From positions 51,207 through 115,206 of the IMG/VR virus record IMGVR_UViG_3300047476_001203: 64,000 nt of DNA, one strand, 5' to 3'. This DNA is from a virus. Under the pieces are notes generated by a model. That model ran no database searches. It saw nothing but the letters and a program-made list of their open reading frames with translations, and was not told where the DNA came from. A program made the translations under genes and the position numbers. Below, one piece after another: positions 1 to 64,000 of this stretch. The stretch's first letter is position 1; every line of letters begins with the position of its first letter.

Positions 1-113
1 TTCGGTGCTTTATACCTTTTGTATTGGTCAATAACCTCCGTCCAAGTTTCTTGTGGAGTTTCTCCGTCGAGTAATAAATGAAATACTCCTAAATTGTCAA
101 TAAATCTTCTCAT
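1..113 (-). CDS. Partial hypothetical protein, N-terminal 37 residues
   Basis: An open frame begins with ATG at 113 and runs off the left edge of the window. The visible residues start MRRFIDNLGVFHLLLDG and include an acidic/Trp stretch (ETWTEV). It lies 12 nt after the stop of the upstream fibre-tip gene, in the same direction, so it is probably the next gene of the fibre operon. I do not recognise a family; too little is visible. Confidence 0.6.
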   Translation of the reverse strand, partial: MRRFIDNLGVFHLLLDGETPQETWTEVIDQYKRYKAP

Positions 114-125
114 ATATTTTTAATT

Positions 126-611
126 TTATTGTACTGGTCCTCCGTAATAGTTACCTCCATCACTTGTTTGGACTGAGGCAATTATACTTACGTTTGATTG
201 TGTCACATCACTTCTAGTTGCGTATGCGTTTAATGTAAATCCATTATAATAATTACTACTTGCATATGCTCTCAATACGATATATCCATCAGATGCTATA
301 TAAACTCCGTGTGCGGACATACCTGGATATATGTTTCTTAAACCTATGTTATAAAGAAATCCGTTCGTATATGGCATACCTGCGGTGCTTATGTGAAAAC
401 CCCAAGAACATCTAATAGGTGCTGCGGTACCATAGTTGTATCCAACCGCTTCAAACATCCACATATTATACGTAGTTGCACCAATTAAGCTAGTCTTCAT
501 ATGAATATACAATGGACTACCTGCGGTGGTATTATAATTATAGATGTGCTTTTGTTGAAAGTACCAACTACTTACTGAACCTATTCTAAATGGTGGTGTT
601 AATATTGCCAT
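126..611 (-). CDS. Fibre-tip protein, paralog 3 of 3
   Basis: This 161-aa protein is the last of three tandem paralogs following the S74 fibre. All three share the same blocks in order: an aromatic N-terminal strand, H-M/Y-K near residues 35-40, EAVGYNYG followed by APIRCSW, a GMSAHGVY-like block, a YIVLRAYAS-like strand, GFTLNAY, and a closing ASVQT. The composition (Tyr, Asn, Gly, Ser) and location after a self-processing fibre suggest a receptor-binding tip or fibre-associated adhesin. No signal peptide or membrane segment is seen. It differs from its siblings by a longer loop in the middle (residues about 70-95). The role is inferred from position; I do not know a named family. Confidence 0.75.
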   Translation of the reverse strand: MAILTPPFRIGSVSSWYFQQKHIYNYNTTAGSPLYIHMKTSLIGATTYNMWMFEAVGYNYGTAAPIRCSWGFHISTAGMPYTNGFLYNIGLRNIYPGMSAHGVYIASDGYIVLRAYASSNYYNGFTLNAYATRSDVTQSNVSIIASVQTSDGGNYYGGPVQ

Positions 612-614
612 AGT

Positions 615-1052
615 TTAATAATACGTTGCTGCTGATGTTTGAACCGCAGATACTACGGATGTTATGGTTCCATAACCATTTCCTGCGGTATTGTACGCAT
701 TTAACGTAAACCCACAATAATATAAACTACTAGCATACCCTACAATAACAATTTTATTGTCACCAGCAACGTAGTGACTATGTGCTGTCATCCCATCATA
801 TGCGGTAGTTTGAACGTTACCAAAAAAATTTGTGTAGGTATAAAAATTCCAAGCACATCTAATTGGTGCGGATGTTCCATAATTATATCCAACAGCCTCA
901 ATCATTATCATTTGGTATGATTGATGGGTAATATTCAATTTCATATGATAATATTGACCACCACCAGATGATAAGTTGGCAACATTATATATACCAAGTT
1001 GTTGTAAATAACCTCCTTCAGGATATATCCCCGTTCCTTGTAAATTTGCCAT
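615..1052 (-). CDS. Fibre-tip protein, paralog 2 of 3
   Basis: This 145-aa protein is the middle copy of the tandem triplet. It keeps EAVGYNYG, APIRCAW, a GMTAHSHY block where its siblings have SAHGVY, GFTLNAY and SAVQT, and it ends in a Tyr pair. Its start overlaps the stop of the upstream paralog by one base (TAATG), which points to translational coupling, and its stop is only 3 nt from the next paralog. The three copies have diverged strongly in the loops while keeping the framework, as expected for adhesins under diversifying selection (inference). Confidence 0.75.
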   Translation of the reverse strand: MANLQGTGIYPEGGYLQQLGIYNVANLSSGGGQYYHMKLNITHQSYQMIMIEAVGYNYGTSAPIRCAWNFYTYTNFFGNVQTTAYDGMTAHSHYVAGDNKIVIVGYASSLYYCGFTLNAYNTAGNGYGTITSVVSAVQTSAATYY

Positions 1053-1480
1053 TAATAGTAATTTCCCGCATTATCTGTTTGAACGCTAGCAAGTATACTA
1101 ACTTCAAAATTATATCCTGTTGGATTTAAACAATACGCATTAAGAATCCACCCACTATAATACGATGCACAGTTAGCTCTTATAACCACATATCCATCTG
1201 ATGATGTGTAAACTCCGTGAGCACTTAGACCACCATAAGCATTAGATGTTCCAATACTGATTGTTGAGTTACTGGCGGCGTAAGCGTAAAAACTCCAAGC
1301 GGCTCTGATGGCTTGATTCGCACCATACGCATAACCTACAGCCTCAATGGTACACATAATGTTAGCCATATTGATATTTGTTTTATAGTGAAAATAATTG
1401 TTTCCACCATAATACCTATCTCTAAAAAATCCCAACTGAACGCCAGGTGCTGGTCTCGTATTTGCTAAAAAATTAGCCAT
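1052..1480 (-). CDS. Fibre-tip protein, paralog 1 of 3
   Basis: This 142-aa protein is the first paralog after the S74 fibre. The shared framework is visible as YFHYKTNI, IEAVGYAYG, AIRAAWSFY, GLSAHGVY, DGYVVIRA, GWILNAY and LASVQT. The ATG overlaps the last 8 nt of the fibre gene, so the two are very likely translated together. The function is inferred as a tip or adhesin subunit that assembles on or near the fibre end. No enzymatic motif is seen. Confidence 0.75.
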   Translation of the reverse strand: MANFLANTRPAPGVQLGFFRDRYYGGNNYFHYKTNINMANIMCTIEAVGYAYGANQAIRAAWSFYAYAASNSTISIGTSNAYGGLSAHGVYTSSDGYVVIRANCASYYSGWILNAYCLNPTGYNFEVSILASVQTDNAGNYY

Positions 1481-4400
1481 TATTCTTTAATTCGTTTATT
1501 TCTTTTTTCAAATCTTTTATCGCCTCGATTAATACCGCAGTAATTCTACCATAAGATACGGAATCTACTTTACCTTCTGAATCGTAAAGTACCACATCAG
1601 GTAAAATTTCGGCAATTTCTTCAGCAATAACACCCATTTCTTTAACGTTATTCTCTTTTTTAACGTAGGTAACACCCCTTAATTGTAAAACTTTATCCAA
1701 ACCATAACTAATCGTTTCAATATCTTTCTTATATCGGATTGATGAGTTTTCTGTTAACGTACCACCAACTGTCATATTACCACCAGTTGTTAATGTACCA
1801 TTGAAATAATGTGCCCCTTGTGAATCTTTAAACTCTGTTCTTGATGTTGTTTTTACAATGTTGGAATAATACGATGAACTTGATAAACCTTTATAAGCAT
1901 ATGTACTCCCTGTAGATTTAGTTCCATCCATTCTAACTAAAGTAATCATCGAATCTCCATCACTCCATCCCCCATAGCCTGCGTTGTTAAAACCACCCAC
2001 GTGAAAAACAGGTCGTGCATTTGCACTAGCATCTCTACCTACAACTAAGAAACCATCATTGTTATTATAACAATATAATGCGGTACACCACCCTTCACCA
2101 CTTAAAACTTCTGAGGTACTTCTAAGTGATAACCCAGTAGCATCTGCGGTAGAAGTTGCCGCCATTGATGTCGCCGAAACACTTGAGAATGATGGTGAGT
2201 TACCTGTACCTAAGTTTTGGTTAATTGTGTATGATGTAATGTTACTCGCAGTTCCTGTGGTATTTTGATTCCACGTAGGTATATTACCCGCGTGATATAT
2301 AGTATTCCCTCTCCAATAAGGAGCTGTTGCATTTACTTGGAAATAAATTTCATTTATAGTACCGTTTGTTCTATAAAATCTAAAGTCTCCACTATGTTGG
2401 ACTAAGGATGTCACATCACCGGCGGTGATATCTCCTGTTGCATTATTTGGACTACCTCTAAGAATCATTCCGTGATAATTGTCAGTAAATGCTATTCTAC
2501 CATATCCACTATTGTTAAATCTAAGGTCACCTGTCATTGTGTCTCCTACTTTCTGTACAAAAGTTGATGTTAATTGTGCCGAACCTGATACCAAACCTGA
2601 CGGAACTCCTGATATTGAACCAAATGATATTTGAGAAGAACCGGACACAATACCTGAAGGTATTCCACTTAATGAACCATATGTTACTTGTGATGAACCT
2701 GAGATAAGTCCCGACGGTACTCCACTAATACTGCCAAATGATATTTGTGATGAGCCTGATACGATACCTGAAGGTATTCCACTTAATGAACCGTACGTTA
2801 TTTGAGAAGAACCCGAAACTAAAGTCGGTTTATCAGTTATTCCGTTAAATGATATTTGACCTGAACCCGATACTACAGAAATTCCGTTAAAGAATGCTCC
2901 TGAGTGTATTGTTGTTCCCGCAAGTACTTGTGAACTACCCGATACCACACCTGATGGTAATTGAGCGGAACCCGACCAAATACCGGTACCTGCTAATACT
3001 TGGGAAGACCCTGATACTAAACCACTCGGTATACTACTAATACTTAAGAAAGTAATCTGTGAAGAACCTGATACAATACCGGATGGTATATTTGATAGTC
3101 CTGTGTAAGATACTTGTGAACTACCTGACACAACACCCGAAGGTAATTGAGCGGAACCTGACCAAACTCCACTTCCATTTAATACTTGGGAAGAACCTGA
3201 AACTAACGTAGGTTTATCGGTAATTCCGTTAAAAGAAATTTGTGCAGAACCTGAAACAACACTTATACCATTAAAGAATGCACCTGAATGTATTGTTGTT
3301 CCCGCAAGTACTTGAGAAGACCCTGACACCGTACCTGCGGGTAAACTAGCAATTACCTGAGCGGAACCACTTACAACTCCTGCAGGTAACTGAGCCGAAC
3401 CTGACCAAACACCTGTTGATGTTAATATTGTTGCTGCAGTTATTGAACCACCTAATGATGTACTCGTACCCGCAATTGTGATTGAACTATTTGTAAGTGA
3501 AGCGTTACCGATATTTGTTAATGTGTTAGAACCTCCACTAATTGTTTTGTTTGTTAATGCTTGTGATGCTGTCTTTAATACAACTTCGTCTTCAGAACCT
3601 AATGGACCCGCAACCCATTTATCGTTTGTTGAGTCCCAAAGGAATGAACCTGAAGTGAATGTTGGTGATGTAGCGTCTCTTACAACAATACCCGCATTAG
3701 TTGCTCCCGTACCATTTAATTGGATAATGTTATCTCCAATATTAACAGTTGTTGAATCGACTTGAGTTGTGGAACCTTGTACGGTTAAATTACCTTTAAC
3801 GGTAACGTTTGCACCACTTAAACCAAATGCAGTGTTAAATGATGTTGTGAATGAGTTCAACGAACTTGTAGATGTGTTCAAGGCGGTAATTGCTGTTGTG
3901 TTACTACTCGTATAAGAATTTAAACTACTTGATGCAGTTTCTAATGCGGTTAATCTACCTGAAGCACTGCTTGTGAAACTATTCAAACTACTCGTTGCGG
4001 TGTGAATTGCATCTATGTTTGTTGTGTTAGAACTTGTATATGAATTTAAACTACTTGTTGCAGTATGAATTGCATTAATATTTGTAGTGTTACTACTTGT
4101 ATAAGAATTTAATGAATTGATTGCGGTATTGTTTGAGCCTGTGTAAGTATTCAACGCCGCAATTGAACCCGTTACCCCCTCAATAGATGTTAATCTACCG
4201 TCCGCACTTGAAGAAAATGAATTCAAACTTGCGGTTGCAGTGTGAATAGCATTAATATTAGTTGTGTTTGAACTTGTATAAGTGTTCAAACTCCCTGTTG
4301 ATGTTTGTAATGTACCAATTATAGTATCGTTACTTCCGGTGTATGTATTCAAACTCGCAGTTGCGGTATGAATGGCATTAATGTTAGTTGTATTAGATGA

Positions 4401-4862
4401 TGTATAAGTGTTTATTGAACCGGTTGACGTTTCCAACGCGGTTAATCTACCATCAGCACTTGATGTGAATGTGTTTAAACTTGAGGTTGATGTTTGTAAT
4501 GTACCAATTATAGTATCGTTACTTCCTGTATATGTGTTTAATGAGGATATAGAACCAGTAACACCCTCAATTGAAGTTAATCTACCGTTTGCACTTGATG
4601 TGAATGTGTTTAACGAGCTGGTTGATGTTTGAATGGAGCTTAATACGGGATTTAATCCTGCAAACATTAAATTAGTGCTACTGGTAAAAGTATTAAAACT
4701 TGAGGTTAGGGTATATTTTGGTGCAAACGATGCGGTATCCGCACTTGTGGTGTTACCACTAATGGTTGCATTAATTATTCCAAGTACCGTTAAGTCTCCC
4801 TGTATTTCCGCTGAAGAGGATACCGACAGGGAACCCGATATGTGTGCGTCAAATATATTCAT
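1473..4862 (-). CDS. Long tail fibre with C-terminal S74 self-cleaving chaperone
   Basis: This 1129-aa structural protein is built from modules. Residues about 60-340 are repeats of S-L-N-T-[FY]-T-S-S and N-I-N-A-I-H-T-A-T, likely coiled or beta-helical shaft. Residues about 350-430 hold a module shared with four other fibres here (VKGNLTVQG through LLWD-like SFLWDS and GPLGSE). Residues about 490-760 are V-S-G-S-S-Q repeats, followed by a receptor-region-like part. The last 89 residues match the peptidase S74 intramolecular chaperone: SSIRYKKD carries the Ser (about 1041) and Lys expected of the self-cleavage dyad, followed by MGVIAEEI and the helical end. In known S74 fibres the chaperone trimerises, then cleaves itself off. 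A GTATTTAT box lies 22 nt before the start. Confidence 0.9.
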   Translation of the reverse strand: MNIFDAHISGSLSVSSSAEIQGDLTVLGIINATISGNTTSADTASFAPKYTLTSSFNTFTSSTNLMFAGLNPVLSSIQTSTSSLNTFTSSANGRLTSIEGVTGSISSLNTYTGSNDTIIGTLQTSTSSLNTFTSSADGRLTALETSTGSINTYTSSNTTNINAIHTATASLNTYTGSNDTIIGTLQTSTGSLNTYTSSNTTNINAIHTATASLNSFSSSADGRLTSIEGVTGSIAALNTYTGSNNTAINSLNSYTSSNTTNINAIHTATSSLNSYTSSNTTNIDAIHTATSSLNSFTSSASGRLTALETASSSLNSYTSSNTTAITALNTSTSSLNSFTTSFNTAFGLSGANVTVKGNLTVQGSTTQVDSTTVNIGDNIIQLNGTGATNAGIVVRDATSPTFTSGSFLWDSTNDKWVAGPLGSEDEVVLKTASQALTNKTISGGSNTLTNIGNASLTNSSITIAGTSTSLGGSITAATILTSTGVWSGSAQLPAGVVSGSAQVIASLPAGTVSGSSQVLAGTTIHSGAFFNGISVVSGSAQISFNGITDKPTLVSGSSQVLNGSGVWSGSAQLPSGVVSGSSQVSYTGLSNIPSGIVSGSSQITFLSISSIPSGLVSGSSQVLAGTGIWSGSAQLPSGVVSGSSQVLAGTTIHSGAFFNGISVVSGSGQISFNGITDKPTLVSGSSQITYGSLSGIPSGIVSGSSQISFGSISGVPSGLISGSSQVTYGSLSGIPSGIVSGSSQISFGSISGVPSGLVSGSAQLTSTFVQKVGDTMTGDLRFNNSGYGRIAFTDNYHGMILRGSPNNATGDITAGDVTSLVQHSGDFRFYRTNGTINEIYFQVNATAPYWRGNTIYHAGNIPTWNQNTTGTASNITSYTINQNLGTGNSPSFSSVSATSMAATSTADATGLSLRSTSEVLSGEGWCTALYCYNNNDGFLVVGRDASANARPVFHVGGFNNAGYGGWSDGDSMITLVRMDGTKSTGSTYAYKGLSSSSYYSNIVKTTSRTEFKDSQGAHYFNGTLTTGGNMTVGGTLTENSSIRYKKDIETISYGLDKVLQLRGVTYVKKENNVKEMGVIAEEIAEILPDVVLYDSEGKVDSVSYGRITAVLIEAIKDLKKEINELKNNG
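2560..3400 (-). repeat. V-S-G-S-S-Q repeat array inside the S74 fibre gene
   Basis: This stretch encodes roughly fifteen degenerate units of 13-25 residues, each centred on VSGS[SAG]Q[VIL]. Two larger blocks (about 2845-2940 and 3231-3322) are near duplicates encoding LAGTTIHSGAFFNG followed by ISVVSGS. A third copy sits in another fibre gene at about 47809-47900. The pattern is a protein repeat, not a direct-repeat array with spacers. Confidence 0.8.
3840..4700 (-). repeat. Ser/Thr/Asn-rich shaft repeats in the S74 fibre gene
   Basis: The sequence encodes about a dozen units alternating SLNTFTSS-type and TNINAIHTAT-type segments with a few IEGVTGSI insertions. The same unit types appear at 49000-49830 in a second fibre gene. 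Almost every position outside the hydrophobic core is Ser, Thr or Asn. Confidence 0.75.
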
Positions 4863-4883
4863 CTAATATGTTATTATACTTAG

Positions 4884-4891
4884 ATAAATAC
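4884..4891 (-). promoter_or_regulatory. Candidate late promoter box (GTATTTAT) before the S74 fibre
   Basis: On the sense strand the octamer GTATTTAT lies 22 nt before the start at 4862. The identical octamer precedes four other fibre genes. No -35-like element is recognisable upstream, as in T4-type late promoters, although the T4 box itself is TATAAATA. Confidence 0.5.
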
Positions 4892-4916
4892 TTTGTTTGT
4901 CGGTTATGACTTCCGT

Positions 4917-5690
4917 TTATTTAGGTAAATAATCGGGAAAATTGGATTTTACAAACTGAAGTAGTTTTTTGGAGTATTCTTCGTTGTGTTTTGGGGTTGC
5001 GTGTTTACCATCGATAGAGAATTCACGAAAATCTCCGTAGTCACCGTCAAACCGGTATTTGTCAGAATATTCGTTATCCATTAAGAAAGAACCGTTCCAT
5101 ATATATGGGATATTCCTATTCTCCAAATAATTTGTAATTAGGAGGTGATTTTTATACCAATTGATTAAATCATTCTCATCGTGAGTAATTCTCGCAATTG
5201 ATTTATACTCCTCCTTCCCTTCATTATCTTCCTTAAAATAACCCCAAGGAGTCATATGAAATGGTTCCAACTCTCCATTGTATCGATAGTATTCTTTACG
5301 GGATGGATAGGTATACATTAAGTTAACCAAATTAGGTCTTATCTTTTGAGTTAGGGTGATTACACATCTAGCAATGTAATCGTTACTACGTCCACCAAAC
5401 CCCAAATTTAAATCTACCCCGTTCTGTATCTGTCTTGAGAAATAATGAGGCCAAGTTTGGTTATCACTAACCCCGACACCTTCGGTATGGGAACAACCAA
5501 CTGACATTATTCTAAACCCATCCTTATATAATGAATCCCCCCTGAACCCCATTTCATTGTATGTGTAGGTATTAGTTTCGGAAATATCGGAACCTGATGT
5601 GTTGAATGTTTTATTTCTACGTTCATCTAATCTCCAAGAATGGTTACCCACCTCAAACCCCGAACTTGTCCAAAACTTCATTGATTTCAT
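4917..5690 (-). CDS. SGNH/GDSL hydrolase-like protein
   Basis: This 257-aa protein carries the SGNH blocks in order: GCSHTEGVG with the nucleophile Ser at about 67, GFGGRSND with Gly/Asn at 99-103, and DGKHATPKH with Asp227 and His230 as the acid/base pair. The SGNH family removes or transfers acyl groups, often O-acetyl on polysaccharides. It is the last gene of the leftward modification operon, next to the S74 fibre block, and overlaps the upstream gene by 4 nt (ATGA). It is one of four SGNH-like proteins in the window that share little outside these blocks. A glycan O-acyl esterase or transferase role is plausible but not shown. Confidence 0.75.
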   Translation of the reverse strand: MKSMKFWTSSGFEVGNHSWRLDERRNKTFNTSGSDISETNTYTYNEMGFRGDSLYKDGFRIMSVGCSHTEGVGVSDNQTWPHYFSRQIQNGVDLNLGFGGRSNDYIARCVITLTQKIRPNLVNLMYTYPSRKEYYRYNGELEPFHMTPWGYFKEDNEGKEEYKSIARITHDENDLINWYKNHLLITNYLENRNIPYIWNGSFLMDNEYSDKYRFDGDYGDFREFSIDGKHATPKHNEEYSKKLLQFVKSNFPDYLPK

Positions 5691-6385
5691 ATTAAATTCT
5701 TGTTTCTAATGAAATAACTAACTTTATTTTTATCCGCAATGTGACAAACCCCGTTCATTGATAATTCATCAAACGATGGGTTATGTTTATATAGGTAATT
5801 TATATCATCAAAGTATAAATTTAAATATTGTTGGTTTAAAGTTATTGGTGGTATCCCGTGGTAACGTTTGTTAAAAAAATCGTAATTTGACTCAATAACA
5901 TCTAAAACTTCGGAATATGCTTTATTCACATTTCTAAAGTTGCAAGACGCGATTATTGAGGTGTTATTCAATTCCGTATAATCTAACGAGGTATTTGAAT
6001 ATAGTTTATGTAGTTCGGTAAAATGTTCAATTTGTGAACTCGATAAAGGATGTTTGTAACATAAATTTAGTTTATCCTTTTTAATGATATCTAATAATTT
6101 TTTAATATCCTCAACTACTAAATCATTATCCAAATGTATAAAGGGGAATTGAATTTCGGATAGAACTTTTAACTTAGGATATGACCATATTGTTGGTTTT
6201 CGGTATCTATCGGGTAAGGATAACTCAACCCAATCATATATTAAGTCTAAATTTTTAAAATAATCAATATCGGAATATATTATAGGAACTTCACCTTGTA
6301 TATTCAAACTTTTAATTGAGTACTTTAAGTAAACTTCAGTAATCTCTTTAAGTCTGGTTGGTAGATATGTGAATACTATTCTCAC
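5687..6385 (-). CDS. Putative GT-A fold glycosyltransferase
   Basis: This 232-aa protein starts with FTYLPTR and has a central LDNDLVV resembling the D-x-D metal/nucleotide-sugar site of GT-A enzymes. The preceding pattern (YSD, then WSYPKL, then FPFIHLDNDL) resembles 16364-17299 and 20410-21435, so I treat these as one loose family. The start is GTG, sharing one base with the upstream stop (TAGTG). The protein ends in K-N-L-I, part of the C-terminal signature described in the findings. The substrate is unknown. Confidence 0.55.
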   Translation of the reverse strand: MRIVFTYLPTRLKEITEVYLKYSIKSLNIQGEVPIIYSDIDYFKNLDLIYDWVELSLPDRYRKPTIWSYPKLKVLSEIQFPFIHLDNDLVVEDIKKLLDIIKKDKLNLCYKHPLSSSQIEHFTELHKLYSNTSLDYTELNNTSIIASCNFRNVNKAYSEVLDVIESNYDFFNKRYHGIPPITLNQQYLNLYFDDINYLYKHNPSFDELSMNGVCHIADKNKVSYFIRNKNLI

Positions 6386-7629
6386 TATAATAATGGTCGT
6401 TTTGGTATGGGTTCGTTAGATATTGTGCCATTGACCATCATATCTAACATTGAATTTTCTTTATGTAATCTATTAATGAAAATATCGTGACATTCTTTAA
6501 TCCAATCCTTACATAGTTGATAATTGTTATCAAAATCACTAATGAACGTTCTTATAAAATCAGCAAATAGTTTTGCGTTTCCTTGGTATTGTTTGGACTC
6601 ATCATAAAAAGGATGTTTTCTAATCCCAACCAAATCCATAATACAATCGTATGGGTATGAATGGGTAGAAACGAAAGGAACGTTCGCTAAAATTAAACCT
6701 AACGACTTTTCACTTAAGTATTGACTGTGATAATCAGCGGAATTATGTGCCCAAGACTCATCACATATTTGAATTTTAGACATTGGTAAAATCCTCAAGA
6801 AATAGTCAAGACCTACTGTTATGTTTGTTAATATCCTTAAGTTCTGAAAATCAATCTCAGAATCGTAGTCATTTAAGTAAGCTCCTTCAATTTTTCTATA
6901 CTTTGGCTGTACGGAGTCCTTTTCAATTACATTTGTTTGAGAAACAAAGATGTCTTCAATTTGTGTTAATTCCTCAGCAATTTTAACTCTAAGTGGTTTG
7001 TGGGCTCTTACTGAATAACCCATTTTATATTTTGGTATGATTGCATCACTAATATTCTTATAATCATAAAACCATCTAATACTAATCATTTCATTCCATT
7101 GAAATATGATGTTAGTGAACGGGTTGTATAAATTTGGGTGTTTACTTAGTACAATCTTATTAGTAAAAACATTATCGGTCAATATAAAATGATTTGATAG
7201 TCTAAGAATTTGATTCTCAATTTCCTCAATTTGTATTGTTCCGTCCGTCTTTACTTTTGCATTATCATTCTTGATGAATATTTTTTCAGTTCTAAATAAA
7301 GATACTACCCAATTCTTTTTATCTTCAATAAGGTCTGCCATTCTTTCAATTATCGCAAAAGAATCCGAACCTCTATGTTCGGTACCATCAAAATTTGTAT
7401 CTTGACCTCTTTGTCTAAGTGCACCAAAGAAATCGATTATATGAATCCCTTCATCATCATTTATTTCAGGATTGAAGGATACCTCAAAGTTCTTTCCTCT
7501 GTATTCAAATGTAATATCCCTAATCGCACCATTTGTGTTATCCACTTCAACCATCTCTTTGTTCTTAACATTATGAAAGAACTTTTGAAATAACATATCG
7601 GTATAATAATGATGAACAAATATTTTCAT
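6385..7629 (-). CDS. Putative glycosyltransferase-like protein, SEK family (divergent)
   Basis: This 414-aa protein resembles in its C-terminal half the three other SEK-type proteins in the window (22165, 25647, 32283). It has YLSEKSLGLILANVPFV followed by a DLVGI and FYDE segment, where the others have SEK-x-x-KP and DESYD. In GT-B enzymes such as GT10 fucosyltransferases, an S/T-E-K motif sits in the nucleotide-sugar pocket, which is why I lean to glycosyltransferase. The N-terminal half is not recognisable. It ends in R-P-L-L, close to the local C-terminal signature. It could also be a non-catalytic member. Confidence 0.4.
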   Translation of the reverse strand: MKIFVHHYYTDMLFQKFFHNVKNKEMVEVDNTNGAIRDITFEYRGKNFEVSFNPEINDDEGIHIIDFFGALRQRGQDTNFDGTEHRGSDSFAIIERMADLIEDKKNWVVSLFRTEKIFIKNDNAKVKTDGTIQIEEIENQILRLSNHFILTDNVFTNKIVLSKHPNLYNPFTNIIFQWNEMISIRWFYDYKNISDAIIPKYKMGYSVRAHKPLRVKIAEELTQIEDIFVSQTNVIEKDSVQPKYRKIEGAYLNDYDSEIDFQNLRILTNITVGLDYFLRILPMSKIQICDESWAHNSADYHSQYLSEKSLGLILANVPFVSTHSYPYDCIMDLVGIRKHPFYDESKQYQGNAKLFADFIRTFISDFDNNYQLCKDWIKECHDIFINRLHKENSMLDMMVNGTISNEPIPKRPLL

Positions 7630-7632
7630 ATA

Positions 7633-8130
7633 TTAAATTAGTTTCTTAATTGTTTTATCTCTATCACCTTTTCTTAATCTGTCTTCACTATTCGAATCAA
7701 AAATATCCTCATAGTATGTTATTGACACGTTGAGTTTAGTTGATAATTCATTTAACTCCTCATTCCATTTCATAATGTCGTTATGGCACAGTTCAAAAAT
7801 ATCTGTAGGTGTCTCTTCATAAACGTAAGGTTTGTTTGAGTCATAATTTTTAATCTTTGAAAAGTATGTTTGATAGGCGTGTGACTCAGCACACTCTTTA
7901 ACGTTTCTTCTCGTTAACAATATCACCTCATCAAAGTTTTTTGATAGTTGTATATTATCGTTGTGATGACATATTATTGTTTTAACCACAACATTCTTTT
8001 CACCATTATACTCAACTCTACCAGTACCATCAAACGGTTCAAATAAAGGTTTTAAATTCTTCTCTTTCGCTATCTTGTGTAACAATGAAGTAGAACCCGT
8101 TCTTGGTAGGGAGATTATTAGTACACTCAT
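7633..8130 (-). CDS. Sulfotransferase-like protein (P-loop, PAPS type)
   Basis: This 165-aa protein opens with LIISLPRTGSTSLL, matching the 5'-phosphosulfate loop of PAPS-dependent sulfotransferases (PRTGSTS at 9-15). Residues about 70-84 (ILLTRRNVKECAESHA) match the 3'-phosphate-binding segment with Arg and Ser (R74/R75, S83). It is shorter than most family members (about 250-300 aa), so the acceptor-binding part is reduced. It overlaps the oxygenase upstream by 4 nt and ends in K-K-L-I. With the APS kinase at 15905 in the same gene run, sulfation of a glycan or protein is the likely job; the acceptor is unknown. Confidence 0.65.
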   Translation of the reverse strand: MSVLIISLPRTGSTSLLHKIAKEKNLKPLFEPFDGTGRVEYNGEKNVVVKTIICHHNDNIQLSKNFDEVILLTRRNVKECAESHAYQTYFSKIKNYDSNKPYVYEETPTDIFELCHNDIMKWNEELNELSTKLNVSITYYEDIFDSNSEDRLRKGDRDKTIKKLI

Positions 8131-8693
8131 AACAATGTTTTATTACTTTTAACTCTCGGATAATCAAAATCTGTTTCGGTCATCCAAACATTCAACGCAT
8201 ATCTTATTCCCTTAGTTACCGGCAGAACTCCGTGATATGTTTCAGAACCATTGAATGAAATACTATCACCCAATTTTAAATCACATAAAGTCAACCCACC
8301 CAAAGTTTCGAAGTTATATGGTGGGTTCTCGTCTTGGGTTAACGCAAATTGACCCCCTTCAAAATCGTCAGAAAGAACAATAACTGTAGTTAATTCACTT
8401 GACTTATCTTTATGTAGATTAAGATACCTACCATCATAGTATGATGTTAAACTAATGTTGAAATTTTTTAAATTAAATGTCGAATAATCAAACCATAATT
8501 TAAAATCTCCGTTTTTGTAGTTACTTGTTAATAAATTAATAATTCTTTCCTTAAAATTGGAATCGTACATTCTTCTACAATCCCATACTTCGGTTGGTTT
8601 ATATGAAAAGGGTTCACCGAACTCAAGACAAAAATCAATTATATCTTTAGCGGTTCCTCTATCACAAAAATTATTGTTTATGTTATAATTCAT
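8127..8693 (-). CDS. 2OG-Fe(II) oxygenase, prolyl-hydroxylase type
   Basis: This 188-aa protein has the Fe(II) facial triad H94-x-D96 and H154 plus the 2-oxoglutarate-binding R164, in the order and spacing of P4H-like enzymes, with EGGQF after the strand and GVRYALNVW-like GIRYALNVW at the end. Such enzymes hydroxylate amino acid side chains or small molecules using O2 and 2-oxoglutarate. It sits between an SGNH-like gene and a sulfotransferase gene with 4-nt overlaps on both sides, and ends in K-T-L-L. The substrate is unknown. Confidence 0.85.
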   Translation of the reverse strand: MNYNINNNFCDRGTAKDIIDFCLEFGEPFSYKPTEVWDCRRMYDSNFKERIINLLTSNYKNGDFKLWFDYSTFNLKNFNISLTSYYDGRYLNLHKDKSSELTTVIVLSDDFEGGQFALTQDENPPYNFETLGGLTLCDLKLGDSISFNGSETYHGVLPVTKGIRYALNVWMTETDFDYPRVKSNKTLL

Positions 8694-9511
8694 AGTAGAT
8701 ATGAATTTTTCTTTTTATTATGGATTAGTAAATTATCTTCATTTATGAATTTATACAATTCCTCAGCAATTAATTTATATCCGTTGTTACTTGGGTGTTT
8801 ACCTGCGGTTGTGTCCACCCATCGATTATTATCCTCCCAAACATCTTTTCTATTTGTGTCGATTAACAAATTAGCCATTGTTTTATCTCTATAACCCCAA
8901 TATCTTTCACCCTCAATCAAATGAGTTTTATCAACCAGAACATCGATGTTTTTGTTAATCATAGTATCAAACGCATCGCAAAAAACATATCTAATCCCCA
9001 ACTCCTTAAACATAAATTGTAAGTGTAGAATGTAGTTTTGGTTAACTATGTCATAGTACGTGTCATTAAACAAATTACTAATGTAGTAATCTCTAAAATT
9101 CTTTTCCGCCCTATTATAGTTTACATTATCCCCACTAACACCGTCGAAAATATATTTGAAAAGATGTTGTTTACTCTTATATCGTTGACCCCAAATATGA
9201 AAACTATTCTCGTTTGGAAAAAATGGTAGTTGGTCTCTTAATGATGAGGACCACATAATAACAACAAAATCATCTTGAGTGATGATTTCATTTTTTAATT
9301 GATAACAAACTGTATTGAATATTGAGTTGTTCGAAAAAGCCCCAACTCCGTTATTTTTAACTTCACATTCAAGTAGTTCTGATAAGTGTTTTGGCCAACA
9401 ATATTTTTGTCTTATGTTAGTTCTTTCCTCAGGAATTTCTGTTGTTAATTCCTCATCAACATTACCCCCAACACCCTCAGTCCAACTATCTCCATATGTG
9501 AATAACTTCAT
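8690..9511 (-). CDS. SGNH/GDSL hydrolase-like protein
   Basis: This 273-aa protein has GDSWTEGVG near the N-terminus (Ser at 9), a block-II-like NNGVGAFSNNS around 53-63, and GKHPSNNGYKLIAEEL near the C-terminus supplying the His. The D of a DxxH pair is not obvious next to it. It is longer than the 4917 protein and carries a Tyr/Asn-rich insert. Overlap with the next gene is ATGA. It ends in Y-L-L after a Lys run. An esterase or acyltransferase acting on a glycan is the likely class. Confidence 0.7.
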   Translation of the reverse strand: MKLFTYGDSWTEGVGGNVDEELTTEIPEERTNIRQKYCWPKHLSELLECEVKNNGVGAFSNNSIFNTVCYQLKNEIITQDDFVVIMWSSSLRDQLPFFPNENSFHIWGQRYKSKQHLFKYIFDGVSGDNVNYNRAEKNFRDYYISNLFNDTYYDIVNQNYILHLQFMFKELGIRYVFCDAFDTMINKNIDVLVDKTHLIEGERYWGYRDKTMANLLIDTNRKDVWEDNNRWVDTTAGKHPSNNGYKLIAEELYKFINEDNLLIHNKKKNSYLL

Positions 9512-9522
9512 AAAACATTATC

Positions 9523-9666
9523 TTATTCCCCCAAGTGTTTAACCTTAATAGCTGTTACAACCGCTTGAAACGCAGTTGCTACTTTTGTTTTTAATTCACT
9601 TGAAATGGGTGCAACAATTGCTTTAATTGTTTGTGCAGGTCTTTCTATTCTTTCTTTTTGTGCCAT
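9523..9666 (-). CDS. Small 47-aa protein of unknown function
   Basis: An ATG at 9666 opens a 47-codon frame that fills the gap between the ATP-grasp/Hint gene and the SGNH gene. The protein starts MAQKERIERPAQTIKAIV and is predicted as one amphipathic helix rich in Ala/Lys/Val. It lies 12 nt after the stop of the upstream gene and 11 nt before the next start. There are no Cys residues and no membrane segment. Its position directly after the protein with the Cys-rich tail makes it a possible partner, but there is no direct evidence. Confidence 0.55.
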   Translation of the reverse strand: MAQKERIERPAQTIKAIVAPISSELKTKVATAFQAVVTAIKVKHLGE

Positions 9667-9678
9667 AATATTTTAATT

Positions 9679-11169
9679 TTATATTTTCGGTACGGGTACA
9701 TTTGAACAACCAGGACAGTACCAGCTATTACACCAGTGTCCACAATAGTTCCAAGGACACCAACAAGTATTGTGCATCACACTAAAATCACCATCACCAA
9801 TATCAACTAAGAATAAATCTGAAGATTCAAAGTCCAAACTATAAATGGTTTTTTGTGCGTGTTCCATTTCCAATCCTGTAATCTCTACAGTTGTTAATAG
9901 ATTAGTGTTAGTGTCAGTGATTACTAATTTGTCACCAACGTACATTTTATTAACTCTCTCAAATCTTGTTGCTGTTGAACCTGATTCTTCAATATAATAT
10001 GTTGCTGAAGGTGCATCAGTCCAAGTTCTACCGTCAGATAATGTTATTCTAATGTAAATTGTATCAACCTCGGCTGATACCATAGCATTTAATGTGGTTC
10101 CGGTTTGTATTAAAGTTAAGTTATCTTGAGCAACAGTACTATCCCAACCAAACGTGTCAATTTTATTTTGTTCAAATTTAGCTGCGTGGTTATCATTTAA
10201 ATCGACATAATCTATTGAACGAACATAATCCCCTAATTGTATCGTATCAACATCCAACAATGTTCCATCGTATTTTAAAATAACACTATCATCATCTGTG
10301 TGATAATCGTTCTTTGCGTAGTTACCCAATTCTTTAGTAATATACTTGTATCTACTTTTCTGATTTAACTTGTTGGTTCCTGTAACAAACTCATCATCTG
10401 CAAATGTCAACGGTAATATTGTTGATTGGGTGTACCCACCCATATGAATAACATCCAATTCAGGTCCGTAAATAATATCAATACTTCTTATGATTGAGTA
10501 TCTACCTTGAACTAAATTATCTTCAGAAAATATAAATTCTTGAGCCAAGTGGTTAGGTTCAAGATTAGTCTTTAAATCTGATAAATCAGTACTTCCTGTA
10601 ATTCTGTATATTGCAGGATAATCCATTGGGTTATAAGCAGGATTTCTTGGTTTTATTAGTACGTTTGGATTTGATGTTGTGGTATAATCAACATCATTTA
10701 AAGTATCTAAATTTAACGACGTGGATGTGAAATATGTGTTTGGTACATATGTCGACCCACTCATTAATGAGAAAAATTCAAATTTATCGGCACAATATGT
10801 CTCATCAACCAACGCAGTGGTATCGAAGGATTGTCTTAATATAAACTTATGAACATCATCTTCAATATAGGGAACGGTAACTGAACCGACCGGAACAATA
10901 AATTCAGTAAATGACATATTATTCTCCTGACACTTTTCTTCTAATATTCTCTTAAATCTATACTGTTCAGTTAAGGGTTTATATGCGTCTCCTTCAGTCC
11001 ATATTAAGTAAAATTCAGTGATGTTGTTACTAACTAACATCGTGAATAATGAGGTATAATCAAGCAAATCCGCACCCTCATTATAGATTGTGGTGTTTGT
11101 GTTTATTTCCAAAAACTTCACCGAGTCTCCCGTTTGTAGTAAGTCACTACCAATTATAGTTGCTTTCAT
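9679..11169 (-). CDS. ATP-grasp-like / Hint-like protein with Cys/Trp-rich tail
   Basis: This 496-aa protein appears to have three parts. Residues about 1-285 look like an ATP-grasp ligase: DKFEFFSLM near 128-136, VPNTYF, NVLIKPR at 169-175 and LAQEFI at 208-213 follow the usual order of ATP- and Lys-bearing motifs. Residues about 290-467 look like a Hint (intein/hedgehog) domain: DSVILKYDGT, IQLGDYVRSID, SLDFESSDLFLVD, ending VMHN at 464-467. The first-residue Cys of an active Hint is not seen; His290 is at about that place. The last 29 residues hold six Cys (469, 471, 476, 480, 485, 488) and five Trp. HN-T at 466-468 is the place where an intein C-terminus would cleave. Promoter-like boxes lie upstream. 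Both domain calls are from motif order only. Confidence 0.55.
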   Translation of the reverse strand: MKATIIGSDLLQTGDSVKFLEINTNTTIYNEGADLLDYTSLFTMLVSNNITEFYLIWTEGDAYKPLTEQYRFKRILEEKCQENNMSFTEFIVPVGSVTVPYIEDDVHKFILRQSFDTTALVDETYCADKFEFFSLMSGSTYVPNTYFTSTSLNLDTLNDVDYTTTSNPNVLIKPRNPAYNPMDYPAIYRITGSTDLSDLKTNLEPNHLAQEFIFSEDNLVQGRYSIIRSIDIIYGPELDVIHMGGYTQSTILPLTFADDEFVTGTNKLNQKSRYKYITKELGNYAKNDYHTDDDSVILKYDGTLLDVDTIQLGDYVRSIDYVDLNDNHAAKFEQNKIDTFGWDSTVAQDNLTLIQTGTTLNAMVSAEVDTIYIRITLSDGRTWTDAPSATYYIEESGSTATRFERVNKMYVGDKLVITDTNTNLLTTVEITGLEMEHAQKTIYSLDFESSDLFLVDIGDGDFSVMHNTCWCPWNYCGHWCNSWYCPGCSNVPVPKI

Positions 11170-11187
11170 AAATTTTGTTTCCTTACA

Positions 11188-11230
11188 ATAAATATATCTA
11201 TAAAAATATTATTAGAAAAGGATATTTATA
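11188..11230 (-). promoter_or_regulatory. Candidate promoter region before the ATP-grasp/Hint gene
   Basis: The 91-nt gap upstream of 11169 is almost pure A/T. On the sense strand it contains TATAAATA (11223-11230), identical to the T4 late box, and ATATTTAT (11188-11195), one base off the octamer found before fibre genes. An AAGGAA stretch lies about 10 nt before the ATG, one of the few Shine-Dalgarno-like sites in the window. Confidence 0.35.
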
Positions 11231-11260
11231 ATGTTTATTTTTTTATTATATATGTATATA

Positions 11261-11548
11261 TTAAATTAAAGTACTCTTATTCTTATTTTTAACAGGTGTT
11301 ATGTAATCTGAATCCACTTCTTCCCAATAACCCTTAGTACAAGGATTGAAATTTTTAGAGAATACTTTTTTATTTAGAGGACACCCACAATCACCACAGT
11401 AAGCAGACCACTTCACGCCCCTCAAAACTTCTTTTCTGTAATCACAACCCAAACAAACATTTAATCTTTTTTCTGCCAATTCCTCTTGTTTAGGTGTTGG
11501 GTTAAATGATGTTTTCCAAGCCTCAAAAATTTCTTTATAATCTATCAT
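11261..11548 (-). CDS. Small Cys-cluster (zinc-ribbon-like) protein
   Basis: This 95-aa protein contains CLGC at 32-35, then YCGDCGC at about 51-57 and a further Cys at about 70, a layout fitting one zinc or metal site. The N-terminal 30 residues are helical (IFEAWKTSF, PKQEELAEKRL). Similar small CxxC proteins are common in large phages, with no known function. It overlaps the sulfotransferase-like gene upstream by 4 nt. It ends in K-S-T-L-I, one of the clearest examples of the local C-terminal signature, and here no next start codon overlaps the end. Confidence 0.65.
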   Translation of the reverse strand: MIDYKEIFEAWKTSFNPTPKQEELAEKRLNVCLGCDYRKEVLRGVKWSAYCGDCGCPLNKKVFSKNFNPCTKGYWEEVDSDYITPVKNKNKSTLI

Positions 11549-12336
11549 ATTAAAGTCTTGGTTAATTTCGGTAGGTCGTAATAATCATAAATACTGTTGT
11601 ACTTTTTTATAAAATCATCATCTAAAGTTATTACACATTCCATATGTTTACTCGAATTAACCGAATGAAGTTCAAAAGGTTTTTCTAAAATATTCGACAC
11701 CCATTCTTCCAATTTATTCAATTCATTGAAGTCAAACCAAATTATTGTTTGGTCATTATTTGTCCAATTAGATAATGGAGTTAATAAGATATCAATCATA
11801 TTAACCGCGTACCCTTTGGTATTTGATTTAAAATATTCTTCTTCCGACTTTTTAAATTTTGATGTTACTGAAATATCTATTTTTTCGTCAATCAACTTTA
11901 AATCCATTAAGAACTCACATATCTTGTCCCATCTTTGTTTTTTAGTTGCAACATCTTCTTTTGTAAAAAAGAATAACTCATTCAACGATAGTTTGGAGAA
12001 TTTTTTATAAATTTTATGAAACCCCATTCTTTGTAAATCAAATAAAACGTGTTTATATAATGAATAAAATCTCTCGTGTCTTTGTCTTTTAACCGCAATA
12101 ATCGGATAGTTTCTACCAAACTTACTCTGTAAATCAATTAAAGATTCGTGTCCGTGATAGATATAGTTCATCAAATCTTTTTTATCCACCGATTTAAAAT
12201 CAATATCTGAATTCGCTAACTCCCACTCCCCATTATGTGTTTGAATTTTAACATCATTAACCAAACAAGAATAATGAAAGGCAGTTGACGCACATCTCGG
12301 TAAACTCAAATAAAAAAACTTATTTTCAACTAACAT
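11545..12336 (-). CDS. Sulfotransferase-like protein, second copy
   Basis: This 263-aa protein starts FFYLSLPRCASTAF, matching the 5'-phosphosulfate loop (P13-R-C-A-S17), and has IIAVKRQRHERFYSLYKH at 79-96, matching the 3'-phosphate segment (R84, S92). Its length is normal for family members such as glycan sulfotransferases. The enzyme class moves a sulfo group from PAPS to hydroxyl or amino groups. The start overlaps the upstream oxygenase stop (TAATG) and the protein ends in T-K-T-L-I. With 7633-8130 and the APS kinase at 15905 it forms a candidate sulfation set. Confidence 0.65.
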   Translation of the reverse strand: MLVENKFFYLSLPRCASTAFHYSCLVNDVKIQTHNGEWELANSDIDFKSVDKKDLMNYIYHGHESLIDLQSKFGRNYPIIAVKRQRHERFYSLYKHVLFDLQRMGFHKIYKKFSKLSLNELFFFTKEDVATKKQRWDKICEFLMDLKLIDEKIDISVTSKFKKSEEEYFKSNTKGYAVNMIDILLTPLSNWTNNDQTIIWFDFNELNKLEEWVSNILEKPFELHSVNSSKHMECVITLDDDFIKKYNSIYDYYDLPKLTKTLI

Positions 12337-12905
12337 TAGATTAATGATTTTTTAATTAGTTTGGAGGGCCATACGTTTATTGAATATCTAACCCCACTTG
12401 TTATTTCTTTAACAGAGTGTACAATATTTGAATCGAAGATGAATACGCTACCTTCTTTTTTAGGTACTGAATGTTCAATTTCATTTACAATATACTTTAC
12501 ATCACCATCCTCATATTGGTCGTTCAATTGAATTATATAGGTTATTGTTGCCCCATTTACAATTTCGTGACTGTCTGGATGCCAATCTAAAAAATCTCCC
12601 TCACCGTATCTATTAAATGAATAATTGTGTATTCGATTATACGTGATTCCATTAAACGGATTCAATTCATTAGATAATGTGATGATTTTATCAGTTAAAC
12701 TTTTCAATATTGGTATACCCAACATTTCATTAGTAAAATAAGTACCCATTCGTTTATTACCCTCGTACGCAACATTCTCAGTCATTACTTTTCCATTGAT
12801 AACAAGTGATGACTTCATTTGAATTAACCCAATAGATTCACCTAACTTTATCAAAGACTTACACTCATCAGGAGTTAAAAAATTTTCAATGTACCTCGTA
12901 AACAT
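12336..12905 (-). CDS. 2OG-Fe(II) oxygenase, prolyl-hydroxylase type
   Basis: This 189-aa protein has the triad H109-x-D111 and H163 and the 2OG-binding R173, with GVRYSINVWP closing the core as in P4H-like enzymes. It is related to the 8127 and 14803 proteins but clearly diverged. It is packed between another oxygenase (1 nt gap) and a sulfotransferase (1 nt overlap). The C-terminus is K-K-S-L-I. Substrate unknown; hydroxylation of a peptide, sugar or lipid are all possible. Confidence 0.85.
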   Translation of the reverse strand: MFTRYIENFLTPDECKSLIKLGESIGLIQMKSSLVINGKVMTENVAYEGNKRMGTYFTNEMLGIPILKSLTDKIITLSNELNPFNGITYNRIHNYSFNRYGEGDFLDWHPDSHEIVNGATITYIIQLNDQYEDGDVKYIVNEIEHSVPKKEGSVFIFDSNIVHSVKEITSGVRYSINVWPSKLIKKSLI

Positions 12906-12906
12906 T

Positions 12907-13560
12907 TTATATTATAGATTTTTCTTTTTTTATATAATCAAACCCAACATTACCAGCAATTACAATTCTATCGACGGTTGAGTTGGGTGCGTTATTTGGA
13001 CTATGTGGCATATCCGCCTCCATAATAATCAAATCATCTTCCTCGGGTCTAATCCAATATTCTTTATTATTCTTTCCTCTAAAATAAAGTACCCCATCCT
13101 CACCATTCATAACATCAGGCATTTGAACATAATAAACATAAGTGTAATGAGGTATAAAAGATTTCATTTCTTTGTTTATGTCTGTGTGTACGTGAAATTT
13201 ATCAACCCCTTTTAATTCCTCGTGTTTGAATTGTATTTGTACAGGGTTAGTTGAACGGACAACATTAACCCAAGCGTCGGTATTAATTTTATTATATACC
13301 ACGTTCCTTTCTTTATATAAATCCTTACAGTGGTCAATTCCTATTTGAATGATTTCATCCATTTTAGTTTCAATATTAATTTCACCTGTAAAATTTATAT
13401 TGTTGTTCCATTCTTTTTTATACCCAAACCCATCAGTCTTAATATCTGGTTGGGATTCGATAACAAAATTGGCCTCCTTCAACAATGTATCTTTATCGGA
13501 CAACTTATTCAATTTAATTTTCCAAATATATGTGGAATCATCAAAATATAATTTCTCCAT
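12907..13560 (-). CDS. 2OG-Fe(II) oxygenase, putative 2OG-Fe_Oxy family
   Basis: This 217-aa protein has H125-x-D127, distal H186 within MPHSPNNAP, and R198, the full iron and 2OG set. The N-terminal 100 residues (helical, with NTDAWVNVVR before the core) are typical of the larger putative 2OG-Fe(II) oxygenases common in marine phages. It lies between the halogenase (1 nt gap) and another oxygenase. The C-terminus is K-S-I-I. Nothing indicates the substrate. Confidence 0.8.
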   Translation of the reverse strand: MEKLYFDDSTYIWKIKLNKLSDKDTLLKEANFVIESQPDIKTDGFGYKKEWNNNINFTGEINIETKMDEIIQIGIDHCKDLYKERNVVYNKINTDAWVNVVRSTNPVQIQFKHEELKGVDKFHVHTDINKEMKSFIPHYTYVYYVQMPDVMNGEDGVLYFRGKNNKEYWIRPEEDDLIIMEADMPHSPNNAPNSTVDRIVIAGNVGFDYIKKEKSII

Positions 13561-13561
13561 A

Positions 13562-14806
13562 TTATATCAATTCTTTTTTAAGTACTTTTCTGTTTTTTCT
13601 AAAAATGGTTAAATAATTGTTTACAAAAAAAGTAAGCTCATTTGGTGTAATATCTTCCAATTCGAACGATGATAATAATTCCATATCACTTCTAACTGTG
13701 ATTGAGTTATTTTTGTCTAATATCTTTTTTAGTTTTGGAGGTATCGGCATTGATGTACAGTCTTTCCAAAATTGGTTGTCATCTCTCTCACACAAATAAT
13801 GATATCTTATGAAATTTAGATTTTGTTCATTTATTTGGTAGCACCATTTATTATACCTCTCGACATATTGTTCATCAAAGTTAAAATCAATTAACTTCTT
13901 TAACTGCATTATGGTTGACATCAAAGATGTTGCTTCTAAAGGTTCAATAAACCCATAAGATAGTCCTATTGATATACTATTCCCAATCCAACTTCTTTTA
14001 TGTGTACCGGGGTTAAAGTCAAATACTTTTTGTAACGTTACTTCGTGACCTAATCGTTTTTCAATCTCTTTCTTGGCATCTTCAACAGTTATGTATTTGT
14101 CATTGAAAACATAACCACAACCCCATCTATGTTGTAATGGAATTTTAAACATCCATCCACAATCCATTGATATCATTTCGGTATATGTCTTATCGTTTAG
14201 TTGGTATTTGTTTTCTTGTGGTAAAAAGAACGCTAACGCCTTATTCATCATCAAGTAATCAGTATATCCAATCCACTCTTCTTTATGTACACCATCAATG
14301 ATAATTTTAGCGAACCCACTACAATCAAATACAAAATCTAAATCTATGGTTCTACCATCTTTCAATTGTAATTCTGAAATAATACTATTTTCATTTTTTA
14401 TTTCACTTACCTCACCATCAACACAGTTAACTCCTCTATTAATTGCAATTTCTTTAAAGTATTGGGCAACTAATCTCGCGTCAAAATGGTAAGCATATGA
14501 TTTGTTAATTTCATTCGGTCCGTCACCAAAGAAGAGGTGTTTTGATAACTCATTATTACCCGTCCAATTATATAAGTGTAATCCACCTTTTACTGTTGAT
14601 TTAGTTTTCTCGAAAAATTCATTCTGATTAATATCTAACAATGAAAGCATTTTACCGAAGTTGGAAGTTCCTCCTTCGCCAGCCCCTAATATCCCAATTT
14701 TAGAACTCTCCACTAATGTGACATTAGTATCCTTCCAAAATTTATTTACAACCAAAGAGGTTAACCAACCAGCAGTACCTCCTCCAATTATTACAACTTT
14801 TTTCAT
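13562..14806 (-). CDS. Flavin-dependent halogenase, tryptophan-halogenase type
   Basis: This 414-aa protein has the FAD motif GGGTAGW at 8-14 and AGEGGTSNFG at 42-51. The conserved Lys that carries hypohalite is at 73 (TVKGGLHLYNW). The W-x-W-x-I-P signature appears as W218-M-F220-K-I-P223, so the second Trp is Phe. The IEPLEATS segment near 287-294 supplies the conserved Glu, with Ala where bacterial enzymes usually have Ser. Length is shorter than PrnA/RebH (about 530). Cyanophages encode related enzymes (VirX1, reported as an iodinating halogenase). It needs reduced flavin, presumably from the host. It overlaps the upstream oxygenase by ATGA and ends in K-K-E-L-I. Halide and substrate cannot be read from sequence. 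Confidence 0.85.
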   Translation of the reverse strand: MKKVVIIGGGTAGWLTSLVVNKFWKDTNVTLVESSKIGILGAGEGGTSNFGKMLSLLDINQNEFFEKTKSTVKGGLHLYNWTGNNELSKHLFFGDGPNEINKSYAYHFDARLVAQYFKEIAINRGVNCVDGEVSEIKNENSIISELQLKDGRTIDLDFVFDCSGFAKIIIDGVHKEEWIGYTDYLMMNKALAFFLPQENKYQLNDKTYTEMISMDCGWMFKIPLQHRWGCGYVFNDKYITVEDAKKEIEKRLGHEVTLQKVFDFNPGTHKRSWIGNSISIGLSYGFIEPLEATSLMSTIMQLKKLIDFNFDEQYVERYNKWCYQINEQNLNFIRYHYLCERDDNQFWKDCTSMPIPPKLKKILDKNNSITVRSDMELLSSFELEDITPNELTFFVNNYLTIFRKNRKVLKKELI

Positions 14807-15351
14807 ATTAGATTTTGTTTATTTGTGGTGGTCTTAACAATCGACACCCAATTTACTAATGAGTACCTTGTACCCGATTCAACAGGAGTAACTCTATGTC
14901 TTAAACCTGATTCAAAAACATATAATGTACCTGCTCTTTTTTGTGAAGGTACAACGTCACCTTTCGAATCTTTTATTTCTAAAAATCCACCTTCGTAGTT
15001 ATCATTTAAAAGAATAACTGTTGACACAATTCTTTCTTTAAAAGTATTTGAATCTCTATCGGTGTGCCAACCATAATACTCACCAACTTTATACTCTGTA
15101 AATTGAAAAGAGCCGAGACCTGTGACCTCGGCTCCGTTCAATTTAAAAGATTCTCTTAATATTTCTTTTAATCTGATATTAATATCACCCAAATCATCAA
15201 TCCAAGATACTGAAGATTTTCTTTCGTTCGGATTTCCGTTCGCAACTCCCGCAGTTTCTAATGTTAATTCTTTGTGACACTTGTTTAACACATAATGACA
15301 TTCATCATTTGATAAAAAGTTTTCAAATATGTAGAATTCATTATTTGTCAT
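14803..15351 (-). CDS. 2OG-Fe(II) oxygenase, PKHD type
   Basis: This 182-aa protein has H96-x-D98, H152 and R162. The layout YYGWHTD, TVILLNDNYEGG, VPSQKRAGTLYVF, HRVTPVESGTRYS is that of PKHD-type hydroxylases. It is translationally coupled to the halogenase downstream (ATGA overlap) and overlaps the DUF2061 gene upstream by 11 nt. Halogenase next to oxygenase is also known from cyanophages. The C-terminus is K-Q-N-L-I. Confidence 0.85.
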   Translation of the reverse strand: MTNNEFYIFENFLSNDECHYVLNKCHKELTLETAGVANGNPNERKSSVSWIDDLGDINIRLKEILRESFKLNGAEVTGLGSFQFTEYKVGEYYGWHTDRDSNTFKERIVSTVILLNDNYEGGFLEIKDSKGDVVPSQKRAGTLYVFESGLRHRVTPVESGTRYSLVNWVSIVKTTTNKQNLI

Positions 15352-15562
15352 TTTCCTTTCTTAATCCAAATTTTATCCACTTATACCATATCCTTTCGTG
15401 AATATAATATTGAATTGGTTTATATACAAGTTCAGCTATACCAAATGCCGCTCCGACTTTAATATCACTACTAACCCACCACATTATTACAAATCCAATT
15501 AATGTACTTATAACTCTGTAGGATATAGTTTTAGCTATATGTCGTTTACGTTCTACTACCAT
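15341..15562 (-). CDS. DUF2061 small membrane protein
   Basis: This 73-aa protein starts with a basic segment (RKRHIAKTISYR) followed by two short hydrophobic stretches (about 16-31 and 34-47) and YKPIQYYIHERIWYKW, which is the usual pattern of DUF2061. The family has no proven role but is often found beside sulfate-activation genes in bacteria. Here it overlaps the nucleotidyltransferase gene by 17 nt, in the same cluster as the APS kinase. Probably sits in the inner membrane. Confidence 0.75.
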   Translation of the reverse strand: MVVERKRHIAKTISYRVISTLIGFVIMWWVSSDIKVGAAFGIAELVYKPIQYYIHERIWYKWIKFGLRKENDK

Positions 15563-15908
15563 CGTTGTTTATTTCTCCATTACGAATTTTAGTACCACTT
15601 ATAACCGCAACATCTGCTGGTGGTTCGTGATAGATTACTTCATACCCAACACCTCTACCATAATTCACCGACTCAATGTCAGGAATAATGGATAATAATA
15701 ACTTATCAAAATTGTCATTAAAGAAAGGTTCTTTAATTAATTCTTCAAACACTTCTCGTGCCGTTTTGGGATTGTTTTCATCAACTTCAACATCTCTAAT
15801 TGCAACCCATACATTTTTACCTTGGTCTAATTGTTGTCTAATTAACCATTCGTGTCCTTTGTGCCAATTCTGCCATCTTCCGATGTACAGTGCATACTTT
15901 TTACTCAT
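15546..15908 (-). CDS. Mini nucleotidyltransferase (HxGH superfamily)
   Basis: This 120-aa protein has the nucleotidyl-transfer signature H17-K-G-H20 in GRWQNWHKGHEWL and ISGTKIR at about 103-109, corresponding to the ISxTxxR ATP-binding motif. It belongs to the adenylyl-/cytidylyltransferase superfamily, which includes ATP sulfurylase, NMN adenylyltransferase and TagD. Its size is close to TagD-like enzymes and far below ATP sulfurylase (about 380 aa). Position directly upstream-coupled to APS kinase (4-nt overlap) suggests a part in making an activated sulfate or sugar-phosphate, but the actual substrate is open. Confidence 0.65.
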   Translation of the reverse strand: MSKKYALYIGRWQNWHKGHEWLIRQQLDQGKNVWVAIRDVEVDENNPKTAREVFEELIKEPFFNDNFDKLLLSIIPDIESVNYGRGVGYEVIYHEPPADVAVISGTKIRNGEINNDGSRT

Positions 15909-16339
15909 AAAAATAATTTATTGATTAATTCCGTGTACGATACCATTAATTCGGTATCAGTTGTGTTAATTGATATATAATTTTCGGTTGGGGGTTCGTA
16001 GTCCTTAACGTGAAAGTTTTCCCTACCTCTAATCTCAGTTGTATGAACGTATATTTCAATTGCACCGGATTTACCTTTAAGGTCATCCCTTAAATCTTTA
16101 TATGGTGACACTAACGACGCCACCACATTGTATCCTTTTTCATTTAGAAAGTGTGCAATATCCATAGCCTTTTGAATATTTGCACGTCTTCCATTTTCAG
16201 AATAATCTTTATTTTTAAAGATGTCTCTTAAATCGTCACCATCAATGTGAATAGTGTTTCCAACATTTAAATACTCAACTAACTTTTTAGCTAAGGTTGT
16301 TTTACCTGCACCAGGTTGTCCTGTAAACCAATAAATCAT
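15905..16339 (-). CDS. cysC: Adenylylsulfate kinase (CysC-like), shortened
   Basis: This 144-aa protein has the Walker A GQPGAGKTT at 7-15, IDGDDLRD, the NGRRANI segment, and SLVSPYKDLRD around 96-106, all characteristic of APS kinase, which turns APS plus ATP into PAPS. It is shorter than bacterial CysC (about 200 aa): the usual RDPKGLYKKA loop after the central strand seems missing, though DYEPP remains. The same compact form is used by some marine phages and bacteria. It overlaps the nucleotidyltransferase by ATGA. PAPS made here could feed the two sulfotransferase-like proteins at 7633 and 11545. Confidence 0.8.
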   Translation of the reverse strand: MIYWFTGQPGAGKTTLAKKLVEYLNVGNTIHIDGDDLRDIFKNKDYSENGRRANIQKAMDIAHFLNEKGYNVVASLVSPYKDLRDDLKGKSGAIEIYVHTTEIRGRENFHVKDYEPPTENYISINTTDTELMVSYTELINKLFL

Positions 16340-16363
16340 ATGATATAATGTAACGAAAAAAAA

Positions 16364-17299
16364 CTAAAAAGTCAAATAGTCTTTGTATCCATTTGATACA
16401 ATAATATTTTTCCATTCCTCGATTTTTTCCAATCGATATTCTTCGTTTCTAATAATATGGGATTTCTTCAACCAAACGTGTTCGTATTCTATTTTTGGAG
16501 TGTTGTGACTACATCTATCGTATTCCATCCAATCATTAATATATCCCTTTTTTGCTTGATTACTTTGTGGGTCCGCGAATTGAATGAATATCTTATTTTC
16601 AACGTCCCCGACGTGTAAATCTAAGTGTCTAATAGTGTAACCTAATATGTTTTGGTCCGACATTAACCACAACCAATCCAAAACCTTATCATATGTTTTA
16701 TTAACAATTCTCATATGAAGTTCCTTATACTTGGTTAACATTTTCTTATTGTTAACAAAAAGAAAAGATGTATTTGGAATTGCCATTCTTTCTTCAAACT
16801 CCGGCATATTCAATTTAACCTCATTTAATTGGTAATCGTGGATATACATAAAACCCCTTAAGAGTTCCCAATGGGTGTGAACTACATCATATTGAAATAA
16901 CCATTTTGGTAATGGTGTTTTGATAATTAAATCTAAATCCAAAAATAGAAATGGTGGTTTTTCGTGACAAATTGAGAATATTTTACCACTAGTCCAAAAT
17001 TGTGCTGGGTTTACCAATGTCTTATCTAACTTATCTAATACATCAGTATCAATTTCATCAAATAAATCGGAAAATCCGATTTTTTTATAATAGTCATAAC
17101 CAACAGTGTCGGTATATAATTTAACAGGTACCCCACCATATTTCTTAGCGCTGGTGATAGCTGCCAACTGCATATATAATTCGTACGGTTGTAAATGATA
17201 TTCATTGACATCACCATCTAAAGTTATATCCTTTTTATATCCATTGAATTTGTCTCGATGAAAAAATGGTTTTGTCCAATTTACGAAAATTATCTTCAT
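16364..17299 (-). CDS. GT-A fold glycosyltransferase-like protein
   Basis: This 311-aa protein begins IIFVNWTKPFF and shows YGGVPVKLYTD, DEIDTDVLD, then PPFLFLDLDLIIKTPLP, where DLD is the metal/sugar-nucleotide D-x-D. The layout is shared with 20410-21435 and, more loosely, 5687-6385, and resembles DUF6734-type proteins of Bacteroidota. It lies 24 nt from the APS kinase gene and 1 nt from the next glycosyltransferase. Donor and acceptor cannot be told. Confidence 0.6.
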   Translation of the reverse strand: MKIIFVNWTKPFFHRDKFNGYKKDITLDGDVNEYHLQPYELYMQLAAITSAKKYGGVPVKLYTDTVGYDYYKKIGFSDLFDEIDTDVLDKLDKTLVNPAQFWTSGKIFSICHEKPPFLFLDLDLIIKTPLPKWLFQYDVVHTHWELLRGFMYIHDYQLNEVKLNMPEFEERMAIPNTSFLFVNNKKMLTKYKELHMRIVNKTYDKVLDWLWLMSDQNILGYTIRHLDLHVGDVENKIFIQFADPQSNQAKKGYINDWMEYDRCSHNTPKIEYEHVWLKKSHIIRNEEYRLEKIEEWKNIIVSNGYKDYLTF

Positions 17300-17300
17300 A

Positions 17301-18092
17301 CTATTCGTGAATAAAATAGATATCTTTATTCAATTTGTCAATTGAATATCTATTAAGAATTATTTGTTTTTCCTTCATTTCCAAATCGTCTTTACCCAAA
17401 CATACTACAGGTTCAATTTTATCAAGGTATTCATCTGTGGTATTGATAAACTTATTAAAATAAATCATTGCACATATCTCTTCGATATTAGATACTATTC
17501 CATATTCTCTTTGGATTTTTATTAATTCTTTAAAGAATTGTTTATTTCTACAGTATATAAACCCTGCGTTTGGGATTGTTAGTCCATCACTAAATTTCCA
17601 CTTACCTCTATATAACATCTGATAAAAGAACATATTGTAATAATGTTGTCCATTATTAACGAAAGGACTGATTGTTTGATATTCTTTTAATATTTGATTT
17701 GGGTAGAAATATAAAGGTATCTGTATATCATTCTTATTTCTTAATAGATTATAAAAATTCTCATCTAAAGGTTTTTGAATTTCACAGTCCCAATCAAGGA
17801 ACAATATCTCATCGTACGTTTCCATAGCATATTCTAATGCCAATATTTTATGAAAAAAGTTAAACTCGATATTCATTTCCAAACTTTCTCCCATATAATG
17901 ATATGAGTATCCAAGTTTTTCTAAAAATTCACAATTGTTTCTATCCCAAACAATTACCAATTGATTATTTAAGTTGTATTTCTCGTCAATCTCTTTCGCT
18001 CTCAAACACTCATCTAAATAAGAATTCAAGTTCTTTTCAAAAAACTGATGATTGTTTTTACCCCAAAGACATCTTATTATTTTCATATCCAT
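17301..18092 (-). CDS. GT-A fold glycosyltransferase-like protein
   Basis: This 263-aa protein has EILFLDWDCEIQKPL at about 95-109, with D-W-D as the likely catalytic metal motif, and NAGFIYCRNKQFF further on, a pattern seen in GT-A sugar transferases. The chosen ATG at 18092 overlaps the upstream GT25-like gene by 35 nt; a second ATG two codons in would shorten the overlap slightly. It has no close sibling in the window. Confidence 0.55.
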   Translation of the reverse strand: MDMKIIRCLWGKNNHQFFEKNLNSYLDECLRAKEIDEKYNLNNQLVIVWDRNNCEFLEKLGYSYHYMGESLEMNIEFNFFHKILALEYAMETYDEILFLDWDCEIQKPLDENFYNLLRNKNDIQIPLYFYPNQILKEYQTISPFVNNGQHYYNMFFYQMLYRGKWKFSDGLTIPNAGFIYCRNKQFFKELIKIQREYGIVSNIEEICAMIYFNKFINTTDEYLDKIEPVVCLGKDDLEMKEKQIILNRYSIDKLNKDIYFIHE

Positions 18093-18648
18093 TCGGAGCT
18101 AAGTTTGAGATGAATTTATCTTTTAATTGTGTGAAAAATGGTTTGTTTACGAACTTTAAAATTAAATCATTAACCTTAACCATTTCCCAATCAAATGCTT
18201 GTGTTATTTTGTTACTGTCAAAATGATTTAAAATTTTTTTCGTACCATTTAAAGATACGAAATATGAGTGACAATCAATTGTTTTCTTTCCGTCTGAACC
18301 GATGTTTAATACATCAAAGTCGTTAAAATTTACACTATTAAAATCGAAATGTTCGTTGACACCTATATCGTCTTCGAATATTAATATATTTGAATTTCTT
18401 TGATTTGCAATTTTGATTACTTCTACGTGTGATAATAGCGTTGCCATCACTGCTCGATGATTGAGGTCATATTGAAAATAATCAACATCACTAAATTTAT
18501 TAGTTATATCATCATCTGAGATATCACTCACATCTATTGCATCGAAAAATTGATAGTCGAGTTCGAGTTTTGTCATTAAATCATTCATATGCTTTCTTCT
18601 CTCAATATCACTTTTTAATGATATAACGTAGATTAGATAATCCCGCAT
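18058..18648 (-). CDS. Glycosyltransferase family 25-like protein
   Basis: This 196-aa protein starts IYVISLKSDIERRKHM followed by a FFDAIDVSD block, the standard opening of GT25 (LPS galactosyltransferase type). LSHVEVIKIA and ILIFEDDIGV supply the acidic metal motif (EDD). Length is a little short for the family (about 230-260), with the C-terminal part reduced. It is coupled to the 38-aa gene upstream (1-nt gap). Likely adds galactose or a related sugar, by family analogy. Confidence 0.7.
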   Translation of the reverse strand: MRDYLIYVISLKSDIERRKHMNDLMTKLELDYQFFDAIDVSDISDDDITNKFSDVDYFQYDLNHRAVMATLLSHVEVIKIANQRNSNILIFEDDIGVNEHFDFNSVNFNDFDVLNIGSDGKKTIDCHSYFVSLNGTKKILNHFDSNKITQAFDWEMVKVNDLILKFVNKPFFTQLKDKFISNLAPNGYENNKMSLG

Positions 18649-18649
18649 A

Positions 18650-18766
18650 TTAATGTTTATAAATGAATGGGTCTCTTTTTTTAAGTTCCGCTAATTTCTT
18701 TTTGAATTCTTTTTTCTTTTTCCATTCTACCCATTTGTGGGTTAACCATCCAATAAATGTTTTCAT
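18650..18766 (-). CDS. 38-aa basic partner protein of the carbamoyltransferase
   Basis: An ATG at 18766 overlaps the carbamoyltransferase stop by 4 nt (ATGA) and opens 38 codons. The protein begins MKTFIGWLTHKWVEWKKK, continues with a Lys-rich helix and ends DPFIYKH. A small Trp/Lys-rich protein directly after a NodU/CmcH-type carbamoyltransferase is a recurring arrangement (DUF5989 is one such family), though I cannot assign it to that family. Likely a short amphipathic or membrane-contacting helix. Confidence 0.65.
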   Translation of the reverse strand: MKTFIGWLTHKWVEWKKKKEFKKKLAELKKRDPFIYKH

Positions 18767-20400
18767 TTGTTTCCGTTTTTATAAATAATATAATCACCAA
18801 TTACCAATATATCCATAGCGGTATCCAAATATGTTAATATAGCATCCTCAGGTGTTAAAACCATTGTTTTATCTTTAACATTGAAAGATGTGTTTAATAA
18901 TATTGGGTAATCAGTTCTTTCTTCAAATTCTTTTAATAATGGGTAAATTGGGTTGTGTGGTGTTACGGATTGTACTCTTGCACTACCGTCAACGTGAGTA
19001 ACTGCAGGTAATTTATCTCTATATTTTTTCAACACATTAACCACTTGATTCATATATGGGATATATTCTTTTGAATCAAAGAATTCACTTTGACGTTCGA
19101 ACGTCACCATAGGTGCAAATGGTCTAAATCCTTCTCTTTTTTTAATTACTTTATTAATTCTCGCTTGCATATCAGGTACTGTTGGGTTTGCCAATATTGA
19201 CCTATTACCTAACGCCCTTGCACCAAATTCAATCTTATCTTGGAACCACCCAACAACTAACCCCATACTTAGATATTGTGCGGTTCTTTTATATAATCTT
19301 TCTTTTGTGTGTTTTCTGTAAAATATTTTATGTCCGTATTTGTTTAATGTGTTTTGAATTTCATTATGACTATAAGAAGGACCTAAAAATGGTGTTGGTG
19401 TAACTCTAACATTAAGACCTTTAACTTTAGATAAATAATCTAAACAAGAACCAATACAAGAACCCGCATCAGAAGGTGCTGGTGGTACCCATACCTTCTT
19501 AAAAATTCCGTTTTTAATTATTTTACCATTAGCACATCCATTATATGCACAACCTCCACCAATACAAATGTTATCTGAATGATAAAACAATTTTGCATCT
19601 TTTATTAATTGAAAAAACAACTCTTCATATCTTTCTTGTACTGACGCTGCTAAATCTTTGTGGTCTTCAGTAAGAGGGGTATTTGGTAATCTATTTTCAA
19701 TACCTAATAAATCACCTAATTTGTGATTAAACATTGTGTCGTCGGATTTATTCCATATGAAACAATCCATATTACAGGATAATTTATATCCGTCAAAATT
19801 AATTAATTGAGCAACTTTACTTCTAAATCTTTCGGGGTCACCATATGCAGCCAAACCCATTACCTTATACTCACCTTCGTTTGGTTTAAAACCTAAAAAG
19901 GCGGTCATTGCTGAGTAATACAACCCTAACGAATCAGGATATTCAATTGTCTTAATATTATGAACTACCCCATTAATACCTTTACCAAATGAAACCGTTG
20001 AAGTTTCACCAACACCGTCAACAGATACTATAACCGCTTTATCAAAATTCGATGATAAATACGAATAGGCCATATGTGACATATGATGTGAGGTATAATG
20101 TATCTTATCAGATATCTTTCTTAAATTCCACCAAACTTTGATGTTGGTTTTTAATGAAGTGAAAAACGACTTCCTTCTTTTGAACCTGAGTTTTGGGTTC
20201 TCATAATAACAAACCGCCTCGATGTCTGATTTTTTTAAATCGAAATGATTAAAAATATAATCAATAGTGTTATTTGGAAACGAACTATCGTGTTTGATTC
20301 CAGTGAACTTTTCTTCCTCACAAGCAAAGACTAATTCCCCATCTTTAAAAAGACAAGCAGAAGAATCGTGATAATATGCGGATACTCCAATAATATACAT
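18763..20400 (-). CDS. Carbamoyltransferase, NodU/CmcH type
   Basis: This 545-aa protein has the N-terminal ASKHA-like fold marks (IIGVSAYYHDSSACL, VSVDGVGET), the HHMSHMAYSY segment with metal-binding His residues, and the C-terminal YrdC-like EFGARALGNRSILANP. The family moves a carbamoyl group from carbamoyl phosphate, through carbamoyl-AMP, onto hydroxyls of sugars or antibiotics (NodU, CmcH, TobZ). Length is normal. It lies 9 nt after the upstream glycosyltransferase gene. A carbamoylated sugar on the phage-made glycan is the expected product. Confidence 0.9.
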   Translation of the reverse strand: MYIIGVSAYYHDSSACLFKDGELVFACEEEKFTGIKHDSSFPNNTIDYIFNHFDLKKSDIEAVCYYENPKLRFKRRKSFFTSLKTNIKVWWNLRKISDKIHYTSHHMSHMAYSYLSSNFDKAVIVSVDGVGETSTVSFGKGINGVVHNIKTIEYPDSLGLYYSAMTAFLGFKPNEGEYKVMGLAAYGDPERFRSKVAQLINFDGYKLSCNMDCFIWNKSDDTMFNHKLGDLLGIENRLPNTPLTEDHKDLAASVQERYEELFFQLIKDAKLFYHSDNICIGGGCAYNGCANGKIIKNGIFKKVWVPPAPSDAGSCIGSCLDYLSKVKGLNVRVTPTPFLGPSYSHNEIQNTLNKYGHKIFYRKHTKERLYKRTAQYLSMGLVVGWFQDKIEFGARALGNRSILANPTVPDMQARINKVIKKREGFRPFAPMVTFERQSEFFDSKEYIPYMNQVVNVLKKYRDKLPAVTHVDGSARVQSVTPHNPIYPLLKEFEERTDYPILLNTSFNVKDKTMVLTPEDAILTYLDTAMDILVIGDYIIYKNGNK

Positions 20401-20409
20401 CTATTATAA

Positions 20410-21435
20410 TTATTTGGTTTTCATTATTAGACCGTTAAGTCTGTTGGTCAATGATAATAAGTACTTATAGTACATTAAACTAATTTCATCAGACTTTGTC
20501 TGTTTAGGAAACATATTATCAATAATTGCAATGTAGTTTAGACCATTAAAATCTTCAATGATGCGTTCTTTTATTAAGAAAATAATCTCTTCAAAATTTT
20601 TATATCCGTTAAGATGTAAAAATCCATTAAAATCAAACATCACTCTTTTAAATAAATTGTGGTAATCATCAACCATAGTTAAATCTTCCCCACTTCTAAT
20701 ACCAAAAGGGAAATCCCAATCTTTACCTTTACTAAACTCAATATAGGTCGGGTTATGTTCAAATAGAAATTTAAAGTTTTCTAAATTGTGGTCACCCTTT
20801 ATCATTCTCATAGCAGCAGGAATGAATAGTTGTTCAATGATACAAGCGTTATAATAATTTGAATCAAAAAAGTCAGTGTGGTTTTGATATAGTTCTAAAC
20901 AGTATTTTGAAGATTCTTTAATCAATTCAAAGTTATGTCCTCCAAATACCGACATATTCGGAACATTATTAAACTTAACGTATTTTAAAAACTCTTCAGG
21001 TAACTTACTTTGGATTTCAAAACTTCTCTTTACATATGTTGTATAAAAAGAAGTGTTTGTTTTTTCAAAATTAAGTATATCACCACTACCTTCAGCAAAT
21101 GTTGAGTATATGTTTTCAAAATCATTGAAGAATATCTTTTTAAAAATAAAAGTATCTAAATCAATGTGAATGTAAGGTTCAGTTTGTTGTGAATAAACAA
21201 CTAATTTAGGTACTGAAAAGGTTTTAACATTCACATCTTTCAAAACATCAGTATTAATTTCATCATAGGGTAAACCTATCTTTTTAACAATATCTCCTAC
21301 CTCTTGATTTGTATACAATACAACATACCCATAATGTCTTTTAGCCAACAATAGAGATAATGACATCAAATAAAATATATTCTTATTTAATGGACCGCTA
21401 TTTCCTGTTTGTATGTATGTGTGTACTATTTTCAT
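20410..21435 (-). CDS. GT-A fold glycosyltransferase-like protein
   Basis: This 341-aa protein starts IVHTYIQTG and has YVVLYTNQE, YDEINTDVL, then YIHIDLDTFIFKK with D-L-D as the metal motif. It is a diverged sibling of 16364-17299. It overlaps the SGNH-like gene upstream by 4 nt. The C-terminal 100 residues are helical without motif. Transfer reaction unknown. Confidence 0.6.
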   Translation of the reverse strand: MKIVHTYIQTGNSGPLNKNIFYLMSLSLLLAKRHYGYVVLYTNQEVGDIVKKIGLPYDEINTDVLKDVNVKTFSVPKLVVYSQQTEPYIHIDLDTFIFKKIFFNDFENIYSTFAEGSGDILNFEKTNTSFYTTYVKRSFEIQSKLPEEFLKYVKFNNVPNMSVFGGHNFELIKESSKYCLELYQNHTDFFDSNYYNACIIEQLFIPAAMRMIKGDHNLENFKFLFEHNPTYIEFSKGKDWDFPFGIRSGEDLTMVDDYHNLFKRVMFDFNGFLHLNGYKNFEEIIFLIKERIIEDFNGLNYIAIIDNMFPKQTKSDEISLMYYKYLLSLTNRLNGLIMKTK

Positions 21436-22172
21436 ATACTTTTAAAGTCAGAGAAATCTCTACTTTTTTCAACTAATTGTTTGAAGTTAATATATGTATT
21501 TTTTTTGTCTTTTTCAACCAATGACTCCCATTTTTCCGCAACCATATCCATACTTTCAGTATAATATTCGGGTAACTTTGTTCTTACCCAATCCAAATGA
21601 GTTGTTATTGTTGGGTGTGAATCAAACTCATCAATAAAATTATATTGTGGTTTGCCTTCATTAAAATCCATTAAATTATCTGCGGTTAATATTTTTTGTA
21701 GTTCGTTACTACAATTAACCATTCTTTTTGGTGTGTTTTCTAATGACCCTTTTTGTGATGATATGTCAAATGCGGACATAAACTTATACTTACAACCAAT
21801 ACTATCTAATAAGTACTTCACACTCAATATGTTGTACCAACTCATAAAATATCCGTGTTCATCGGTCCAATATTTGGTAACAAAATCGTGACCATACAAA
21901 GTTTGATTGTAGAGATTACCCGCATTTATCCAATTAGAATTTTTGTCAATCATATCATTTCTAAAATATTGACTAAACATCACTAACACAGTATCATCCT
22001 TCGTTAATTTATTTACGGAATTACATTCGTATAATCTTGATGATATAAAGTAGTTACCAGCACCCGCATTTGCCCAATTTTGATGAGTGTCAAAATTTAG
22101 TGCAACAAAATCCGCCCAAGTAGGCCAAATATAACTCGTGAAACTACAACCAAATGTAAAAAGTCTACCCAT
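21432..22172 (-). CDS. SGNH hydrolase-like protein
   Basis: This 246-aa protein has FGCSFTSY with Ser at about 10, NWANAGAGNYF at 32-42 as the Gly/Asn block, and DEFDSHPTITTHLDW near 180-194 for the Asp/His pair. It has Trp/Tyr-rich inserts. It overlaps the glycosyltransferase-like gene upstream by 8 nt. O-acyl removal or transfer on a polysaccharide is the likely chemistry. Confidence 0.7.
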   Translation of the reverse strand: MGRLFTFGCSFTSYIWPTWADFVALNFDTHQNWANAGAGNYFISSRLYECNSVNKLTKDDTVLVMFSQYFRNDMIDKNSNWINAGNLYNQTLYGHDFVTKYWTDEHGYFMSWYNILSVKYLLDSIGCKYKFMSAFDISSQKGSLENTPKRMVNCSNELQKILTADNLMDFNEGKPQYNFIDEFDSHPTITTHLDWVRTKLPEYYTESMDMVAEKWESLVEKDKKNTYINFKQLVEKSRDFSDFKSI

Positions 22173-23436
22173 TTAATTCATTCCACATTTCTAATAAAAC
22201 TTCCCTTATTGTTGATGATTGGTCACTTTCACTATACTTCTCTTTATAAATTCGATTATAGTTTTCTTTATTGTGAACCAACACCTCTCGTATCTCTTCT
22301 CTAATTTTAATTAACTCTTCTTTTGTTTTCTGCTTCAATTTTAATAGTTCATCAACTATCATTTTACTTCTCTTATCTCTATCAGGTTCACTATCGTAAC
22401 TTTCATCCCACCATCTATCAAAAGTTTTGTAACCAATTGATTTTAAATACTTTAATGAACCTTCATTACCATATAATAAGAATGGATGACCAACCATAAT
22501 TGGTTTCCATATCTTTTCCGAAAAGAATAGAGTACCAGTATCCACCAATGTTTCTGTTACAACTGAAACAAAAGTTCTTTCAAAATCTTCAGTGGTTATG
22601 TTACACGCAAGATTGAATCGTAATTCTGGCATACTATCAATCATAAAGGGTGTGTTGTTGTAAAAAAAGTGATGGACTTCAGGTGGTACAGGGTAAGGTA
22701 ATGGATGTACTATTTTATCTAAACTTATTAAACCATCATATATCAACCCCTTTTCATATAAATCAATCATAAAACGTAATCTATGGTGTCTGGGTTGACG
22801 ATTATAGGATAGGAATAGGTATTTGTCATCACTTGGTTTAAAGTCCACCATTGGTCCTTTATATTGGTTCCACGGTTCAAAATAGTGAATACCTCTAGCT
22901 TGGTATCCGAGACCTTTGTTTTTAACAATTTGTTCAGATAATAGATTACCACAGACATAGTAAATTGAATTGACCGGAAAATTCATCTGTAATCTCCATT
23001 TTTCAATCATTTCAAAATCATAGTTGTTTTGAATACCAGAGTACCCCTCATAAATGAAGAACATCAGTATTTTACACTTACCATTTCTGATATCTTCAAT
23101 ATACTCAGAAGATATACACTTTAACCCAATCTCATTGTTAAGTGTGAAAAAATCGTGACTATACACATTGATTATGTATATGTGTTTGGAATCACCAATC
23201 TCCTCTTTTGGGGTATATTTTATCAGACTACTATGGGTTGGGGTGATGGAATTTCTCATATGTCCGTCTTGGAACATCTCACCTTGTTCGGTGTACACAT
23301 TCCATTGACCCCACATATGTGGTATTGCCAATCTCTTTAACTCCTTAATGTACCAGGTTTTAGACGAACCGTTTGGTCTATAATAGTTTAGAATACTGTC
23401 CCAATCCTCTAAACTGCAAATAATTTTTTCTTCCAC
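22165..23436 (-). CDS. Putative glycosyltransferase-like protein, SEK family
   Basis: This 423-aa protein carries YLFLSYNRQPRHHRLRFM, then TETLVD, FSEKIWKPIMVGHPFLL, IGYKTFDRWWDESYDSE and a helical end. The same order of motifs is found in the proteins at 25647 and 32283. SEK-x-x-KP followed by a Gly/Pro-rich strand resembles the donor-site motif of GT-B enzymes such as GT10. It is the first gene of the leftward operon and is divergently oriented to the plus-strand operon, sharing an 81-nt intergenic region. It could be named only as a putative sugar transferase. Confidence 0.5.
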   Translation of the reverse strand: MEEKIICSLEDWDSILNYYRPNGSSKTWYIKELKRLAIPHMWGQWNVYTEQGEMFQDGHMRNSITPTHSSLIKYTPKEEIGDSKHIYIINVYSHDFFTLNNEIGLKCISSEYIEDIRNGKCKILMFFIYEGYSGIQNNYDFEMIEKWRLQMNFPVNSIYYVCGNLLSEQIVKNKGLGYQARGIHYFEPWNQYKGPMVDFKPSDDKYLFLSYNRQPRHHRLRFMIDLYEKGLIYDGLISLDKIVHPLPYPVPPEVHHFFYNNTPFMIDSMPELRFNLACNITTEDFERTFVSVVTETLVDTGTLFFSEKIWKPIMVGHPFLLYGNEGSLKYLKSIGYKTFDRWWDESYDSEPDRDKRSKMIVDELLKLKQKTKEELIKIREEIREVLVHNKENYNRIYKEKYSESDQSSTIREVLLEMWNELNG

Positions 23437-23475
23437 AGTTTAAATATAAAAAATTTTTTCTTAAATTTAAAGTGG

Positions 23476-23506
23476 TTGACTATTGATAAAAAATTATTTA
23501 AATTAG
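23476..23506 (+). promoter_or_regulatory. Promoter of the plus-strand sugar operon
   Basis: TTGACT at 23476-23481 is followed 17 nt later by TAAATT (23499-23504), fitting a sigma70-like promoter. Read with Bacteroidota rules it is TTG-N20-TAAATTAG, one base off TAnnTTTG. The expected start of transcription is about 7 nt before the ATG at 23518, so the leader would be very short and without Shine-Dalgarno sequence. Confidence 0.6.
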
Positions 23507-23517
23507 TGTTTACAGAT

Positions 23518-24486
23518 ATGAAAATTTTAATCACAGGAGGTGCAGGATACTTAGGTTCAGTGATAACAAAAAAACTACTCGATTTGGGTCATAAAGTGAC
23601 CGTAATTGACACATTATTGTTCAATCAGATTTCCCCACTCCAATTTACTTACAATCCAAATTATAACTTCATTTATGGTGATGTTAGAAACCTAACCCTG
23701 TTCGAAAGGGAAGTTAAATCTCACGATGTTATAATTCCATTAGCAGCAATTGTCGGGTTCCCTGCTTGTAAAAAAGACCCTGAATTAGCAACACAAATCA
23801 ACTATAACCAAATCATTAATTTGATGAACTTCATTAGTCCAAATCAAATGATTATCTATCCAAACACAAATAGTGGATATGGTGTTGGTAAAGATGATAA
23901 GTTTTGTACTGAAGAATCACCATTGAATCCGATATCGGTATATGGTGAAACTAAATGCGCCGCGGAAAGACATTTACTTAATTACACCAATGCAACTTGT
24001 TTTAGATTAGCAACCGTATTTGGTTCTTCTCCAAGAATGAGAACTGATTTGTTGGTAAATGAGTTTGTTTATAAAGCAATGACCGACAAATACATTGTTG
24101 TATTTGAAAAACATTTCAAACGTAACTTCATTCATATTCAAGATGTTGGTGATGTGTTTACATTCGCTCTCGAAAATTATGAAACAATGAAAGAGAACGT
24201 TTACAATGTCGGGTTAAGTGACGCTAACTTAAGTAAACAAGAATTATTAGAAAAAATAAAATTATACATTCCTGATTTTGCAATCACTTACTCTGACTTC
24301 TATGAAGACCCGGACAAAAGAGATTACATAGTTTCAAATGAAAAGATTGAAAAGACGGGATGGAAACCAAAGTGGTCTTTGGATGATGGTATTAAAGAAC
24401 TGATGAAAACATACCAAGTACTAATACCAAAAATGACATCGGAATTTAGAAATGGATTCCCATTAGGATACGCAAACAATACATAA
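23518..24486 (+). CDS. NAD-dependent sugar epimerase/dehydratase (extended SDR)
   Basis: The protein (322 aa from the ATG at 23518) has the nucleotide-binding GGAGYLGS at 7-14 and the catalytic Y142-x-x-x-K146 (VYGETK), so all SDR residues are intact. Family members interconvert or dehydrate nucleotide sugars. A longer frame starts 14 codons earlier at 23476, but that start lies inside the promoter and the Rossmann fold normally begins within a few residues of the N-terminus, so I chose 23518. It is followed 2 nt later by an RmlC-like epimerase, a common pairing. Confidence 0.85.
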   Translation: MKILITGGAGYLGSVITKKLLDLGHKVTVIDTLLFNQISPLQFTYNPNYNFIYGDVRNLTLFEREVKSHDVIIPLAAIVGFPACKKDPELATQINYNQIINLMNFISPNQMIIYPNTNSGYGVGKDDKFCTEESPLNPISVYGETKCAAERHLLNYTNATCFRLATVFGSSPRMRTDLLVNEFVYKAMTDKYIVVFEKHFKRNFIHIQDVGDVFTFALENYETMKENVYNVGLSDANLSKQELLEKIKLYIPDFAITYSDFYEDPDKRDYIVSNEKIEKTGWKPKWSLDDGIKELMKTYQVLIPKMTSEFRNGFPLGYANNT

Positions 24487-24487
24487 T

Positions 24488-25033
24488 ATGAGTAATAAAT
24501 GGGATGAGTTTGTTGAAACTCCATCAAAAGTTTTTGGTTATGAAGTACCAATTTTCACACCTTCGATTTATAGAGAATATAGAGGTGAAATTTTTACAAC
24601 ATTTCATAGTGAAGAACATCCTGTGATGAAACATATTCACTATGATAAAAGTGAAATCTCAATTCACGGAAGATTTTCAAAATCATATAAGGGTGTTCTA
24701 AGAGGATTACATTACGATACTAAAACTTGGAAATTAGTTCAGGCGGCTGTTGGTGACATTTACTTGGTTGTGTTAGATATGAGACCATCATCACCGACAT
24801 ATGGTGATTGGGAGTCGTTTATGATAACTGAGAAAGATAGAAACCAAGTATTAGTTCCACCAGGTTTTGCAAACGGACATTACGCACTAACTGATTGTAT
24901 GTTTCATTATAATCTATTCTATAAAGATGGTTATGTAGACGCAAATGAACAAGGTGTAGTTAAATGGAATGACCCTGAGTATCAAATGGAATGGCCAACA
25001 GATAAACCAATATTACAAAAAAGAGACAGATGA
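24488..25033 (+). CDS. dTDP-4-dehydrorhamnose 3,5-epimerase-like cupin
   Basis: This 181-aa protein has VLRGLHYD with the catalytic His, KLVQAAVGDIYLVVLDMR, TYGDWESF and VPPGFANGHY, the hallmark strands of RmlC/RfbC, with a Tyr-containing FHYNLFYKD after them. The N-terminal 40 residues are a little longer than usual. The enzyme acts on 4-keto sugars, presumably the product of one of the neighbouring SDR proteins. No RmlA or RmlD is present here, so the pathway is not plain rhamnose synthesis. Confidence 0.85.
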   Translation: MSNKWDEFVETPSKVFGYEVPIFTPSIYREYRGEIFTTFHSEEHPVMKHIHYDKSEISIHGRFSKSYKGVLRGLHYDTKTWKLVQAAVGDIYLVVLDMRPSSPTYGDWESFMITEKDRNQVLVPPGFANGHYALTDCMFHYNLFYKDGYVDANEQGVVKWNDPEYQMEWPTDKPILQKRDR

Positions 25034-25662
25034 TAAAAAATTTAGATGACCATCTACCAATTGTTAGGGAGATGTTGTGGGATAAAGAAGGACTTATACA
25101 ATTTGAAAGAAAAATGGCTGACCATTGGGAAGCTGGTAGAGTTCGTGGACCGATTCACTTAAGTGGTGGAAATGAAGATGAACTAATTGAAATTTTCAAA
25201 AGAGTTAAAACAACAGATTGGGTATTCTCAACTTGGAGGTCTCATTATCACGCATTGTTAAAAGGTGTACCTTCTGAATGGTTAGAAGAGGAGATATTAG
25301 CTGGTAGGTCAATTACAATTGTGAATAAAGACGAGAAGTTTTATTCATCCGCAATTGTTGGTGGTACAATTCCAATTGCTGTTGGTGTTGCTATGGCTTT
25401 GAAACAACAAGGTAGTAAAGATAAGGTGTGGTGTTTCGTTGGTGATATGGCTTTCGAGACTGGTGGTTTTATGGAAAACTACAAATACGCTAAGAACTTT
25501 GACCTCCCAATTCAATTTGTGGTTGAGGATAATGGTGTATCAACAAACACTCCAACAATTGAAACTTGGAAAGTAAAAACTGAAGCACCTGAGGGTGTGA
25601 TTTGGTATAATTATATTAAACAATGGCCGCACTACGGAACAGGTAAATGGGTAATTTTTTAA
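25030..25662 (+). CDS. TPP-dependent enzyme, E1-alpha-like half
   Basis: This 210-aa protein has the thiamin-diphosphate signature GD at 138-139 through EDN at 166-168 (spacing 29), preceded by SSAIVGGTIPIAVGVAMALK as in E1 alpha of 2-oxoacid dehydrogenases and the first half of transketolases. It is about 100 residues shorter than typical E1 alpha. The matching pyrimidine-binding half is encoded at 30480-31028, the last gene of the same operon. In sugar pathways, such enzymes can attach a two-carbon unit to a keto sugar (as YerE does). Confidence 0.8.
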   Translation: MIKNLDDHLPIVREMLWDKEGLIQFERKMADHWEAGRVRGPIHLSGGNEDELIEIFKRVKTTDWVFSTWRSHYHALLKGVPSEWLEEEILAGRSITIVNKDEKFYSSAIVGGTIPIAVGVAMALKQQGSKDKVWCFVGDMAFETGGFMENYKYAKNFDLPIQFVVEDNGVSTNTPTIETWKVKTEAPEGVIWYNYIKQWPHYGTGKWVIF

Positions 25663-26930
25663 ATTTAGTATATGACGATTGGCACCACAATGCAACTCAT
25701 CCAAATATTAACGGTGAGAAGGAATTCGGTGCAAATAATTTCAGGAGGATTGATGGGTTGATGAATTTTTATGAATTTAAAAATTTCAAAAGATTTAGGT
25801 TAACAGAGATTAAAAATCATCCTGATGAAAATTTCTATTATGTTATTGGTCATATTCACGAGATTGGTCACGCATTAAAAGCTCATAACATATTACCATT
25901 ACCAACCAAGGTAATTAAACATTTGAAAGAAAATCCAAACCTCTATGTTATTTTTTTAAATGAGCACGAGGTGGAAACTGAAGAAACCGTTATTGGAATT
26001 GAGAAGTGGGTGATAGATAAAGGAATCGACCCAAAACAGATATATGTTATTAATAACAATTATAATTTAAAGAAGTACAAAGAGGATAACAATTTAAGTT
26101 TGAATGTTCATACCATTAAGTTCTTACCAATTAAAGTTGCTAAGGAGTTAGATATGTACGATACCGATTTTATAACAGATAAACAATCTGAATTTTTTGT
26201 TTCACATAATAGGACTCCAAAAGTTCATAGGTATGCTCTTTTAGTTTTACTTAAAAAGAACAAATTGTTACAAGAAGTTGATTGGTCTTTGGTGATGGGG
26301 TGGAATCATAAAATGGATATGAAACACACAACTATAACCACTTTTTATCACGAATTATTTACAGAAAAAGAAATTCAAAAAATGAAATCTGAGATTGATT
26401 TTTTTGAGGAGATTGACATTAAAAAAAGTAGATACGAAGATAATATTGATTGGTTTGATAAAGATTGGGATAGTCACGTAAAGAGTCTTCCGTTTCACAT
26501 TGAGTGGAATCGAGTTTATGAGAAGCAAACATATGAGAACTCATACGTTAACATAACTACGGAATCTTGTTTTAAGAGGGATAATGTTGTCCATTTAAGT
26601 GAGAAAACATTCAAACCTCTTTTCTTTAATCAATACCCACTTTATGTTGCAAGTATGAATCACGTAAAAACTGTAAAAGACGTTTATGGTTTTGACGTGT
26701 TCGATGATATATTAGACCATTCATATGATTCTGAATCTGACCAAAGAAAACGATTATTCAAATTGTTTGATGAGATAAAGAGAATATATAAAAATAAAGA
26801 CAAGTTCATTTCAAATTACATCAACCTAAAAGATAGATTTGAAAATAATAAAAAGTTAGTACTGGAATTATTAAATAACAAAGATGATGTGGAATTTTTC
26901 ACATCACTAATCGAAAATAAGAAAAAATAA
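25647..26930 (+). CDS. Putative glycosyltransferase-like protein, SEK family
   Basis: This 427-aa protein has FVSHNRTPKVHRYALL at about 188-203, TTESCF, HLSEKTFKPLFFNQYPLY and GFDVFDDILDHSYDSES in the same order as 22165-23436 and 32283-33566. The first 180 residues include EIGHALKAH and a Rossmann-like DLYVIFLNEHE pattern. It overlaps the E1-alpha-like gene by 16 nt. A GT-B-like sugar transferase is the best guess, based on the SEK motif only. Confidence 0.5.
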   Translation: MGNFLNLVYDDWHHNATHPNINGEKEFGANNFRRIDGLMNFYEFKNFKRFRLTEIKNHPDENFYYVIGHIHEIGHALKAHNILPLPTKVIKHLKENPNLYVIFLNEHEVETEETVIGIEKWVIDKGIDPKQIYVINNNYNLKKYKEDNNLSLNVHTIKFLPIKVAKELDMYDTDFITDKQSEFFVSHNRTPKVHRYALLVLLKKNKLLQEVDWSLVMGWNHKMDMKHTTITTFYHELFTEKEIQKMKSEIDFFEEIDIKKSRYEDNIDWFDKDWDSHVKSLPFHIEWNRVYEKQTYENSYVNITTESCFKRDNVVHLSEKTFKPLFFNQYPLYVASMNHVKTVKDVYGFDVFDDILDHSYDSESDQRKRLFKLFDEIKRIYKNKDKFISNYINLKDRFENNKKLVLELLNNKDDVEFFTSLIENKKK

Positions 26931-28703
26931 ATGAAAAAAATTTTAATTACAGGTTGTTCAGGTTTAGTCGGTGTTCATTTGGTTAAGGAATCGATTATGA
27001 GAAACCATTTAGTTATTGGTGTTGACAAAGTTAAATCGGAACATTTACCAGAATCTGATAGGTTTAAGTTTTATGAATTAGACCTTATGAATGATGAGAA
27101 CATTACAAAATTATTTGAGGAGGAAAAACCAGATGCGGTATTCAACTGCTTCGGTGTTAAGGGTTCACCATTAAAAGCTAAAACTCAACCGGTGGACTTT
27201 CTATATCCATCACAAAAAATCAATACCGAAATAATTCACCAATGTGCAAAAAATAACGTTTGGTTAGTTTTTGTAAGTTCTGTTGGTGTTTACTCTCCCG
27301 CTGAAAAATTCTTAGAGACTGATGTATGGAAGACATTACCTTCTGAAAATGATTGGTTTCCTGCTTGGTCAAAAAGAATTGGTGAGTTATTGGTAGGTGC
27401 ATATAGAAAACAATATGGTTATAAAAAATGGACCATTGTTAGACCCGCGAACATATTTGGTGAGTATGATGATTGGAGTGGTAATGGTACTGTAATCTCA
27501 AGTATAATTAAGAAAGTATATGAAGCCGAGGATGGTGGTGAGATTGAAGCTTGGGGAGATGGTACACCTGTTAGAGATTTCATTTATGCCAATGACGTTG
27601 CAGTTGCTATTTTAAATTGTTACAAGAATAGAGTGAATGACGTAGTTAATTTAGGTTCTGGTGAAACAATAACAATTCAATCAATGATTGAGGAGGTTAT
27701 TAAAATTAGTGGTAAAAATTTAACCATTAAATGGGATAAGTCAAAACCAAACGGAGATATGCGTAGACAAATGGATACCAGTCTTCAGAACGGTTATCAA
27801 CTATTACCTTTTGTAGGATTTAAGGAAGCACTTAGAAGAACATATAGTTACTATGAAAAACACTATGGTACACTTGAATTGAATATGGATATTGAAGAGT
27901 ATCTTGAAAAGGGATTTTATGTTGGTAAGGTTCAAGAATTTATAAAAAAACACGAGTGGGATGATTATCTAAAAAGATTAGAAAATATTAGAAAAAAGTC
28001 TGAAGATAAGAAAGGTTATGGATATCGTTTTGAATTTAGAGTGCCGACGGACTACTCCGAAGAAGGATTTGATTATGTTAGGACAATTCCCGCAGATGAG
28101 ATAGAAGAAAGAGAAAAATTCGCAGCGGAAAAAGGTTGGGACATTGTTCAACGTTGGTGGGAGTTGAGAGATAGTGAAGGAATTTTCAATGATGATATAT
28201 TCTATTTTAGAGATAAGGTATCAAGATTTGTTCATAAGATATATCCTGAAGTAAAAGAATGGAATATTGGGCACAACGATGGGTTAACAATTTATGAAAA
28301 TGGTGATTTTATTGAACCTCATATTGATGGTCAAAATCCTGATAGATATTGTGTGGTATTAATTTACTTATCAGACGAAAAAGACTATATTGATGGTGGA
28401 GGAAAATTAATATTACAAGATAAAGGGTATTATGATGAAGTACTTCCAATTCATTTAAATTTTGCAATGTTAGATTTCTCAAAAAATAATTCAAATCACG
28501 CAGTTGAAATGGTTAAGAATGATTTTAGAAGATTTACATACATTAATTTCATTCAAGTTAGGCCGTATTCCCCACCTGCAAGATATAATGGTACTGAAAA
28601 AATAGAAGAAGTGTGGGAACCTGATAGTGACGTATGTTATGGTAAGCCATTTGAGATTCCACAAACTAATGATGTAAAAAAAGTTAAAAAAAGTTTAATA
28701 TGA
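26931..28703 (+). CDS. Fusion: SDR sugar epimerase-like domain plus 2OG-Fe(II) oxygenase
   Basis: This 590-aa protein combines two domains. Residues 1-310 form an extended SDR with GCSGLVGVH at 8-16 and VRPANIFGEYD, but the place of the catalytic Tyr holds Pro144 (PAWSK148), so normal redox catalysis is doubtful. Residues about 370-545 form a 2OG-Fe(II) oxygenase with H464-x-D466, H523 and an Arg at 533/534. A charged helix (about 325-365) links them. I know of no common family with this fusion. The protein ends K-K-S-L-I, the same C-terminal signature as in the minus-strand oxygenases. A sugar-nucleotide oxidation or hydroxylation role is likely. Confidence 0.8.
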   Translation: MKKILITGCSGLVGVHLVKESIMRNHLVIGVDKVKSEHLPESDRFKFYELDLMNDENITKLFEEEKPDAVFNCFGVKGSPLKAKTQPVDFLYPSQKINTEIIHQCAKNNVWLVFVSSVGVYSPAEKFLETDVWKTLPSENDWFPAWSKRIGELLVGAYRKQYGYKKWTIVRPANIFGEYDDWSGNGTVISSIIKKVYEAEDGGEIEAWGDGTPVRDFIYANDVAVAILNCYKNRVNDVVNLGSGETITIQSMIEEVIKISGKNLTIKWDKSKPNGDMRRQMDTSLQNGYQLLPFVGFKEALRRTYSYYEKHYGTLELNMDIEEYLEKGFYVGKVQEFIKKHEWDDYLKRLENIRKKSEDKKGYGYRFEFRVPTDYSEEGFDYVRTIPADEIEEREKFAAEKGWDIVQRWWELRDSEGIFNDDIFYFRDKVSRFVHKIYPEVKEWNIGHNDGLTIYENGDFIEPHIDGQNPDRYCVVLIYLSDEKDYIDGGGKLILQDKGYYDEVLPIHLNFAMLDFSKNNSNHAVEMVKNDFRRFTYINFIQVRPYSPPARYNGTEKIEEVWEPDSDVCYGKPFEIPQTNDVKKVKKSLI

Positions 28704-29674
28704 TAAATAAAAATTCAAAAATTTTAATAACCGGTGGTTCTGGTTTGGTTGGGCAAAACTTAACAAATAGGTTAGTGTCCGAAGGATACAACAATATAAG
28801 AGTTTCTTTACACACTAGAGAACCAAGAATAAAACATATGGACGTAGAGTATTGGTATTCTGATTTACAAACACAAGAGGGTTGTAAAACCATTACCAAA
28901 GATGTTGATATTGTTTTTCATTGTGCAGCATCCACTTCAAACGCTGTCGATACGGTTAACGACCCATTAGCTCACGTAACTCCAAACGTCGCAATGAACA
29001 ATTTTTTAATCGATGCGGCTTGGAGAAATAACGTTAAACATTATGTATTTATTTCATCGAACACTGTGTATCCACCCAAAGGTGATGAACCAGTAGTTGA
29101 AACTGATTTCTTATTTGATGAACCTTACCCCGTTTATTTTCCCGTTGGTTGGATGAAACGTTATGCTGAGGTTCAATGTGAATTGTATGCAAAATACTTA
29201 CCACGAACAATGAAATGTACTGTCATCAGACCTGCTAATTTGTTTGGCCCTCACGATAAGTACGATTTCAATAAGTGTCACGTAACACCTGCAACTATTC
29301 GTAAAGTTGCTGACCAATTAAATCCTATTCCTGTTTGGGGTGATGGTACTGAATTAAGAGACTTACTTTACGTTGAAGATTTTGTTGAGTCATTACAAGT
29401 TGTAATGGAAAATGAAACTGAAATGTTTCAAGTATATAACGTTGGTTCAAATAAAGTTTATTCAGTACTTGAGGTATTGGATGAAATGAAGAAAATTGCA
29501 AACTACGATGCACCTACTGAATTCATTAGTGGTAAACCTTCAATGATACCAACAAGAAAAATTGATTCAAATAAAATAAAAGATAAGTTAGGTTGGGAAG
29601 CTAAGACTTCATTATCAGAAGGTTTAGAAAAGGCCTATGAATGGTATAACGAAAACAAAAACGAATTTAATTAA
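28700..29674 (+). CDS. Extended SDR, sugar epimerase/reductase-like
   Basis: This 324-aa protein has ILITGGSGLVGQN at 8-20, VFHCAAST, VIRPANLFGPHD and WGDGTELRDLLYVEDF, close in layout to GDP-fucose synthase-like enzymes. The YxxxK site reads V149-G-W-M-K153: the Lys is kept but the catalytic Tyr is replaced by Val. It may bind a nucleotide sugar without carrying out standard hydride transfer, or use another residue. It overlaps the upstream fusion gene by 4 nt. Confidence 0.8.
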   Translation: MINKNSKILITGGSGLVGQNLTNRLVSEGYNNIRVSLHTREPRIKHMDVEYWYSDLQTQEGCKTITKDVDIVFHCAASTSNAVDTVNDPLAHVTPNVAMNNFLIDAAWRNNVKHYVFISSNTVYPPKGDEPVVETDFLFDEPYPVYFPVGWMKRYAEVQCELYAKYLPRTMKCTVIRPANLFGPHDKYDFNKCHVTPATIRKVADQLNPIPVWGDGTELRDLLYVEDFVESLQVVMENETEMFQVYNVGSNKVYSVLEVLDEMKKIANYDAPTEFISGKPSMIPTRKIDSNKIKDKLGWEAKTSLSEGLEKAYEWYNENKNEFN

Positions 29675-30483
29675 TGAAAAAAGGAATAGTATTTGCCGGT
29701 TGTTCATTTACTTGGGGTCAAGGTCTTTATTATTATTCAAAAATGGAGACTCTTAAGGAGCCCGCACCCGAACAATATGAACACAAATTGGTAACAGACG
29801 CACATAAACGTTTTATGGCGACTTTAAGATTCCCAAGATTAGTTGCCAATCATTTTGAAACATTTGAAATTGTTAAAAAAGAAAATGGTGGTAGTGAAGA
29901 CGAATCTTTATTTTTTTTAGACTATATTTTTAGTAATAAAAATGGAATGACTCATTTAATTGAAGAAAAATTTTCATACGAAGAAATTGGATATGCGGTT
30001 TTTCAAACGAGTCAACCAGGTAGATGTTCATTTACATTTACACATAAGGGAAATGAACACAAAATGAATTGGATTGGTTCGTCACAAGGAATCCAAAGAA
30101 TCTTCTTTGAGTGGATGGAAGAAAATGGTATCGGTGGATTTCCTGAATGGTATGTTGAACACTGTAAACAACAAGTTAAAAAAATTAAAGAGACGTTTGA
30201 ATTTTTGGAGAGCAAAGGTATCAAATGTATAATTCTTAATTGGCAGGATGACTATGTTAAGTATGTTAAGGAAGACCCTTATTTACACGACAGAATGGTC
30301 TATCTAAATTATAACGGTACTGAATATACCAATATTGATTATATGATGAGACTTAACAATGGTTTAACAGTTAGAGATGATTTTGACGAATTAGGAGAAC
30401 ATCCACCAAAAGATTCTCACCCATCTAAAAAATGTCATAGAATAATTGCAGACGCAGTAATCAAAAAAATAGAATCATTATGA
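29674..30483 (+). CDS. SGNH hydrolase-like protein
   Basis: This 269-aa protein has VFAGCSFTWGQG with Ser at 11, and near the C-terminus PKDSHPSKKCHRII with the Asp/His pair. The middle Gly/Asn block is not clear. Overlaps its neighbours by 1 and 4 nt. As the only hydrolase-like gene in this operon it may trim or move an acyl group on the sugar made here. Confidence 0.6.
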   Translation: MKKGIVFAGCSFTWGQGLYYYSKMETLKEPAPEQYEHKLVTDAHKRFMATLRFPRLVANHFETFEIVKKENGGSEDESLFFLDYIFSNKNGMTHLIEEKFSYEEIGYAVFQTSQPGRCSFTFTHKGNEHKMNWIGSSQGIQRIFFEWMEENGIGGFPEWYVEHCKQQVKKIKETFEFLESKGIKCIILNWQDDYVKYVKEDPYLHDRMVYLNYNGTEYTNIDYMMRLNNGLTVRDDFDELGEHPPKDSHPSKKCHRIIADAVIKKIESL

Positions 30484-31028
30484 GTTCACCACAATACACC
30501 CCATATAAGGACGCTTTAACTAAATCAATGACTTACCTTGGTCAACAAGAAGATACTGTCTTCTTGGGTCAGCAAATCCTTTGGCACGGTAATCCAATGA
30601 GTACAACTATCGGAGAAGTTCCAAAAGATAAGTTAATTGAACTTCCTGTTATGGAAGAATCACAAATGGGAATGAGTTTAGGTATGGCTATGGCGGGTAA
30701 AACTGTGATTACATTTTATCCTCGATGGGATTTTTTAATTTGTGCAACTAATCAATTAGTAAATCACGTAGATAAGATTAAACTAATGAGTAATCAAGAA
30801 TGGAATCCTAATATGATTATTCGTTTAGGTAAGGGGTCAGATAAACCATTAGACCCAGGACATCAACACAGAGGTAGTTATTTAGCATCATATGAGATGA
30901 TGTGTCCTAATATCAAATTCTATGATTTAAAGTCGTGGAAAGATATCGAAGAGACCTACAAAACGGTGTATGAAAAGGGTGGGATATCTGTTATTGTCGA
31001 ATATCCTGAGTTATATTACGAAGCATAA
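30480..31028 (+). CDS. TPP-dependent enzyme, E1-beta-like half
   Basis: This 182-aa protein matches the pyrimidine-binding domain of transketolase/E1 beta: LPVMEESQMGMSLGMAMAG at 55-73 holds the catalytic Glu (59), and TFYPRWDFLICATNQLVNHVDKI follows as expected. The C-terminal domain of normal E1 beta (about 140 residues) is missing. Partner of the E1-alpha-like protein at 25030; the two are separated by four genes in the same operon. It is the last gene before the terminator. Confidence 0.8.
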   Translation: MSSPQYTPYKDALTKSMTYLGQQEDTVFLGQQILWHGNPMSTTIGEVPKDKLIELPVMEESQMGMSLGMAMAGKTVITFYPRWDFLICATNQLVNHVDKIKLMSNQEWNPNMIIRLGKGSDKPLDPGHQHRGSYLASYEMMCPNIKFYDLKSWKDIEETYKTVYEKGGISVIVEYPELYYEA

Positions 31029-31030
31029 AA

Positions 31031-31051
31031 AAAGGGACTATAAGTCCCTTT
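31031..31051. terminator. Bidirectional terminator between convergent genes
   Basis: A perfect 9-bp stem (AAAGGGACT / AGTCCCTTT) with a 3-nt loop begins 2 nt after the stop at 31028. It has A and T runs on both sides, so it works for the plus-strand operon and for the minus-strand gene ending at 31058. Confidence 0.85.
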
Positions 31052-31057
31052 TTTATT

Positions 31058-31834
31058 TTACTCTCCCCAATGTTTTTTACGTAATTCTTGTAAATCAATT
31101 GGTTCTCTTTTCATATGACCTCCTTGATTGAAGTGTGCACCTTGTTTAAGATATCCACCCAATAAGTTTCTTCTCATTCTATTTGAATTGTTTGGTTCAG
31201 AACCGTGAACAACGTGTGAATGTAATAATACTACTTGACCTTTTCTTAAAAATCCTTCAACCTTTTTGAAATCGTGTCCTTCAGGCATTACACAAGGTTT
31301 ACCTCTTTCGTTTCTCCAAAATGTTGGGTTGGTTTTAGTTCTTTCTTCATCAACTTCAATTGGTAAAGTTGGTAGTCTATGTGAACCTTCGTAATTCCAT
31401 ACCGCACCATTCTCAGGGTCGTGGTTATCTAACGCGATTGCCGTGTTAATAATCTCATTGTGTTTACAACCAGTGTAGAATGCATTTTGGTGCATATCTC
31501 TACCTAATTGTCCCGGTGGTTTGAAATAACACCAAGTTTGTAATCCTACTGTTTTACCTTCCATAAGAAACTCACAAGCTTCTAATACTTTAGGATGACA
31601 GAATAATTTTTCAATCATTGGTGAAATTTTATGTGGGTACGCAAATGGGTCCCACTCACCCCACTCTTTACCATCTTCGGTTGTTGTTTTAGACCTTTCA
31701 TTTCTTAATCGGTCCAATTCATCATTAACCGCATCACATTCGTCTTCGGTTAACAATTCCAATACTGTCCAACCTTTGTATCTCCAATCAAATGTCATTT
31801 GTTGGATTTCTAATTCTGTTAAATGTTTGAACAT
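31058..31834 (-). CDS. Phytanoyl-CoA dioxygenase (PhyH)-like protein with altered iron site
   Basis: This 258-aa protein follows the PhyH layout: an N-terminal GWTVLELL strand, QTWCYFKPPGQ, MHQNAFY, NGAVWNYEGSHR, then LLHSHVVHGSEPN with distal His (about 210) and Arg (219/221). The first iron motif is H115-Q-N117 in place of H-x-D. In Fe/2OG halogenases the Asp is lost in favour of Ala or Gly, so the change may alter chemistry, but Asn could also just weaken iron binding. Ends at the shared terminator. It has a longer A/T-rich leader than most genes here. Confidence 0.75.
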   Translation of the reverse strand: MFKHLTELEIQQMTFDWRYKGWTVLELLTEDECDAVNDELDRLRNERSKTTTEDGKEWGEWDPFAYPHKISPMIEKLFCHPKVLEACEFLMEGKTVGLQTWCYFKPPGQLGRDMHQNAFYTGCKHNEIINTAIALDNHDPENGAVWNYEGSHRLPTLPIEVDEERTKTNPTFWRNERGKPCVMPEGHDFKKVEGFLRKGQVVLLHSHVVHGSEPNNSNRMRRNLLGGYLKQGAHFNQGGHMKREPIDLQELRKKHWGE

Positions 31835-31881
31835 AGTTTTCTTTTTGTATAATTTATTTATTTTTTATCTATTAGTAAATG

Positions 31882-32286
31882 TTACCAACTAATTTCCCAA
31901 TCTTTAAATTCCGCAGCTAAACAATCAATTTTGTAATCTTTTCTACCACCAACAATTTCTTGTATTTTGTTTTTAGCGGTATTTCTAATACCATTCAATC
32001 CGTGTGTTAGTTCTAACTGATTACCTTCTTTGATTCCTTTACGATAGTTAGATTCGTTGTGCCAAATATGTAAATTCATCTGAGATAAAACAACAATAGC
32101 TCTAATAGTTTCGGCGGTAATTTTCCCATCATTGTCATCAAGTAGTAATTGAATGTCGTGTAAAATGTCACTAATTTCCTGACCATATTCTTCTTTGTGC
32201 TCCGTAATAAAAACTTCTTTTAATTGTGATATACTCAACCTATCAACTAATTCAGCTAATGTTGGTAAATATTTTCTTTCACTCAT
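31882..32286 (-). CDS. Conserved phage protein of unknown function
   Basis: This 134-aa, mostly helical protein starts MSERKYLPTLAELVDRLSISQLKE and includes EHKEEYGQEISDILHDI and LSQMNLHIWHNES. I recall similar proteins from T4-like cyanophages, always of unknown role. No metal or nucleotide motif is seen. It overlaps the upstream glycosyltransferase-like gene by 4 nt, so it is part of the modification operon. Confidence 0.7.
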   Translation of the reverse strand: MSERKYLPTLAELVDRLSISQLKEVFITEHKEEYGQEISDILHDIQLLLDDNDGKITAETIRAIVVLSQMNLHIWHNESNYRKGIKEGNQLELTHGLNGIRNTAKNKIQEIVGGRKDYKIDCLAAEFKDWEISW

Positions 32287-33566
32287 ATTAAATTCTGTTT
32301 GATGTTAAAATATTGATTATGATACTTTTGAAATTCAACAAATGAATCAGGTAATCGATATAATTTATTTATTAGATTTGAATGATTGTGTTCAACAACT
32401 TCTCTCATTGACTTGAACCATTCCATTTTATTTTTAACTGAAATTGTCTTTTTAACACTTTCGATAATTGCTTTCATTCTCTCGTGTGTTGGTAAACTAT
32501 CATAGTCTTCGTCTAAGAATTCAGAGAATGTTTTATATCCCATTTTCTTCATCATTGCGAGACTATCTTTATTACCCATCACCATCCAAGGATGTCTACA
32601 AGCAATTGGTTTATAAAGTTTCTCACTTAAGAACATTGTTTCATCACTATCACCACAATGCGCTTCACTTACAACACTAACCCAACTATCTAAACAAATC
32701 TGTTCATTTAATCTCCTAATGTAGTAGTTGTCGTCAAATTCATTATTGGGTTTCTCATATATCAATAATGGTAATGGTTCATATATTTTATCAACAACCT
32801 CATCCGACATATATTCACCTTCAAATGGGTACTGATGTTTAGGAAATTGATTCATACTAACCAAACCATCTTTTAGAATATCATTATCAAACATATAACG
32901 ATAAAACCAAACTCTGTGAGGTCTTATTCTTTTATTCAAACAAGAAAAACTTTTAATATTCTTTTTGTTCTTTTTCTTGTATTCTAAATGAGTATCGAAA
33001 TCTGGTAGTTTTCCTTCCCTATCAAAATGGTAACAGGTCATCCCGACATCTAATTCAAAATGCGCGTATGGGATTACTTTTAACTTTTCTTTTATTTTAT
33101 TTTCAATGCACCACTTATCATAAATCTCATCGGCAATCATATTACCGGTGACATATACAATACTTGATGGTGGTACTTTATACTTCTTACAATGTGTATG
33201 GAAAAAATCCCATAACCATCTTGATTGGTATCCTTCGAAACTTTGGTCTAATAAAAGTAATGCTTTCTTGTTTCTTAAATCACTCAAATATTTTGGGTTA
33301 AGATATTCAAACAAACTCTTAACCCTTGATGTATATCCTGTCCAATCTTCAGGACTGTGATTAACCGCAGCAGGAATAACATAGTTTTCTACATCGTTAT
33401 CCAATTTCAAAAATTGTAAAAAGGATTCTTTATGTGTAAACCCAAAATACATATTCGTTGCATTAATCAACGGAGCATATGTAAATCTCTTTATACCTGA
33501 TGGATTTACATCAGGACAACTTGTAAAGTTGTGTAAGTTTTCAATATCTTCAAAAACTAATTTCAT
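32283..33566 (-). CDS. Putative glycosyltransferase-like protein, SEK family
   Basis: This 427-aa protein has SFSCLNKRIRPHRVWFYR, VSVVSEAH, FLSEKLYKPIACRHPWMVMG and GYKTFSEFLDEDYDS, in the same order as its paralogs at 22165 and 25647. It also has a Rossmann-like KKALLLLDQSFEG near 95-107 and SSIVYVTGNMIADEIYD, close to the VYYVCGNLLSEQI of 22165. Ends K-Q-N-L-I. Coupled to the radical SAM gene upstream by a 1-nt overlap (TAATG). Confidence 0.5.
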   Translation of the reverse strand: MKLVFEDIENLHNFTSCPDVNPSGIKRFTYAPLINATNMYFGFTHKESFLQFLKLDNDVENYVIPAAVNHSPEDWTGYTSRVKSLFEYLNPKYLSDLRNKKALLLLDQSFEGYQSRWLWDFFHTHCKKYKVPPSSIVYVTGNMIADEIYDKWCIENKIKEKLKVIPYAHFELDVGMTCYHFDREGKLPDFDTHLEYKKKNKKNIKSFSCLNKRIRPHRVWFYRYMFDNDILKDGLVSMNQFPKHQYPFEGEYMSDEVVDKIYEPLPLLIYEKPNNEFDDNYYIRRLNEQICLDSWVSVVSEAHCGDSDETMFLSEKLYKPIACRHPWMVMGNKDSLAMMKKMGYKTFSEFLDEDYDSLPTHERMKAIIESVKKTISVKNKMEWFKSMREVVEHNHSNLINKLYRLPDSFVEFQKYHNQYFNIKQNLI

Positions 33567-35020
33567 TAAATAATATTGGGTTTAACATCTGAAACGTACT
33601 CACCAGGTTCGAAGTGTGTTATTGCACCATCCGTAACTTGAACATTAGGTATTGAATAATCAACTTTGATTGAATCGTACCATTCAATTAGTTCAGGGTC
33701 ATTGAACGTTGCTCTGAAATCTTTATTTCTTCTGACATCATATTGTTCGTAGAAACTCTTAAAGTCGTGCCATTGTTTGTCTTTATCCAATTCTGTTTGG
33801 TTGTGACCTCTTTCAACAACTTCAATGTAGTCAATCAATCTTTCGATTTGTGCCTTCTCGTGAATACTAAATAAAGGACTCTCTTTATGTTCAGTATACC
33901 AATTCTTTAACTTAAGATGTAACTTAGATTTGATATTATCAGGTAATGATAATGGTGACATAAATGACGGCCATCTTAGGATGTTGAAATCAACGTTTGG
34001 TCTATTTGGTCCGTACTTCTCTTTTAATACTATCATATCATCTAAGAATTCAGTTATACTGAATAAACAAAGACTATTAATTGTCATCATAATGGTTAAT
34101 GAACGGAACTTAGCGTTCTCAATAAACTTAACCATATTAGCTCTCCAAATGTCATATTTTAGACCATCTCTGATATAGTCAGCGTGAACACCGAATGATT
34201 CATTACTTGTGTACAAATCAAATTCTTTAATTGGTAACTCGTGAGAGATACTAATTAGTTTAAACAACGTAGCTTCATTTAATCCAAGATTTGAGTTAAC
34301 TGCAAGTCTTAAGTTTTCAGAAGGATGTTGTTTCATCACATCAATGAAATTCCAAAAGTTACGACTTTGTGATGGTTCACCACCAGTAACTCTAATCTCT
34401 TGTAAAGTTTTTGATAACTCAGGCCACCATTCTAAAAACGCTTGTACGTATGGATTATTTTCGTTGTGTTTTCCAAATTTTTCAGACCAAGAACCATCCG
34501 CATAATATGCACCTGCACTACTTGTTTTGAACTTTTGATATGCTCCGTTCTCTTTGATATCTTTTGCCCAAGTTGTACTATAACCTGAGTTACAATAACT
34601 ACAAGCAAAATTACAAGTACGGTCAAAACTAACTTCAACAGTTTTTAATAAGATGTCTTCTTCCCAAGGAATCTCTTTAAGTGCTGCTATTTCTTCTTCA
34701 GTATAGATTAAACTCTTATATACCCTATCAGAAATGTTATCACGACCAATATCTTCAATCTTCCAACAATATGAACATTCAGCAGGTCTGATACCTGTTA
34801 ACATCATCTTTCTTGCAATCTTCTTGTGTCGAGTATTATGTAACGCTGAAGGATTTGTTTTAATCTCTTCTAAATCAATAGGGTGTGGTAAAGGAAGATG
34901 ACAGGAATTTGTGTATCCGTGTCCTAAATGTAAACTAGCATTGTACCACTTAGCAGCACAGAAACTTTTACTAATACAGTTTAGATTTTTATTCCTCCAT
35001 TCTCTTAGTTCGTCGGACAT
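33566..35020 (-). CDS. Radical SAM protein, twitch type
   Basis: This 484-aa protein has the 4Fe-4S motif C136-N-F-A-C140-S-Y-C143 and the SAM-binding TGGEP at 212-216. The N-terminal region carries further Cys residues (15, 21, 40, 82, 85) in a pattern typical of twitch-domain radical SAM proteins from phages and marine bacteria, which may bind another cluster. No function is established for this group. It is 45% similar in layout to 35784-37202 by eye only; I did not compute it. Ends K-P-N-I-I. Preceded by a candidate promoter. Confidence 0.85.
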   Translation of the reverse strand: MSDELREWRNKNLNCISKSFCAAKWYNASLHLGHGYTNSCHLPLPHPIDLEEIKTNPSALHNTRHKKIARKMMLTGIRPAECSYCWKIEDIGRDNISDRVYKSLIYTEEEIAALKEIPWEEDILLKTVEVSFDRTCNFACSYCNSGYSTTWAKDIKENGAYQKFKTSSAGAYYADGSWSEKFGKHNENNPYVQAFLEWWPELSKTLQEIRVTGGEPSQSRNFWNFIDVMKQHPSENLRLAVNSNLGLNEATLFKLISISHELPIKEFDLYTSNESFGVHADYIRDGLKYDIWRANMVKFIENAKFRSLTIMMTINSLCLFSITEFLDDMIVLKEKYGPNRPNVDFNILRWPSFMSPLSLPDNIKSKLHLKLKNWYTEHKESPLFSIHEKAQIERLIDYIEVVERGHNQTELDKDKQWHDFKSFYEQYDVRRNKDFRATFNDPELIEWYDSIKVDYSIPNVQVTDGAITHFEPGEYVSDVKPNII

Positions 35021-35052
35021 ATTTTTGGTTTTTAATTATAATATACGGAAAA
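35021..35052 (-). promoter_or_regulatory. Candidate promoter before the radical SAM gene
   Basis: On the sense strand, TTTTTTCC precedes TATATTAT (35038-35045) and then ATTAAAAACC. Nearly the same string precedes the Hc1-like gene at 62051 (TTTTTTCC, TATATTAG, ATTAAAAACC). No clear TTG at -33 is present here. The strong match between two distant upstream regions is the main support. Confidence 0.45.
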
Positions 35053-35056
35053 AATC

Positions 35057-35800
35057 TTATAAAACGAATTTTTCAGGTACTTTTTCCAAGAAATTATTAT
35101 TTTTAGATTCATCGAAAATAATTCCGATGTTATTAATTGTATTAAAGTTGTATAGACAAAGAATGTCTTTGTAATTTGGATTAGATATTAATTTCTCTCC
35201 TTGAGTTTCATAAATTGATTTTGCCACTTTAATATCTGAAGTTCCTCTTACAATTGAAAAATGATATATGTCATATTCTCCGTGATGTCTATGTTCCTCC
35301 ACGGGTGAGCCAGGATTAGCACATCCTAAGAACAGACCGCTATATTGATAATCATCAATTAAATTGTTTTTAAATCTTAGTTTATTGGAGACTTCGAAAT
35401 TCACATATAAAGTAAATGAGTTTCCTTGTCTTGCAATTGAAATTTTAACTGGTCTGTTCAAGTCGGTATGCTTTAATCCGTTGAAAGATGCGAAATTAAA
35501 ATCATCCCAAGTATTATCGTCTCCCTTTGTCCAAAATTCAAATGCAAGAATTTTACTTTCATTATTATAAGTTACTCCGATGTTTTTACCGGGTTTACCA
35601 AATAAAGTACAAATGGGGTCTCTTCTATAAAGGTCCAATAATCTAATTTCTGCGGTGATTATGTACGAATCCTCATACAGAAAAGTTTTTATTTCCTCGA
35701 TATCAGTTTTGTTGAATTGAGTTACATATTGATTATCGTGGTGAGTATCTAAATCCCACTTATACATTACCCAAAAAGGTTCTTTATACTTTATTCTCAT
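35057..35800 (-). CDS. Lectin-like (LamG/concanavalin A-like) protein
   Basis: This 247-aa protein has beta-sandwich features: SYIITAEIRLLD, ILAFEFWTKGDD, KISIARQGNSFTLYVNF and GEYDIYHFSIVR, matching LamG-like laminin/concanavalin folds also seen fused to the GT7 enzymes nearby. No signal peptide. It overlaps the upstream radical SAM gene by 17 nt and may bind the glycan or peptide that the radical SAM proteins act on (inference). Confidence 0.6.
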   Translation of the reverse strand: MRIKYKEPFWVMYKWDLDTHHDNQYVTQFNKTDIEEIKTFLYEDSYIITAEIRLLDLYRRDPICTLFGKPGKNIGVTYNNESKILAFEFWTKGDDNTWDDFNFASFNGLKHTDLNRPVKISIARQGNSFTLYVNFEVSNKLRFKNNLIDDYQYSGLFLGCANPGSPVEEHRHHGEYDIYHFSIVRGTSDIKVAKSIYETQGEKLISNPNYKDILCLYNFNTINNIGIIFDESKNNNFLEKVPEKFVL

Positions 35801-37202
35801 CTCTGATGTTTTTTATAAATTGAGTCAATTCAGGATAGTATTCTTCACAATCCATCCCTCTTCTTATTTTATATTCGTCAATAAACTTAACAAAATCTTT
35901 TTTCTCTTTTTCAAATGAAATGTCTGAGTTAGAATCTGTTATGAATATTTCTTTTATTCTTGTTATTTTTTCAATCTCCTTGGTTGAGAATCCAACATCG
36001 TCTACTGATTGTTGTTCATAAAAATTTAAACTTCTATATGTTGAATAGAATTTCATAAACTTCTCACACCTATTAAAATATTCCACATCCAAATAATCTT
36101 TCAATACTCGGAACCCTAAAAAGTCAGGATATCTTAGATATGATGTATCCAATATGAGTGCAGAATTCCAATATCTTTCTTTATTAAAATGTTTAAGTTT
36201 TAAATCATAAACTTTTTTAATTAAAGACTCATATGAGAAGATACTGAATATGTTAAACGTTGACATAATAACAATCGTAACTTTTGGTAGGACTGTTAAA
36301 ATCTTATCAATGTTACTGAATAGTCTATCAAATTCTAATCCATATCTAACATATTCTGCTTGTTTACCATACGCGTCACAGGATGTAAAAATAATAACTT
36401 CTTTTACTCTTTCTTCACTAATAATCTTTTCTAATTTTACAATTAATTTATCAATCAATTCATCATTAACTCCAAGATTACTATTGATTGATAGTTTCAA
36501 TTGTCGGTTGGGTTCTTCCGTTTCAATAATATTTTCCAATACTCTCCAAGTATCTTTTGATAATAAAGGTTCTCCACCAGTAATTCTGAAGGTATCTAAT
36601 GTGGTGTATAATTCAGGCCACCATTCCCAAAATGCTGCAACATAAGGATTATGTTCAGTTTGTTTATATGGTCTGGTTTTATTTTCATCCATTTGTTGGG
36701 TACTGTTATAATCAGAAGATAGTTTATATCCACCGAACTGATTAATCTCCTCCATCCATTTGGTGGAATATTCAGGACCACAATACGCACATTTGAAATT
36801 ACAAGTGTTTGAAAAGTTTACCTCAACATACTTTGGATTAAAATCTGCTCTCCAATGTGACTTTGATATTTCATCAAAATAAGGTTCGGACCAAGGTTCC
36901 GCACTTTTAAAAATTCTATCTGAAAATGAATTAGAATTATCCTCAACATTCCAACAATAGCCACACTCCTTTGGTCGTTGACCATTTAACATTTCCTTCC
37001 TTGCGTACTTTTTAACATTACTATTATGTAATGCCGTATAGTTTCTTTCAATCTCTTCTAAAGGTACTTTGTGTGGGGAAGGATGGTGACAAGAGTGAGT
37101 TGTACCATTATGTAAATGCATTGTCACTTGTGTCCATTTTGCTAAACAGAAACCACAACCAACACCATTTAATTTATCTTTTGTTATGTTAAAATCTATC
37201 AT
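35784..37202 (-). CDS. Radical SAM protein, twitch type, second copy
   Basis: This 472-aa protein has C134-N-F-K-C138-A-Y-C141 and TGGEP in FRITGGEPLL, with N-terminal Cys at 16, 19, 38, 80 and 83, as in 33566-35020. The regions around HNPYV and AFxEWWPEL are nearly the same in both proteins, showing recent paralogy. It overlaps the GT7-LamG gene upstream by 4 nt. It does not carry the K-x-x-L-I end. Possible chemistry: peptide or sugar modification by radical steps. Confidence 0.85.
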   Translation of the reverse strand: MIDFNITKDKLNGVGCGFCLAKWTQVTMHLHNGTTHSCHHPSPHKVPLEEIERNYTALHNSNVKKYARKEMLNGQRPKECGYCWNVEDNSNSFSDRIFKSAEPWSEPYFDEISKSHWRADFNPKYVEVNFSNTCNFKCAYCGPEYSTKWMEEINQFGGYKLSSDYNSTQQMDENKTRPYKQTEHNPYVAAFWEWWPELYTTLDTFRITGGEPLLSKDTWRVLENIIETEEPNRQLKLSINSNLGVNDELIDKLIVKLEKIISEERVKEVIIFTSCDAYGKQAEYVRYGLEFDRLFSNIDKILTVLPKVTIVIMSTFNIFSIFSYESLIKKVYDLKLKHFNKERYWNSALILDTSYLRYPDFLGFRVLKDYLDVEYFNRCEKFMKFYSTYRSLNFYEQQSVDDVGFSTKEIEKITRIKEIFITDSNSDISFEKEKKDFVKFIDEYKIRRGMDCEEYYPELTQFIKNIRDENKV

Positions 37203-38644
37203 TTCATTTTTGTGTTGATGAACATTGTATTAGGATACAACGTCTCATCTAAATTAACAATCTCAGTTACCTCGGTTATTTTATTAAGACCCTCATCTCT
37301 ATAATTTATTTTCTTTTGTTGCATTTCGGTAACAAATCGTTTTTCATTTCTTGCGGTAGTTTCACCTTTAGCCCATTTACCGTTTACAAACCCCTCATCG
37401 ATATGTGGTAAACAATAGAATTGACCTTCTTTTCTAAATGGTAAAACGTTTTTAACAATTTCGATATCTTCTTCACCAATGATAGAATCTTTAACAATTG
37501 CCATTGAACCATTTACCTTGTTAGTAAATCCATCTTCAAAGTCATAATGTAAAACCAAATCTTCATCTTCTGTAGTGGTAAACACTTGATTGATTTCATT
37601 TGGTTTGATACATTTTTTAAAAATTTTCACTTCACCAATCTTACCTTTATAGTATGTTCTTTGGTGAGGACAATTACCTAAAACAAATGGTTTTACTGCA
37701 TCCATTCTAGCAATTTCATATTTTGCATCAAAAGGTAATTTTTCTCTAACACCTCTAACGTTTCTCTCCAATTCATCATTAATATAAAGGTACAATTTAT
37801 TTTCCTCTTGTGAGTAAGAAATTGTTACCCAAGTCCATAAATTCTCAAATCGTTTTGCCCAAAAATAATGATGTTGACTATTTCTGTCGAAGACAACCAT
37901 TGATACTGCTCTTGAGTTGTTGAATGAAACACCCCAAGTCCACATACCTTCTTTTCTTAATATTGGGTATTCTAAAAATCTATTTTGTTGGTCACCAACT
38001 AACCAAATAGGTACAACATCTTGTTGTTGTTCCGCATTGAATAATATTGAAATTGTATGGTCTGATGTGAAACAAGAACTTATCTCTCTACTTGTTGGTA
38101 TCTCAACAGCGGATGTTTTTCCGTTAAATTTAGCATACTTTTTACTTTCATATTTTTGGATGATTTTACCGGTGGTTAAACCTTCAAAATAACATCTCCA
38201 AAATAAGTCATCATCTTCTTGTCCCCAATCCCAATAATCATTTGAGTAACCATTAGTTTGATAAGCCTGTTCTTTCGTGAATAAAACAACACCACCAAAG
38301 TATTGGTCATATCCCAATCCATAATTGTATTTAGATAATTTAGTTGCAATATGCATTGGATTATCTTCAGGATATGAATAGTCAGCAAATACACCATCTT
38401 TATCATATACCAACATATCAACATCGTGCCAAGCAATGTAATCACATCCATCATTGAATGCGTAATGAGCGGCAATGTTTTTCATAGCACCTCTATTAAA
38501 AAGTTTATCATCAACCTGATGACCAACATAAAATTTGTGGTCAATATTTTGACTTGTTAGGTACTTTGATAAGTGTGGGATTAATCTTTCAATGTGTTCC
38601 TTTCTATTTCGATAAGGGATACAAATTCCTAATTTGTGACTCAT
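37199..38644 (-). CDS. GT7 (beta4-galactosyltransferase-type) enzyme fused to LamG-like domain
   Basis: This 481-aa protein starts with GICIPYRNR at 6-14, FNRGAMKNIA at 49-58, D74-V-D76, YFGGVVLFT at 115-123 and YWDWGQEDDD at 137-146, all motifs of GT7 galactosyl- or N-acetylgalactosaminyltransferases, best known from animals. Residues about 190-420 form a LamG-like beta sandwich (WTWVTISYSQ, LYLYINDEL, GKIGEVKIF). GT7 in a phage with a lectin-like tail is unusual. It is coupled to a paralog upstream by a 4-nt overlap. Likely adds a hexose to an existing sugar. Confidence 0.8.
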   Translation of the reverse strand: MSHKLGICIPYRNRKEHIERLIPHLSKYLTSQNIDHKFYVGHQVDDKLFNRGAMKNIAAHYAFNDGCDYIAWHDVDMLVYDKDGVFADYSYPEDNPMHIATKLSKYNYGLGYDQYFGGVVLFTKEQAYQTNGYSNDYWDWGQEDDDLFWRCYFEGLTTGKIIQKYESKKYAKFNGKTSAVEIPTSREISSCFTSDHTISILFNAEQQQDVVPIWLVGDQQNRFLEYPILRKEGMWTWGVSFNNSRAVSMVVFDRNSQHHYFWAKRFENLWTWVTISYSQEENKLYLYINDELERNVRGVREKLPFDAKYEIARMDAVKPFVLGNCPHQRTYYKGKIGEVKIFKKCIKPNEINQVFTTTEDEDLVLHYDFEDGFTNKVNGSMAIVKDSIIGEEDIEIVKNVLPFRKEGQFYCLPHIDEGFVNGKWAKGETTARNEKRFVTEMQQKKINYRDEGLNKITEVTEIVNLDETLYPNTMFINTKMK

Positions 38645-40065
38645 ATTCCAACGTTAATGTGTGTTATATTATTTTCTACTATTTTTCCATAAAGAACAAA
38701 ATCTAAATCCGATAACCCGTCGTTTTCGAGTAGTTCATCGTTTTTTGAAACTTCGTTATAGAATCTTAATTGATTCCACCTTGTGGCTTGGTGTTTCCAT
38801 TTATTTTGAAAGAATCCGTTTTCTTCGTGTGGTAATGAAATAAAAGTAGATTCTCTTCTATGTGGTACTTTTACTTTTCTTGAGTTGTTCAACTCCAAGT
38901 CAACAATCTCACAATTGGTTATCATACCATAATGTTGTGTACCAGTTAAATCTGCCAACCTATATCCATCGATAAATTTAGAATTATAATAAAGTACCAT
39001 ATTATAATTTTTACCAAATTCTTTCATAATTCCTTCATTATGGTGATTTGAGATTTTATAAATTTCTTCTTCAGTTAATATGTCATTAAAGACAACGAAT
39101 TTGTCAAAATAACCTTTAAAAAAACTTTGTTTTTCTTCTCTTTTTGGGTTCGCAGCTCCTATATAAAAATGTTTTTCTTTTGCGTATGGATGTAACTTAC
39201 CAAACGTTTCTGGTGAACCAATATATTCTCCGTCTTGATAAACATTTATGATTCGTTCTGTTGGGTCAACTGTTACACAAATATTGGTTTGATAATTTGG
39301 TTTAATATTTGAGTTGACATATAATGCTTGTTTGTCTTTGTCAAAGAAACAAACATTATATCTTGAGAATGAATTATATGAAATTGAGAAGTCGTAACCG
39401 GGTATTGAGAATATGGTATAATCATCGGTTTCTTTTTCGTGATTACACGTTAATTCGTCTGGAAAGAATGAAACAAAAATTGTAAGTACTTGATTCGTAT
39501 TAATTAAGTTAGGACATTCAACGTACGCATCAACACCATTGAATTTTAGTTTCTGTCCGTTAACACCAACATTTTTAATTACTAATTCATCAAGGTCAAT
39601 TTTTTTCTTAATACAACGAAGTCTTAAGTCATCGTCCTCATATCCCCAACCCCAATACTTGTTTGAATAACCGTTAATTTTCTTGAAGTCTTTCATTGGG
39701 AATAATGTAACTCCTCCGAAATACTCATCAAAAATATCTCTTGGTTTTTCGTCTTTGTTTTCTTTAAATCCTGTTGCTAAATGGACAGGAAAATCAGAAT
39801 ACGAATAGTCGACGTGAAGTGGTATCATATCTATATCGTGAAATACCACATAGTCACAATCAAGTTCCTCAGCATATTTGAATCCGATGTTTAAAAGCAT
39901 ACCTCTATTGAACAACTTCGCATCGTCTTGATTAACGATGATTAATTCAAAAGGAATTGAATGTCTATTAAGATATTTCGTTATTCTCTTTTTGAATAAT
40001 TCAAGTTGTTCCGGTCTGTTTCTATACGGAACTATAACACCAAGTTTTTTACTTTTTTTCGACAT
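38641..40065 (-). CDS. GT7-type glycosyltransferase fused to LamG-like domain, paralog
   Basis: The protein is 474 aa from the ATG at 40065; a longer version would begin at a TTG five codons upstream, which I rejected. Motifs are GVIVPYRNR, FNRGMLLNIGF, FHDIDM, YFGGVTLF and YWGWGYEDDDL, followed by a LamG-like region with QTNICVTVD, INVYQDGEYIG and YFDKFVVFND. It keeps the canonical W-G-W-G-x-E-D-D-D better than its paralog. It overlaps the small coiled-coil gene upstream by 17 nt. Confidence 0.8.
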   Translation of the reverse strand: MSKKSKKLGVIVPYRNRPEQLELFKKRITKYLNRHSIPFELIIVNQDDAKLFNRGMLLNIGFKYAEELDCDYVVFHDIDMIPLHVDYSYSDFPVHLATGFKENKDEKPRDIFDEYFGGVTLFPMKDFKKINGYSNKYWGWGYEDDDLRLRCIKKKIDLDELVIKNVGVNGQKLKFNGVDAYVECPNLINTNQVLTIFVSFFPDELTCNHEKETDDYTIFSIPGYDFSISYNSFSRYNVCFFDKDKQALYVNSNIKPNYQTNICVTVDPTERIINVYQDGEYIGSPETFGKLHPYAKEKHFYIGAANPKREEKQSFFKGYFDKFVVFNDILTEEEIYKISNHHNEGIMKEFGKNYNMVLYYNSKFIDGYRLADLTGTQHYGMITNCEIVDLELNNSRKVKVPHRRESTFISLPHEENGFFQNKWKHQATRWNQLRFYNEVSKNDELLENDGLSDLDFVLYGKIVENNITHINVGI

Positions 40066-40261
40066 CGTTAGACTTAACAAACTTATTATGGAATTCAGTT
40101 AAGTAATATTGAATTCTATTACTCCATTCTTCTTTATCCACTTCCTCAAACCAAATGGTTAATGCGTCAAGTGAGTTTGCAATTTTTTCAAGTGCTTTGA
40201 CTTTCTTCTTTTCAAGTTCCAACATTTCTTGTTGGTTGTCTTTTTTTGTTGTTTCGCTCAT
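40049..40261 (-). CDS. Small coiled-coil protein
   Basis: This 70-aa protein is highly charged and helical, beginning MSETTKKDNQQEMLELEKKK with heptad-like spacing (LEKKKVKALEKIANSL). No known motif. It sits between a glycosyltransferase and the GT7 pair with overlaps at both ends, so may act as a small adaptor. Unknown function. Confidence 0.6.
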   Translation of the reverse strand: MSETTKKDNQQEMLELEKKKVKALEKIANSLDALTIWFEEVDKEEWSNRIQYYLTEFHNKFVKSNDVEKK

Positions 40262-41115
40262 ATTGATATTATTTGTTTTATTAATTTATTCCAATTACGG
40301 TATCCTTGATATTCGGGTTGAATCATTCCTAATTCAAAATGAAATTCCTTCTTAGTTACGTTTATTTTGAATTTGGTTTTTTTCAATTCATTATACATTA
40401 ATTCATACTCAGTTGAATATGAATAATCTTGTTTTAAATCAGCAACACTTTTAATTCTTTTTATTGATGATGAGTCCCATTTAAAATGATGGACTTGGAC
40501 TGAATGTGTTTCTATTGGTGCAATTAATGGGTGGTTCCATCCTTGCCATCTCCAAGTTGTTTGACCATTTATTTTAGCATAATGTTGACCACTTGTTATT
40601 TCAACATAACCTTTCACAACACATATTTTATTAGGACAAGCATTACTCATTGGATATCTAAAAAATCCTGCGTTTGGGAACTGTTCCCAAATACTTTCGT
40701 TTGATTTTAATTCTACGAAATCACCTCCTCTCCCTATCCTATCAATAAACCCACCTCTAACAATATCCCAATTATTTCTATCGCAATCAGATATTAGTAA
40801 ATTTAAAGTATCTTCAGGATATAAATGAAATTCATCAATATCAGCAATCACCCACCAATCATTTGGTTTTTTTGATTTGACAAAATTGTAAAGTTGTGTA
40901 ACTCTTTCCCAATCAAATATTCTATCATATTGTGTTTTAACAATTTTAACATTGTCATAACCTTTGATAATGTCTTGTACTTCTTCGTGTAGTTTTGGTC
41001 TTTCGTCTGTATTGTAAATGATATAGTTTATCTCATCAACATACTTTGAATAATGTTTGATGTGATGCTCAATGAGATTTATCCCGTGACCTATAACTGT
41101 TAGTAATCTAACCAT
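40258..41115 (-). CDS. Glycosyltransferase family 2/92-like protein
   Basis: This 285-aa protein has INLIEHHIKHYSKYVDEI, then WWVIADIDEFHLYPED with D-I-D as metal motif, and GFIDRIGRGGDF, as in the GT2/GT92 group of prokaryotic sugar transferases. SVQVHHFKWD near the end supplies a late His typical of these enzymes. Overlaps both neighbours (4 nt and 8 nt). Substrate unknown. Confidence 0.7.
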   Translation of the reverse strand: MVRLLTVIGHGINLIEHHIKHYSKYVDEINYIIYNTDERPKLHEEVQDIIKGYDNVKIVKTQYDRIFDWERVTQLYNFVKSKKPNDWWVIADIDEFHLYPEDTLNLLISDCDRNNWDIVRGGFIDRIGRGGDFVELKSNESIWEQFPNAGFFRYPMSNACPNKICVVKGYVEITSGQHYAKINGQTTWRWQGWNHPLIAPIETHSVQVHHFKWDSSSIKRIKSVADLKQDYSYSTEYELMYNELKKTKFKINVTKKEFHFELGMIQPEYQGYRNWNKLIKQIISI

Positions 41116-41839
41116 TTTTTCGATTTATCAACGTTATCCCACTAGAGGATGGTTTTGTTGATAATATACGAAAATTAAAAAGATTAATCAAGTTCCACTC
41201 GGGATTTTCTTGTAGTTCTTTAATGAATTTTGCCGGACCATCGAAGCGATAATGGTCTTTTTTTGAGTCTTCAGAAACGATTAAAGTTTCTTCGTAATTA
41301 CTGTCTGTGTCGTGTATAAAGATTATACCATTATCTGATAATATTTGTGAATAAAGTTCAAAGTCTTGTTTAACACCTTCATATGAATGGTCACCATCAA
41401 TGAATAGGACATCTATTTTAATATCCTGTCTAACAAAAAAATCATAATACGCGTCGAGAGAAGTCGATTTAATAAATCTCGGATAAAAATTCTTACGGTA
41501 GAATGACTCTTCGTTATCCAAATCGTTAGGCCCACCAACACCATTACAAGCATCAACAACGTAAGTAACACCAATGTCACCCCAATTATAGTCTCCATTT
41601 CCTTCAAATATATTTTGTTTATGTAAATCAATTCTTGCCTGTGTCATAATACGTGGAATGTATCCACCACCTGAACCAATACAGACACAATTCTTAGCTC
41701 TCATATGTTGAATAATTGAGTAAACAAGAATTCCATCACCCATATGTAAATCAGTTGCCCCGTGCGTCCATCGATATGGAACAGGTTTATCATCATTGTT
41801 GGTGATGAATTTTTTAATATAGTCGTTGTTACTTATCAT
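41108..41839 (-). CDS. Class I SAM methyltransferase
   Basis: The protein (243 aa) starts at the ATG at 41839, which overlaps the upstream stop as ATGA; an extended version would need a TTG start. CVCIGSGGGYIP at about 50-61 is the SAM-binding Gly motif, and VLFIDGDHSYEGVKQDFEL near 150-168 matches Methyltransf_24-type enzymes (sugar or cephalosporin O-methyltransferase-like). It probably methylates a sugar hydroxyl on the phage-made glycan. Confidence 0.75.
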   Translation of the reverse strand: MISNNDYIKKFITNNDDKPVPYRWTHGATDLHMGDGILVYSIIQHMRAKNCVCIGSGGGYIPRIMTQARIDLHKQNIFEGNGDYNWGDIGVTYVVDACNGVGGPNDLDNEESFYRKNFYPRFIKSTSLDAYYDFFVRQDIKIDVLFIDGDHSYEGVKQDFELYSQILSDNGIIFIHDTDSNYEETLIVSEDSKKDHYRFDGPAKFIKELQENPEWNLINLFNFRILSTKPSSSGITLINRKNG

Positions 41840-42579
41840 TTCATCCAATCAGGCCAAAGTGGTTTTGGTGTGTATCTTCTACTGACACTTATCATTTTAT
41901 CTTTTAACATTTCATATAATGTTAAATCTTGTTCAATTTTAGTTTCAGATAGTTTGGCACTAATTCTTACTGATATACCTTCACCCGCACCATTAACTTC
42001 TTTATTTAAGCTAATATCACAAAATTCTTTTGCTATTTGTAATTTTTCATAATAATGGTAAAATCTTTCTTGATTAAATCCATTCTTATTTATAATTAAA
42101 AAATATTCCCAAATCGTTTCATATTCTGTGAAATTAGGACATATTTTATTTGCATAACCATAATATTTGTTCCACTCATCTCTATCAATACTAATCAATT
42201 CTTTGATGTATTTTTTCTTTGATTTGTGGTTTAATAATGTATCAATATAACTTATACCATCATTAAATTCATACGTTTTTAATTCTTTTAAAAATGAAAA
42301 ATCTGTAACGTGTGTATCGGCGTCAAGTAGTATTGAGATGTTGTGTTTATCTAAAATATATTTTGGTAATATCATCTTATCCGCATACGATTTAAATGTT
42401 CTATCGTATTGGATTATATGTAAAAGTGATGATGAATATTTTGTTGTAAATTTTTCAGGGGTATCTGTTAAGATGTAACAATGATACCCCTCATTAAGTA
42501 TATTTCGTATTTTATCAAATGTACCATTAAAATAGTACTCTTCACCAAAACAAAAAATTCCAAAACCTATGTTATTCAT
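41836..42579 (-). CDS. GT-A fold glycosyltransferase-like protein
   Basis: This 247-aa protein has SILLDADTHVTD with D-A-D as the metal motif, preceded by YADKMILPKYIL, and NGAGEGISVRISAKLS near 190-205. The pattern matches toxin- or capsule-type GT-A transferases loosely. First gene of this minus-strand run after the fibre block, preceded by an A/T-rich gap. Substrate unknown. Confidence 0.55.
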   Translation of the reverse strand: MNNIGFGIFCFGEEYYFNGTFDKIRNILNEGYHCYILTDTPEKFTTKYSSSLLHIIQYDRTFKSYADKMILPKYILDKHNISILLDADTHVTDFSFLKELKTYEFNDGISYIDTLLNHKSKKKYIKELISIDRDEWNKYYGYANKICPNFTEYETIWEYFLIINKNGFNQERFYHYYEKLQIAKEFCDISLNKEVNGAGEGISVRISAKLSETKIEQDLTLYEMLKDKMISVSRRYTPKPLWPDWMK

Positions 42580-42616
42580 AGGTAAAATTTAAATAAAAAT
42601 TTTAAAATTGTGGAGT

Positions 42617-42763
42617 TTAAATCTTTTTTAAATTATTACTATAATTAATTGCGTGTTGTTCTTCCATAAATGGATTACTCACAATTGTTTCACCGTCCTG
42701 TATGTATTTTACATACCAGCAAGTGTTTTCTAAGTAAATTTCTATATCACTAATTGTTGTCAT
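42617..42763 (-). CDS. Small 48-aa phage protein
   Basis: An ATG at 42763 overlaps the end of the upstream gene by 14 nt out of frame and opens 48 codons. It begins MTTISDIEIYLENTCWYVKY and contains QDGETIVSNPFMEEQ. The acidic, Trp/Tyr-containing sequence reads like a real small protein, and it fills the gap between the fibre block and the modification block. Function unknown. Confidence 0.5.
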   Translation of the reverse strand: MTTISDIEIYLENTCWYVKYIQDGETIVSNPFMEEQHAINYSNNLKKI

Positions 42764-43124
42764 AACCTTCTATTTTTGGTAACTCTTCGATATTCCAACC
42801 TAATGAGTCTTCATTCCAAATTGCAACCATACCTTCCTCAACTTCAGGTCTTTCAACAGGTGGGTCCCATTGTCCTAATGTCTCATTTAAAACCCAAGAA
42901 CTAAATGGTTTAGGTGGTAAAAAAATGTCAAGTTCTCTGTTGTAAGAGTATCCCAAACCTGCAAACATTTTTCTAATATTACCATTATAGGATGTTTGAA
43001 TCCATTCACCCCCCAAACCTAAATCTATTGATAGGTAATCATTACCTCTGTGTTGTTGGTCATCGGGAACAACTAATATTTGTTGTACAATATTATTTTC
43101 GTCTATTTGTGCAAAATGTGCCAT
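42750..43124 (-). CDS. Conserved T4-like phage protein near tail fibres
   Basis: I start the gene at the ATG at 43124 (124 aa, MAHFAQIDENNIVQQILVVP); an upstream frame extension would overlap the poly-Gly gene by about 150 nt and reads as a low-complexity shadow. The core (DLGLGGEWIQTSYN, AGLGYSYN, FLPPKPFSSWVLNE, WDPPVERP) matches a protein common in T4-like cyanophages, of unknown role, probably structural. It lies 1 nt after the poly-Gly gene's stop. Confidence 0.75.
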   Translation of the reverse strand: MAHFAQIDENNIVQQILVVPDDQQHRGNDYLSIDLGLGGEWIQTSYNGNIRKMFAGLGYSYNRELDIFLPPKPFSSWVLNETLGQWDPPVERPEVEEGMVAIWNEDSLGWNIEELPKIEGYDNN

Positions 43125-43125
43125 C

Positions 43126-44787
43126 TTATTTCTTTTTATATCTAATGATAACGATACCTGAACCACCGTTACCTCCTTTATTATTTGAATTATAGTGTGC
43201 TCCTCCTCCACCACCTCCACCTGTGTTTGTTCCTCCGTCTCCACCAGGTAGGTTTGCGTGACATCCTGTACAACCATTTAAAGTATCTCTACCCCATTCG
43301 ATAGAATCTCTTCCTCCTGTTGCGTAGTTGTTTGCAAATTCATTTGGTGCACCTGCACCTCCACCACCTCTTCCTCCTGAACCACCAAATGTGGAATAAC
43401 CTGCACCACCTCCACCACCGGCCCAATAAAATGGTCTACCTAAAATTGTTGACAATGCACCTGTTCCACCATTTGCTCTTGCTGTGGAATCAGTTCCTTG
43501 ACCACCTGCACCTCCACCTCCACCTGAGTAATATGCGGCTGTTGAGTTTCCTCCTCTATATCCTTGTCCTGATGTACCTGAACCTCCATAAAAAGTGCCA
43601 GCGTTGTCATTATAACCACTAGCACCACCTCCTGAGCCTCCGTTCCCACCTGCAATACCTGGTGTATAACCTCTATAAGAACTACCACCAAATCCACCAC
43701 CAATAGATGTTAATCCATTAAACGATGAGTTACCACCTGCAGTTGCGGGTATTGTGTATTGGTGACCTCCCGGTTGTCCGTTGGTTCCTGCGGCAGGTGC
43801 ACCTGCACCTCCTGCACCAACTGTAATTGTATATGAACCGGGTGTTAATACGTGTTTCCCACTTAGGAAACCACCACCTCCTCCACCTCCACCCATATCC
43901 ATTCCACCACCGCCACCACCACCTACAATCAAATATTCTACGTGTAGTGATGAACCAATTAATGATGTTAATGTAAATGTACCTGAGCTATTGAAACGAT
44001 GGATTCTCCAATCTCCTAATTCTGTAATAACGCCACCCGTTGCAATGACTTTTTGATTTTGATAAGACGCACCTTCAATAGTTGCAGATGATGAGTTTAA
44101 CCTATTTCTTGTATTGTTTAATAGGTCGGTGATTCTTGGTTCAGAACCGTCACATAAATCAACTCGTGGTTCGAAAAATTGTAATCTTGTGGTACTATCT
44201 CCACAATAATAATGATATGTTCTGTGATTTAATGATGTTGTACTTGGACCAAATTTCATATCATTTCCCACATTACAACCATTTATTCCTCCAACTTTCC
44301 CTCCACTAATTGTCCATACACCAGTATCTGCGTGTTGATTGGAATTTGGATATGTATGTGGAAAAACGTGACCAACCACTAAGTACCAAACATCTTGAGT
44401 AAATCCGCCCGTACCTCTACAATCCCAATATGGGTTACATTCTTCACCATAGCTACCATCTAACCTAAGTACGCACTGACCACCTCCATTTGTTCCAAGG
44501 TAAAATGTTCCACCGGCAGAACTTGATGTGCGTTTAACCCATACAGACATTCTGTATAATTTTGTGTTATCAACAGAAAAAGAACTATGATTCCATCCAC
44601 CATCAGCGTTTCCATCACCCGATGCTCTTGTTTCCCACACAATTGCCGAATTACCCCAAGGGTCAGTTCCCATTACTCTTTCATTTTCTCCTGTGTTACC
44701 ATTCTGAGAAAAGTTACCAACTCCTCCCGAACCTAACGTCCACTCTTCAACATTTAAAATATTTGTTCTTTTAAAAATTACTGGCAT
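43126..44787 (-). CDS. Glycine-rich tail fibre tip/adhesin protein
   Basis: This 553-aa protein has an N-terminal carbohydrate-binding-like region (about 40-215, with WGNSAIVWE, WVKRTSSSAGG, HYYCGD) and a poly-Gly region (about 290-553) rich in GGGGGG and GGSGG runs, introduced by VEYLIVGGGGGGG and ended by GGSGIVIIRY. This is the glycine-rich domain seen in phage tip proteins, where poly-Gly strands form a compact sandwich. It likely determines receptor binding. Eight or more Cys are spread through the N-terminal part. Confidence 0.8.
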   Translation of the reverse strand: MPVIFKRTNILNVEEWTLGSGGVGNFSQNGNTGENERVMGTDPWGNSAIVWETRASGDGNADGGWNHSSFSVDNTKLYRMSVWVKRTSSSAGGTFYLGTNGGGQCVLRLDGSYGEECNPYWDCRGTGGFTQDVWYLVVGHVFPHTYPNSNQHADTGVWTISGGKVGGINGCNVGNDMKFGPSTTSLNHRTYHYYCGDSTTRLQFFEPRVDLCDGSEPRITDLLNNTRNRLNSSSATIEGASYQNQKVIATGGVITELGDWRIHRFNSSGTFTLTSLIGSSLHVEYLIVGGGGGGGMDMGGGGGGGGFLSGKHVLTPGSYTITVGAGGAGAPAAGTNGQPGGHQYTIPATAGGNSSFNGLTSIGGGFGGSSYRGYTPGIAGGNGGSGGGASGYNDNAGTFYGGSGTSGQGYRGGNSTAAYYSGGGGGAGGQGTDSTARANGGTGALSTILGRPFYWAGGGGGAGYSTFGGSGGRGGGGAGAPNEFANNYATGGRDSIEWGRDTLNGCTGCHANLPGGDGGTNTGGGGGGGAHYNSNNKGGNGGSGIVIIRYKKK

Positions 44788-44797
44788 ATTCTATATA

Positions 44798-45631
44798 TTA
44801 AATTCCAAATCTCGTTCTTCCGTTATTAAAATTTTGTAATATTTGGTCAGCACTTAATGCAACATTGTATATTCTTACAATTGAAACTCCACCATTAAAC
44901 CATCTTTCACCACTAGTACTAAACCCTCTACCAATATTAACATTTGCCATAGTTCCTGTCCAATTTGAAAATGTTGTACTAGCAACATTGGTACCATTAT
45001 AATAACTTAAAAAACTACTTGCACCTGTTTTAGTAATAACTGCACAATGTGTTGTTGATGAACTCATTCCTGAGGTTATAACGTTAAGACCAGTATAACT
45101 TCCACCCGCATCACCAATAACCCAACCCAAATTACCTGATGAATTTTGTTCTAATCTTGGCCCGATATTACTATATCCACTCGCCCCTCCATTAAAAACT
45201 AACCAATTACAATCAATCGGATTTCTATAGTTTGTTACTGAATCGGATTTAAACCAAATTTCAACAGTAAAAGTGGAAAATGAACCGACATTACCAACAC
45301 TAACAAAATCATTAGAAGAATCAAAATACATTGCACCTCCTCCAACATCATATGATATACCCATACCTCCATTGAGTGTCCCATCATATCCGTTACCACT
45401 TATATCATACCACTTAGTATTCGCAGCAATACATCCAGGATTTGAAACATAATACTGATATCCATAACCACAATCATAATAGTTGGCGGATGTGTTTATA
45501 TATGAGTCCAAATTTCCCGCATCTAACCACAATACCAATCCGTCTGTTATAACTGTTGGTGTTGTTGGGATTCCACCTAATGTGTTGAAATTTGTTCCCG
45601 ATAAATTATTTCCTCCTAATACTATTCCCAT
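44798..45631 (-). CDS. LamG-like fibre/tail protein
   Basis: This 277-aa protein has GLVLWLDAGNLDSY, KWYDISGNGYDGTL, GAMYFDSSNDFVSV, STFTVEIWFKSD and the closing IVRIYNVALSADQI, the standard LamG/concanavalin A-like fold used in phage tail proteins. It ends NNGRTRFGI, close to the RARFGR end of the next LamG protein. Likely sugar-binding component of the fibre network. Confidence 0.8.
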   Translation of the reverse strand: MGIVLGGNNLSGTNFNTLGGIPTTPTVITDGLVLWLDAGNLDSYINTSANYYDCGYGYQYYVSNPGCIAANTKWYDISGNGYDGTLNGGMGISYDVGGGAMYFDSSNDFVSVGNVGSFSTFTVEIWFKSDSVTNYRNPIDCNWLVFNGGASGYSNIGPRLEQNSSGNLGWVIGDAGGSYTGLNVITSGMSSSTTHCAVITKTGASSFLSYYNGTNVASTTFSNWTGTMANVNIGRGFSTSGERWFNGGVSIVRIYNVALSADQILQNFNNGRTRFGI

Positions 45632-45640
45632 AAAATTATT

Positions 45641-46414
45641 TTATCTACCAAACCTAGCTCTCGTTGCCTGAAAATATTCGTTTATTTCAAAAGGACTTAA
45701 AACTCGGTTATATAAACTTATTAATCCAATGTCACCCCAAAATTGACTAGCAGCATTTGGGTTATTTTGGTCTCCATTATTATAGGCACCAATTGAGCAA
45801 AATCCGTGTTTAAATCTTGAATTAATACTAGCAATTGAACCCCTTATCAATCCCGCAGTTTCATTATAACCAAATAAATGGTAAGGTGAAGCGGTATCAT
45901 ACCATCTCCATACTAACATATCCCAATTTGATGTACCATATGCAGGTAAACTTTGTTGACTAAATCCACTACTATTAAACCCTGTACCATTTGTATTATC
46001 GTACATACCCATTGCCCAAGCTCCTGATTGAATAATAACTTGGTGGTCAGGACCTGAACTTAAACCTCTTAATAATGTTCTCCAATTACCTGTACTATTT
46101 AAAACTCTTGTCCAACAGATACACGTGACATTACCCGATAAAGGTACGTCCGTACTCGTTTTCTTTGCACAACCATATGAACCATTAAAATCCATATATT
46201 TTGGTCCTGATGAATTATATGCTGAGGCGTTTATAGTAAAATTATATCCATTACCACTTAAGTCATACCAATCAGAACCACTACCAGGATATGAATCAAC
46301 ATCACCAGCATCTAAATGCAACACTAGACTATCACGATTTATTTTTGTTCTAAAAATTCCTGTACTCGTGATATCATTTGAACTTATTATGTGATTTTTT
46401 ACAATTACAGGCAT
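45641..46414 (-). CDS. LamG-like fibre/tail protein
   Basis: This 257-aa protein starts MPVIVKNH, like the MPVIFKRT start of the poly-Gly protein, so these share an N-terminal attachment segment. SLVLHLDAGDVDSYPG, WYDLSGNGYNFT, NVTCICWTRV and GLISLYNRVLSPFEI are LamG marks. It sits 1 nt after the 1232-aa fibre gene's stop and is presumably co-expressed. Confidence 0.8.
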   Translation of the reverse strand: MPVIVKNHIISSNDITSTGIFRTKINRDSLVLHLDAGDVDSYPGSGSDWYDLSGNGYNFTINASAYNSSGPKYMDFNGSYGCAKKTSTDVPLSGNVTCICWTRVLNSTGNWRTLLRGLSSGPDHQVIIQSGAWAMGMYDNTNGTGFNSSGFSQQSLPAYGTSNWDMLVWRWYDTASPYHLFGYNETAGLIRGSIASINSRFKHGFCSIGAYNNGDQNNPNAASQFWGDIGLISLYNRVLSPFEINEYFQATRARFGR

Positions 46415-46415
46415 C

Positions 46416-49400
46416 TTATTTAATCTCTTCTAAACTAATCTTAAATTTCTTTCCGTTATTATTATTGATAATATACAAATTTTCTGCACCTTCCTGAATA
46501 GTCCAGTTGCCGGAAGTTCCATCAATGTCATTTCCTTCAGGTTTATTCATATTACTTAAGTGTAAGTCGTTCGTATAAACGTTTGCCCAACCTAAAGTTG
46601 TTGAACCCAAGTTATATGTGTTATTTGCTCCAGGTAGTAAATGACCGCTTGTATCCCAATAAGTTCTAATATTTGCAGAACCGTTTGTATAAACATATAC
46701 ACCATATCCGGTTTCCGCCCATATACCCGGGTCGTAATTTGAATTTCCTTCCCATAAACCTCTTCTTGTGTACCCACCAGCATTGGCTGAATCGTTGGAA
46801 TTTCTAATTCTAAATCCACTACTTGCTTGTGCATCGAAATATGATGAACCTTTGACTCCCGCAAATGTAGGTAGATTACTTGTACCAACACTTTGATTAA
46901 TTGTGTACGATGTTATATTAGATGCGTTTCCTGAAATATTACCAGAGACGTTAGCTCCTGATACGGAACCTGCACTATCAGCATAACCTGCATATATTTT
47001 TCTCCAAGAACTAAAGTTATTATTTTCATTATATCTTACTGAGAGATAAGGTGTTGTACTATTCCTGTCAACAGCAAACATCGCACCATATGAACCTGCA
47101 CCTGTTGCCGGATAATCATTTCCTAAACCAATATACCAAGAATAATATTGAGAAGCTCCTGTACCAGGACCATTTGTATTTCCTTGTACGTATCTAAATC
47201 CAAAATTATATGATGGTGTACTTGCATCGAAACTAGTTCTTGTCGCGTGACTGTCACCCATATTGTTAAAGAACTGAATAGGTGTGATACCCCCAACTGT
47301 TGTTGAGTTACTCGCACTCGCCACAGTTTGTGAACTAATATTACTTGTTGTAATTGCATCCGTTATTCCATAACCACTAATTGTGGTAGGTTTTGATGAT
47401 ATTCCACTAAATGTAATTTGTGATGAACCAGATACAATACCTGAAGGAATATTTGATATTGAACCAAATGATATTTGTGATGAACCTGATACTAAACCAG
47501 ATGGTAATCCATTTAATGAACCAAATGCTACTTGTGAACTACCCGACACTAAACCTGAAGGTACTCCACTAATACTACCAAATGATATTTGCGATGAACC
47601 AGATACGATACCTGAAGGTAAACCACTTAATGAACTGAATGCCACTTGTGATGAACCTGAAACTAATCCACTTGGTATACTACTAATACTTAAAAAAGTA
47701 ATCTGTGAAGAACCCGATACTAAACCTGAAGGAACACCGGTAACACTACCAAATGTGATTTGTGATGAACCGGATACTAATGCCGGTTTGTCAGTTATAC
47801 CATTGAATGATATTTGTCCAGAACCTGACACAACCGATATACCATTGAAAAATGCACCTGAGTGTATTGTTGTTCCTGCCAATACCTGTGAACTTCCCGA
47901 TACTATACCCGATGGTAATTGTGCACTACCACTCCAAACACCACTTCCATTCAAAACTTGTGATGAGCCTGACACCGTTCCTGCCGGTAATTGTGCTGAA
48001 CCTGACCATACTCCACTTCCATTTAATACTTGTGAGGAACCCGATACAAGTCCTGCCGGTATACTACTAATACTTAAAAAAGTAATTTGTGATGAACCTG
48101 AAACTAATGTTGGTTTATCTGTTATACCATTAAATGATATTTGAGATGAACCTGAAACCAATGATGGTTTATTTGCAACATTTGAGTATTCAACAAATGA
48201 TGCCGTCTCTGCGGTACCTAATAAATTAGTTGATACTCCGTTACCAAGTGTTGTTATATCAAGATATGCACCTCTTGCATTTCCACCTTGTTCAAAAATT
48301 CTTAATTTATTTCGATAAACATCAATAGTAACGCCTTGACCTGTAAGTGTTGTGTTAGTTGTTGGTATACCTAATAAAATTTCACCACCTTCATCCCCAC
48401 CAACACCAGATGATATTATTTTACCTCCACCACCTACGGTAAAGGTACCTGTAATTTCAGTGTCTGAGTTTATTTTTATTAGTGTACCCGTGTCGGTAAT
48501 ATTTGAATTATCTAAGTGGTCTCCACCTACAGATTTGGCAATACGTCCACTTGTTAATCCTACTTCATCTCCTAAACTACCTGTATTTCTTGGACCCGCA
48601 AGTAGCATACCACCTGAGTAGTTACTACCAGACGCATTTTGATATATCCAATGATTATTTTGTGAATCCCATAATAAAGACGCAGTTGCCAAATGTGATT
48701 CTGAACCACTATCGTATACTTTTAAACCACCAAATCTTTCTGCAGGTTCAAATATGTTTACAGATATTGTTGATGAACTAAGTGCTAATTGTGATGATGT
48801 TACAATTAACAACGATGAAGAACCTAATACCGTTAAATTTTGTGTAATAGTTAAACTTCCTGTAATTGTTTGACTACCGTTAAACGAATTACTACCAGTT
48901 GTTGCGTAACTTCCTGTTTTACTTTCAAGAGAACCTGTTTTAGTTTCTAATGAACCTAATCTATTATTTTGTTCTGTGTTTGTTGAATCATTTGAACCTG
49001 TATAGGTGTTCAACGCTGCAATTGAGCCTGTAACACCTTCTATAGAATTTAATCTACTTGTCGCACTTGAGGTGAATGAATTTAAACTACTAGTTGCGGT
49101 ATGAATCGCATTTATATTAGTTGTGTTAGAACTTGTATAAGTGTTTAAACTACCTGTTGATGTTTCAATTGATGTTAATCTACTACCCGCACTCGATGTA
49201 AATGTATTCAAACTTGCAGTTGCTGTGTGAATTGCATTTATGTTAGTAGTGTTACTACTTGTATATGAATTCAACGAACTTGTTGCCGTATGAATTGCAT
49301 TTATGTTTGTGGTGTTACTACTTGTATATGAATTAATACTTCCTGTGGAAGTTTCTAATGAATTTAGTCTATCACTTGCACTTGAAGTAAATGAATTTAA

Positions 49401-50114
49401 ACTACTTGTTGCAGTGTGAATTGCATTTACATTCGTGGTATTAGATGAACTATATGAATTTAAACTACCTGTAGATGTTTCAATTGCCGTTAATCTATCA
49501 CCGGCACTTGCGGTGAATGAATTCAAACTACTTGTTGAAGTTTGTAAAGTTCCAATAATTGTGTTGTTTGAACCTGTGTAAGTGTTCAAAGAAGATATGG
49601 AACCTGTTACACCTTCTATTGAATTTAAACGTCCATTAGCACTTGATGTAAAGGTGTTTAAACTTGATGTGGATGTGTGAATTGCATTAATATTTGTAGT
49701 ATTGGATGCGGTATATGTATTGATACTTCCTGTGGAAGTTTCTAACGATGTTAATCTTAAATTAGTACTTGATGTGAAACTATTAATACTACCCGTACTT
49801 GTCTCTAAATCAGAGATTCTTGGGTCTAAGCTAGCGGTGTAGGTGTTAAACGTAGTCACCGACAATCTGTTTGTTTCAACAGATTGTCCGTTAAGACTCA
49901 TCGAACCTGTTATAGATAACGAACCCGTAACTTTGTGGGTATCTGTTATTGAGTTACCAAATTGGGTAGAACCTGACTCGAAAAGGACAGAAGAACTAAC
50001 AATTGATATGTGTAATTCATCTGCGGTAAGTCTCCCTCGGACGGTTAAGTCTTGTTCAAAGTCGGCTGAGCCTGACACGACAAGACCATTCTTGATTTTA
50101 AATTCGTTTGCCAT
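46416..50114 (-). CDS. Large modular tail fibre (1232 aa)
   Basis: The protein begins EFKIKNGLVVSGSADFEQDL, followed by shaft repeats (about 90-385; SLNSYTSSN, INAIHTATSS), the shared module (about 415-540; NLTVLGSSS, TASLLWDSQNNHWIYQ, AGPRNTGSLGDE), V-S-G-S-S-Q repeats (about 650-910), and a C-terminal region with FRYVQGNTNGPG and WANVYTNDLHL. No S74 motif is present, unlike the fibre at 1473. A late-box octamer lies 37 nt upstream. Probable side- or long-tail-fibre shaft. Confidence 0.85.
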   Translation of the reverse strand: MANEFKIKNGLVVSGSADFEQDLTVRGRLTADELHISIVSSSVLFESGSTQFGNSITDTHKVTGSLSITGSMSLNGQSVETNRLSVTTFNTYTASLDPRISDLETSTGSINSFTSSTNLRLTSLETSTGSINTYTASNTTNINAIHTSTSSLNTFTSSANGRLNSIEGVTGSISSLNTYTGSNNTIIGTLQTSTSSLNSFTASAGDRLTAIETSTGSLNSYSSSNTTNVNAIHTATSSLNSFTSSASDRLNSLETSTGSINSYTSSNTTNINAIHTATSSLNSYTSSNTTNINAIHTATASLNTFTSSAGSRLTSIETSTGSLNTYTSSNTTNINAIHTATSSLNSFTSSATSRLNSIEGVTGSIAALNTYTGSNDSTNTEQNNRLGSLETKTGSLESKTGSYATTGSNSFNGSQTITGSLTITQNLTVLGSSSLLIVTSSQLALSSSTISVNIFEPAERFGGLKVYDSGSESHLATASLLWDSQNNHWIYQNASGSNYSGGMLLAGPRNTGSLGDEVGLTSGRIAKSVGGDHLDNSNITDTGTLIKINSDTEITGTFTVGGGGKIISSGVGGDEGGEILLGIPTTNTTLTGQGVTIDVYRNKLRIFEQGGNARGAYLDITTLGNGVSTNLLGTAETASFVEYSNVANKPSLVSGSSQISFNGITDKPTLVSGSSQITFLSISSIPAGLVSGSSQVLNGSGVWSGSAQLPAGTVSGSSQVLNGSGVWSGSAQLPSGIVSGSSQVLAGTTIHSGAFFNGISVVSGSGQISFNGITDKPALVSGSSQITFGSVTGVPSGLVSGSSQITFLSISSIPSGLVSGSSQVAFSSLSGLPSGIVSGSSQISFGSISGVPSGLVSGSSQVAFGSLNGLPSGLVSGSSQISFGSISNIPSGIVSGSSQITFSGISSKPTTISGYGITDAITTSNISSQTVASASNSTTVGGITPIQFFNNMGDSHATRTSFDASTPSYNFGFRYVQGNTNGPGTGASQYYSWYIGLGNDYPATGAGSYGAMFAVDRNSTTPYLSVRYNENNNFSSWRKIYAGYADSAGSVSGANVSGNISGNASNITSYTINQSVGTSNLPTFAGVKGSSYFDAQASSGFRIRNSNDSANAGGYTRRGLWEGNSNYDPGIWAETGYGVYVYTNGSANIRTYWDTSGHLLPGANNTYNLGSTTLGWANVYTNDLHLSNMNKPEGNDIDGTSGNWTIQEGAENLYIINNNNGKKFKISLEEIK
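47390..48170 (-). repeat. V-S-G-S-S-Q repeat array inside the 1232-aa fibre gene
   Basis: About fifteen degenerate units with VSGSSQ, including one copy of the LAGTTIHSGAFFNG block (about 47809-47900) that occurs twice in the gene at 1473-4862. Base-level similarity of the shared block suggests gene conversion between fibres. Confidence 0.8.
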
Positions 50115-50150
50115 AATTTATTAGTTTCACTGTCCACTAATGTGTTACTA

Positions 50151-50158
50151 ATAAATAC
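50151..50158 (-). promoter_or_regulatory. Candidate late promoter box (GTATTTAT)
   Basis: Sense-strand GTATTTAT lies 37 nt before the start at 50114 in the 63-nt gap between two fibre genes; identical to the boxes before 4862, 53696, 55786 and 56598. Confidence 0.5.
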
Positions 50159-50177
50159 TATAAATTATGATTATATT

Positions 50178-53100
50178 TTAACAAGCGTAACTATCAATTA
50201 CATATCCATCACTATCAATTTGTAGAGTGGTTCCGAAGTACGCAGTTGAGTCTCCATACCATAAATTTCCACCATTAAATGGTGTTGTCATTCCACTATT
50301 AGTGTAGAATCTTGTAACAGATGTCCAAGCCGAATCATTACCATAAACTGTTTGGTCTGAACCAAATAAACCATTACAATAATTAGGTGCAGTGTACCCT
50401 GTACTTATTGAATAATTTGTTGATGATGGGGATGAAGGTGGGCTAATTGTAGAACATCCGAGTGCTCTATATAAAACTTCCACGGTCCAAGTTCCTGACG
50501 CAATATTTGCGGTTAATACTCCAAGTCCTGAAACGGTAAATGTGACACCACTTGTGGAACCTAAATCCATTGTTGAGCTTTCATTATATCTCGCAAATGA
50601 ACCATCCCAAACAGACATTATAAGACCCGCCCTCATATTTGAACCATTTTTAACTACATAATCAAAATTAGCACCATCAAAAGTTCCCAAATTAAATAGT
50701 GCAGTGTTACTTGAGATTGTTACACATTTAGAACCTATCGCAGCATTACCAATTGTTGTTGTTCCGCTTATAATTTGATTACCATAAAATGTATTTGAAC
50801 CTGTGGTTGCAAAACCCAAATTACCAAGTTGTTGTGAACCTGAAATTATACCCGCTTTCCAAATCGGTTCATCGTTATGAACCGCCAATACTCTTCCTTC
50901 ATAACTTGCACTAATAGTAGGTAACCCTCCACCAACAGTTGCACTAACTTTACCTGTTTGTGCAGATGAGAATGTTACAACTAATGTACTTGTTGATTGT
51001 GCTGATATGTTTGTTGGTATGATTACATTACCTGATGAGTCGAATACAACGATTGCCGGATATCTCTCACCTAAATTGTGTGTAACTGTCCAAGTTGTTG
51101 AGGCCGATGATTGTGTATGAACATATGTGGTACCTTGACCACCGCCACCACCAGCATTTAATGCAAATGCCGCAGTTACCGCATATGATGCTGTTAACAC
51201 GGACATTGAAGACGTTTGTGATGTTAATACAACACTTGAACTGAAGGTGTTTAATGAATCAATAGAACCCGTTAAACTATCTATTCTAACATTTACAGAT
51301 GAAGATAAGTTAGTGATGGACCCTGTAATAGTATCAAAACTATTTTTAACTGATGATGATAAACTAGTGATAGAACCTGTTACGCTATCTATTCTAACAT
51401 TTACAGATGAAGATAAGTTAGTGATAGAACCTGTTACATTATCTATTCTAACATTTACTGATGATGATAACGCAACAATTGAACCAGTAACTTCATCGAT
51501 TCTATTTTTTACGGATGAAGATAGAAATACAACTGAGCTGGTAACCTCATCAATTCTATTTTTTACGGATGAAGATAACGCAATAACGGAACCAGTAACT
51601 TCGTCAACTCTATTCTTTACTGATGAAGATAGTGCAATGATTGAACCGGTAACATCATCTATTCTAACTTTTACAGAAGAAGACAAAGCAATGATTGAAC
51701 CTGTCACATCATCAATACTATTTTTTATCGAACCACTAAATGTAGAGTATCCCGTTGTATTTGTAATGTCTATCTGTGAAGAACCTGACACTAATGAAGT
51801 TTCTGAAGAAATGATTGACCCTGAAATATAAACTGAACCAGTAAACTGATGTGTATCGTCAATTGTGTTACCAAACTTAGTACTACCACTTTCAAATAAA
51901 ACTGAAGATGTGACATAGTTAGTATAAACTTCTTTTGCTGTAATTGTTCCATCAATATAAACATTTCTGTTTACATAAAACCCATCATTATTAATAGATG
52001 CACTTGCATTACCATTAATAATTTTATCCAATTGTAATCCTGTAACACCTGTTGCTGGAATATTATATAAACCAATACCATCACCAATAAATGAACCCGT
52101 AAACGAACCTGTATTATATGATGTGGTAAATGAATTTAAACTACTCGTTGCAGTATGAATCGCATCAATATTAGTGTTGTTAGAGCTAGTGTATGTATTT
52201 AACGAACCCGTCGTTAATTCTATAGAATCTAACCTACCATCTAAATCATTTGTTGTTGTTGCAATTGATGAACTTAAAGAACCTATTGATGTTGAAATAC
52301 TTGAACTAAATTCTGAATATCCTGTCGTTCCTGTAATTTCAATTTGTGATGAACCTGAAACTAATGTAGGTCTGTTTATTAAACCAAAGAAATCAAATGA
52401 ACCAGTGATAGAATCTACAATTAAATTACCACCAATTGTTATCGTTGTACCGGTTTCAGATATTATCGAATCTCCTATGTGGTCTCCACCAATTGATTTT
52501 GGTATTCTACCATTGGTTAGCGTTTGTTCATCTCCTAAAGAACCTGTATTTCTTGGTCCGGCAATAAACATTGCTCCGCCGTAATGTGCTTCTGAGCTAT
52601 TTTGATAAATCCATCTATTGTTTTGACCATCCCATAATAATGATGCCGTTACCGAACCATTAGAACCTGAATCGTGTACTTCAATACCTGCAAATCTTAA
52701 TGCCGGATAAGAAGCATTAACCACAATAATATTATCTTCAACAATTAATTGTGATGCTGTCGAATATACTATTGATGCTGAACCTAATACATTTAAGTTT
52801 TGAGTAATTGTTAAACTACCTGTAACGGTATAATCACCATTTAAACTTTTACTATTTTTCCAAACACTTCCACTCCTTATTAATAAATCACCTGTTGTGA
52901 TTCCTGAATAAATTACATCGTGAGCTTCGTTCAATTCCATACCGTTATCGATACGAACATAGATTGAACCGTTATTTTGTTGGACTCTTAATACTTCACC
53001 TAATCTTACTCCGTGAGCAGGTGCTATAGGTGTTGTTGTGGTAAATGTACCATTTGCTCCTAAATAAAGTAAATCACCACCAGTCATTCCATCGGTATTA

Positions 53101-53696
53101 ACACCTACTAAAACACCTTCAGTAATAACCAAACCAAATCCATCATTTGGTATATCTTGTGTTGTTATACCTAATGTGTTTGCTGATGAATGTTCAGTAT
53201 TCGGGTCCGCAATTGATATTAAAGGATTATCACCTACAGAACCTGCAATTCTAACAACAGTTCCCTTATTTATTTGTGTTCCTGTTGTGTTTTTACAATA
53301 CACATCTGTTTGTAATGTTCTAAATGACATTGACGCGGATGGTACTAATTGTGATGAGCTATATGATTCAAGTGCGTCTAATCTCGTATCTAACGAACCA
53401 GAAATTGTTGTGAGATTTGTAACTCCTGTTAATGGAATATTATATAATCCACTACCATCCCCTTTAAATGAACCGGTAAAGTTTGATGCCGTAATATCAC
53501 CAACTAAATTTATTGAACCTGTATTAACCGTGTTCGTTGAGATTAACTCCTCAACTGTTGGTCCGAGAGAACCTGAAACCGCCATAAACACTTTACCATC
53601 GGTAGTGTTCAATGCTAATTCACCTAATTGTAAATTTGAGTTAGTGGGTTTTTGACCGGATACACTACTCCTACGCAGTTTTACTATTTGTGCCAT
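50178..53696 (-). CDS. Large modular tail fibre (1172 aa)
   Basis: The N-terminus (MAQIVKLRRSSVSGQ, LGELALNTTDGKVF) is the short attachment segment typical of phage fibres. The shared module lies at about 300-440 (NLNVLGSAS, TASLLWDGQNNRWIYQ, AGPRNTGSLGDEQ). A nine-fold 18-residue repeat lies at about 660-820, then GGGGGQGTTYVHTQ introduces a beta-rich region (VTHNLGERYPAIVVFDS) and a C-terminal domain. It ends IDSYAC. A late box lies 69 nt upstream. Confidence 0.85.
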   Translation of the reverse strand: MAQIVKLRRSSVSGQKPTNSNLQLGELALNTTDGKVFMAVSGSLGPTVEELISTNTVNTGSINLVGDITASNFTGSFKGDGSGLYNIPLTGVTNLTTISGSLDTRLDALESYSSSQLVPSASMSFRTLQTDVYCKNTTGTQINKGTVVRIAGSVGDNPLISIADPNTEHSSANTLGITTQDIPNDGFGLVITEGVLVGVNTDGMTGGDLLYLGANGTFTTTTPIAPAHGVRLGEVLRVQQNNGSIYVRIDNGMELNEAHDVIYSGITTGDLLIRSGSVWKNSKSLNGDYTVTGSLTITQNLNVLGSASIVYSTASQLIVEDNIIVVNASYPALRFAGIEVHDSGSNGSVTASLLWDGQNNRWIYQNSSEAHYGGAMFIAGPRNTGSLGDEQTLTNGRIPKSIGGDHIGDSIISETGTTITIGGNLIVDSITGSFDFFGLINRPTLVSGSSQIEITGTTGYSEFSSSISTSIGSLSSSIATTTNDLDGRLDSIELTTGSLNTYTSSNNTNIDAIHTATSSLNSFTTSYNTGSFTGSFIGDGIGLYNIPATGVTGLQLDKIINGNASASINNDGFYVNRNVYIDGTITAKEVYTNYVTSSVLFESGSTKFGNTIDDTHQFTGSVYISGSIISSETSLVSGSSQIDITNTTGYSTFSGSIKNSIDDVTGSIIALSSSVKVRIDDVTGSIIALSSSVKNRVDEVTGSVIALSSSVKNRIDEVTSSVVFLSSSVKNRIDEVTGSIVALSSSVNVRIDNVTGSITNLSSSVNVRIDSVTGSITSLSSSVKNSFDTITGSITNLSSSVNVRIDSLTGSIDSLNTFSSSVVLTSQTSSMSVLTASYAVTAAFALNAGGGGGQGTTYVHTQSSASTTWTVTHNLGERYPAIVVFDSSGNVIIPTNISAQSTSTLVVTFSSAQTGKVSATVGGGLPTISASYEGRVLAVHNDEPIWKAGIISGSQQLGNLGFATTGSNTFYGNQIISGTTTIGNAAIGSKCVTISSNTALFNLGTFDGANFDYVVKNGSNMRAGLIMSVWDGSFARYNESSTMDLGSTSGVTFTVSGLGVLTANIASGTWTVEVLYRALGCSTISPPSSPSSTNYSISTGYTAPNYCNGLFGSDQTVYGNDSAWTSVTRFYTNSGMTTPFNGGNLWYGDSTAYFGTTLQIDSDGYVIDSYAC
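51250..51716 (-). repeat. Nine-fold 54-bp (18-residue) coiled-coil repeat
   Basis: The segment encodes nine units of the form [IVF]D-x-[VIL]T-[GS]-S-[IV]-x-x-L-S-S-S-V-x-[NV]-R, each 18 residues. Hydrophobic residues fall at heptad/hendecad-like spacing, typical of a trimeric coiled-coil shaft. Central units are the most alike at DNA level. Confidence 0.8.
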
Positions 53697-53764
53697 ATAT
53701 ATGGTTCTCTCTCTATGTATTTGTGGTATGTACCACGGTTAATTAGACCTATGTAGGTCATAAT

Positions 53765-53772
53765 ATAAATAC
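53765..53772 (-). promoter_or_regulatory. Candidate late promoter box (GTATTTAT)
   Basis: Sense-strand GTATTTAT lies 69 nt before the start at 53696, downstream of the terminator of the preceding gene, so transcription of this fibre is likely restarted here. Confidence 0.5.
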
Positions 53773-53798
53773 ACAAAAATTTCATTTAAGTAAATAAA

Positions 53799-53823
53799 AA
53801 AGGGAACCTTGTGAGTTCCCTTT
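53799..53823 (-). terminator. Rho-independent terminator after the 647-aa fibre gene
   Basis: A 9-bp stem (AAAGGGAAC / GTTCCCTTT) with a 7-nt loop, followed on the minus strand by a T run, lies 20 nt after the stop at 53843. Confidence 0.8.
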
Positions 53824-53842
53824 AATATTATATTTAATTTAT

Positions 53843-55786
53843 TTAATATACCCCACCATCGATGACAGTAGAGAATTTCAATGTACCATCTGAATTTTTA
53901 TAACCTAATATACCGTCAAGAACATCAGTTGATTCAGTTGTTGAAACATAACCTAAAACATTTGAACTGTTTTTGAAAACAACTGCAGATGTTTTGGTTC
54001 CGTTATCAGTACCACCTGAGTAAGATAATGTTACATTACCCGCAATTGTGGTGTCACCGTTTGATGCCGTTACTTGGAATTTATTTGTGTTATATGATAA
54101 AGTTGTACCGTTATCGGTTAATAAACTATCACCAATATTGTTTAATCCTGTTGCTTTTGGTATTGTGTTTGTTGTTAAACTAACTTCAGAACCGTAAGTA
54201 CCTGCGGTTGTACCAATCAATTTACTTGATTGACCACTTGCAGAAACGAACATCCAATAATCGTTTAATGAATCCCAAACTAGAGACGCTGAAACACCTG
54301 AAGAACCGGAATCAATTACTTCAAAACCTGCATATCTTTCAAATGGTGAATATGCATTTAATCTAATGATATTATCGTCAATTTCAACTGTTGTTGATTG
54401 TATTGTTACATTTGTTGCACTTCCTAAAATTTCTAAATTACCTGAAACATATAGATTACTTTGTAAATATGTGTTTCCTGTTACAGTTAACTCACCACCA
54501 ATATTAACATCGTCAACAACATTTAAGTCGTTACCAAGTGTTAAAGAACCTGATGTTCTCACATCACCATCAACATTGTCCACTTCAAAATGACCTGAAC
54601 CTACTTTAAAAACACTTCCATCAAATGTAAAACCTGATATGTTTTGTAGTTCACCGTTTGCACCCGCAGTTACTATACCGTCTTGAACCAAGTCTTCAAC
54701 AGTTGCGTGTGCAAATGTTGCCATTTGATTAACATCTAACGTACTTTTAAGTAACACTGAACCTGTAACATCTAAAGTTGAATTGATACCAACAGAACCC
54801 ATAAGTTCAGTAGTACTATGTACATCCAAGACACCGTAAAGGTTTGTTGCTCCACTTACGGATAGTCCATTATTAAATGTACCTTGACCTTCAGCATATA
54901 CAGAACCTGATGTTCTAACATTTCCTGATGATTGTGCAAGTTCAAAATGACCAACACCCACTTTTAATGTTGTACCATCAAATGTGAAATTTGCATCATC
55001 TTCTAATAAACCATTTGAACCTACAATAACTACTCTATTGTCAGTTAAATTACCAATATATGTGTTACCTGTGATGAAAACTTCATCACCTGCACCGTTA
55101 CCTAAGAAAGTATCTCCTTGGACAACTAAATCTTCAAATACTGTGATACCACTCAAACTGATTGTACCCGCATCTAACGTACCTACGTGTGCTGTTCCTG
55201 AAACATATAAGTCTCTCCAAGCTTGGTTTGGTGCACCTAAATCAAATGCATTGTTAACTTCAGGTAGGATTGATGAACTAACTTCACCTTGGAAAACTAC
55301 TAAATCGGTTGTTTGATTACCGATTGTGATGTTACCACCTAAAGTTACATTACCTGTTAAATCGATTGAACCTGTTTGAGTTGTGTTACCTGTAATAAAA
55401 AGGTCACCATCCAAATTCACATCTCCATTTATGTTTTGTATCGTTACTCCTGAGATTGTATTTCCCTCGATGTTACCTGTTAAGTCAAGTCTATTGTTAC
55501 CATCTTTACTTAAAACATAAAGAGATTTATTACCTGAAGCGTAGAATGGTGTACCATCGATTACTGAACCGTAAGAACCAACAGATATTGTTGGGGCAAC
55601 AGAACCTTGGAATATCTTAGATACTGGTCTATAAGCCCCTGCAACACCTTCAGTTTCACCAATGAATACCATCGGTCCGTTTAGGTCATTAATCGAACCT
55701 GTGGTCATCACTAATTCACCGACTCTAGCGGTTACGTCTTTTAGTGTCCCGATACCACCTCTTCTGTGTTTAATTATTTGTGCCAT
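53843..55786 (-). CDS. Modular tail fibre (647 aa)
   Basis: The protein starts MAQIIKHRRGGIG with GELVMTTGS, the same attachment segment as 50178-53696. The middle holds repeated TGNVTLGG, DVNIGGELTVTGN and HFELAQSSGNVRTSGS strands (beta-helix-like). The shared module is at about 450-540 (NLEILGSATNV, DDNIIRLNA, SASLVWDSLNDYWMF). It ends VIDGGVY. Preceded by a late box at 23 nt and followed by a terminator, so it forms its own unit. Confidence 0.85.
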   Translation of the reverse strand: MAQIIKHRRGGIGTLKDVTARVGELVMTTGSINDLNGPMVFIGETEGVAGAYRPVSKIFQGSVAPTISVGSYGSVIDGTPFYASGNKSLYVLSKDGNNRLDLTGNIEGNTISGVTIQNINGDVNLDGDLFITGNTTQTGSIDLTGNVTLGGNITIGNQTTDLVVFQGEVSSSILPEVNNAFDLGAPNQAWRDLYVSGTAHVGTLDAGTISLSGITVFEDLVVQGDTFLGNGAGDEVFITGNTYIGNLTDNRVVIVGSNGLLEDDANFTFDGTTLKVGVGHFELAQSSGNVRTSGSVYAEGQGTFNNGLSVSGATNLYGVLDVHSTTELMGSVGINSTLDVTGSVLLKSTLDVNQMATFAHATVEDLVQDGIVTAGANGELQNISGFTFDGSVFKVGSGHFEVDNVDGDVRTSGSLTLGNDLNVVDDVNIGGELTVTGNTYLQSNLYVSGNLEILGSATNVTIQSTTVEIDDNIIRLNAYSPFERYAGFEVIDSGSSGVSASLVWDSLNDYWMFVSASGQSSKLIGTTAGTYGSEVSLTTNTIPKATGLNNIGDSLLTDNGTTLSYNTNKFQVTASNGDTTIAGNVTLSYSGGTDNGTKTSAVVFKNSSNVLGYVSTTESTDVLDGILGYKNSDGTLKFSTVIDGGVY

Positions 55787-55808
55787 ATTGTAATTTTAAT
55801 TCTTTTAT

Positions 55809-55816
55809 ATAAATAC
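55809..55816 (-). promoter_or_regulatory. Candidate late promoter box (GTATTTAT)
   Basis: Sense strand AAGTATTTATATAAAAGA, 23 nt before the start at 55786. The surrounding 18 nt match the box before 56598 with one mismatch. Confidence 0.55.
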
Positions 55817-55827
55817 TTTATTTTTAA

Positions 55828-56598
55828 TTAGAAAAATCCACCACAGTCAATAACAGCAAATTTACTTACGTCAGCCATTTCACCTAATCCCTGTATTTTA
55901 AGAGACGCCGCAATGACTTGTGCATTTATTTGATTTTGAACAACATTCATAGCACCAGAAACCACAAGTGACTCAACATTTGGGTCTAATTTTTGGACTA
56001 ATGTTGTTTGTCCCTCAACTAATAAATCACCTTTTATTCTTACAGAACCTGTAACTTGTAAATCATTTGTTGTTGCATAATATGAACCTGTTGGTCTCCA
56101 TATACCACTCTCTTCGATGGCAATCGCAACTGAACTTGAAAAATTTGTGAATTGTGTGTCTTGTATAAACCCCTCTTCACTACCTAAAGGACCCCCAATC
56201 CACTTATCATTGAGTGTATCCCAAAGTAATGAACCTGAAATAGTGTTAGGTGATGTAGGGTCTTTAACTAATAAACCACCGAACGCTGCCTCAGTCCCAT
56301 TTAACTCAACAATATTGTCACCAATTGTAACAACATTCGACTCTACTGCGGTTGTTGTACCTTTAACTATTAAATTACCCTTTACGGTTAGATTTGACCC
56401 TGTAGTCTCAATTGCTTCTTTAATCGACGCCGACCAATAATTTAACTCATCACTATTTGATAATAATTGTCCTGAAATGTATATATGGTCAGCATAGATG
56501 GAATGTAACGAACCCGAGATAGCACCTAAATTCACTTCAGAACCTGAAGGAACGTATGCTGTGTCGATTTGTAACCAATTAATCTGTTGTAACGCCAT
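55828..56598 (-). CDS. Short tail-fibre/baseplate-associated protein with shared module
   Basis: This 256-aa protein starts MALQQINWLQIDTAYVPSG with LHSIYADHIYISG, then the shared module (VKGNLIVKGTTTAV, GDNIVELNG, SGSLLWDTLNDKW, GPLGSEEG) as in the fibre at 1473. It ends VIDCGGFF, like the VIDGGVY end of the next fibre. The small size and position as first gene of the fibre block suggest a short fibre or connector. Confidence 0.75.
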   Translation of the reverse strand: MALQQINWLQIDTAYVPSGSEVNLGAISGSLHSIYADHIYISGQLLSNSDELNYWSASIKEAIETTGSNLTVKGNLIVKGTTTAVESNVVTIGDNIVELNGTEAAFGGLLVKDPTSPNTISGSLLWDTLNDKWIGGPLGSEEGFIQDTQFTNFSSSVAIAIEESGIWRPTGSYYATTNDLQVTGSVRIKGDLLVEGQTTLVQKLDPNVESLVVSGAMNVVQNQINAQVIAASLKIQGLGEMADVSKFAVIDCGGFF

Positions 56599-56618
56599 TG
56601 AAATGTAAAGTCTTTTAC

Positions 56619-56626
56619 ATAAATAC
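56619..56626 (-). promoter_or_regulatory. Candidate late promoter box (GTATTTAT)
   Basis: Sense strand AAGTATTTATGTAAAAGA, 21 nt before the start at 56598 and just after the terminator of the thioredoxin operon. Confidence 0.55.
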
Positions 56627-56650
56627 TTTTTATTTCAGATGTCAGCATAA

Positions 56651-56677
56651 AAAAAGGGATTTTTTTAATCCCTTTTT
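56651..56677 (-). terminator. Rho-independent terminator after the thioredoxin/glutaredoxin-like genes
   Basis: An 11-bp A/T-flanked stem (AAAAAGGGATT / AATCCCTTTTT) with a 5-nt loop lies 3 nt after the stop at 56681. Loop and tail are rich in T on the minus strand. Confidence 0.8.
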
Positions 56678-56680
56678 ATT

Positions 56681-56953
56681 TTAAACGTAATTTTTGATTA
56701 TTTCAACCGCCTCATCTTGATTTTGGAAGTCTCGACCTGGTATAAAAATAGGTCCTGTGTCATCGTTTTCTTTCTTTATGAATATTGTCGGTAATAAATT
56801 ATGACCTGTTTGACTAACCACTTGGTCCCATATAGGTCGATTCTGATTTATTTCCAATTCTTCATACGGAATTGATAATTCTGTTAATTTTTCTTTTAAA
56901 TTGGCACAGTGTCCACAAGTTTTTAAAGTAAAAATAATAATCGTGTTACTCAT
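56681..56953 (-). CDS. Glutaredoxin-like protein with CGHC site
   Basis: This 90-aa protein has IIIFTLKTCGHCANLK, with a CGHC active site (Cys13, Cys16) as in protein disulfide isomerases, and the cis-Pro strand LLPTIFIKK. Length fits glutaredoxins. It may reduce or isomerise disulfides in phage proteins or support a phage ribonucleotide reductase encoded elsewhere. It lies 1 nt from the thioredoxin gene. Confidence 0.8.
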   Translation of the reverse strand: MSNTIIIFTLKTCGHCANLKEKLTELSIPYEELEINQNRPIWDQVVSQTGHNLLPTIFIKKENDDTGPIFIPGRDFQNQDEAVEIIKNYV

Positions 56954-56954
56954 A

Positions 56955-57269
56955 CTATAAATTAAATGATTCAGTTATCACTTTATCATAGAAATTTTTA
57001 GTGTTTGCTCCTGTTGCTCTGAATACTTCTTTTTTACCTTCAAATAAAATAACTGTTGGAACACTTCTAACTCCCATCTGCATTGCTAAGTCCGTATTTT
57101 GGTCAACATCTAACTTTACAAATTCAACTCCCTCATAATTGTTTTGGATTGATTCTAAAGTTGGTACTAAAGCCTTACAAGGTCCACACCAAGTGGCGAA
57201 AAAGTCTACCAATACTTTCTCATTATTATTTAGTTTTTCTGTTAATTGTTCTGTTGTTAATTGTCTCAT
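56955..57269 (-). CDS. Thioredoxin
   Basis: This 104-aa protein has VDFFATWCGPCKAL with the WCGPC site (Cys28, Cys31), VKLDVDQNTDLA and the cis-Pro SVPTVILFEGK. All thioredoxin residues are intact. In T7-like phages thioredoxin is a polymerase factor; here it more likely serves redox enzymes. It overlaps the AAA ATPase gene by 4 nt. Confidence 0.9.
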   Translation of the reverse strand: MRQLTTEQLTEKLNNNEKVLVDFFATWCGPCKALVPTLESIQNNYEGVEFVKLDVDQNTDLAMQMGVRSVPTVILFEGKKEVFRATGANTKNFYDKVITESFNL

Positions 57270-58336
57270 TGGAATCCTATTGATTTTTTTTCTTTTGTTA
57301 TTCTGACTTCATCGGAGTCTACATTATATATATCAGCCAAACTCATTGGTTCATTTGATTTATGATTTTTACCTAAATGGTCCAACAATTTATTTGTTTC
57401 GTCCAATGGTAGTTTTTCAAACTTATGTTCGGCGATTAATCTACCTTTTCGAAGTAACGCTTGGTCGATTCTTTCTCTTTTCATATTGAAGGTTGCAATT
57501 ACTTGTATATTTAAACAATCACCTAATATACCATCAGTTAGGTTTAAGATATTTGATACACCAGCAGGTGAACCATTACCTTCTCTATCCGATATGACAC
57601 GTTCGGCATCTTCAATAATTAAAATACTATTTTTCTTTTCCATCAAGAATGGTATAATCGATGGTTCAGATAACATCTCAGCCATTGATGGTGGGATGAA
57701 TAAAATATCTTTGTCTTGAACGTATTTGGTTAAATATTTTAAGTAAGAGGTCTTACCTGTACCAGGGTCTCCGTGTAATAAAATAATTCCCTTATCGTTA
57801 GTTTTATTTAATCTTTTAATAATGATATCGTGAATCTTTTTAAATTCAGAACCATAATTCAATTCCAAATCCATATCAGGAACGGGTAAATCATATTCCT
57901 CAGTATCCAAATGACCCATTTCACTTTTAACCAATTGAATGTTTGCTCTCTTCTTTTCTTTAATGAATTTACTTATCTCATCAAAATTAATTTGTGAATT
58001 AATTTCACCATTTTTCAAATTGTAAAGAACGTCAAGAGTTATGATTTCAGTTTTTTTCTCAGTTGAAAGGTCTGCTCGAACCATAATTTGTTTTTCATTA
58101 TGGATTAATAGACTCTCAATCGCAATATCATAGTTCTTTTTTGTATTCTCAATCTTATGAGTTACAACATAACCTTCTCGTTTAAAGTATTCAAGAACTT
58201 TAGGGTCGTAATATGTTCTATTACTATATTTCGACGGCATATCACCAAACAACACAATGAAGTATTGACTATCGGGGAAGTCGTTCGAATACACTGAGTC
58301 ATATAACTTCAGTTCTGAAGGTAAGATTCTTTTCAT
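57266..58336 (-). CDS. AAA+ ATPase
   Basis: This 356-aa protein has the Walker A GDPGTGKTS at 189-197, Walker B ILIIEDAE around 238-245, an Asn in VIATFNMKRERID (sensor 1) and RKGRLI (arginine finger area), close to BCS1-like AAA proteins. Residues 1-170 form a separate N-terminal domain (YYDPKVLEYF, TEIITLDVLYNLK) without a known motif. Possible roles are remodelling of a protein or nucleic-acid complex. Confidence 0.85.
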   Translation of the reverse strand: MKRILPSELKLYDSVYSNDFPDSQYFIVLFGDMPSKYSNRTYYDPKVLEYFKREGYVVTHKIENTKKNYDIAIESLLIHNEKQIMVRADLSTEKKTEIITLDVLYNLKNGEINSQINFDEISKFIKEKKRANIQLVKSEMGHLDTEEYDLPVPDMDLELNYGSEFKKIHDIIIKRLNKTNDKGIILLHGDPGTGKTSYLKYLTKYVQDKDILFIPPSMAEMLSEPSIIPFLMEKKNSILIIEDAERVISDREGNGSPAGVSNILNLTDGILGDCLNIQVIATFNMKRERIDQALLRKGRLIAEHKFEKLPLDETNKLLDHLGKNHKSNEPMSLADIYNVDSDEVRITKEKKSIGFQ

Positions 58337-58372
58337 AATAGAAAGATAATTAAAAATTGTTTAATAGAAAAG

Positions 58373-58654
58373 TTAATTCAAAGAGTATGTACCAAATTTT
58401 GTGGTTACGATTGGGTTGAATGCTTTTCTTTCTGTTTGTTTCGTGATGATAGTTTTTTTTAGTTCCTCAAACTGTTCTTGTGTTAAGTTTGGTTCACCGA
58501 GGGAATCGAAATTTTTTTCGGATATTTTACACAGCTCATCATAAAAAATGTCAGGATTTATACTTGACATAAAATAAGAACGAGCTTCTTCGTTTTTTGA
58601 TAAAAACGATTTGATTTGGTTTAAATAAATTAAAACTTCAGGTTTATAATTCAT
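58373..58654 (-). CDS. Hypothetical helical protein
   Basis: This 93-aa protein starts MNYKPEVLIYLNQIKSFL and is largely helical (FEELKKTIITKQTER). It overlaps the NusG-like gene by 1 nt. I do not recognise it; no metal or nucleotide motif is seen. It might assist the NusG-like factor or the ATPase on either side. Confidence 0.65.
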   Translation of the reverse strand: MNYKPEVLIYLNQIKSFLSKNEEARSYFMSSINPDIFYDELCKISEKNFDSLGEPNLTQEQFEELKKTIITKQTERKAFNPIVTTKFGTYSLN

Positions 58655-59178
58655 TATACTTTTTCTACGTGCTCAATACCAACAGTAACAATCGTTCCTC
58701 TACCAAATATCTTAACCTCAACATCCACTTTGTCTCCTTTAACTGACGATATCACACCATTAAATCCACTAAATGCACCATCAGATATTGAAACAATGTC
58801 ACCGCTGTTTAATGTAATTTTTTTAGATTGTATATGCTCATCAAGAACTTCATCTTTTAAAATTCTTGCAACATCACTTTCTCTTAAAAGTACTGGTGTT
58901 TTATCCCCAAGTATCCCCATAATTGATTGTTGATGAGCAATCACTTTAAGGTCATCATCATTCAATTTTTGTTTAGTTTCGAAATAAAGATATCCACTAT
59001 AAAGAACCTTTTCTCTAATCACTTTTTTGTTTTTTACAACAACCAAGTTTTTTTCAAGAGGACACACAAATCTAAGGATGTTTTTAATACTACCCAAAGA
59101 AATTTCCTTATTATATTGTTCGGTTAATTGTCTTTCCTTACCTGGTAAAACTTTTACCACATACCAACTTGTACTCAT
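58654..59178 (-). CDS. NusG-like transcription factor (NGN + KOW)
   Basis: This 174-aa protein begins with SWYVVKVLPGKERQLTEQ, the NGN-domain opening, with VLYSGYLYFET and QQSIMGILGDKTPVLL as later NGN strands. GDIVSISDGAFSGFNGVISSV near 126-146 is a KOW motif. The size equals bacterial NusG (about 175-180 aa). It may bind host RNA polymerase and switch on or stabilise phage transcription. ATATTTAT (59194-59201) lies about 16 nt before the start. Confidence 0.85.
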   Translation of the reverse strand: MSTSWYVVKVLPGKERQLTEQYNKEISLGSIKNILRFVCPLEKNLVVVKNKKVIREKVLYSGYLYFETKQKLNDDDLKVIAHQQSIMGILGDKTPVLLRESDVARILKDEVLDEHIQSKKITLNSGDIVSISDGAFSGFNGVISSVKGDKVDVEVKIFGRGTIVTVGIEHVEKV

Positions 59179-59204
59179 AATTAAATTATTTTTATAAATA
59201 TGAA

Positions 59205-60041
59205 CTAATAGTTCATTATTAGGAGTTCAGTTCCCACGTTCTTTTCTTTCTTGGTAGACGCCGCTTTACTGAAATCTTTCTGTTCCCAACGATAATCTTC
59301 TTTTGGGAACCACTCCGATAATTGTGGAAAATCGTAATATGATAGACTAAATTTACCTTGTATACCTTTAATACAATCCGCCAATCTTAAGTGGTCATTC
59401 ACATCAAAATCGTGGTTTGAATAGTAATTTTCGGTTTTCCAATATGGTGGGTCCATATAGAAATATGTTGTTGGTGAATCATATTTTTCAACTACTTGTT
59501 GGAAATCGGTATTCTCAACAAAAGTAATTTTATCGAAATGTTCTCTATATTTTGGATTCTTTAACTTATCCATAAAAACCAACACTTTACAACGATATTT
59601 TCCTTTGTAATCCATATAAGACGCAGTTTCAGGTTTTGAACCTGAGAATACTTGTCCCAACACGTAAACATACTTACACGCAATCTCCAAACTATTCTCA
59701 TCAGTGATGACTAAGTTCTCGTCGAATATCTCTTGTTGATACTGAGCAAACATTTGTCCATATTCGACAGGAGTGTCAACAACGCCTAATTGTTGGCAAG
59801 GGTATTGTGACAATGCACTCCATAGAATATCGTAGTTTTTGGCCCATTTCATCAAGTTATAATTTAACCTGTTATAGTCATTATAAACGACAGTCTTAAG
59901 GTTAGGGTAATCTTTTAAGTCCATATTGAAAAACACCCAAAACATACCTGAAAACCCTTCTACGTAGGTTTCAATGTCCTTTGGGATATATTCCTTTATC
60001 CACTTACCAATTCTAGCTTTTCCTCCAATATACGATATCAT
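59205..60041 (-). CDS. DNA adenine methylase, D12 (Dam) class
   Basis: This 278-aa protein has YIGGKARIGKWI at 4-15 (FxGxK-like SAM motif), YVEGFSGMFWVFFN, VVYNDYN and DPPY at 197-200, the hallmarks of N6-adenine methyltransferases. The target-recognition middle is distinct from E. coli Dam. The phage may protect its DNA from host restriction. No cognate endonuclease is next to it. Confidence 0.85.
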   Translation of the reverse strand: MISYIGGKARIGKWIKEYIPKDIETYVEGFSGMFWVFFNMDLKDYPNLKTVVYNDYNRLNYNLMKWAKNYDILWSALSQYPCQQLGVVDTPVEYGQMFAQYQQEIFDENLVITDENSLEIACKYVYVLGQVFSGSKPETASYMDYKGKYRCKVLVFMDKLKNPKYREHFDKITFVENTDFQQVVEKYDSPTTYFYMDPPYWKTENYYSNHDFDVNDHLRLADCIKGIQGKFSLSYYDFPQLSEWFPKEDYRWEQKDFSKAASTKKEKNVGTELLIMNY

Positions 60042-60096
60042 AAAAATTTAGGTTATAAAAAAAATATAAATAAAAAAAATGAGAAAAAGAAATGGG

Positions 60097-60128
60097 TTTG
60101 ATTTTTATCTCGGAAATAGTTATATTTT
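60097..60128 (+). promoter_or_regulatory. Promoter of the short plus-strand gene pair
   Basis: TTTG at 60097-60100 is followed 20 nt later by TATATTTT (60121-60128), one base off the Bacteroidota -7 consensus TAnnTTTG. It also fits TTGATT-N17-TATATT. Transcription would begin about at the ATG at 60132, meaning a leaderless or nearly leaderless mRNA. Confidence 0.5.
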
Positions 60129-60131
60129 AAT

Positions 60132-60284
60132 ATGGCTTGTTCAGAATGTAAAAAAATACGTGAGGAGGATAAAAAGTACTATGATGAAACTGATAAAATC
60201 GCTAAGACGGTTTTTATTGGTTTAATCATAGTGGGAGGTCTTGCTATTTATGGGTTGGTGTCCTTAATCAGATTCTTGTTATGA
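60132..60284 (+). CDS. Small single-pass membrane protein
   Basis: This 50-aa protein has an N-terminal CSEC pair and charged helix (REEDKKYYDETD), then one membrane segment (about 27-47, VFIGLIIVGGLAIYGLV). The ATG of the next gene overlaps its stop by 4 nt (ATGA). CxxC plus one TM is typical of small phage membrane proteins of unknown function. Confidence 0.7.
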   Translation: MACSECKKIREEDKKYYDETDKIAKTVFIGLIIVGGLAIYGLVSLIRFLL

Positions 60285-60919
60285 TTAATTACAAATACTT
60301 CATAGTACTTTTTTGTAATAGAAAAAGAAAGAAATTAATACACAAGTCCGCAAAAAGAAGTACTATCACTGAAATTTGGCAGGAATTAAAGACGCAGAAA
60401 AAACCACCTTACGTAAAGACAAATTCAGGGAAAAAAAGAACTAATACCAAATATGAGTTGGCGTTAATCTATCCCAAAACCAGATGGTCCACTAAAACGT
60501 ATGTTAAAGACGAATTGGGTAGAAATGAAGAGGTTAAACTAAGTAACGAGAATGAAAGGGTCAAAGAAATAATTCCTTATTGGATTGAGGAATTAATATA
60601 TGATTTTGACAATAAGAAAAGGATTCGTTACCACGAAATGATGGAGTATATACTCACCGTGAAAGACATTGCTCAAGTCTTCACTCTAAATAATAAAATA
60701 TTTGTTCAGGTAGATAATGATGTGAGGATGTTCGGTAATAAAAATATAGACGATTCAATTCGTCTATTTAATATTATTCGTGAAGATTTGTTAAAGAGAA
60801 AGAGAAATAATTTTATCTTCGTTAAGGATGTGACGACACATCAAAGAAGAATGTTGTATGATTTGTTAGTTGCTAAAGGGTATAAAAGAACAGAATTATT
60901 TAGGCATTACTCTTACTAA
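60281..60919 (+). CDS. Hypothetical basic phage protein
   Basis: This 212-aa protein is rich in Lys/Arg at the N-terminus (NRKRKKLIHKSAKRS) and has RWSTKTYVKDELGR, YWIEELIYDFDNKK and VTTHQRRMLYDLLVAKGYKR. It resembles DNA-binding or structure-specific proteins only in charge. Function unknown. Its 3' end overlaps a convergent minus-strand gene by 20 nt. Confidence 0.7.
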   Translation: MINYKYFIVLFCNRKRKKLIHKSAKRSTITEIWQELKTQKKPPYVKTNSGKKRTNTKYELALIYPKTRWSTKTYVKDELGRNEEVKLSNENERVKEIIPYWIEELIYDFDNKKRIRYHEMMEYILTVKDIAQVFTLNNKIFVQVDNDVRMFGNKNIDDSIRLFNIIREDLLKRKRNNFIFVKDVTTHQRRMLYDLLVAKGYKRTELFRHYSY

Positions 60920-61133
60920 ACACAATATCCACATCTCCGATTTTTATTGAGAACTTATTGGTGACAGGACTAATTTTTTGTTTTGTCTTCTCTACGTTTA
61001 ATTTGAATATTCTGTCGAACTCCTCTTCTTTTAATTCAAAGATTACTGTTCTTGATTCCGATTCTAAATTTATTTTTTCTAATAAGTCTGATATTATCGC
61101 AATTTGATTAAAAAAATTACCTTTTTTTTCCAT
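60900..61133 (-). CDS. Hypothetical protein
   Basis: This 77-aa acidic protein (IAIISDLLEKINLESESR, FELKEEEFDRIFKLN) overlaps the convergent plus-strand gene at its end and its upstream neighbour by 17 nt. No family recognised; alternates helix and strand. Confidence 0.6.
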   Translation of the reverse strand: MEKKGNFFNQIAIISDLLEKINLESESRTVIFELKEEEFDRIFKLNVEKTKQKISPVTNKFSIKIGDVDIVFSKSNA

Positions 61134-61233
61134 AACCCAATACCATTAGTATTTTTTTAAAGAACGATGTTTTATTTTTTGGTTTCGGTTCGAACATTTT
61201 GGACTTATCAAAAGATGTAATTTCCTTAATCAT
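61117..61233 (-). CDS. Small basic protein
   Basis: I place the start at the ATG at 61233, which overlaps the upstream stop by 8 nt, giving 38 aa (MIKEITSFDKSKMFEPKPK, ending LGYGKKR). A longer in-frame version from 61329 would add 32 residues and overlap the upstream gene by 104 nt; its added residues look protein-like too, so the start is uncertain. Function unknown. Confidence 0.5.
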   Translation of the reverse strand: MIKEITSFDKSKMFEPKPKNKTSFFKKILMVLGYGKKR

Positions 61234-61681
61234 CTTCTTCTTGTGTTCCTGTATCTCCTTCAAGTCCTTCGTCTGCTCTTTCTCCAACCACTCTAATCCC
61301 TGTTGAATCTTCTTGTCCATAAGTATCAATAAAGCTTATTTCTTTTAATTTATCTAATGATTGATTTTGGAATAATGCCTGTAATTCTTTTACTTTTAAT
61401 TGGAATAGTCTTTGTTTCTCTTCTTCTTCTTTGTTGATAACAACAACTTCGTTTGCACAAGCAAAAACCACGTCATATCCTTCTTGTGTTGCGGTTGAAA
61501 TTAAAGATACTAAATGAAACTTATCGTTTTTATCTTGTACCTTTGCTTTCACCAACTTATATTGAGATATAATTTGTTCATACTTCCAACTTAGTGGAAA
61601 TTTTATATCTAAACTAACGTTACTATCAATTTCACGTAGTGAAAAGAAATATGGTCTTAGACCTTTTATATTTTCGTACAC
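61226..61681 (-). CDS. Hypothetical phage protein with acidic tail
   Basis: This 151-aa protein starts with GTG at 61681 (MYENIKGLRPYFFSLRE). The core holds FPLSWKYEQIISQYKLVKAKVQD and VVFACANEVVVINKEEEEK; the C-terminal 30 residues are strongly acidic (EGDTGTQEEDD). The acidic tail suggests interaction with a DNA-binding partner. Not recognised. Confidence 0.65.
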   Translation of the reverse strand: MYENIKGLRPYFFSLREIDSNVSLDIKFPLSWKYEQIISQYKLVKAKVQDKNDKFHLVSLISTATQEGYDVVFACANEVVVINKEEEEKQRLFQLKVKELQALFQNQSLDKLKEISFIDTYGQEDSTGIRVVGERADEGLEGDTGTQEEDD

Positions 61682-61687
61682 TAAATT

Positions 61688-61879
61688 TTAATTTATGAAA
61701 ATGTTTATTATTGATGTTAGTATATATGACACAGCAAAATATAAAAACACTTGATTTGTTTTAGAAACGTTCATTGGTTCGGGGTCTTCTTCTCTAAGTG
61801 TTAAAATAAATTCAAACACAAATCTAAGTGTGAACACCAAACTTAATACAAGTAGGAACAACTCAATTTTTATCATCAT
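61688..61879 (-). CDS. Small two-pass membrane protein
   Basis: This 63-aa protein has two hydrophobic segments (about 7-28, ELFLLVLSLVFTLRFVFEF, and 45-62) separated by a charged loop (REEDPEPMN). Overlaps the Hc1-like gene by 17 nt. Probably in the inner membrane; a lysis-related or transport role cannot be excluded. Confidence 0.65.
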   Translation of the reverse strand: MMIKIELFLLVLSLVFTLRFVFEFILTLREEDPEPMNVSKTNQVFLYFAVSYILTSIINIFIN

Positions 61880-62051
61880 ACTTTTTAATTTCTTCTAAAA
61901 CTTCTCTTCTATACACACCAATCAATTGTTTGATTTCTTGTGCATATTTCCTTGCTCGAATAGACGCACTTCGATTACCCTTTTCATAAACTTTTTGGGT
62001 ATCAACAGACATTTTTTCAACCAAGTCTTTGATTTTTTTTAAAGTCTCCAT
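61863..62051 (-). CDS. Histone H1-like (Hc1-type) DNA-binding protein
   Basis: This 62-aa protein (LKKIKDLVEKMSVDTQKVYEKGN, RSASIRARKYAQEIKQL, RREVLEEIKKYDDK) matches Hc1-type proteins of Bacteroidota and Chlamydiae, with the hallmark KGN...A...RARK...L and basic helices. These bind and compact DNA. A phage-carried copy is a host-taxon hint. A promoter with a good TTG-N20-TATATTAG lies immediately upstream. Confidence 0.75.
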   Translation of the reverse strand: METLKKIKDLVEKMSVDTQKVYEKGNRSASIRARKYAQEIKQLIGVYRREVLEEIKKYDDKN

Positions 62052-62072
62052 ATTATTATTCGGTTTTTAATA

Positions 62073-62103
62073 CTAATATAGAGGAAAAAATTCACTTTTT
62101 CAA
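62073..62103 (-). promoter_or_regulatory. Promoter of the Hc1-like gene
   Basis: On the sense strand, TTG (62101-62103) is followed 20 nt later by TATATTAG (62073-62080). The same 20-nt spacing occurs at 23476 and 60097. The -33 element lies within the end of the upstream gene. Confidence 0.5.
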
Positions 62104-62547
62104 GTTTTGGTCTAACATTTTATAAAACTCAGTCAACATATCTAATTCAGACCTAGTTTTTCTGTAGTTAAAATTGAATAATTTATAAAAGTATTCACGT
62201 ATTCTTATTATACCACCTTCAGAATCAGTGATATAGAACGCTTCGTAAAAGAATAACCATAGGTACTCATAGTGAGGACCTCTTTCTTTAAAAATAATAT
62301 TTTCTTTTTGGAAATTTGTTATGAGTTTATCGAAACACCAAGTAAAGTGATTCTGTATGTCTTGTTGTGATGTTAAAACATCATTACCTAAATAAGTTTC
62401 TTCAATTATATCTAATAACGATATTAAAAAATCATAATATAACTCTGTTTTTTCCAGAGTTATATTATAAGCTTTATACCAAATATCTAATTGATTCTTG
62501 TTACTTTCAGATGTGACAAACTCAATATACCCTTCTGTATTCTCCAT
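62092..62547 (-). CDS. Hypothetical protein
   Basis: This 151-aa protein is mostly helical and acidic with many aromatics (DFLISLLDIIEETYLG, YEYLWLFFYEAFYITD, TRSELDMLTEFYKML). No known family. It stands alone between two A/T-rich gaps, probably with its own promoter. Confidence 0.65.
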   Translation of the reverse strand: MENTEGYIEFVTSESNKNQLDIWYKAYNITLEKTELYYDFLISLLDIIEETYLGNDVLTSQQDIQNHFTWCFDKLITNFQKENIIFKERGPHYEYLWLFFYEAFYITDSEGGIIRIREYFYKLFNFNYRKTRSELDMLTEFYKMLDQNLKK

Positions 62548-62597
62548 ATCTTTACTACATTAAAATATAAAGATAAAAGAATAGAAAAAAAAGTAAA

Positions 62598-64000
62598 TTA
62601 CTGAGTTTTCTTATTGTAGTTTGTCATATTTTTAATTCTCTGAATTTCTTCAGAAACTAATTTTTTTGACGTTTGTTCAGATTCGTTTACTTCAGTAGTC
62701 GGTGCAGGGTCCTTTTTATACATAGGTTCTGCCTTTCTTGTTTTCTTTTCTTTATCTATTGATTTAAACATTTTTTCACCAACCTTACTTGGTGTTGTGT
62801 TAGCTGTGTCTTTTTGACCATTACCCATTTTAGAATCACCTTCCAATGCCATTCTCAATCTATCAATAAACTCTTTAGAAGGTTTATTATCGTAGTCTAA
62901 ATCTTGTAAACCCTTACCTCTGTAAGTGTCAACAAATTCTTCTTCATCACTAGTGTTTCTGTACGCTTCTTTATCTTCTTCAGCACCATTTTGATTTGGG
63001 AATTCAGAGTCTGTGTTACCTGAAAAATTTAAATAATCATCAATCTTTTTTGTGCTATCTTTTAAATCTTGACCAGATGATTGTCCGTGTGATTTTTTAA
63101 CTGCCTCTAAACCTGGTATTGATTCTAAAACTAATTTACCAATCAATTCGGTTAACTCTTTTTCAGTTAATCTTACTTTTTTCTTTTTTGATTCGTTCAT
63201 TTGCTTTGAACATTCACTACAACTACCATCTTCCATTAATGTGTTTCCACATTGTTCACACATTTCGGAGCCTTCGTTCATTTCACCTGAACATCCACTT
63301 CCTTCACACATACCTTCTTCTTCCTCTAATTGACTATACACTTCTTTAACGTCGTGAGTTTCACCATCAAAATCAAATGTATCTTCACCTTTTTCTTTAG
63401 CGTCTAACATTGCTTTGATATATCCATTACCTTCCATTGGTTCTTGATTTTCCATATTTTCTGTTTCTTTTTTCTTTTTTAATAAATGAGGTGCACATTC
63501 TCTTGCTAATGATTTAAGTATGTGTTTTGTTTCATTTTCACCAGCTCCTGTTGGCCAATCTAAATCTTCACTATCGATTCTTGACATCATTTCATAATGT
63601 TCTTGTTCATCGATTTTTCCCATTTCTAACCACTCGTCTACTTTATTTTTTACTTCATCCATTGTGTCGTCATAGTTATCGTACATTTCCGGTTGACGAA
63701 ACATTTCATTTAAATCAGTGCTTTCTTTTTCTTCTAATGATTGTGCAATCTCATCAAGATGGTCTATCATCTCTTGATATGACCCATAAGTTTTTTTATC
63801 GATAAGTAATTTCTTCTTACCTTTTAACTCACCGTCTTTATTCTTTTCACAATATTCCTTAGCCTCATCAAGAGTATCGAATGTTGCTAATGGTTCACCT
63901 TCACAAGTAACGTGGTATTTCACTCTTTTAGTTGTTCCTCCTTCGTTTGTGATGGCGTTTTTAACTTCTTCGTTTAAAACCTCATCAATGATATTTCTAA
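62598..64000 (-). CDS. Partial structural-type protein with zinc-ribbon-like Cys cluster
   Basis: The frame runs open past a GTG at 63923 to the right edge, so the gene probably continues beyond the window; residues before that GTG read RNIIDEVLNEEVKNA and NEGGTTKRV. The rest (441 aa) has an N-terminal EGEPLATFDTLDEAKEY fold, a highly acidic middle, four CxxC pairs around MCEQCGNTLMEDGSCSEC, and closing EEIQRIKNMTNYNKKTQ. The last motif recurs at the ends of many large-phage proteins. Prohead core or scaffold-type protein is possible; not recognised with certainty. Confidence 0.65.
   Translation of the reverse strand, partial: RNIIDEVLNEEVKNAITNEGGTTKRVKYHVTCEGEPLATFDTLDEAKEYCEKNKDGELKGKKKLLIDKKTYGSYQEMIDHLDEIAQSLEEKESTDLNEMFRQPEMYDNYDDTMDEVKNKVDEWLEMGKIDEQEHYEMMSRIDSEDLDWPTGAGENETKHILKSLARECAPHLLKKKKETENMENQEPMEGNGYIKAMLDAKEKGEDTFDFDGETHDVKEVYSQLEEEEGMCEGSGCSGEMNEGSEMCEQCGNTLMEDGSCSECSKQMNESKKKKVRLTEKELTELIGKLVLESIPGLEAVKKSHGQSSGQDLKDSTKKIDDYLNFSGNTDSEFPNQNGAEEDKEAYRNTSDEEEFVDTYRGKGLQDLDYDNKPSKEFIDRLRMALEGDSKMGNGQKDTANTTPSKVGEKMFKSIDKEKKTRKAEPMYKKDPAPTTEVNESEQTSKKLVSEEIQRIKNMTNYNKKTQ

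Follow-up and report, generated by a model that had tools for sequence, protein, structure and literature searches.

The window analysed here, a stretch of 64,000 nucleotides, covers bases 51,207-115,206 of a 115,206-base virus record, and contains a block of minus-strand genes (5687-15351) that encode unrelated enzymes and other proteins, most of which end in two residues drawn from Leu and Ile. A sequence-only reading had listed 11 such endings among 13 genes, and ORF calling recovered all 11 of them at the same positions. The count of 13 stands with one qualification: 12 ORFs of at least 60 amino acids lie wholly within the block, and the thirteenth (15341-15562) overlaps its edge. In the order of their coordinates, and with the fraction of tagged family members in related loci where the gene was assigned to a family, the genes with this ending (hereafter, the tag) encode a DUF6734-like protein (5687-6385; sub-threshold match; RNKNLI; 14/14), a protein of no assigned family that had been described as GT-like (6385-7629; PKRPLL; 17/17), a sulfotransferase-like protein with an SLPRTGST loop seen by eye and no Pfam match (7633-8130; IKKLI; 57/57), a 2OG-Fe(II) oxygenase (8127-8693; SNKTLL), a DUF6071, SGNH-like protein (8690-9511; KNSYLL; 42/48), a 95-residue Cys-cluster protein (11261-11548; NKSTLI; 47/52), a second sulfotransferase-like protein with a weak fold match (11545-12336; TKTLI; 64/64), a 2OG-Fe(II) oxygenase (12336-12905; KKSLI; 119/124), a 2OG-Fe(II) oxygenase-like protein (12907-13560; EKSII; 45/52), a tryptophan halogenase (13562-14806; KKELI; 43/43) and another 2OG-Fe(II) oxygenase (14803-15351; KQNLI). 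The assignment of the two sulfotransferase-like families is based on a PAPS-loop-like motif, a sub-threshold Pfam match (E 0.0034) and weak fold matches; for the protein at 11545-12336, fold comparison returned only weak PDB matches.

Two of the 13 ORFs are untagged. One is the central gene at 9679-11169, which we call F1 and whose product ends in VPVPKI; the Cys-cluster gene occupies position -1 relative to it. The other encodes a small DUF2061 membrane protein (15341-15562), and is adjoined on the same strand by two more untagged genes, a nucleotidyltransferase-like gene recognised by eye, with no Pfam match (15546-15908), and an APS kinase-like gene (15905-16339). Together, these genes (15341-16339) may form a cassette supplying PAPS for the sulfotransferases. 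A large tail-fibre-like gene adjoins the block in this phage and in related phages. The three tagged genes that had been reported outside the block were also found, and encode an epimerase fused to a 2OG oxygenase (26931-28703, plus strand; KKSLI), a protein without an assigned function (32283-33566, minus strand; KQNLI) and a radical SAM protein (33566-35020, minus strand; KPNII), most homologs of which end without the tag.

F1 combines an ATP-grasp domain, probably of the glutathione synthase type, a Hint domain and a 29-residue tail with six Cys residues that follows the sequence MHN. The residues that are invariant among 46 diverse members fall in the ATP-grasp half, with the addition of Asn467; E21, N23 and K173 are among them, and may correspond to the conserved E-x-N and Lys of glutathione-synthase-type ATP-grasp enzymes. 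In the AlphaFold2 model (mean pLDDT 84), the C-terminal half matches Hint, intein and hedgehog structures (PDB 1at0, 6tmm and 2lwy; E about 1e-7), in agreement with a profile match to an intein, and the N-terminal half matches eukaryotic-type glutathione synthase (1m0w; E 3e-3, probability 0.99). According to alignments inspected by eye, the Hint domain of window-type F1 has lost the N-terminal Cys and the block-B His, and has kept the terminal His-Asn. Splicing is therefore not expected, and cleavage after the Asn is a possible reaction. Copies in which the N-terminal Cys and block-B His are intact were found at three loci (L191, L192 and L200). The tail of window-type F1 starts directly after His-Asn, is 25-33 residues long, and almost always (57 distinct sequences) has six Cys, typically in the pattern MHNxCWCPWxxCGxxC. 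Clade B tails are Cys-rich and hypervariable, with a length of about 30-55 residues, clade C members continue with extra intact Hint domains, and most of the distant members have short tails without Cys. A conserved body joined to a short, variable end, which is Cys-rich here, is the arrangement of leader and core that characterises RiPP precursors.

The tag is a local feature. Across the record, 20 of the 164 ORFs have an [LI][LI] ending, 11 of the 13 in the block versus 9 of the 151 in the rest (Fisher p = 2.9e-10), and composition predicts about 3.5 such endings per 144 genes. The concern, raised in the sequence-only reading, that Leu/Ile pairs might be equally frequent phage-wide is thus not borne out, and these counts, together with those made on long stretches of seven records (see below), reject the tag as a general habit of the phage. 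With family weighting, the final position holds Ile in 76% and Leu in 18% of cases, the -2 residue is Leu in 68% and Ile in 28%, the -3 residue is Lys, Ser, Thr or Asn, and the -4 residue is Lys in 48%. The tag can therefore be written as a Lys/Asn-rich linker followed by K-[KSTN]-[LI]-[IL]-COOH, in which the residues upstream of the last two are, within most families, less conserved than the final pair. Many of the endings counted as untagged come close to the motif, for example KSVI, KTVI, KTLM and KSLV. Homologs without the tag end earlier than the tagged proteins, and the last residues have low confidence in the AlphaFold2 model of the one tagged protein that was modelled (11545-12336). 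The same short motif is present at the C-terminus of unrelated proteins of one pathway beyond chance, as expected for a docking motif.

Many of these genes overlap or nearly touch, and it could be imagined that the ending is a DNA-level by-product of the start site of the next gene. The final Ile codon is indeed biased to ATA (0.78 versus 0.45 in bulk), which ATGA overlaps can explain. However, the codons of the penultimate Leu (TTA 0.66, TTG 0.17, CTA 0.11) and of the -4 Lys (AAA 0.83) follow bulk usage, tag-like endings appear in only 28/509 and 3/509 cases when this DNA is translated in the other frames, the tag is kept by 36 of the 40 genes whose distance to the next start exceeds 60 nt, and among equally closely spaced genes an [LI][LI] ending is found in 9/87 outside the block versus 10/11 inside. 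These codon, spacing and frame tests refute a start-site constraint as the main cause, an explanation that we regard as extremely improbable, and they agree with the earlier reading, both in its observation that the final residues are encoded by differing codons and in its doubt about a simple DNA-level origin. That the tag is a protein-level C-terminal feature common to unrelated enzymes is strongly supported.

A scan with the halogenase identified 16 viral loci, in which the homologs keep the ending and additional genes, absent from the window, are tagged as well. A scan with the untagged, 496-residue F1 brought the F1-bearing set to 90 viral loci. In this set the frequency of the tag peaks at F1 and declines on both sides: 74-100% of the genes lying on the same strand at positions -5 to -1 and +1 to +4 have an [LI][LI] ending, background is reached beyond about nine places, and far from F1 the rate is about 5%, with some upstream positions staying at 0.2-0.3. 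F1 itself is tagged in none of 64 distinct sequences. Clustering of its neighbours yielded more than 20 tagged families of different fold, in line with the earlier claim that the enzymes are unrelated, and inheritance of the tag from a single ancestral gene is thereby rejected. In addition to 2OG-Fe(II) oxygenases, tryptophan halogenase and DUF6071/SGNH-like proteins, they include radical SAM and SPASM proteins, FkbM and CmcI-like methyltransferases, SET-domain proteins and glycosyltransferases.

The association with F1 was also seen when records were compared with each other. The 80 records to which the radical SAM protein led were searched with an F1 profile, and long stretches of seven records were read for endings of the Lys type, which amounted to 18/144, 11/197 and 14/243 in F1-bearing records and to 1/174, 0/82, 3/92 and 0/97 in records lacking F1. 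In genomes with F1, 30/46 homologs of tagged proteins carry the tag, as against 1/33 in genomes without it (p = 4e-9); it should be noted that these counts are not phylogenetically independent and that records may be incomplete, so that p-values are indicative only. The genomes without F1 include that of the sequenced pelagiphage HTVC008M, whose halogenase homolog is untagged. Homologs lacking the ending, which the sequence-only reading had considered damaging to its proposal, are thus those of F1-lacking phages, and the ending is kept in F1-bearing ones. The radical SAM protein, which is untagged in some F1-bearing records, was rejected as a strict marker of F1. A search of 50,697 sequenced phage records gave no match to F1, and neither did one scan of GTDB genomes.

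In two more clades of F1, which share about 28% identity with the window type, the proportion of tagged genes in the six places downstream is high as well (146/206 and 46/66). A sister clade has an F1-like protein beside 2OG oxygenases and a sulfotransferase-like gene, and in this clade the corresponding count is only 4/123. The tag is thus not tied to every ATP-grasp/Hint protein, nor is it needed for the partnership between F1 and the enzymes, which either predates the tag or can be separated from it. One locus grouped with the sister clade, L315, is a truncated member of clade C.

The sequence-only reading had offered docking on a scaffold or on the virion, sorting and degradation as possible functions. 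Docking, or recruitment, is the best fit, since the distribution of the tag is tied to a single gene, the untagged F1; sorting to the virion and degradation are less likely. The tagged partners (2OG oxygenases, halogenase, sulfotransferases, radical SAM/SPASM proteins, SET and FkbM methyltransferases) have the appearance of protein modifiers. The usual substrates of SET, SPASM and FkbM enzymes are proteins or peptides, and a protein substrate is therefore favoured. In the mechanism that we propose, the presumably flexible Lys/Asn-rich linker and K-[KSTN]-[LI]-[IL]-COOH would dock phage-encoded protein-modifying enzymes onto one assembly, with F1 or a complex built on F1 as the most likely, putative reader of the tag. 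F1 would be a very large precursor, consisting of ATP-grasp, Hint and Cys-rich C-terminal peptide, and the tagged enzymes (hydroxylases, halogenase, sulfotransferases, methyltransferases and radical SAM proteins) would act on this peptide or on F1 itself to modify it, after which the Hint domain would free the peptide, plausibly by cleavage after Asn. We lean slightly towards the view that the tag recruits protein-modifying enzymes to F1, or to an F1-based complex, and that F1 is the precursor. This view is supported by the peak of the tag at F1 in the 90 loci and by the high tag rates downstream of F1 in two distant clades. Also in its favour are the spread of the tag over more than 20 unrelated families but never to F1, its selection at the protein level, the contrast between homologs in genomes with and without F1, the presence of enzymes with protein or peptide substrates in the tagged set, the ATP-grasp and Hint architecture of F1 with its variable Cys-rich tail, and the precedent of NRPS docking. 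Against it speak the nearly untagged sister clade, tagged genes located far from F1, untagged radical SAM copies in F1-bearing phages, a 109-kb fragment without F1 that has three tag-like endings, and the Cys-less short tails of most of the distant F1s.

Other functions of the tag have to be weighed against docking to F1. It is doubtful that the tag is a sorting signal that places the enzymes in or on the virion or an assembly associated with the tail, and so lets them travel to the next host or act on tail proteins. The tail-fibre-like gene adjoining the block and a weak Peptidase_S74 match in one F1 relative (L198), a domain typical of tail fibres, are in its favour, but the enzymes need PAPS, 2-oxoglutarate and flavin, which are small-molecule co-substrates found in the cytoplasm, and tailed phages lacking F1 carry the same kinds of enzyme untagged. 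A receptor other than F1, either a conserved phage neighbour such as the DUF2061 protein or a host protein, with F1 merely another client, seems unlikely. The DUF2061 protein lacks the tag, occurs together with it in the compared genomes, and is 82-88% identical even next to the distant clades in which F1 is only about 28% identical; however, the tag distribution centres on F1, and the DUF2061 gene sits with APS-kinase genes and may serve sulfate metabolism.

The free C-terminus may also be a substrate rather than an address, in that the ATP-grasp domain of F1 would activate the Leu-Ile carboxylate and ligate something to it, or join the enzymes covalently to a carrier. Glutathione synthase, which the N-terminal half of F1 resembles, extends a peptide carboxylate, and the most conserved residues of F1 fall in this half. 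A dozen enzymes serving as substrates would be unusual, though, and the sister clade also has an LNTN-type N-terminus, yet no tag, which makes this explanation quite unlikely. We consider it very unlikely that the tag is a degron making the enzymes short-lived in the host. The ClpX degron of MuA, RRKKAI, likewise has basic residues and a terminal Ile (PMC8138137), but the tag has Leu or Ile, not Ala, at -2 in 96% of family-weighted cases, and a general degron would not be expected to be bound to one gene neighbourhood and missing from the homologs of phages lacking F1.

The best reading is therefore that of a RiPP-like phage system in which the tag docks modification enzymes on the F1 precursor, with F1 as the presumed receptor. 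A group of uncultured tailed phages tags many modifying enzymes around one precursor-like protein, and docking, as the simplest function of the tag, would gather the modification toolkit. More tentatively, the system may be interchangeable, such that any modifying enzyme gaining a C-terminal K-x-[LI]-[LI] joins an ATP-grasp-Hint precursor that processes itself, and the hypervariable, Cys-rich end of this precursor would turn into a heavily modified peptide, set free or displayed in the course of infection. In marine and freshwater phages, 2OG oxygenases, halogenases and sulfotransferases to which no purpose has been assigned are often found; a shared address tag would link many of them to one precursor, and would make their purpose directly testable. 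If this is right, these phages possess a plug-in code for docking, some four to six residues long, and encode a peptide-modification system that, judged by F1, is absent from the sequenced phage records. Docking through C-terminal linear motifs and RiPP clusters are known kinds of system; the literature searched contained no description of a phage cluster or a tag of this sort, nor of one C-terminal tag shared by many phage enzymes, in a set that changes from locus to locus, around an ATP-grasp-Hint precursor.

The peroxisomal SKL signal and the cargo tags of encapsulins provide a general parallel, in which one C-terminal tag sends unrelated enzymes to one place; the phage tag differs in sequence. 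F1 shares the fold and the C-terminal His-Asn with Hint, bacterial intein-like and hedgehog domains, and the window type differs from them by the two lost residues and by the variable Cys-rich peptide that follows. The C-terminal motifs of NRPS and PKS systems, which dock to a partner by a short linear motif and a beta-hairpin domain, resemble the tag in being short, are disordered, as the tag may be, and gather the enzymes of one pathway; they are present on oxidases and carrier proteins, and in NRPS docking only the last five residues of the motif bind the partner (PMC9113145). The phage system, in contrast, lacks carrier proteins and megasynthases, no betaHD-like partner domain was recognised in it, and one tag of a different sequence serves more than 20 enzyme families. 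RiPP clusters, including those of the ATP-grasp graspetides, resemble the phage locus in having a precursor with a variable C-terminus, Cys-rich in the phage, beside tailoring enzymes, and in combining an ATP-grasp with peptide-modifying enzymes (PMC8939145). They differ in that the phage "leader" is a 467-residue ATP-grasp-Hint protein, its ATP-grasp is probably of the glutathione synthase type, and the enzymes themselves bear the C-terminal tag.

In loci L250-L301, the C-terminal tails of F1, the untagged central protein with ATP-grasp and Hint domains, are Cys-rich, hypervariable peptides of ~30-55 residues that start directly past the EHN junction of the Hint domain, and nature may thus have built up an extensive collection of core peptides in them. 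The sister clade (L321-L347) has several 2-oxoglutarate-dependent oxygenases and a sulfotransferase-like gene adjoining the F1-like protein (for example, L323:6524-12046 and L336:7479-13319), and the tag, the C-terminal ending of about K-x-[LI]-[IL] carried by many unrelated enzymes near F1, is absent there. Most of these oxygenases end differently, in G-[DN]-x-F-[KR], a common ending that perhaps reflects mere paralogy.

A possible alternative partner of the tag is the small, untagged DUF2061 protein (15341-15562, minus strand), which is 82-88% identical even where the adjacent F1 is only ~28% identical. The radical SAM protein (33566-35020) has matches in at least 598 viral stretches, and it is tagged in only some of them. 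An ORF adjoining structural genes (L228:9094-9633, G024) ends in KKTNKSLI, and F1 was not found in that record. No tRNA or tmRNA genes were found in the window or the remainder of its record.

Three F1 relatives (L191:2115-4847, L192:2433-5171 and L200:4479-6341) contain one to three additional Hint domains, arranged in tandem and with intact Cys, and terminate in VHNK or VHNKV. Another relative (L198:5331-7262) has a weak C-terminal match to Peptidase_S74, a domain typically found in tail fibres.
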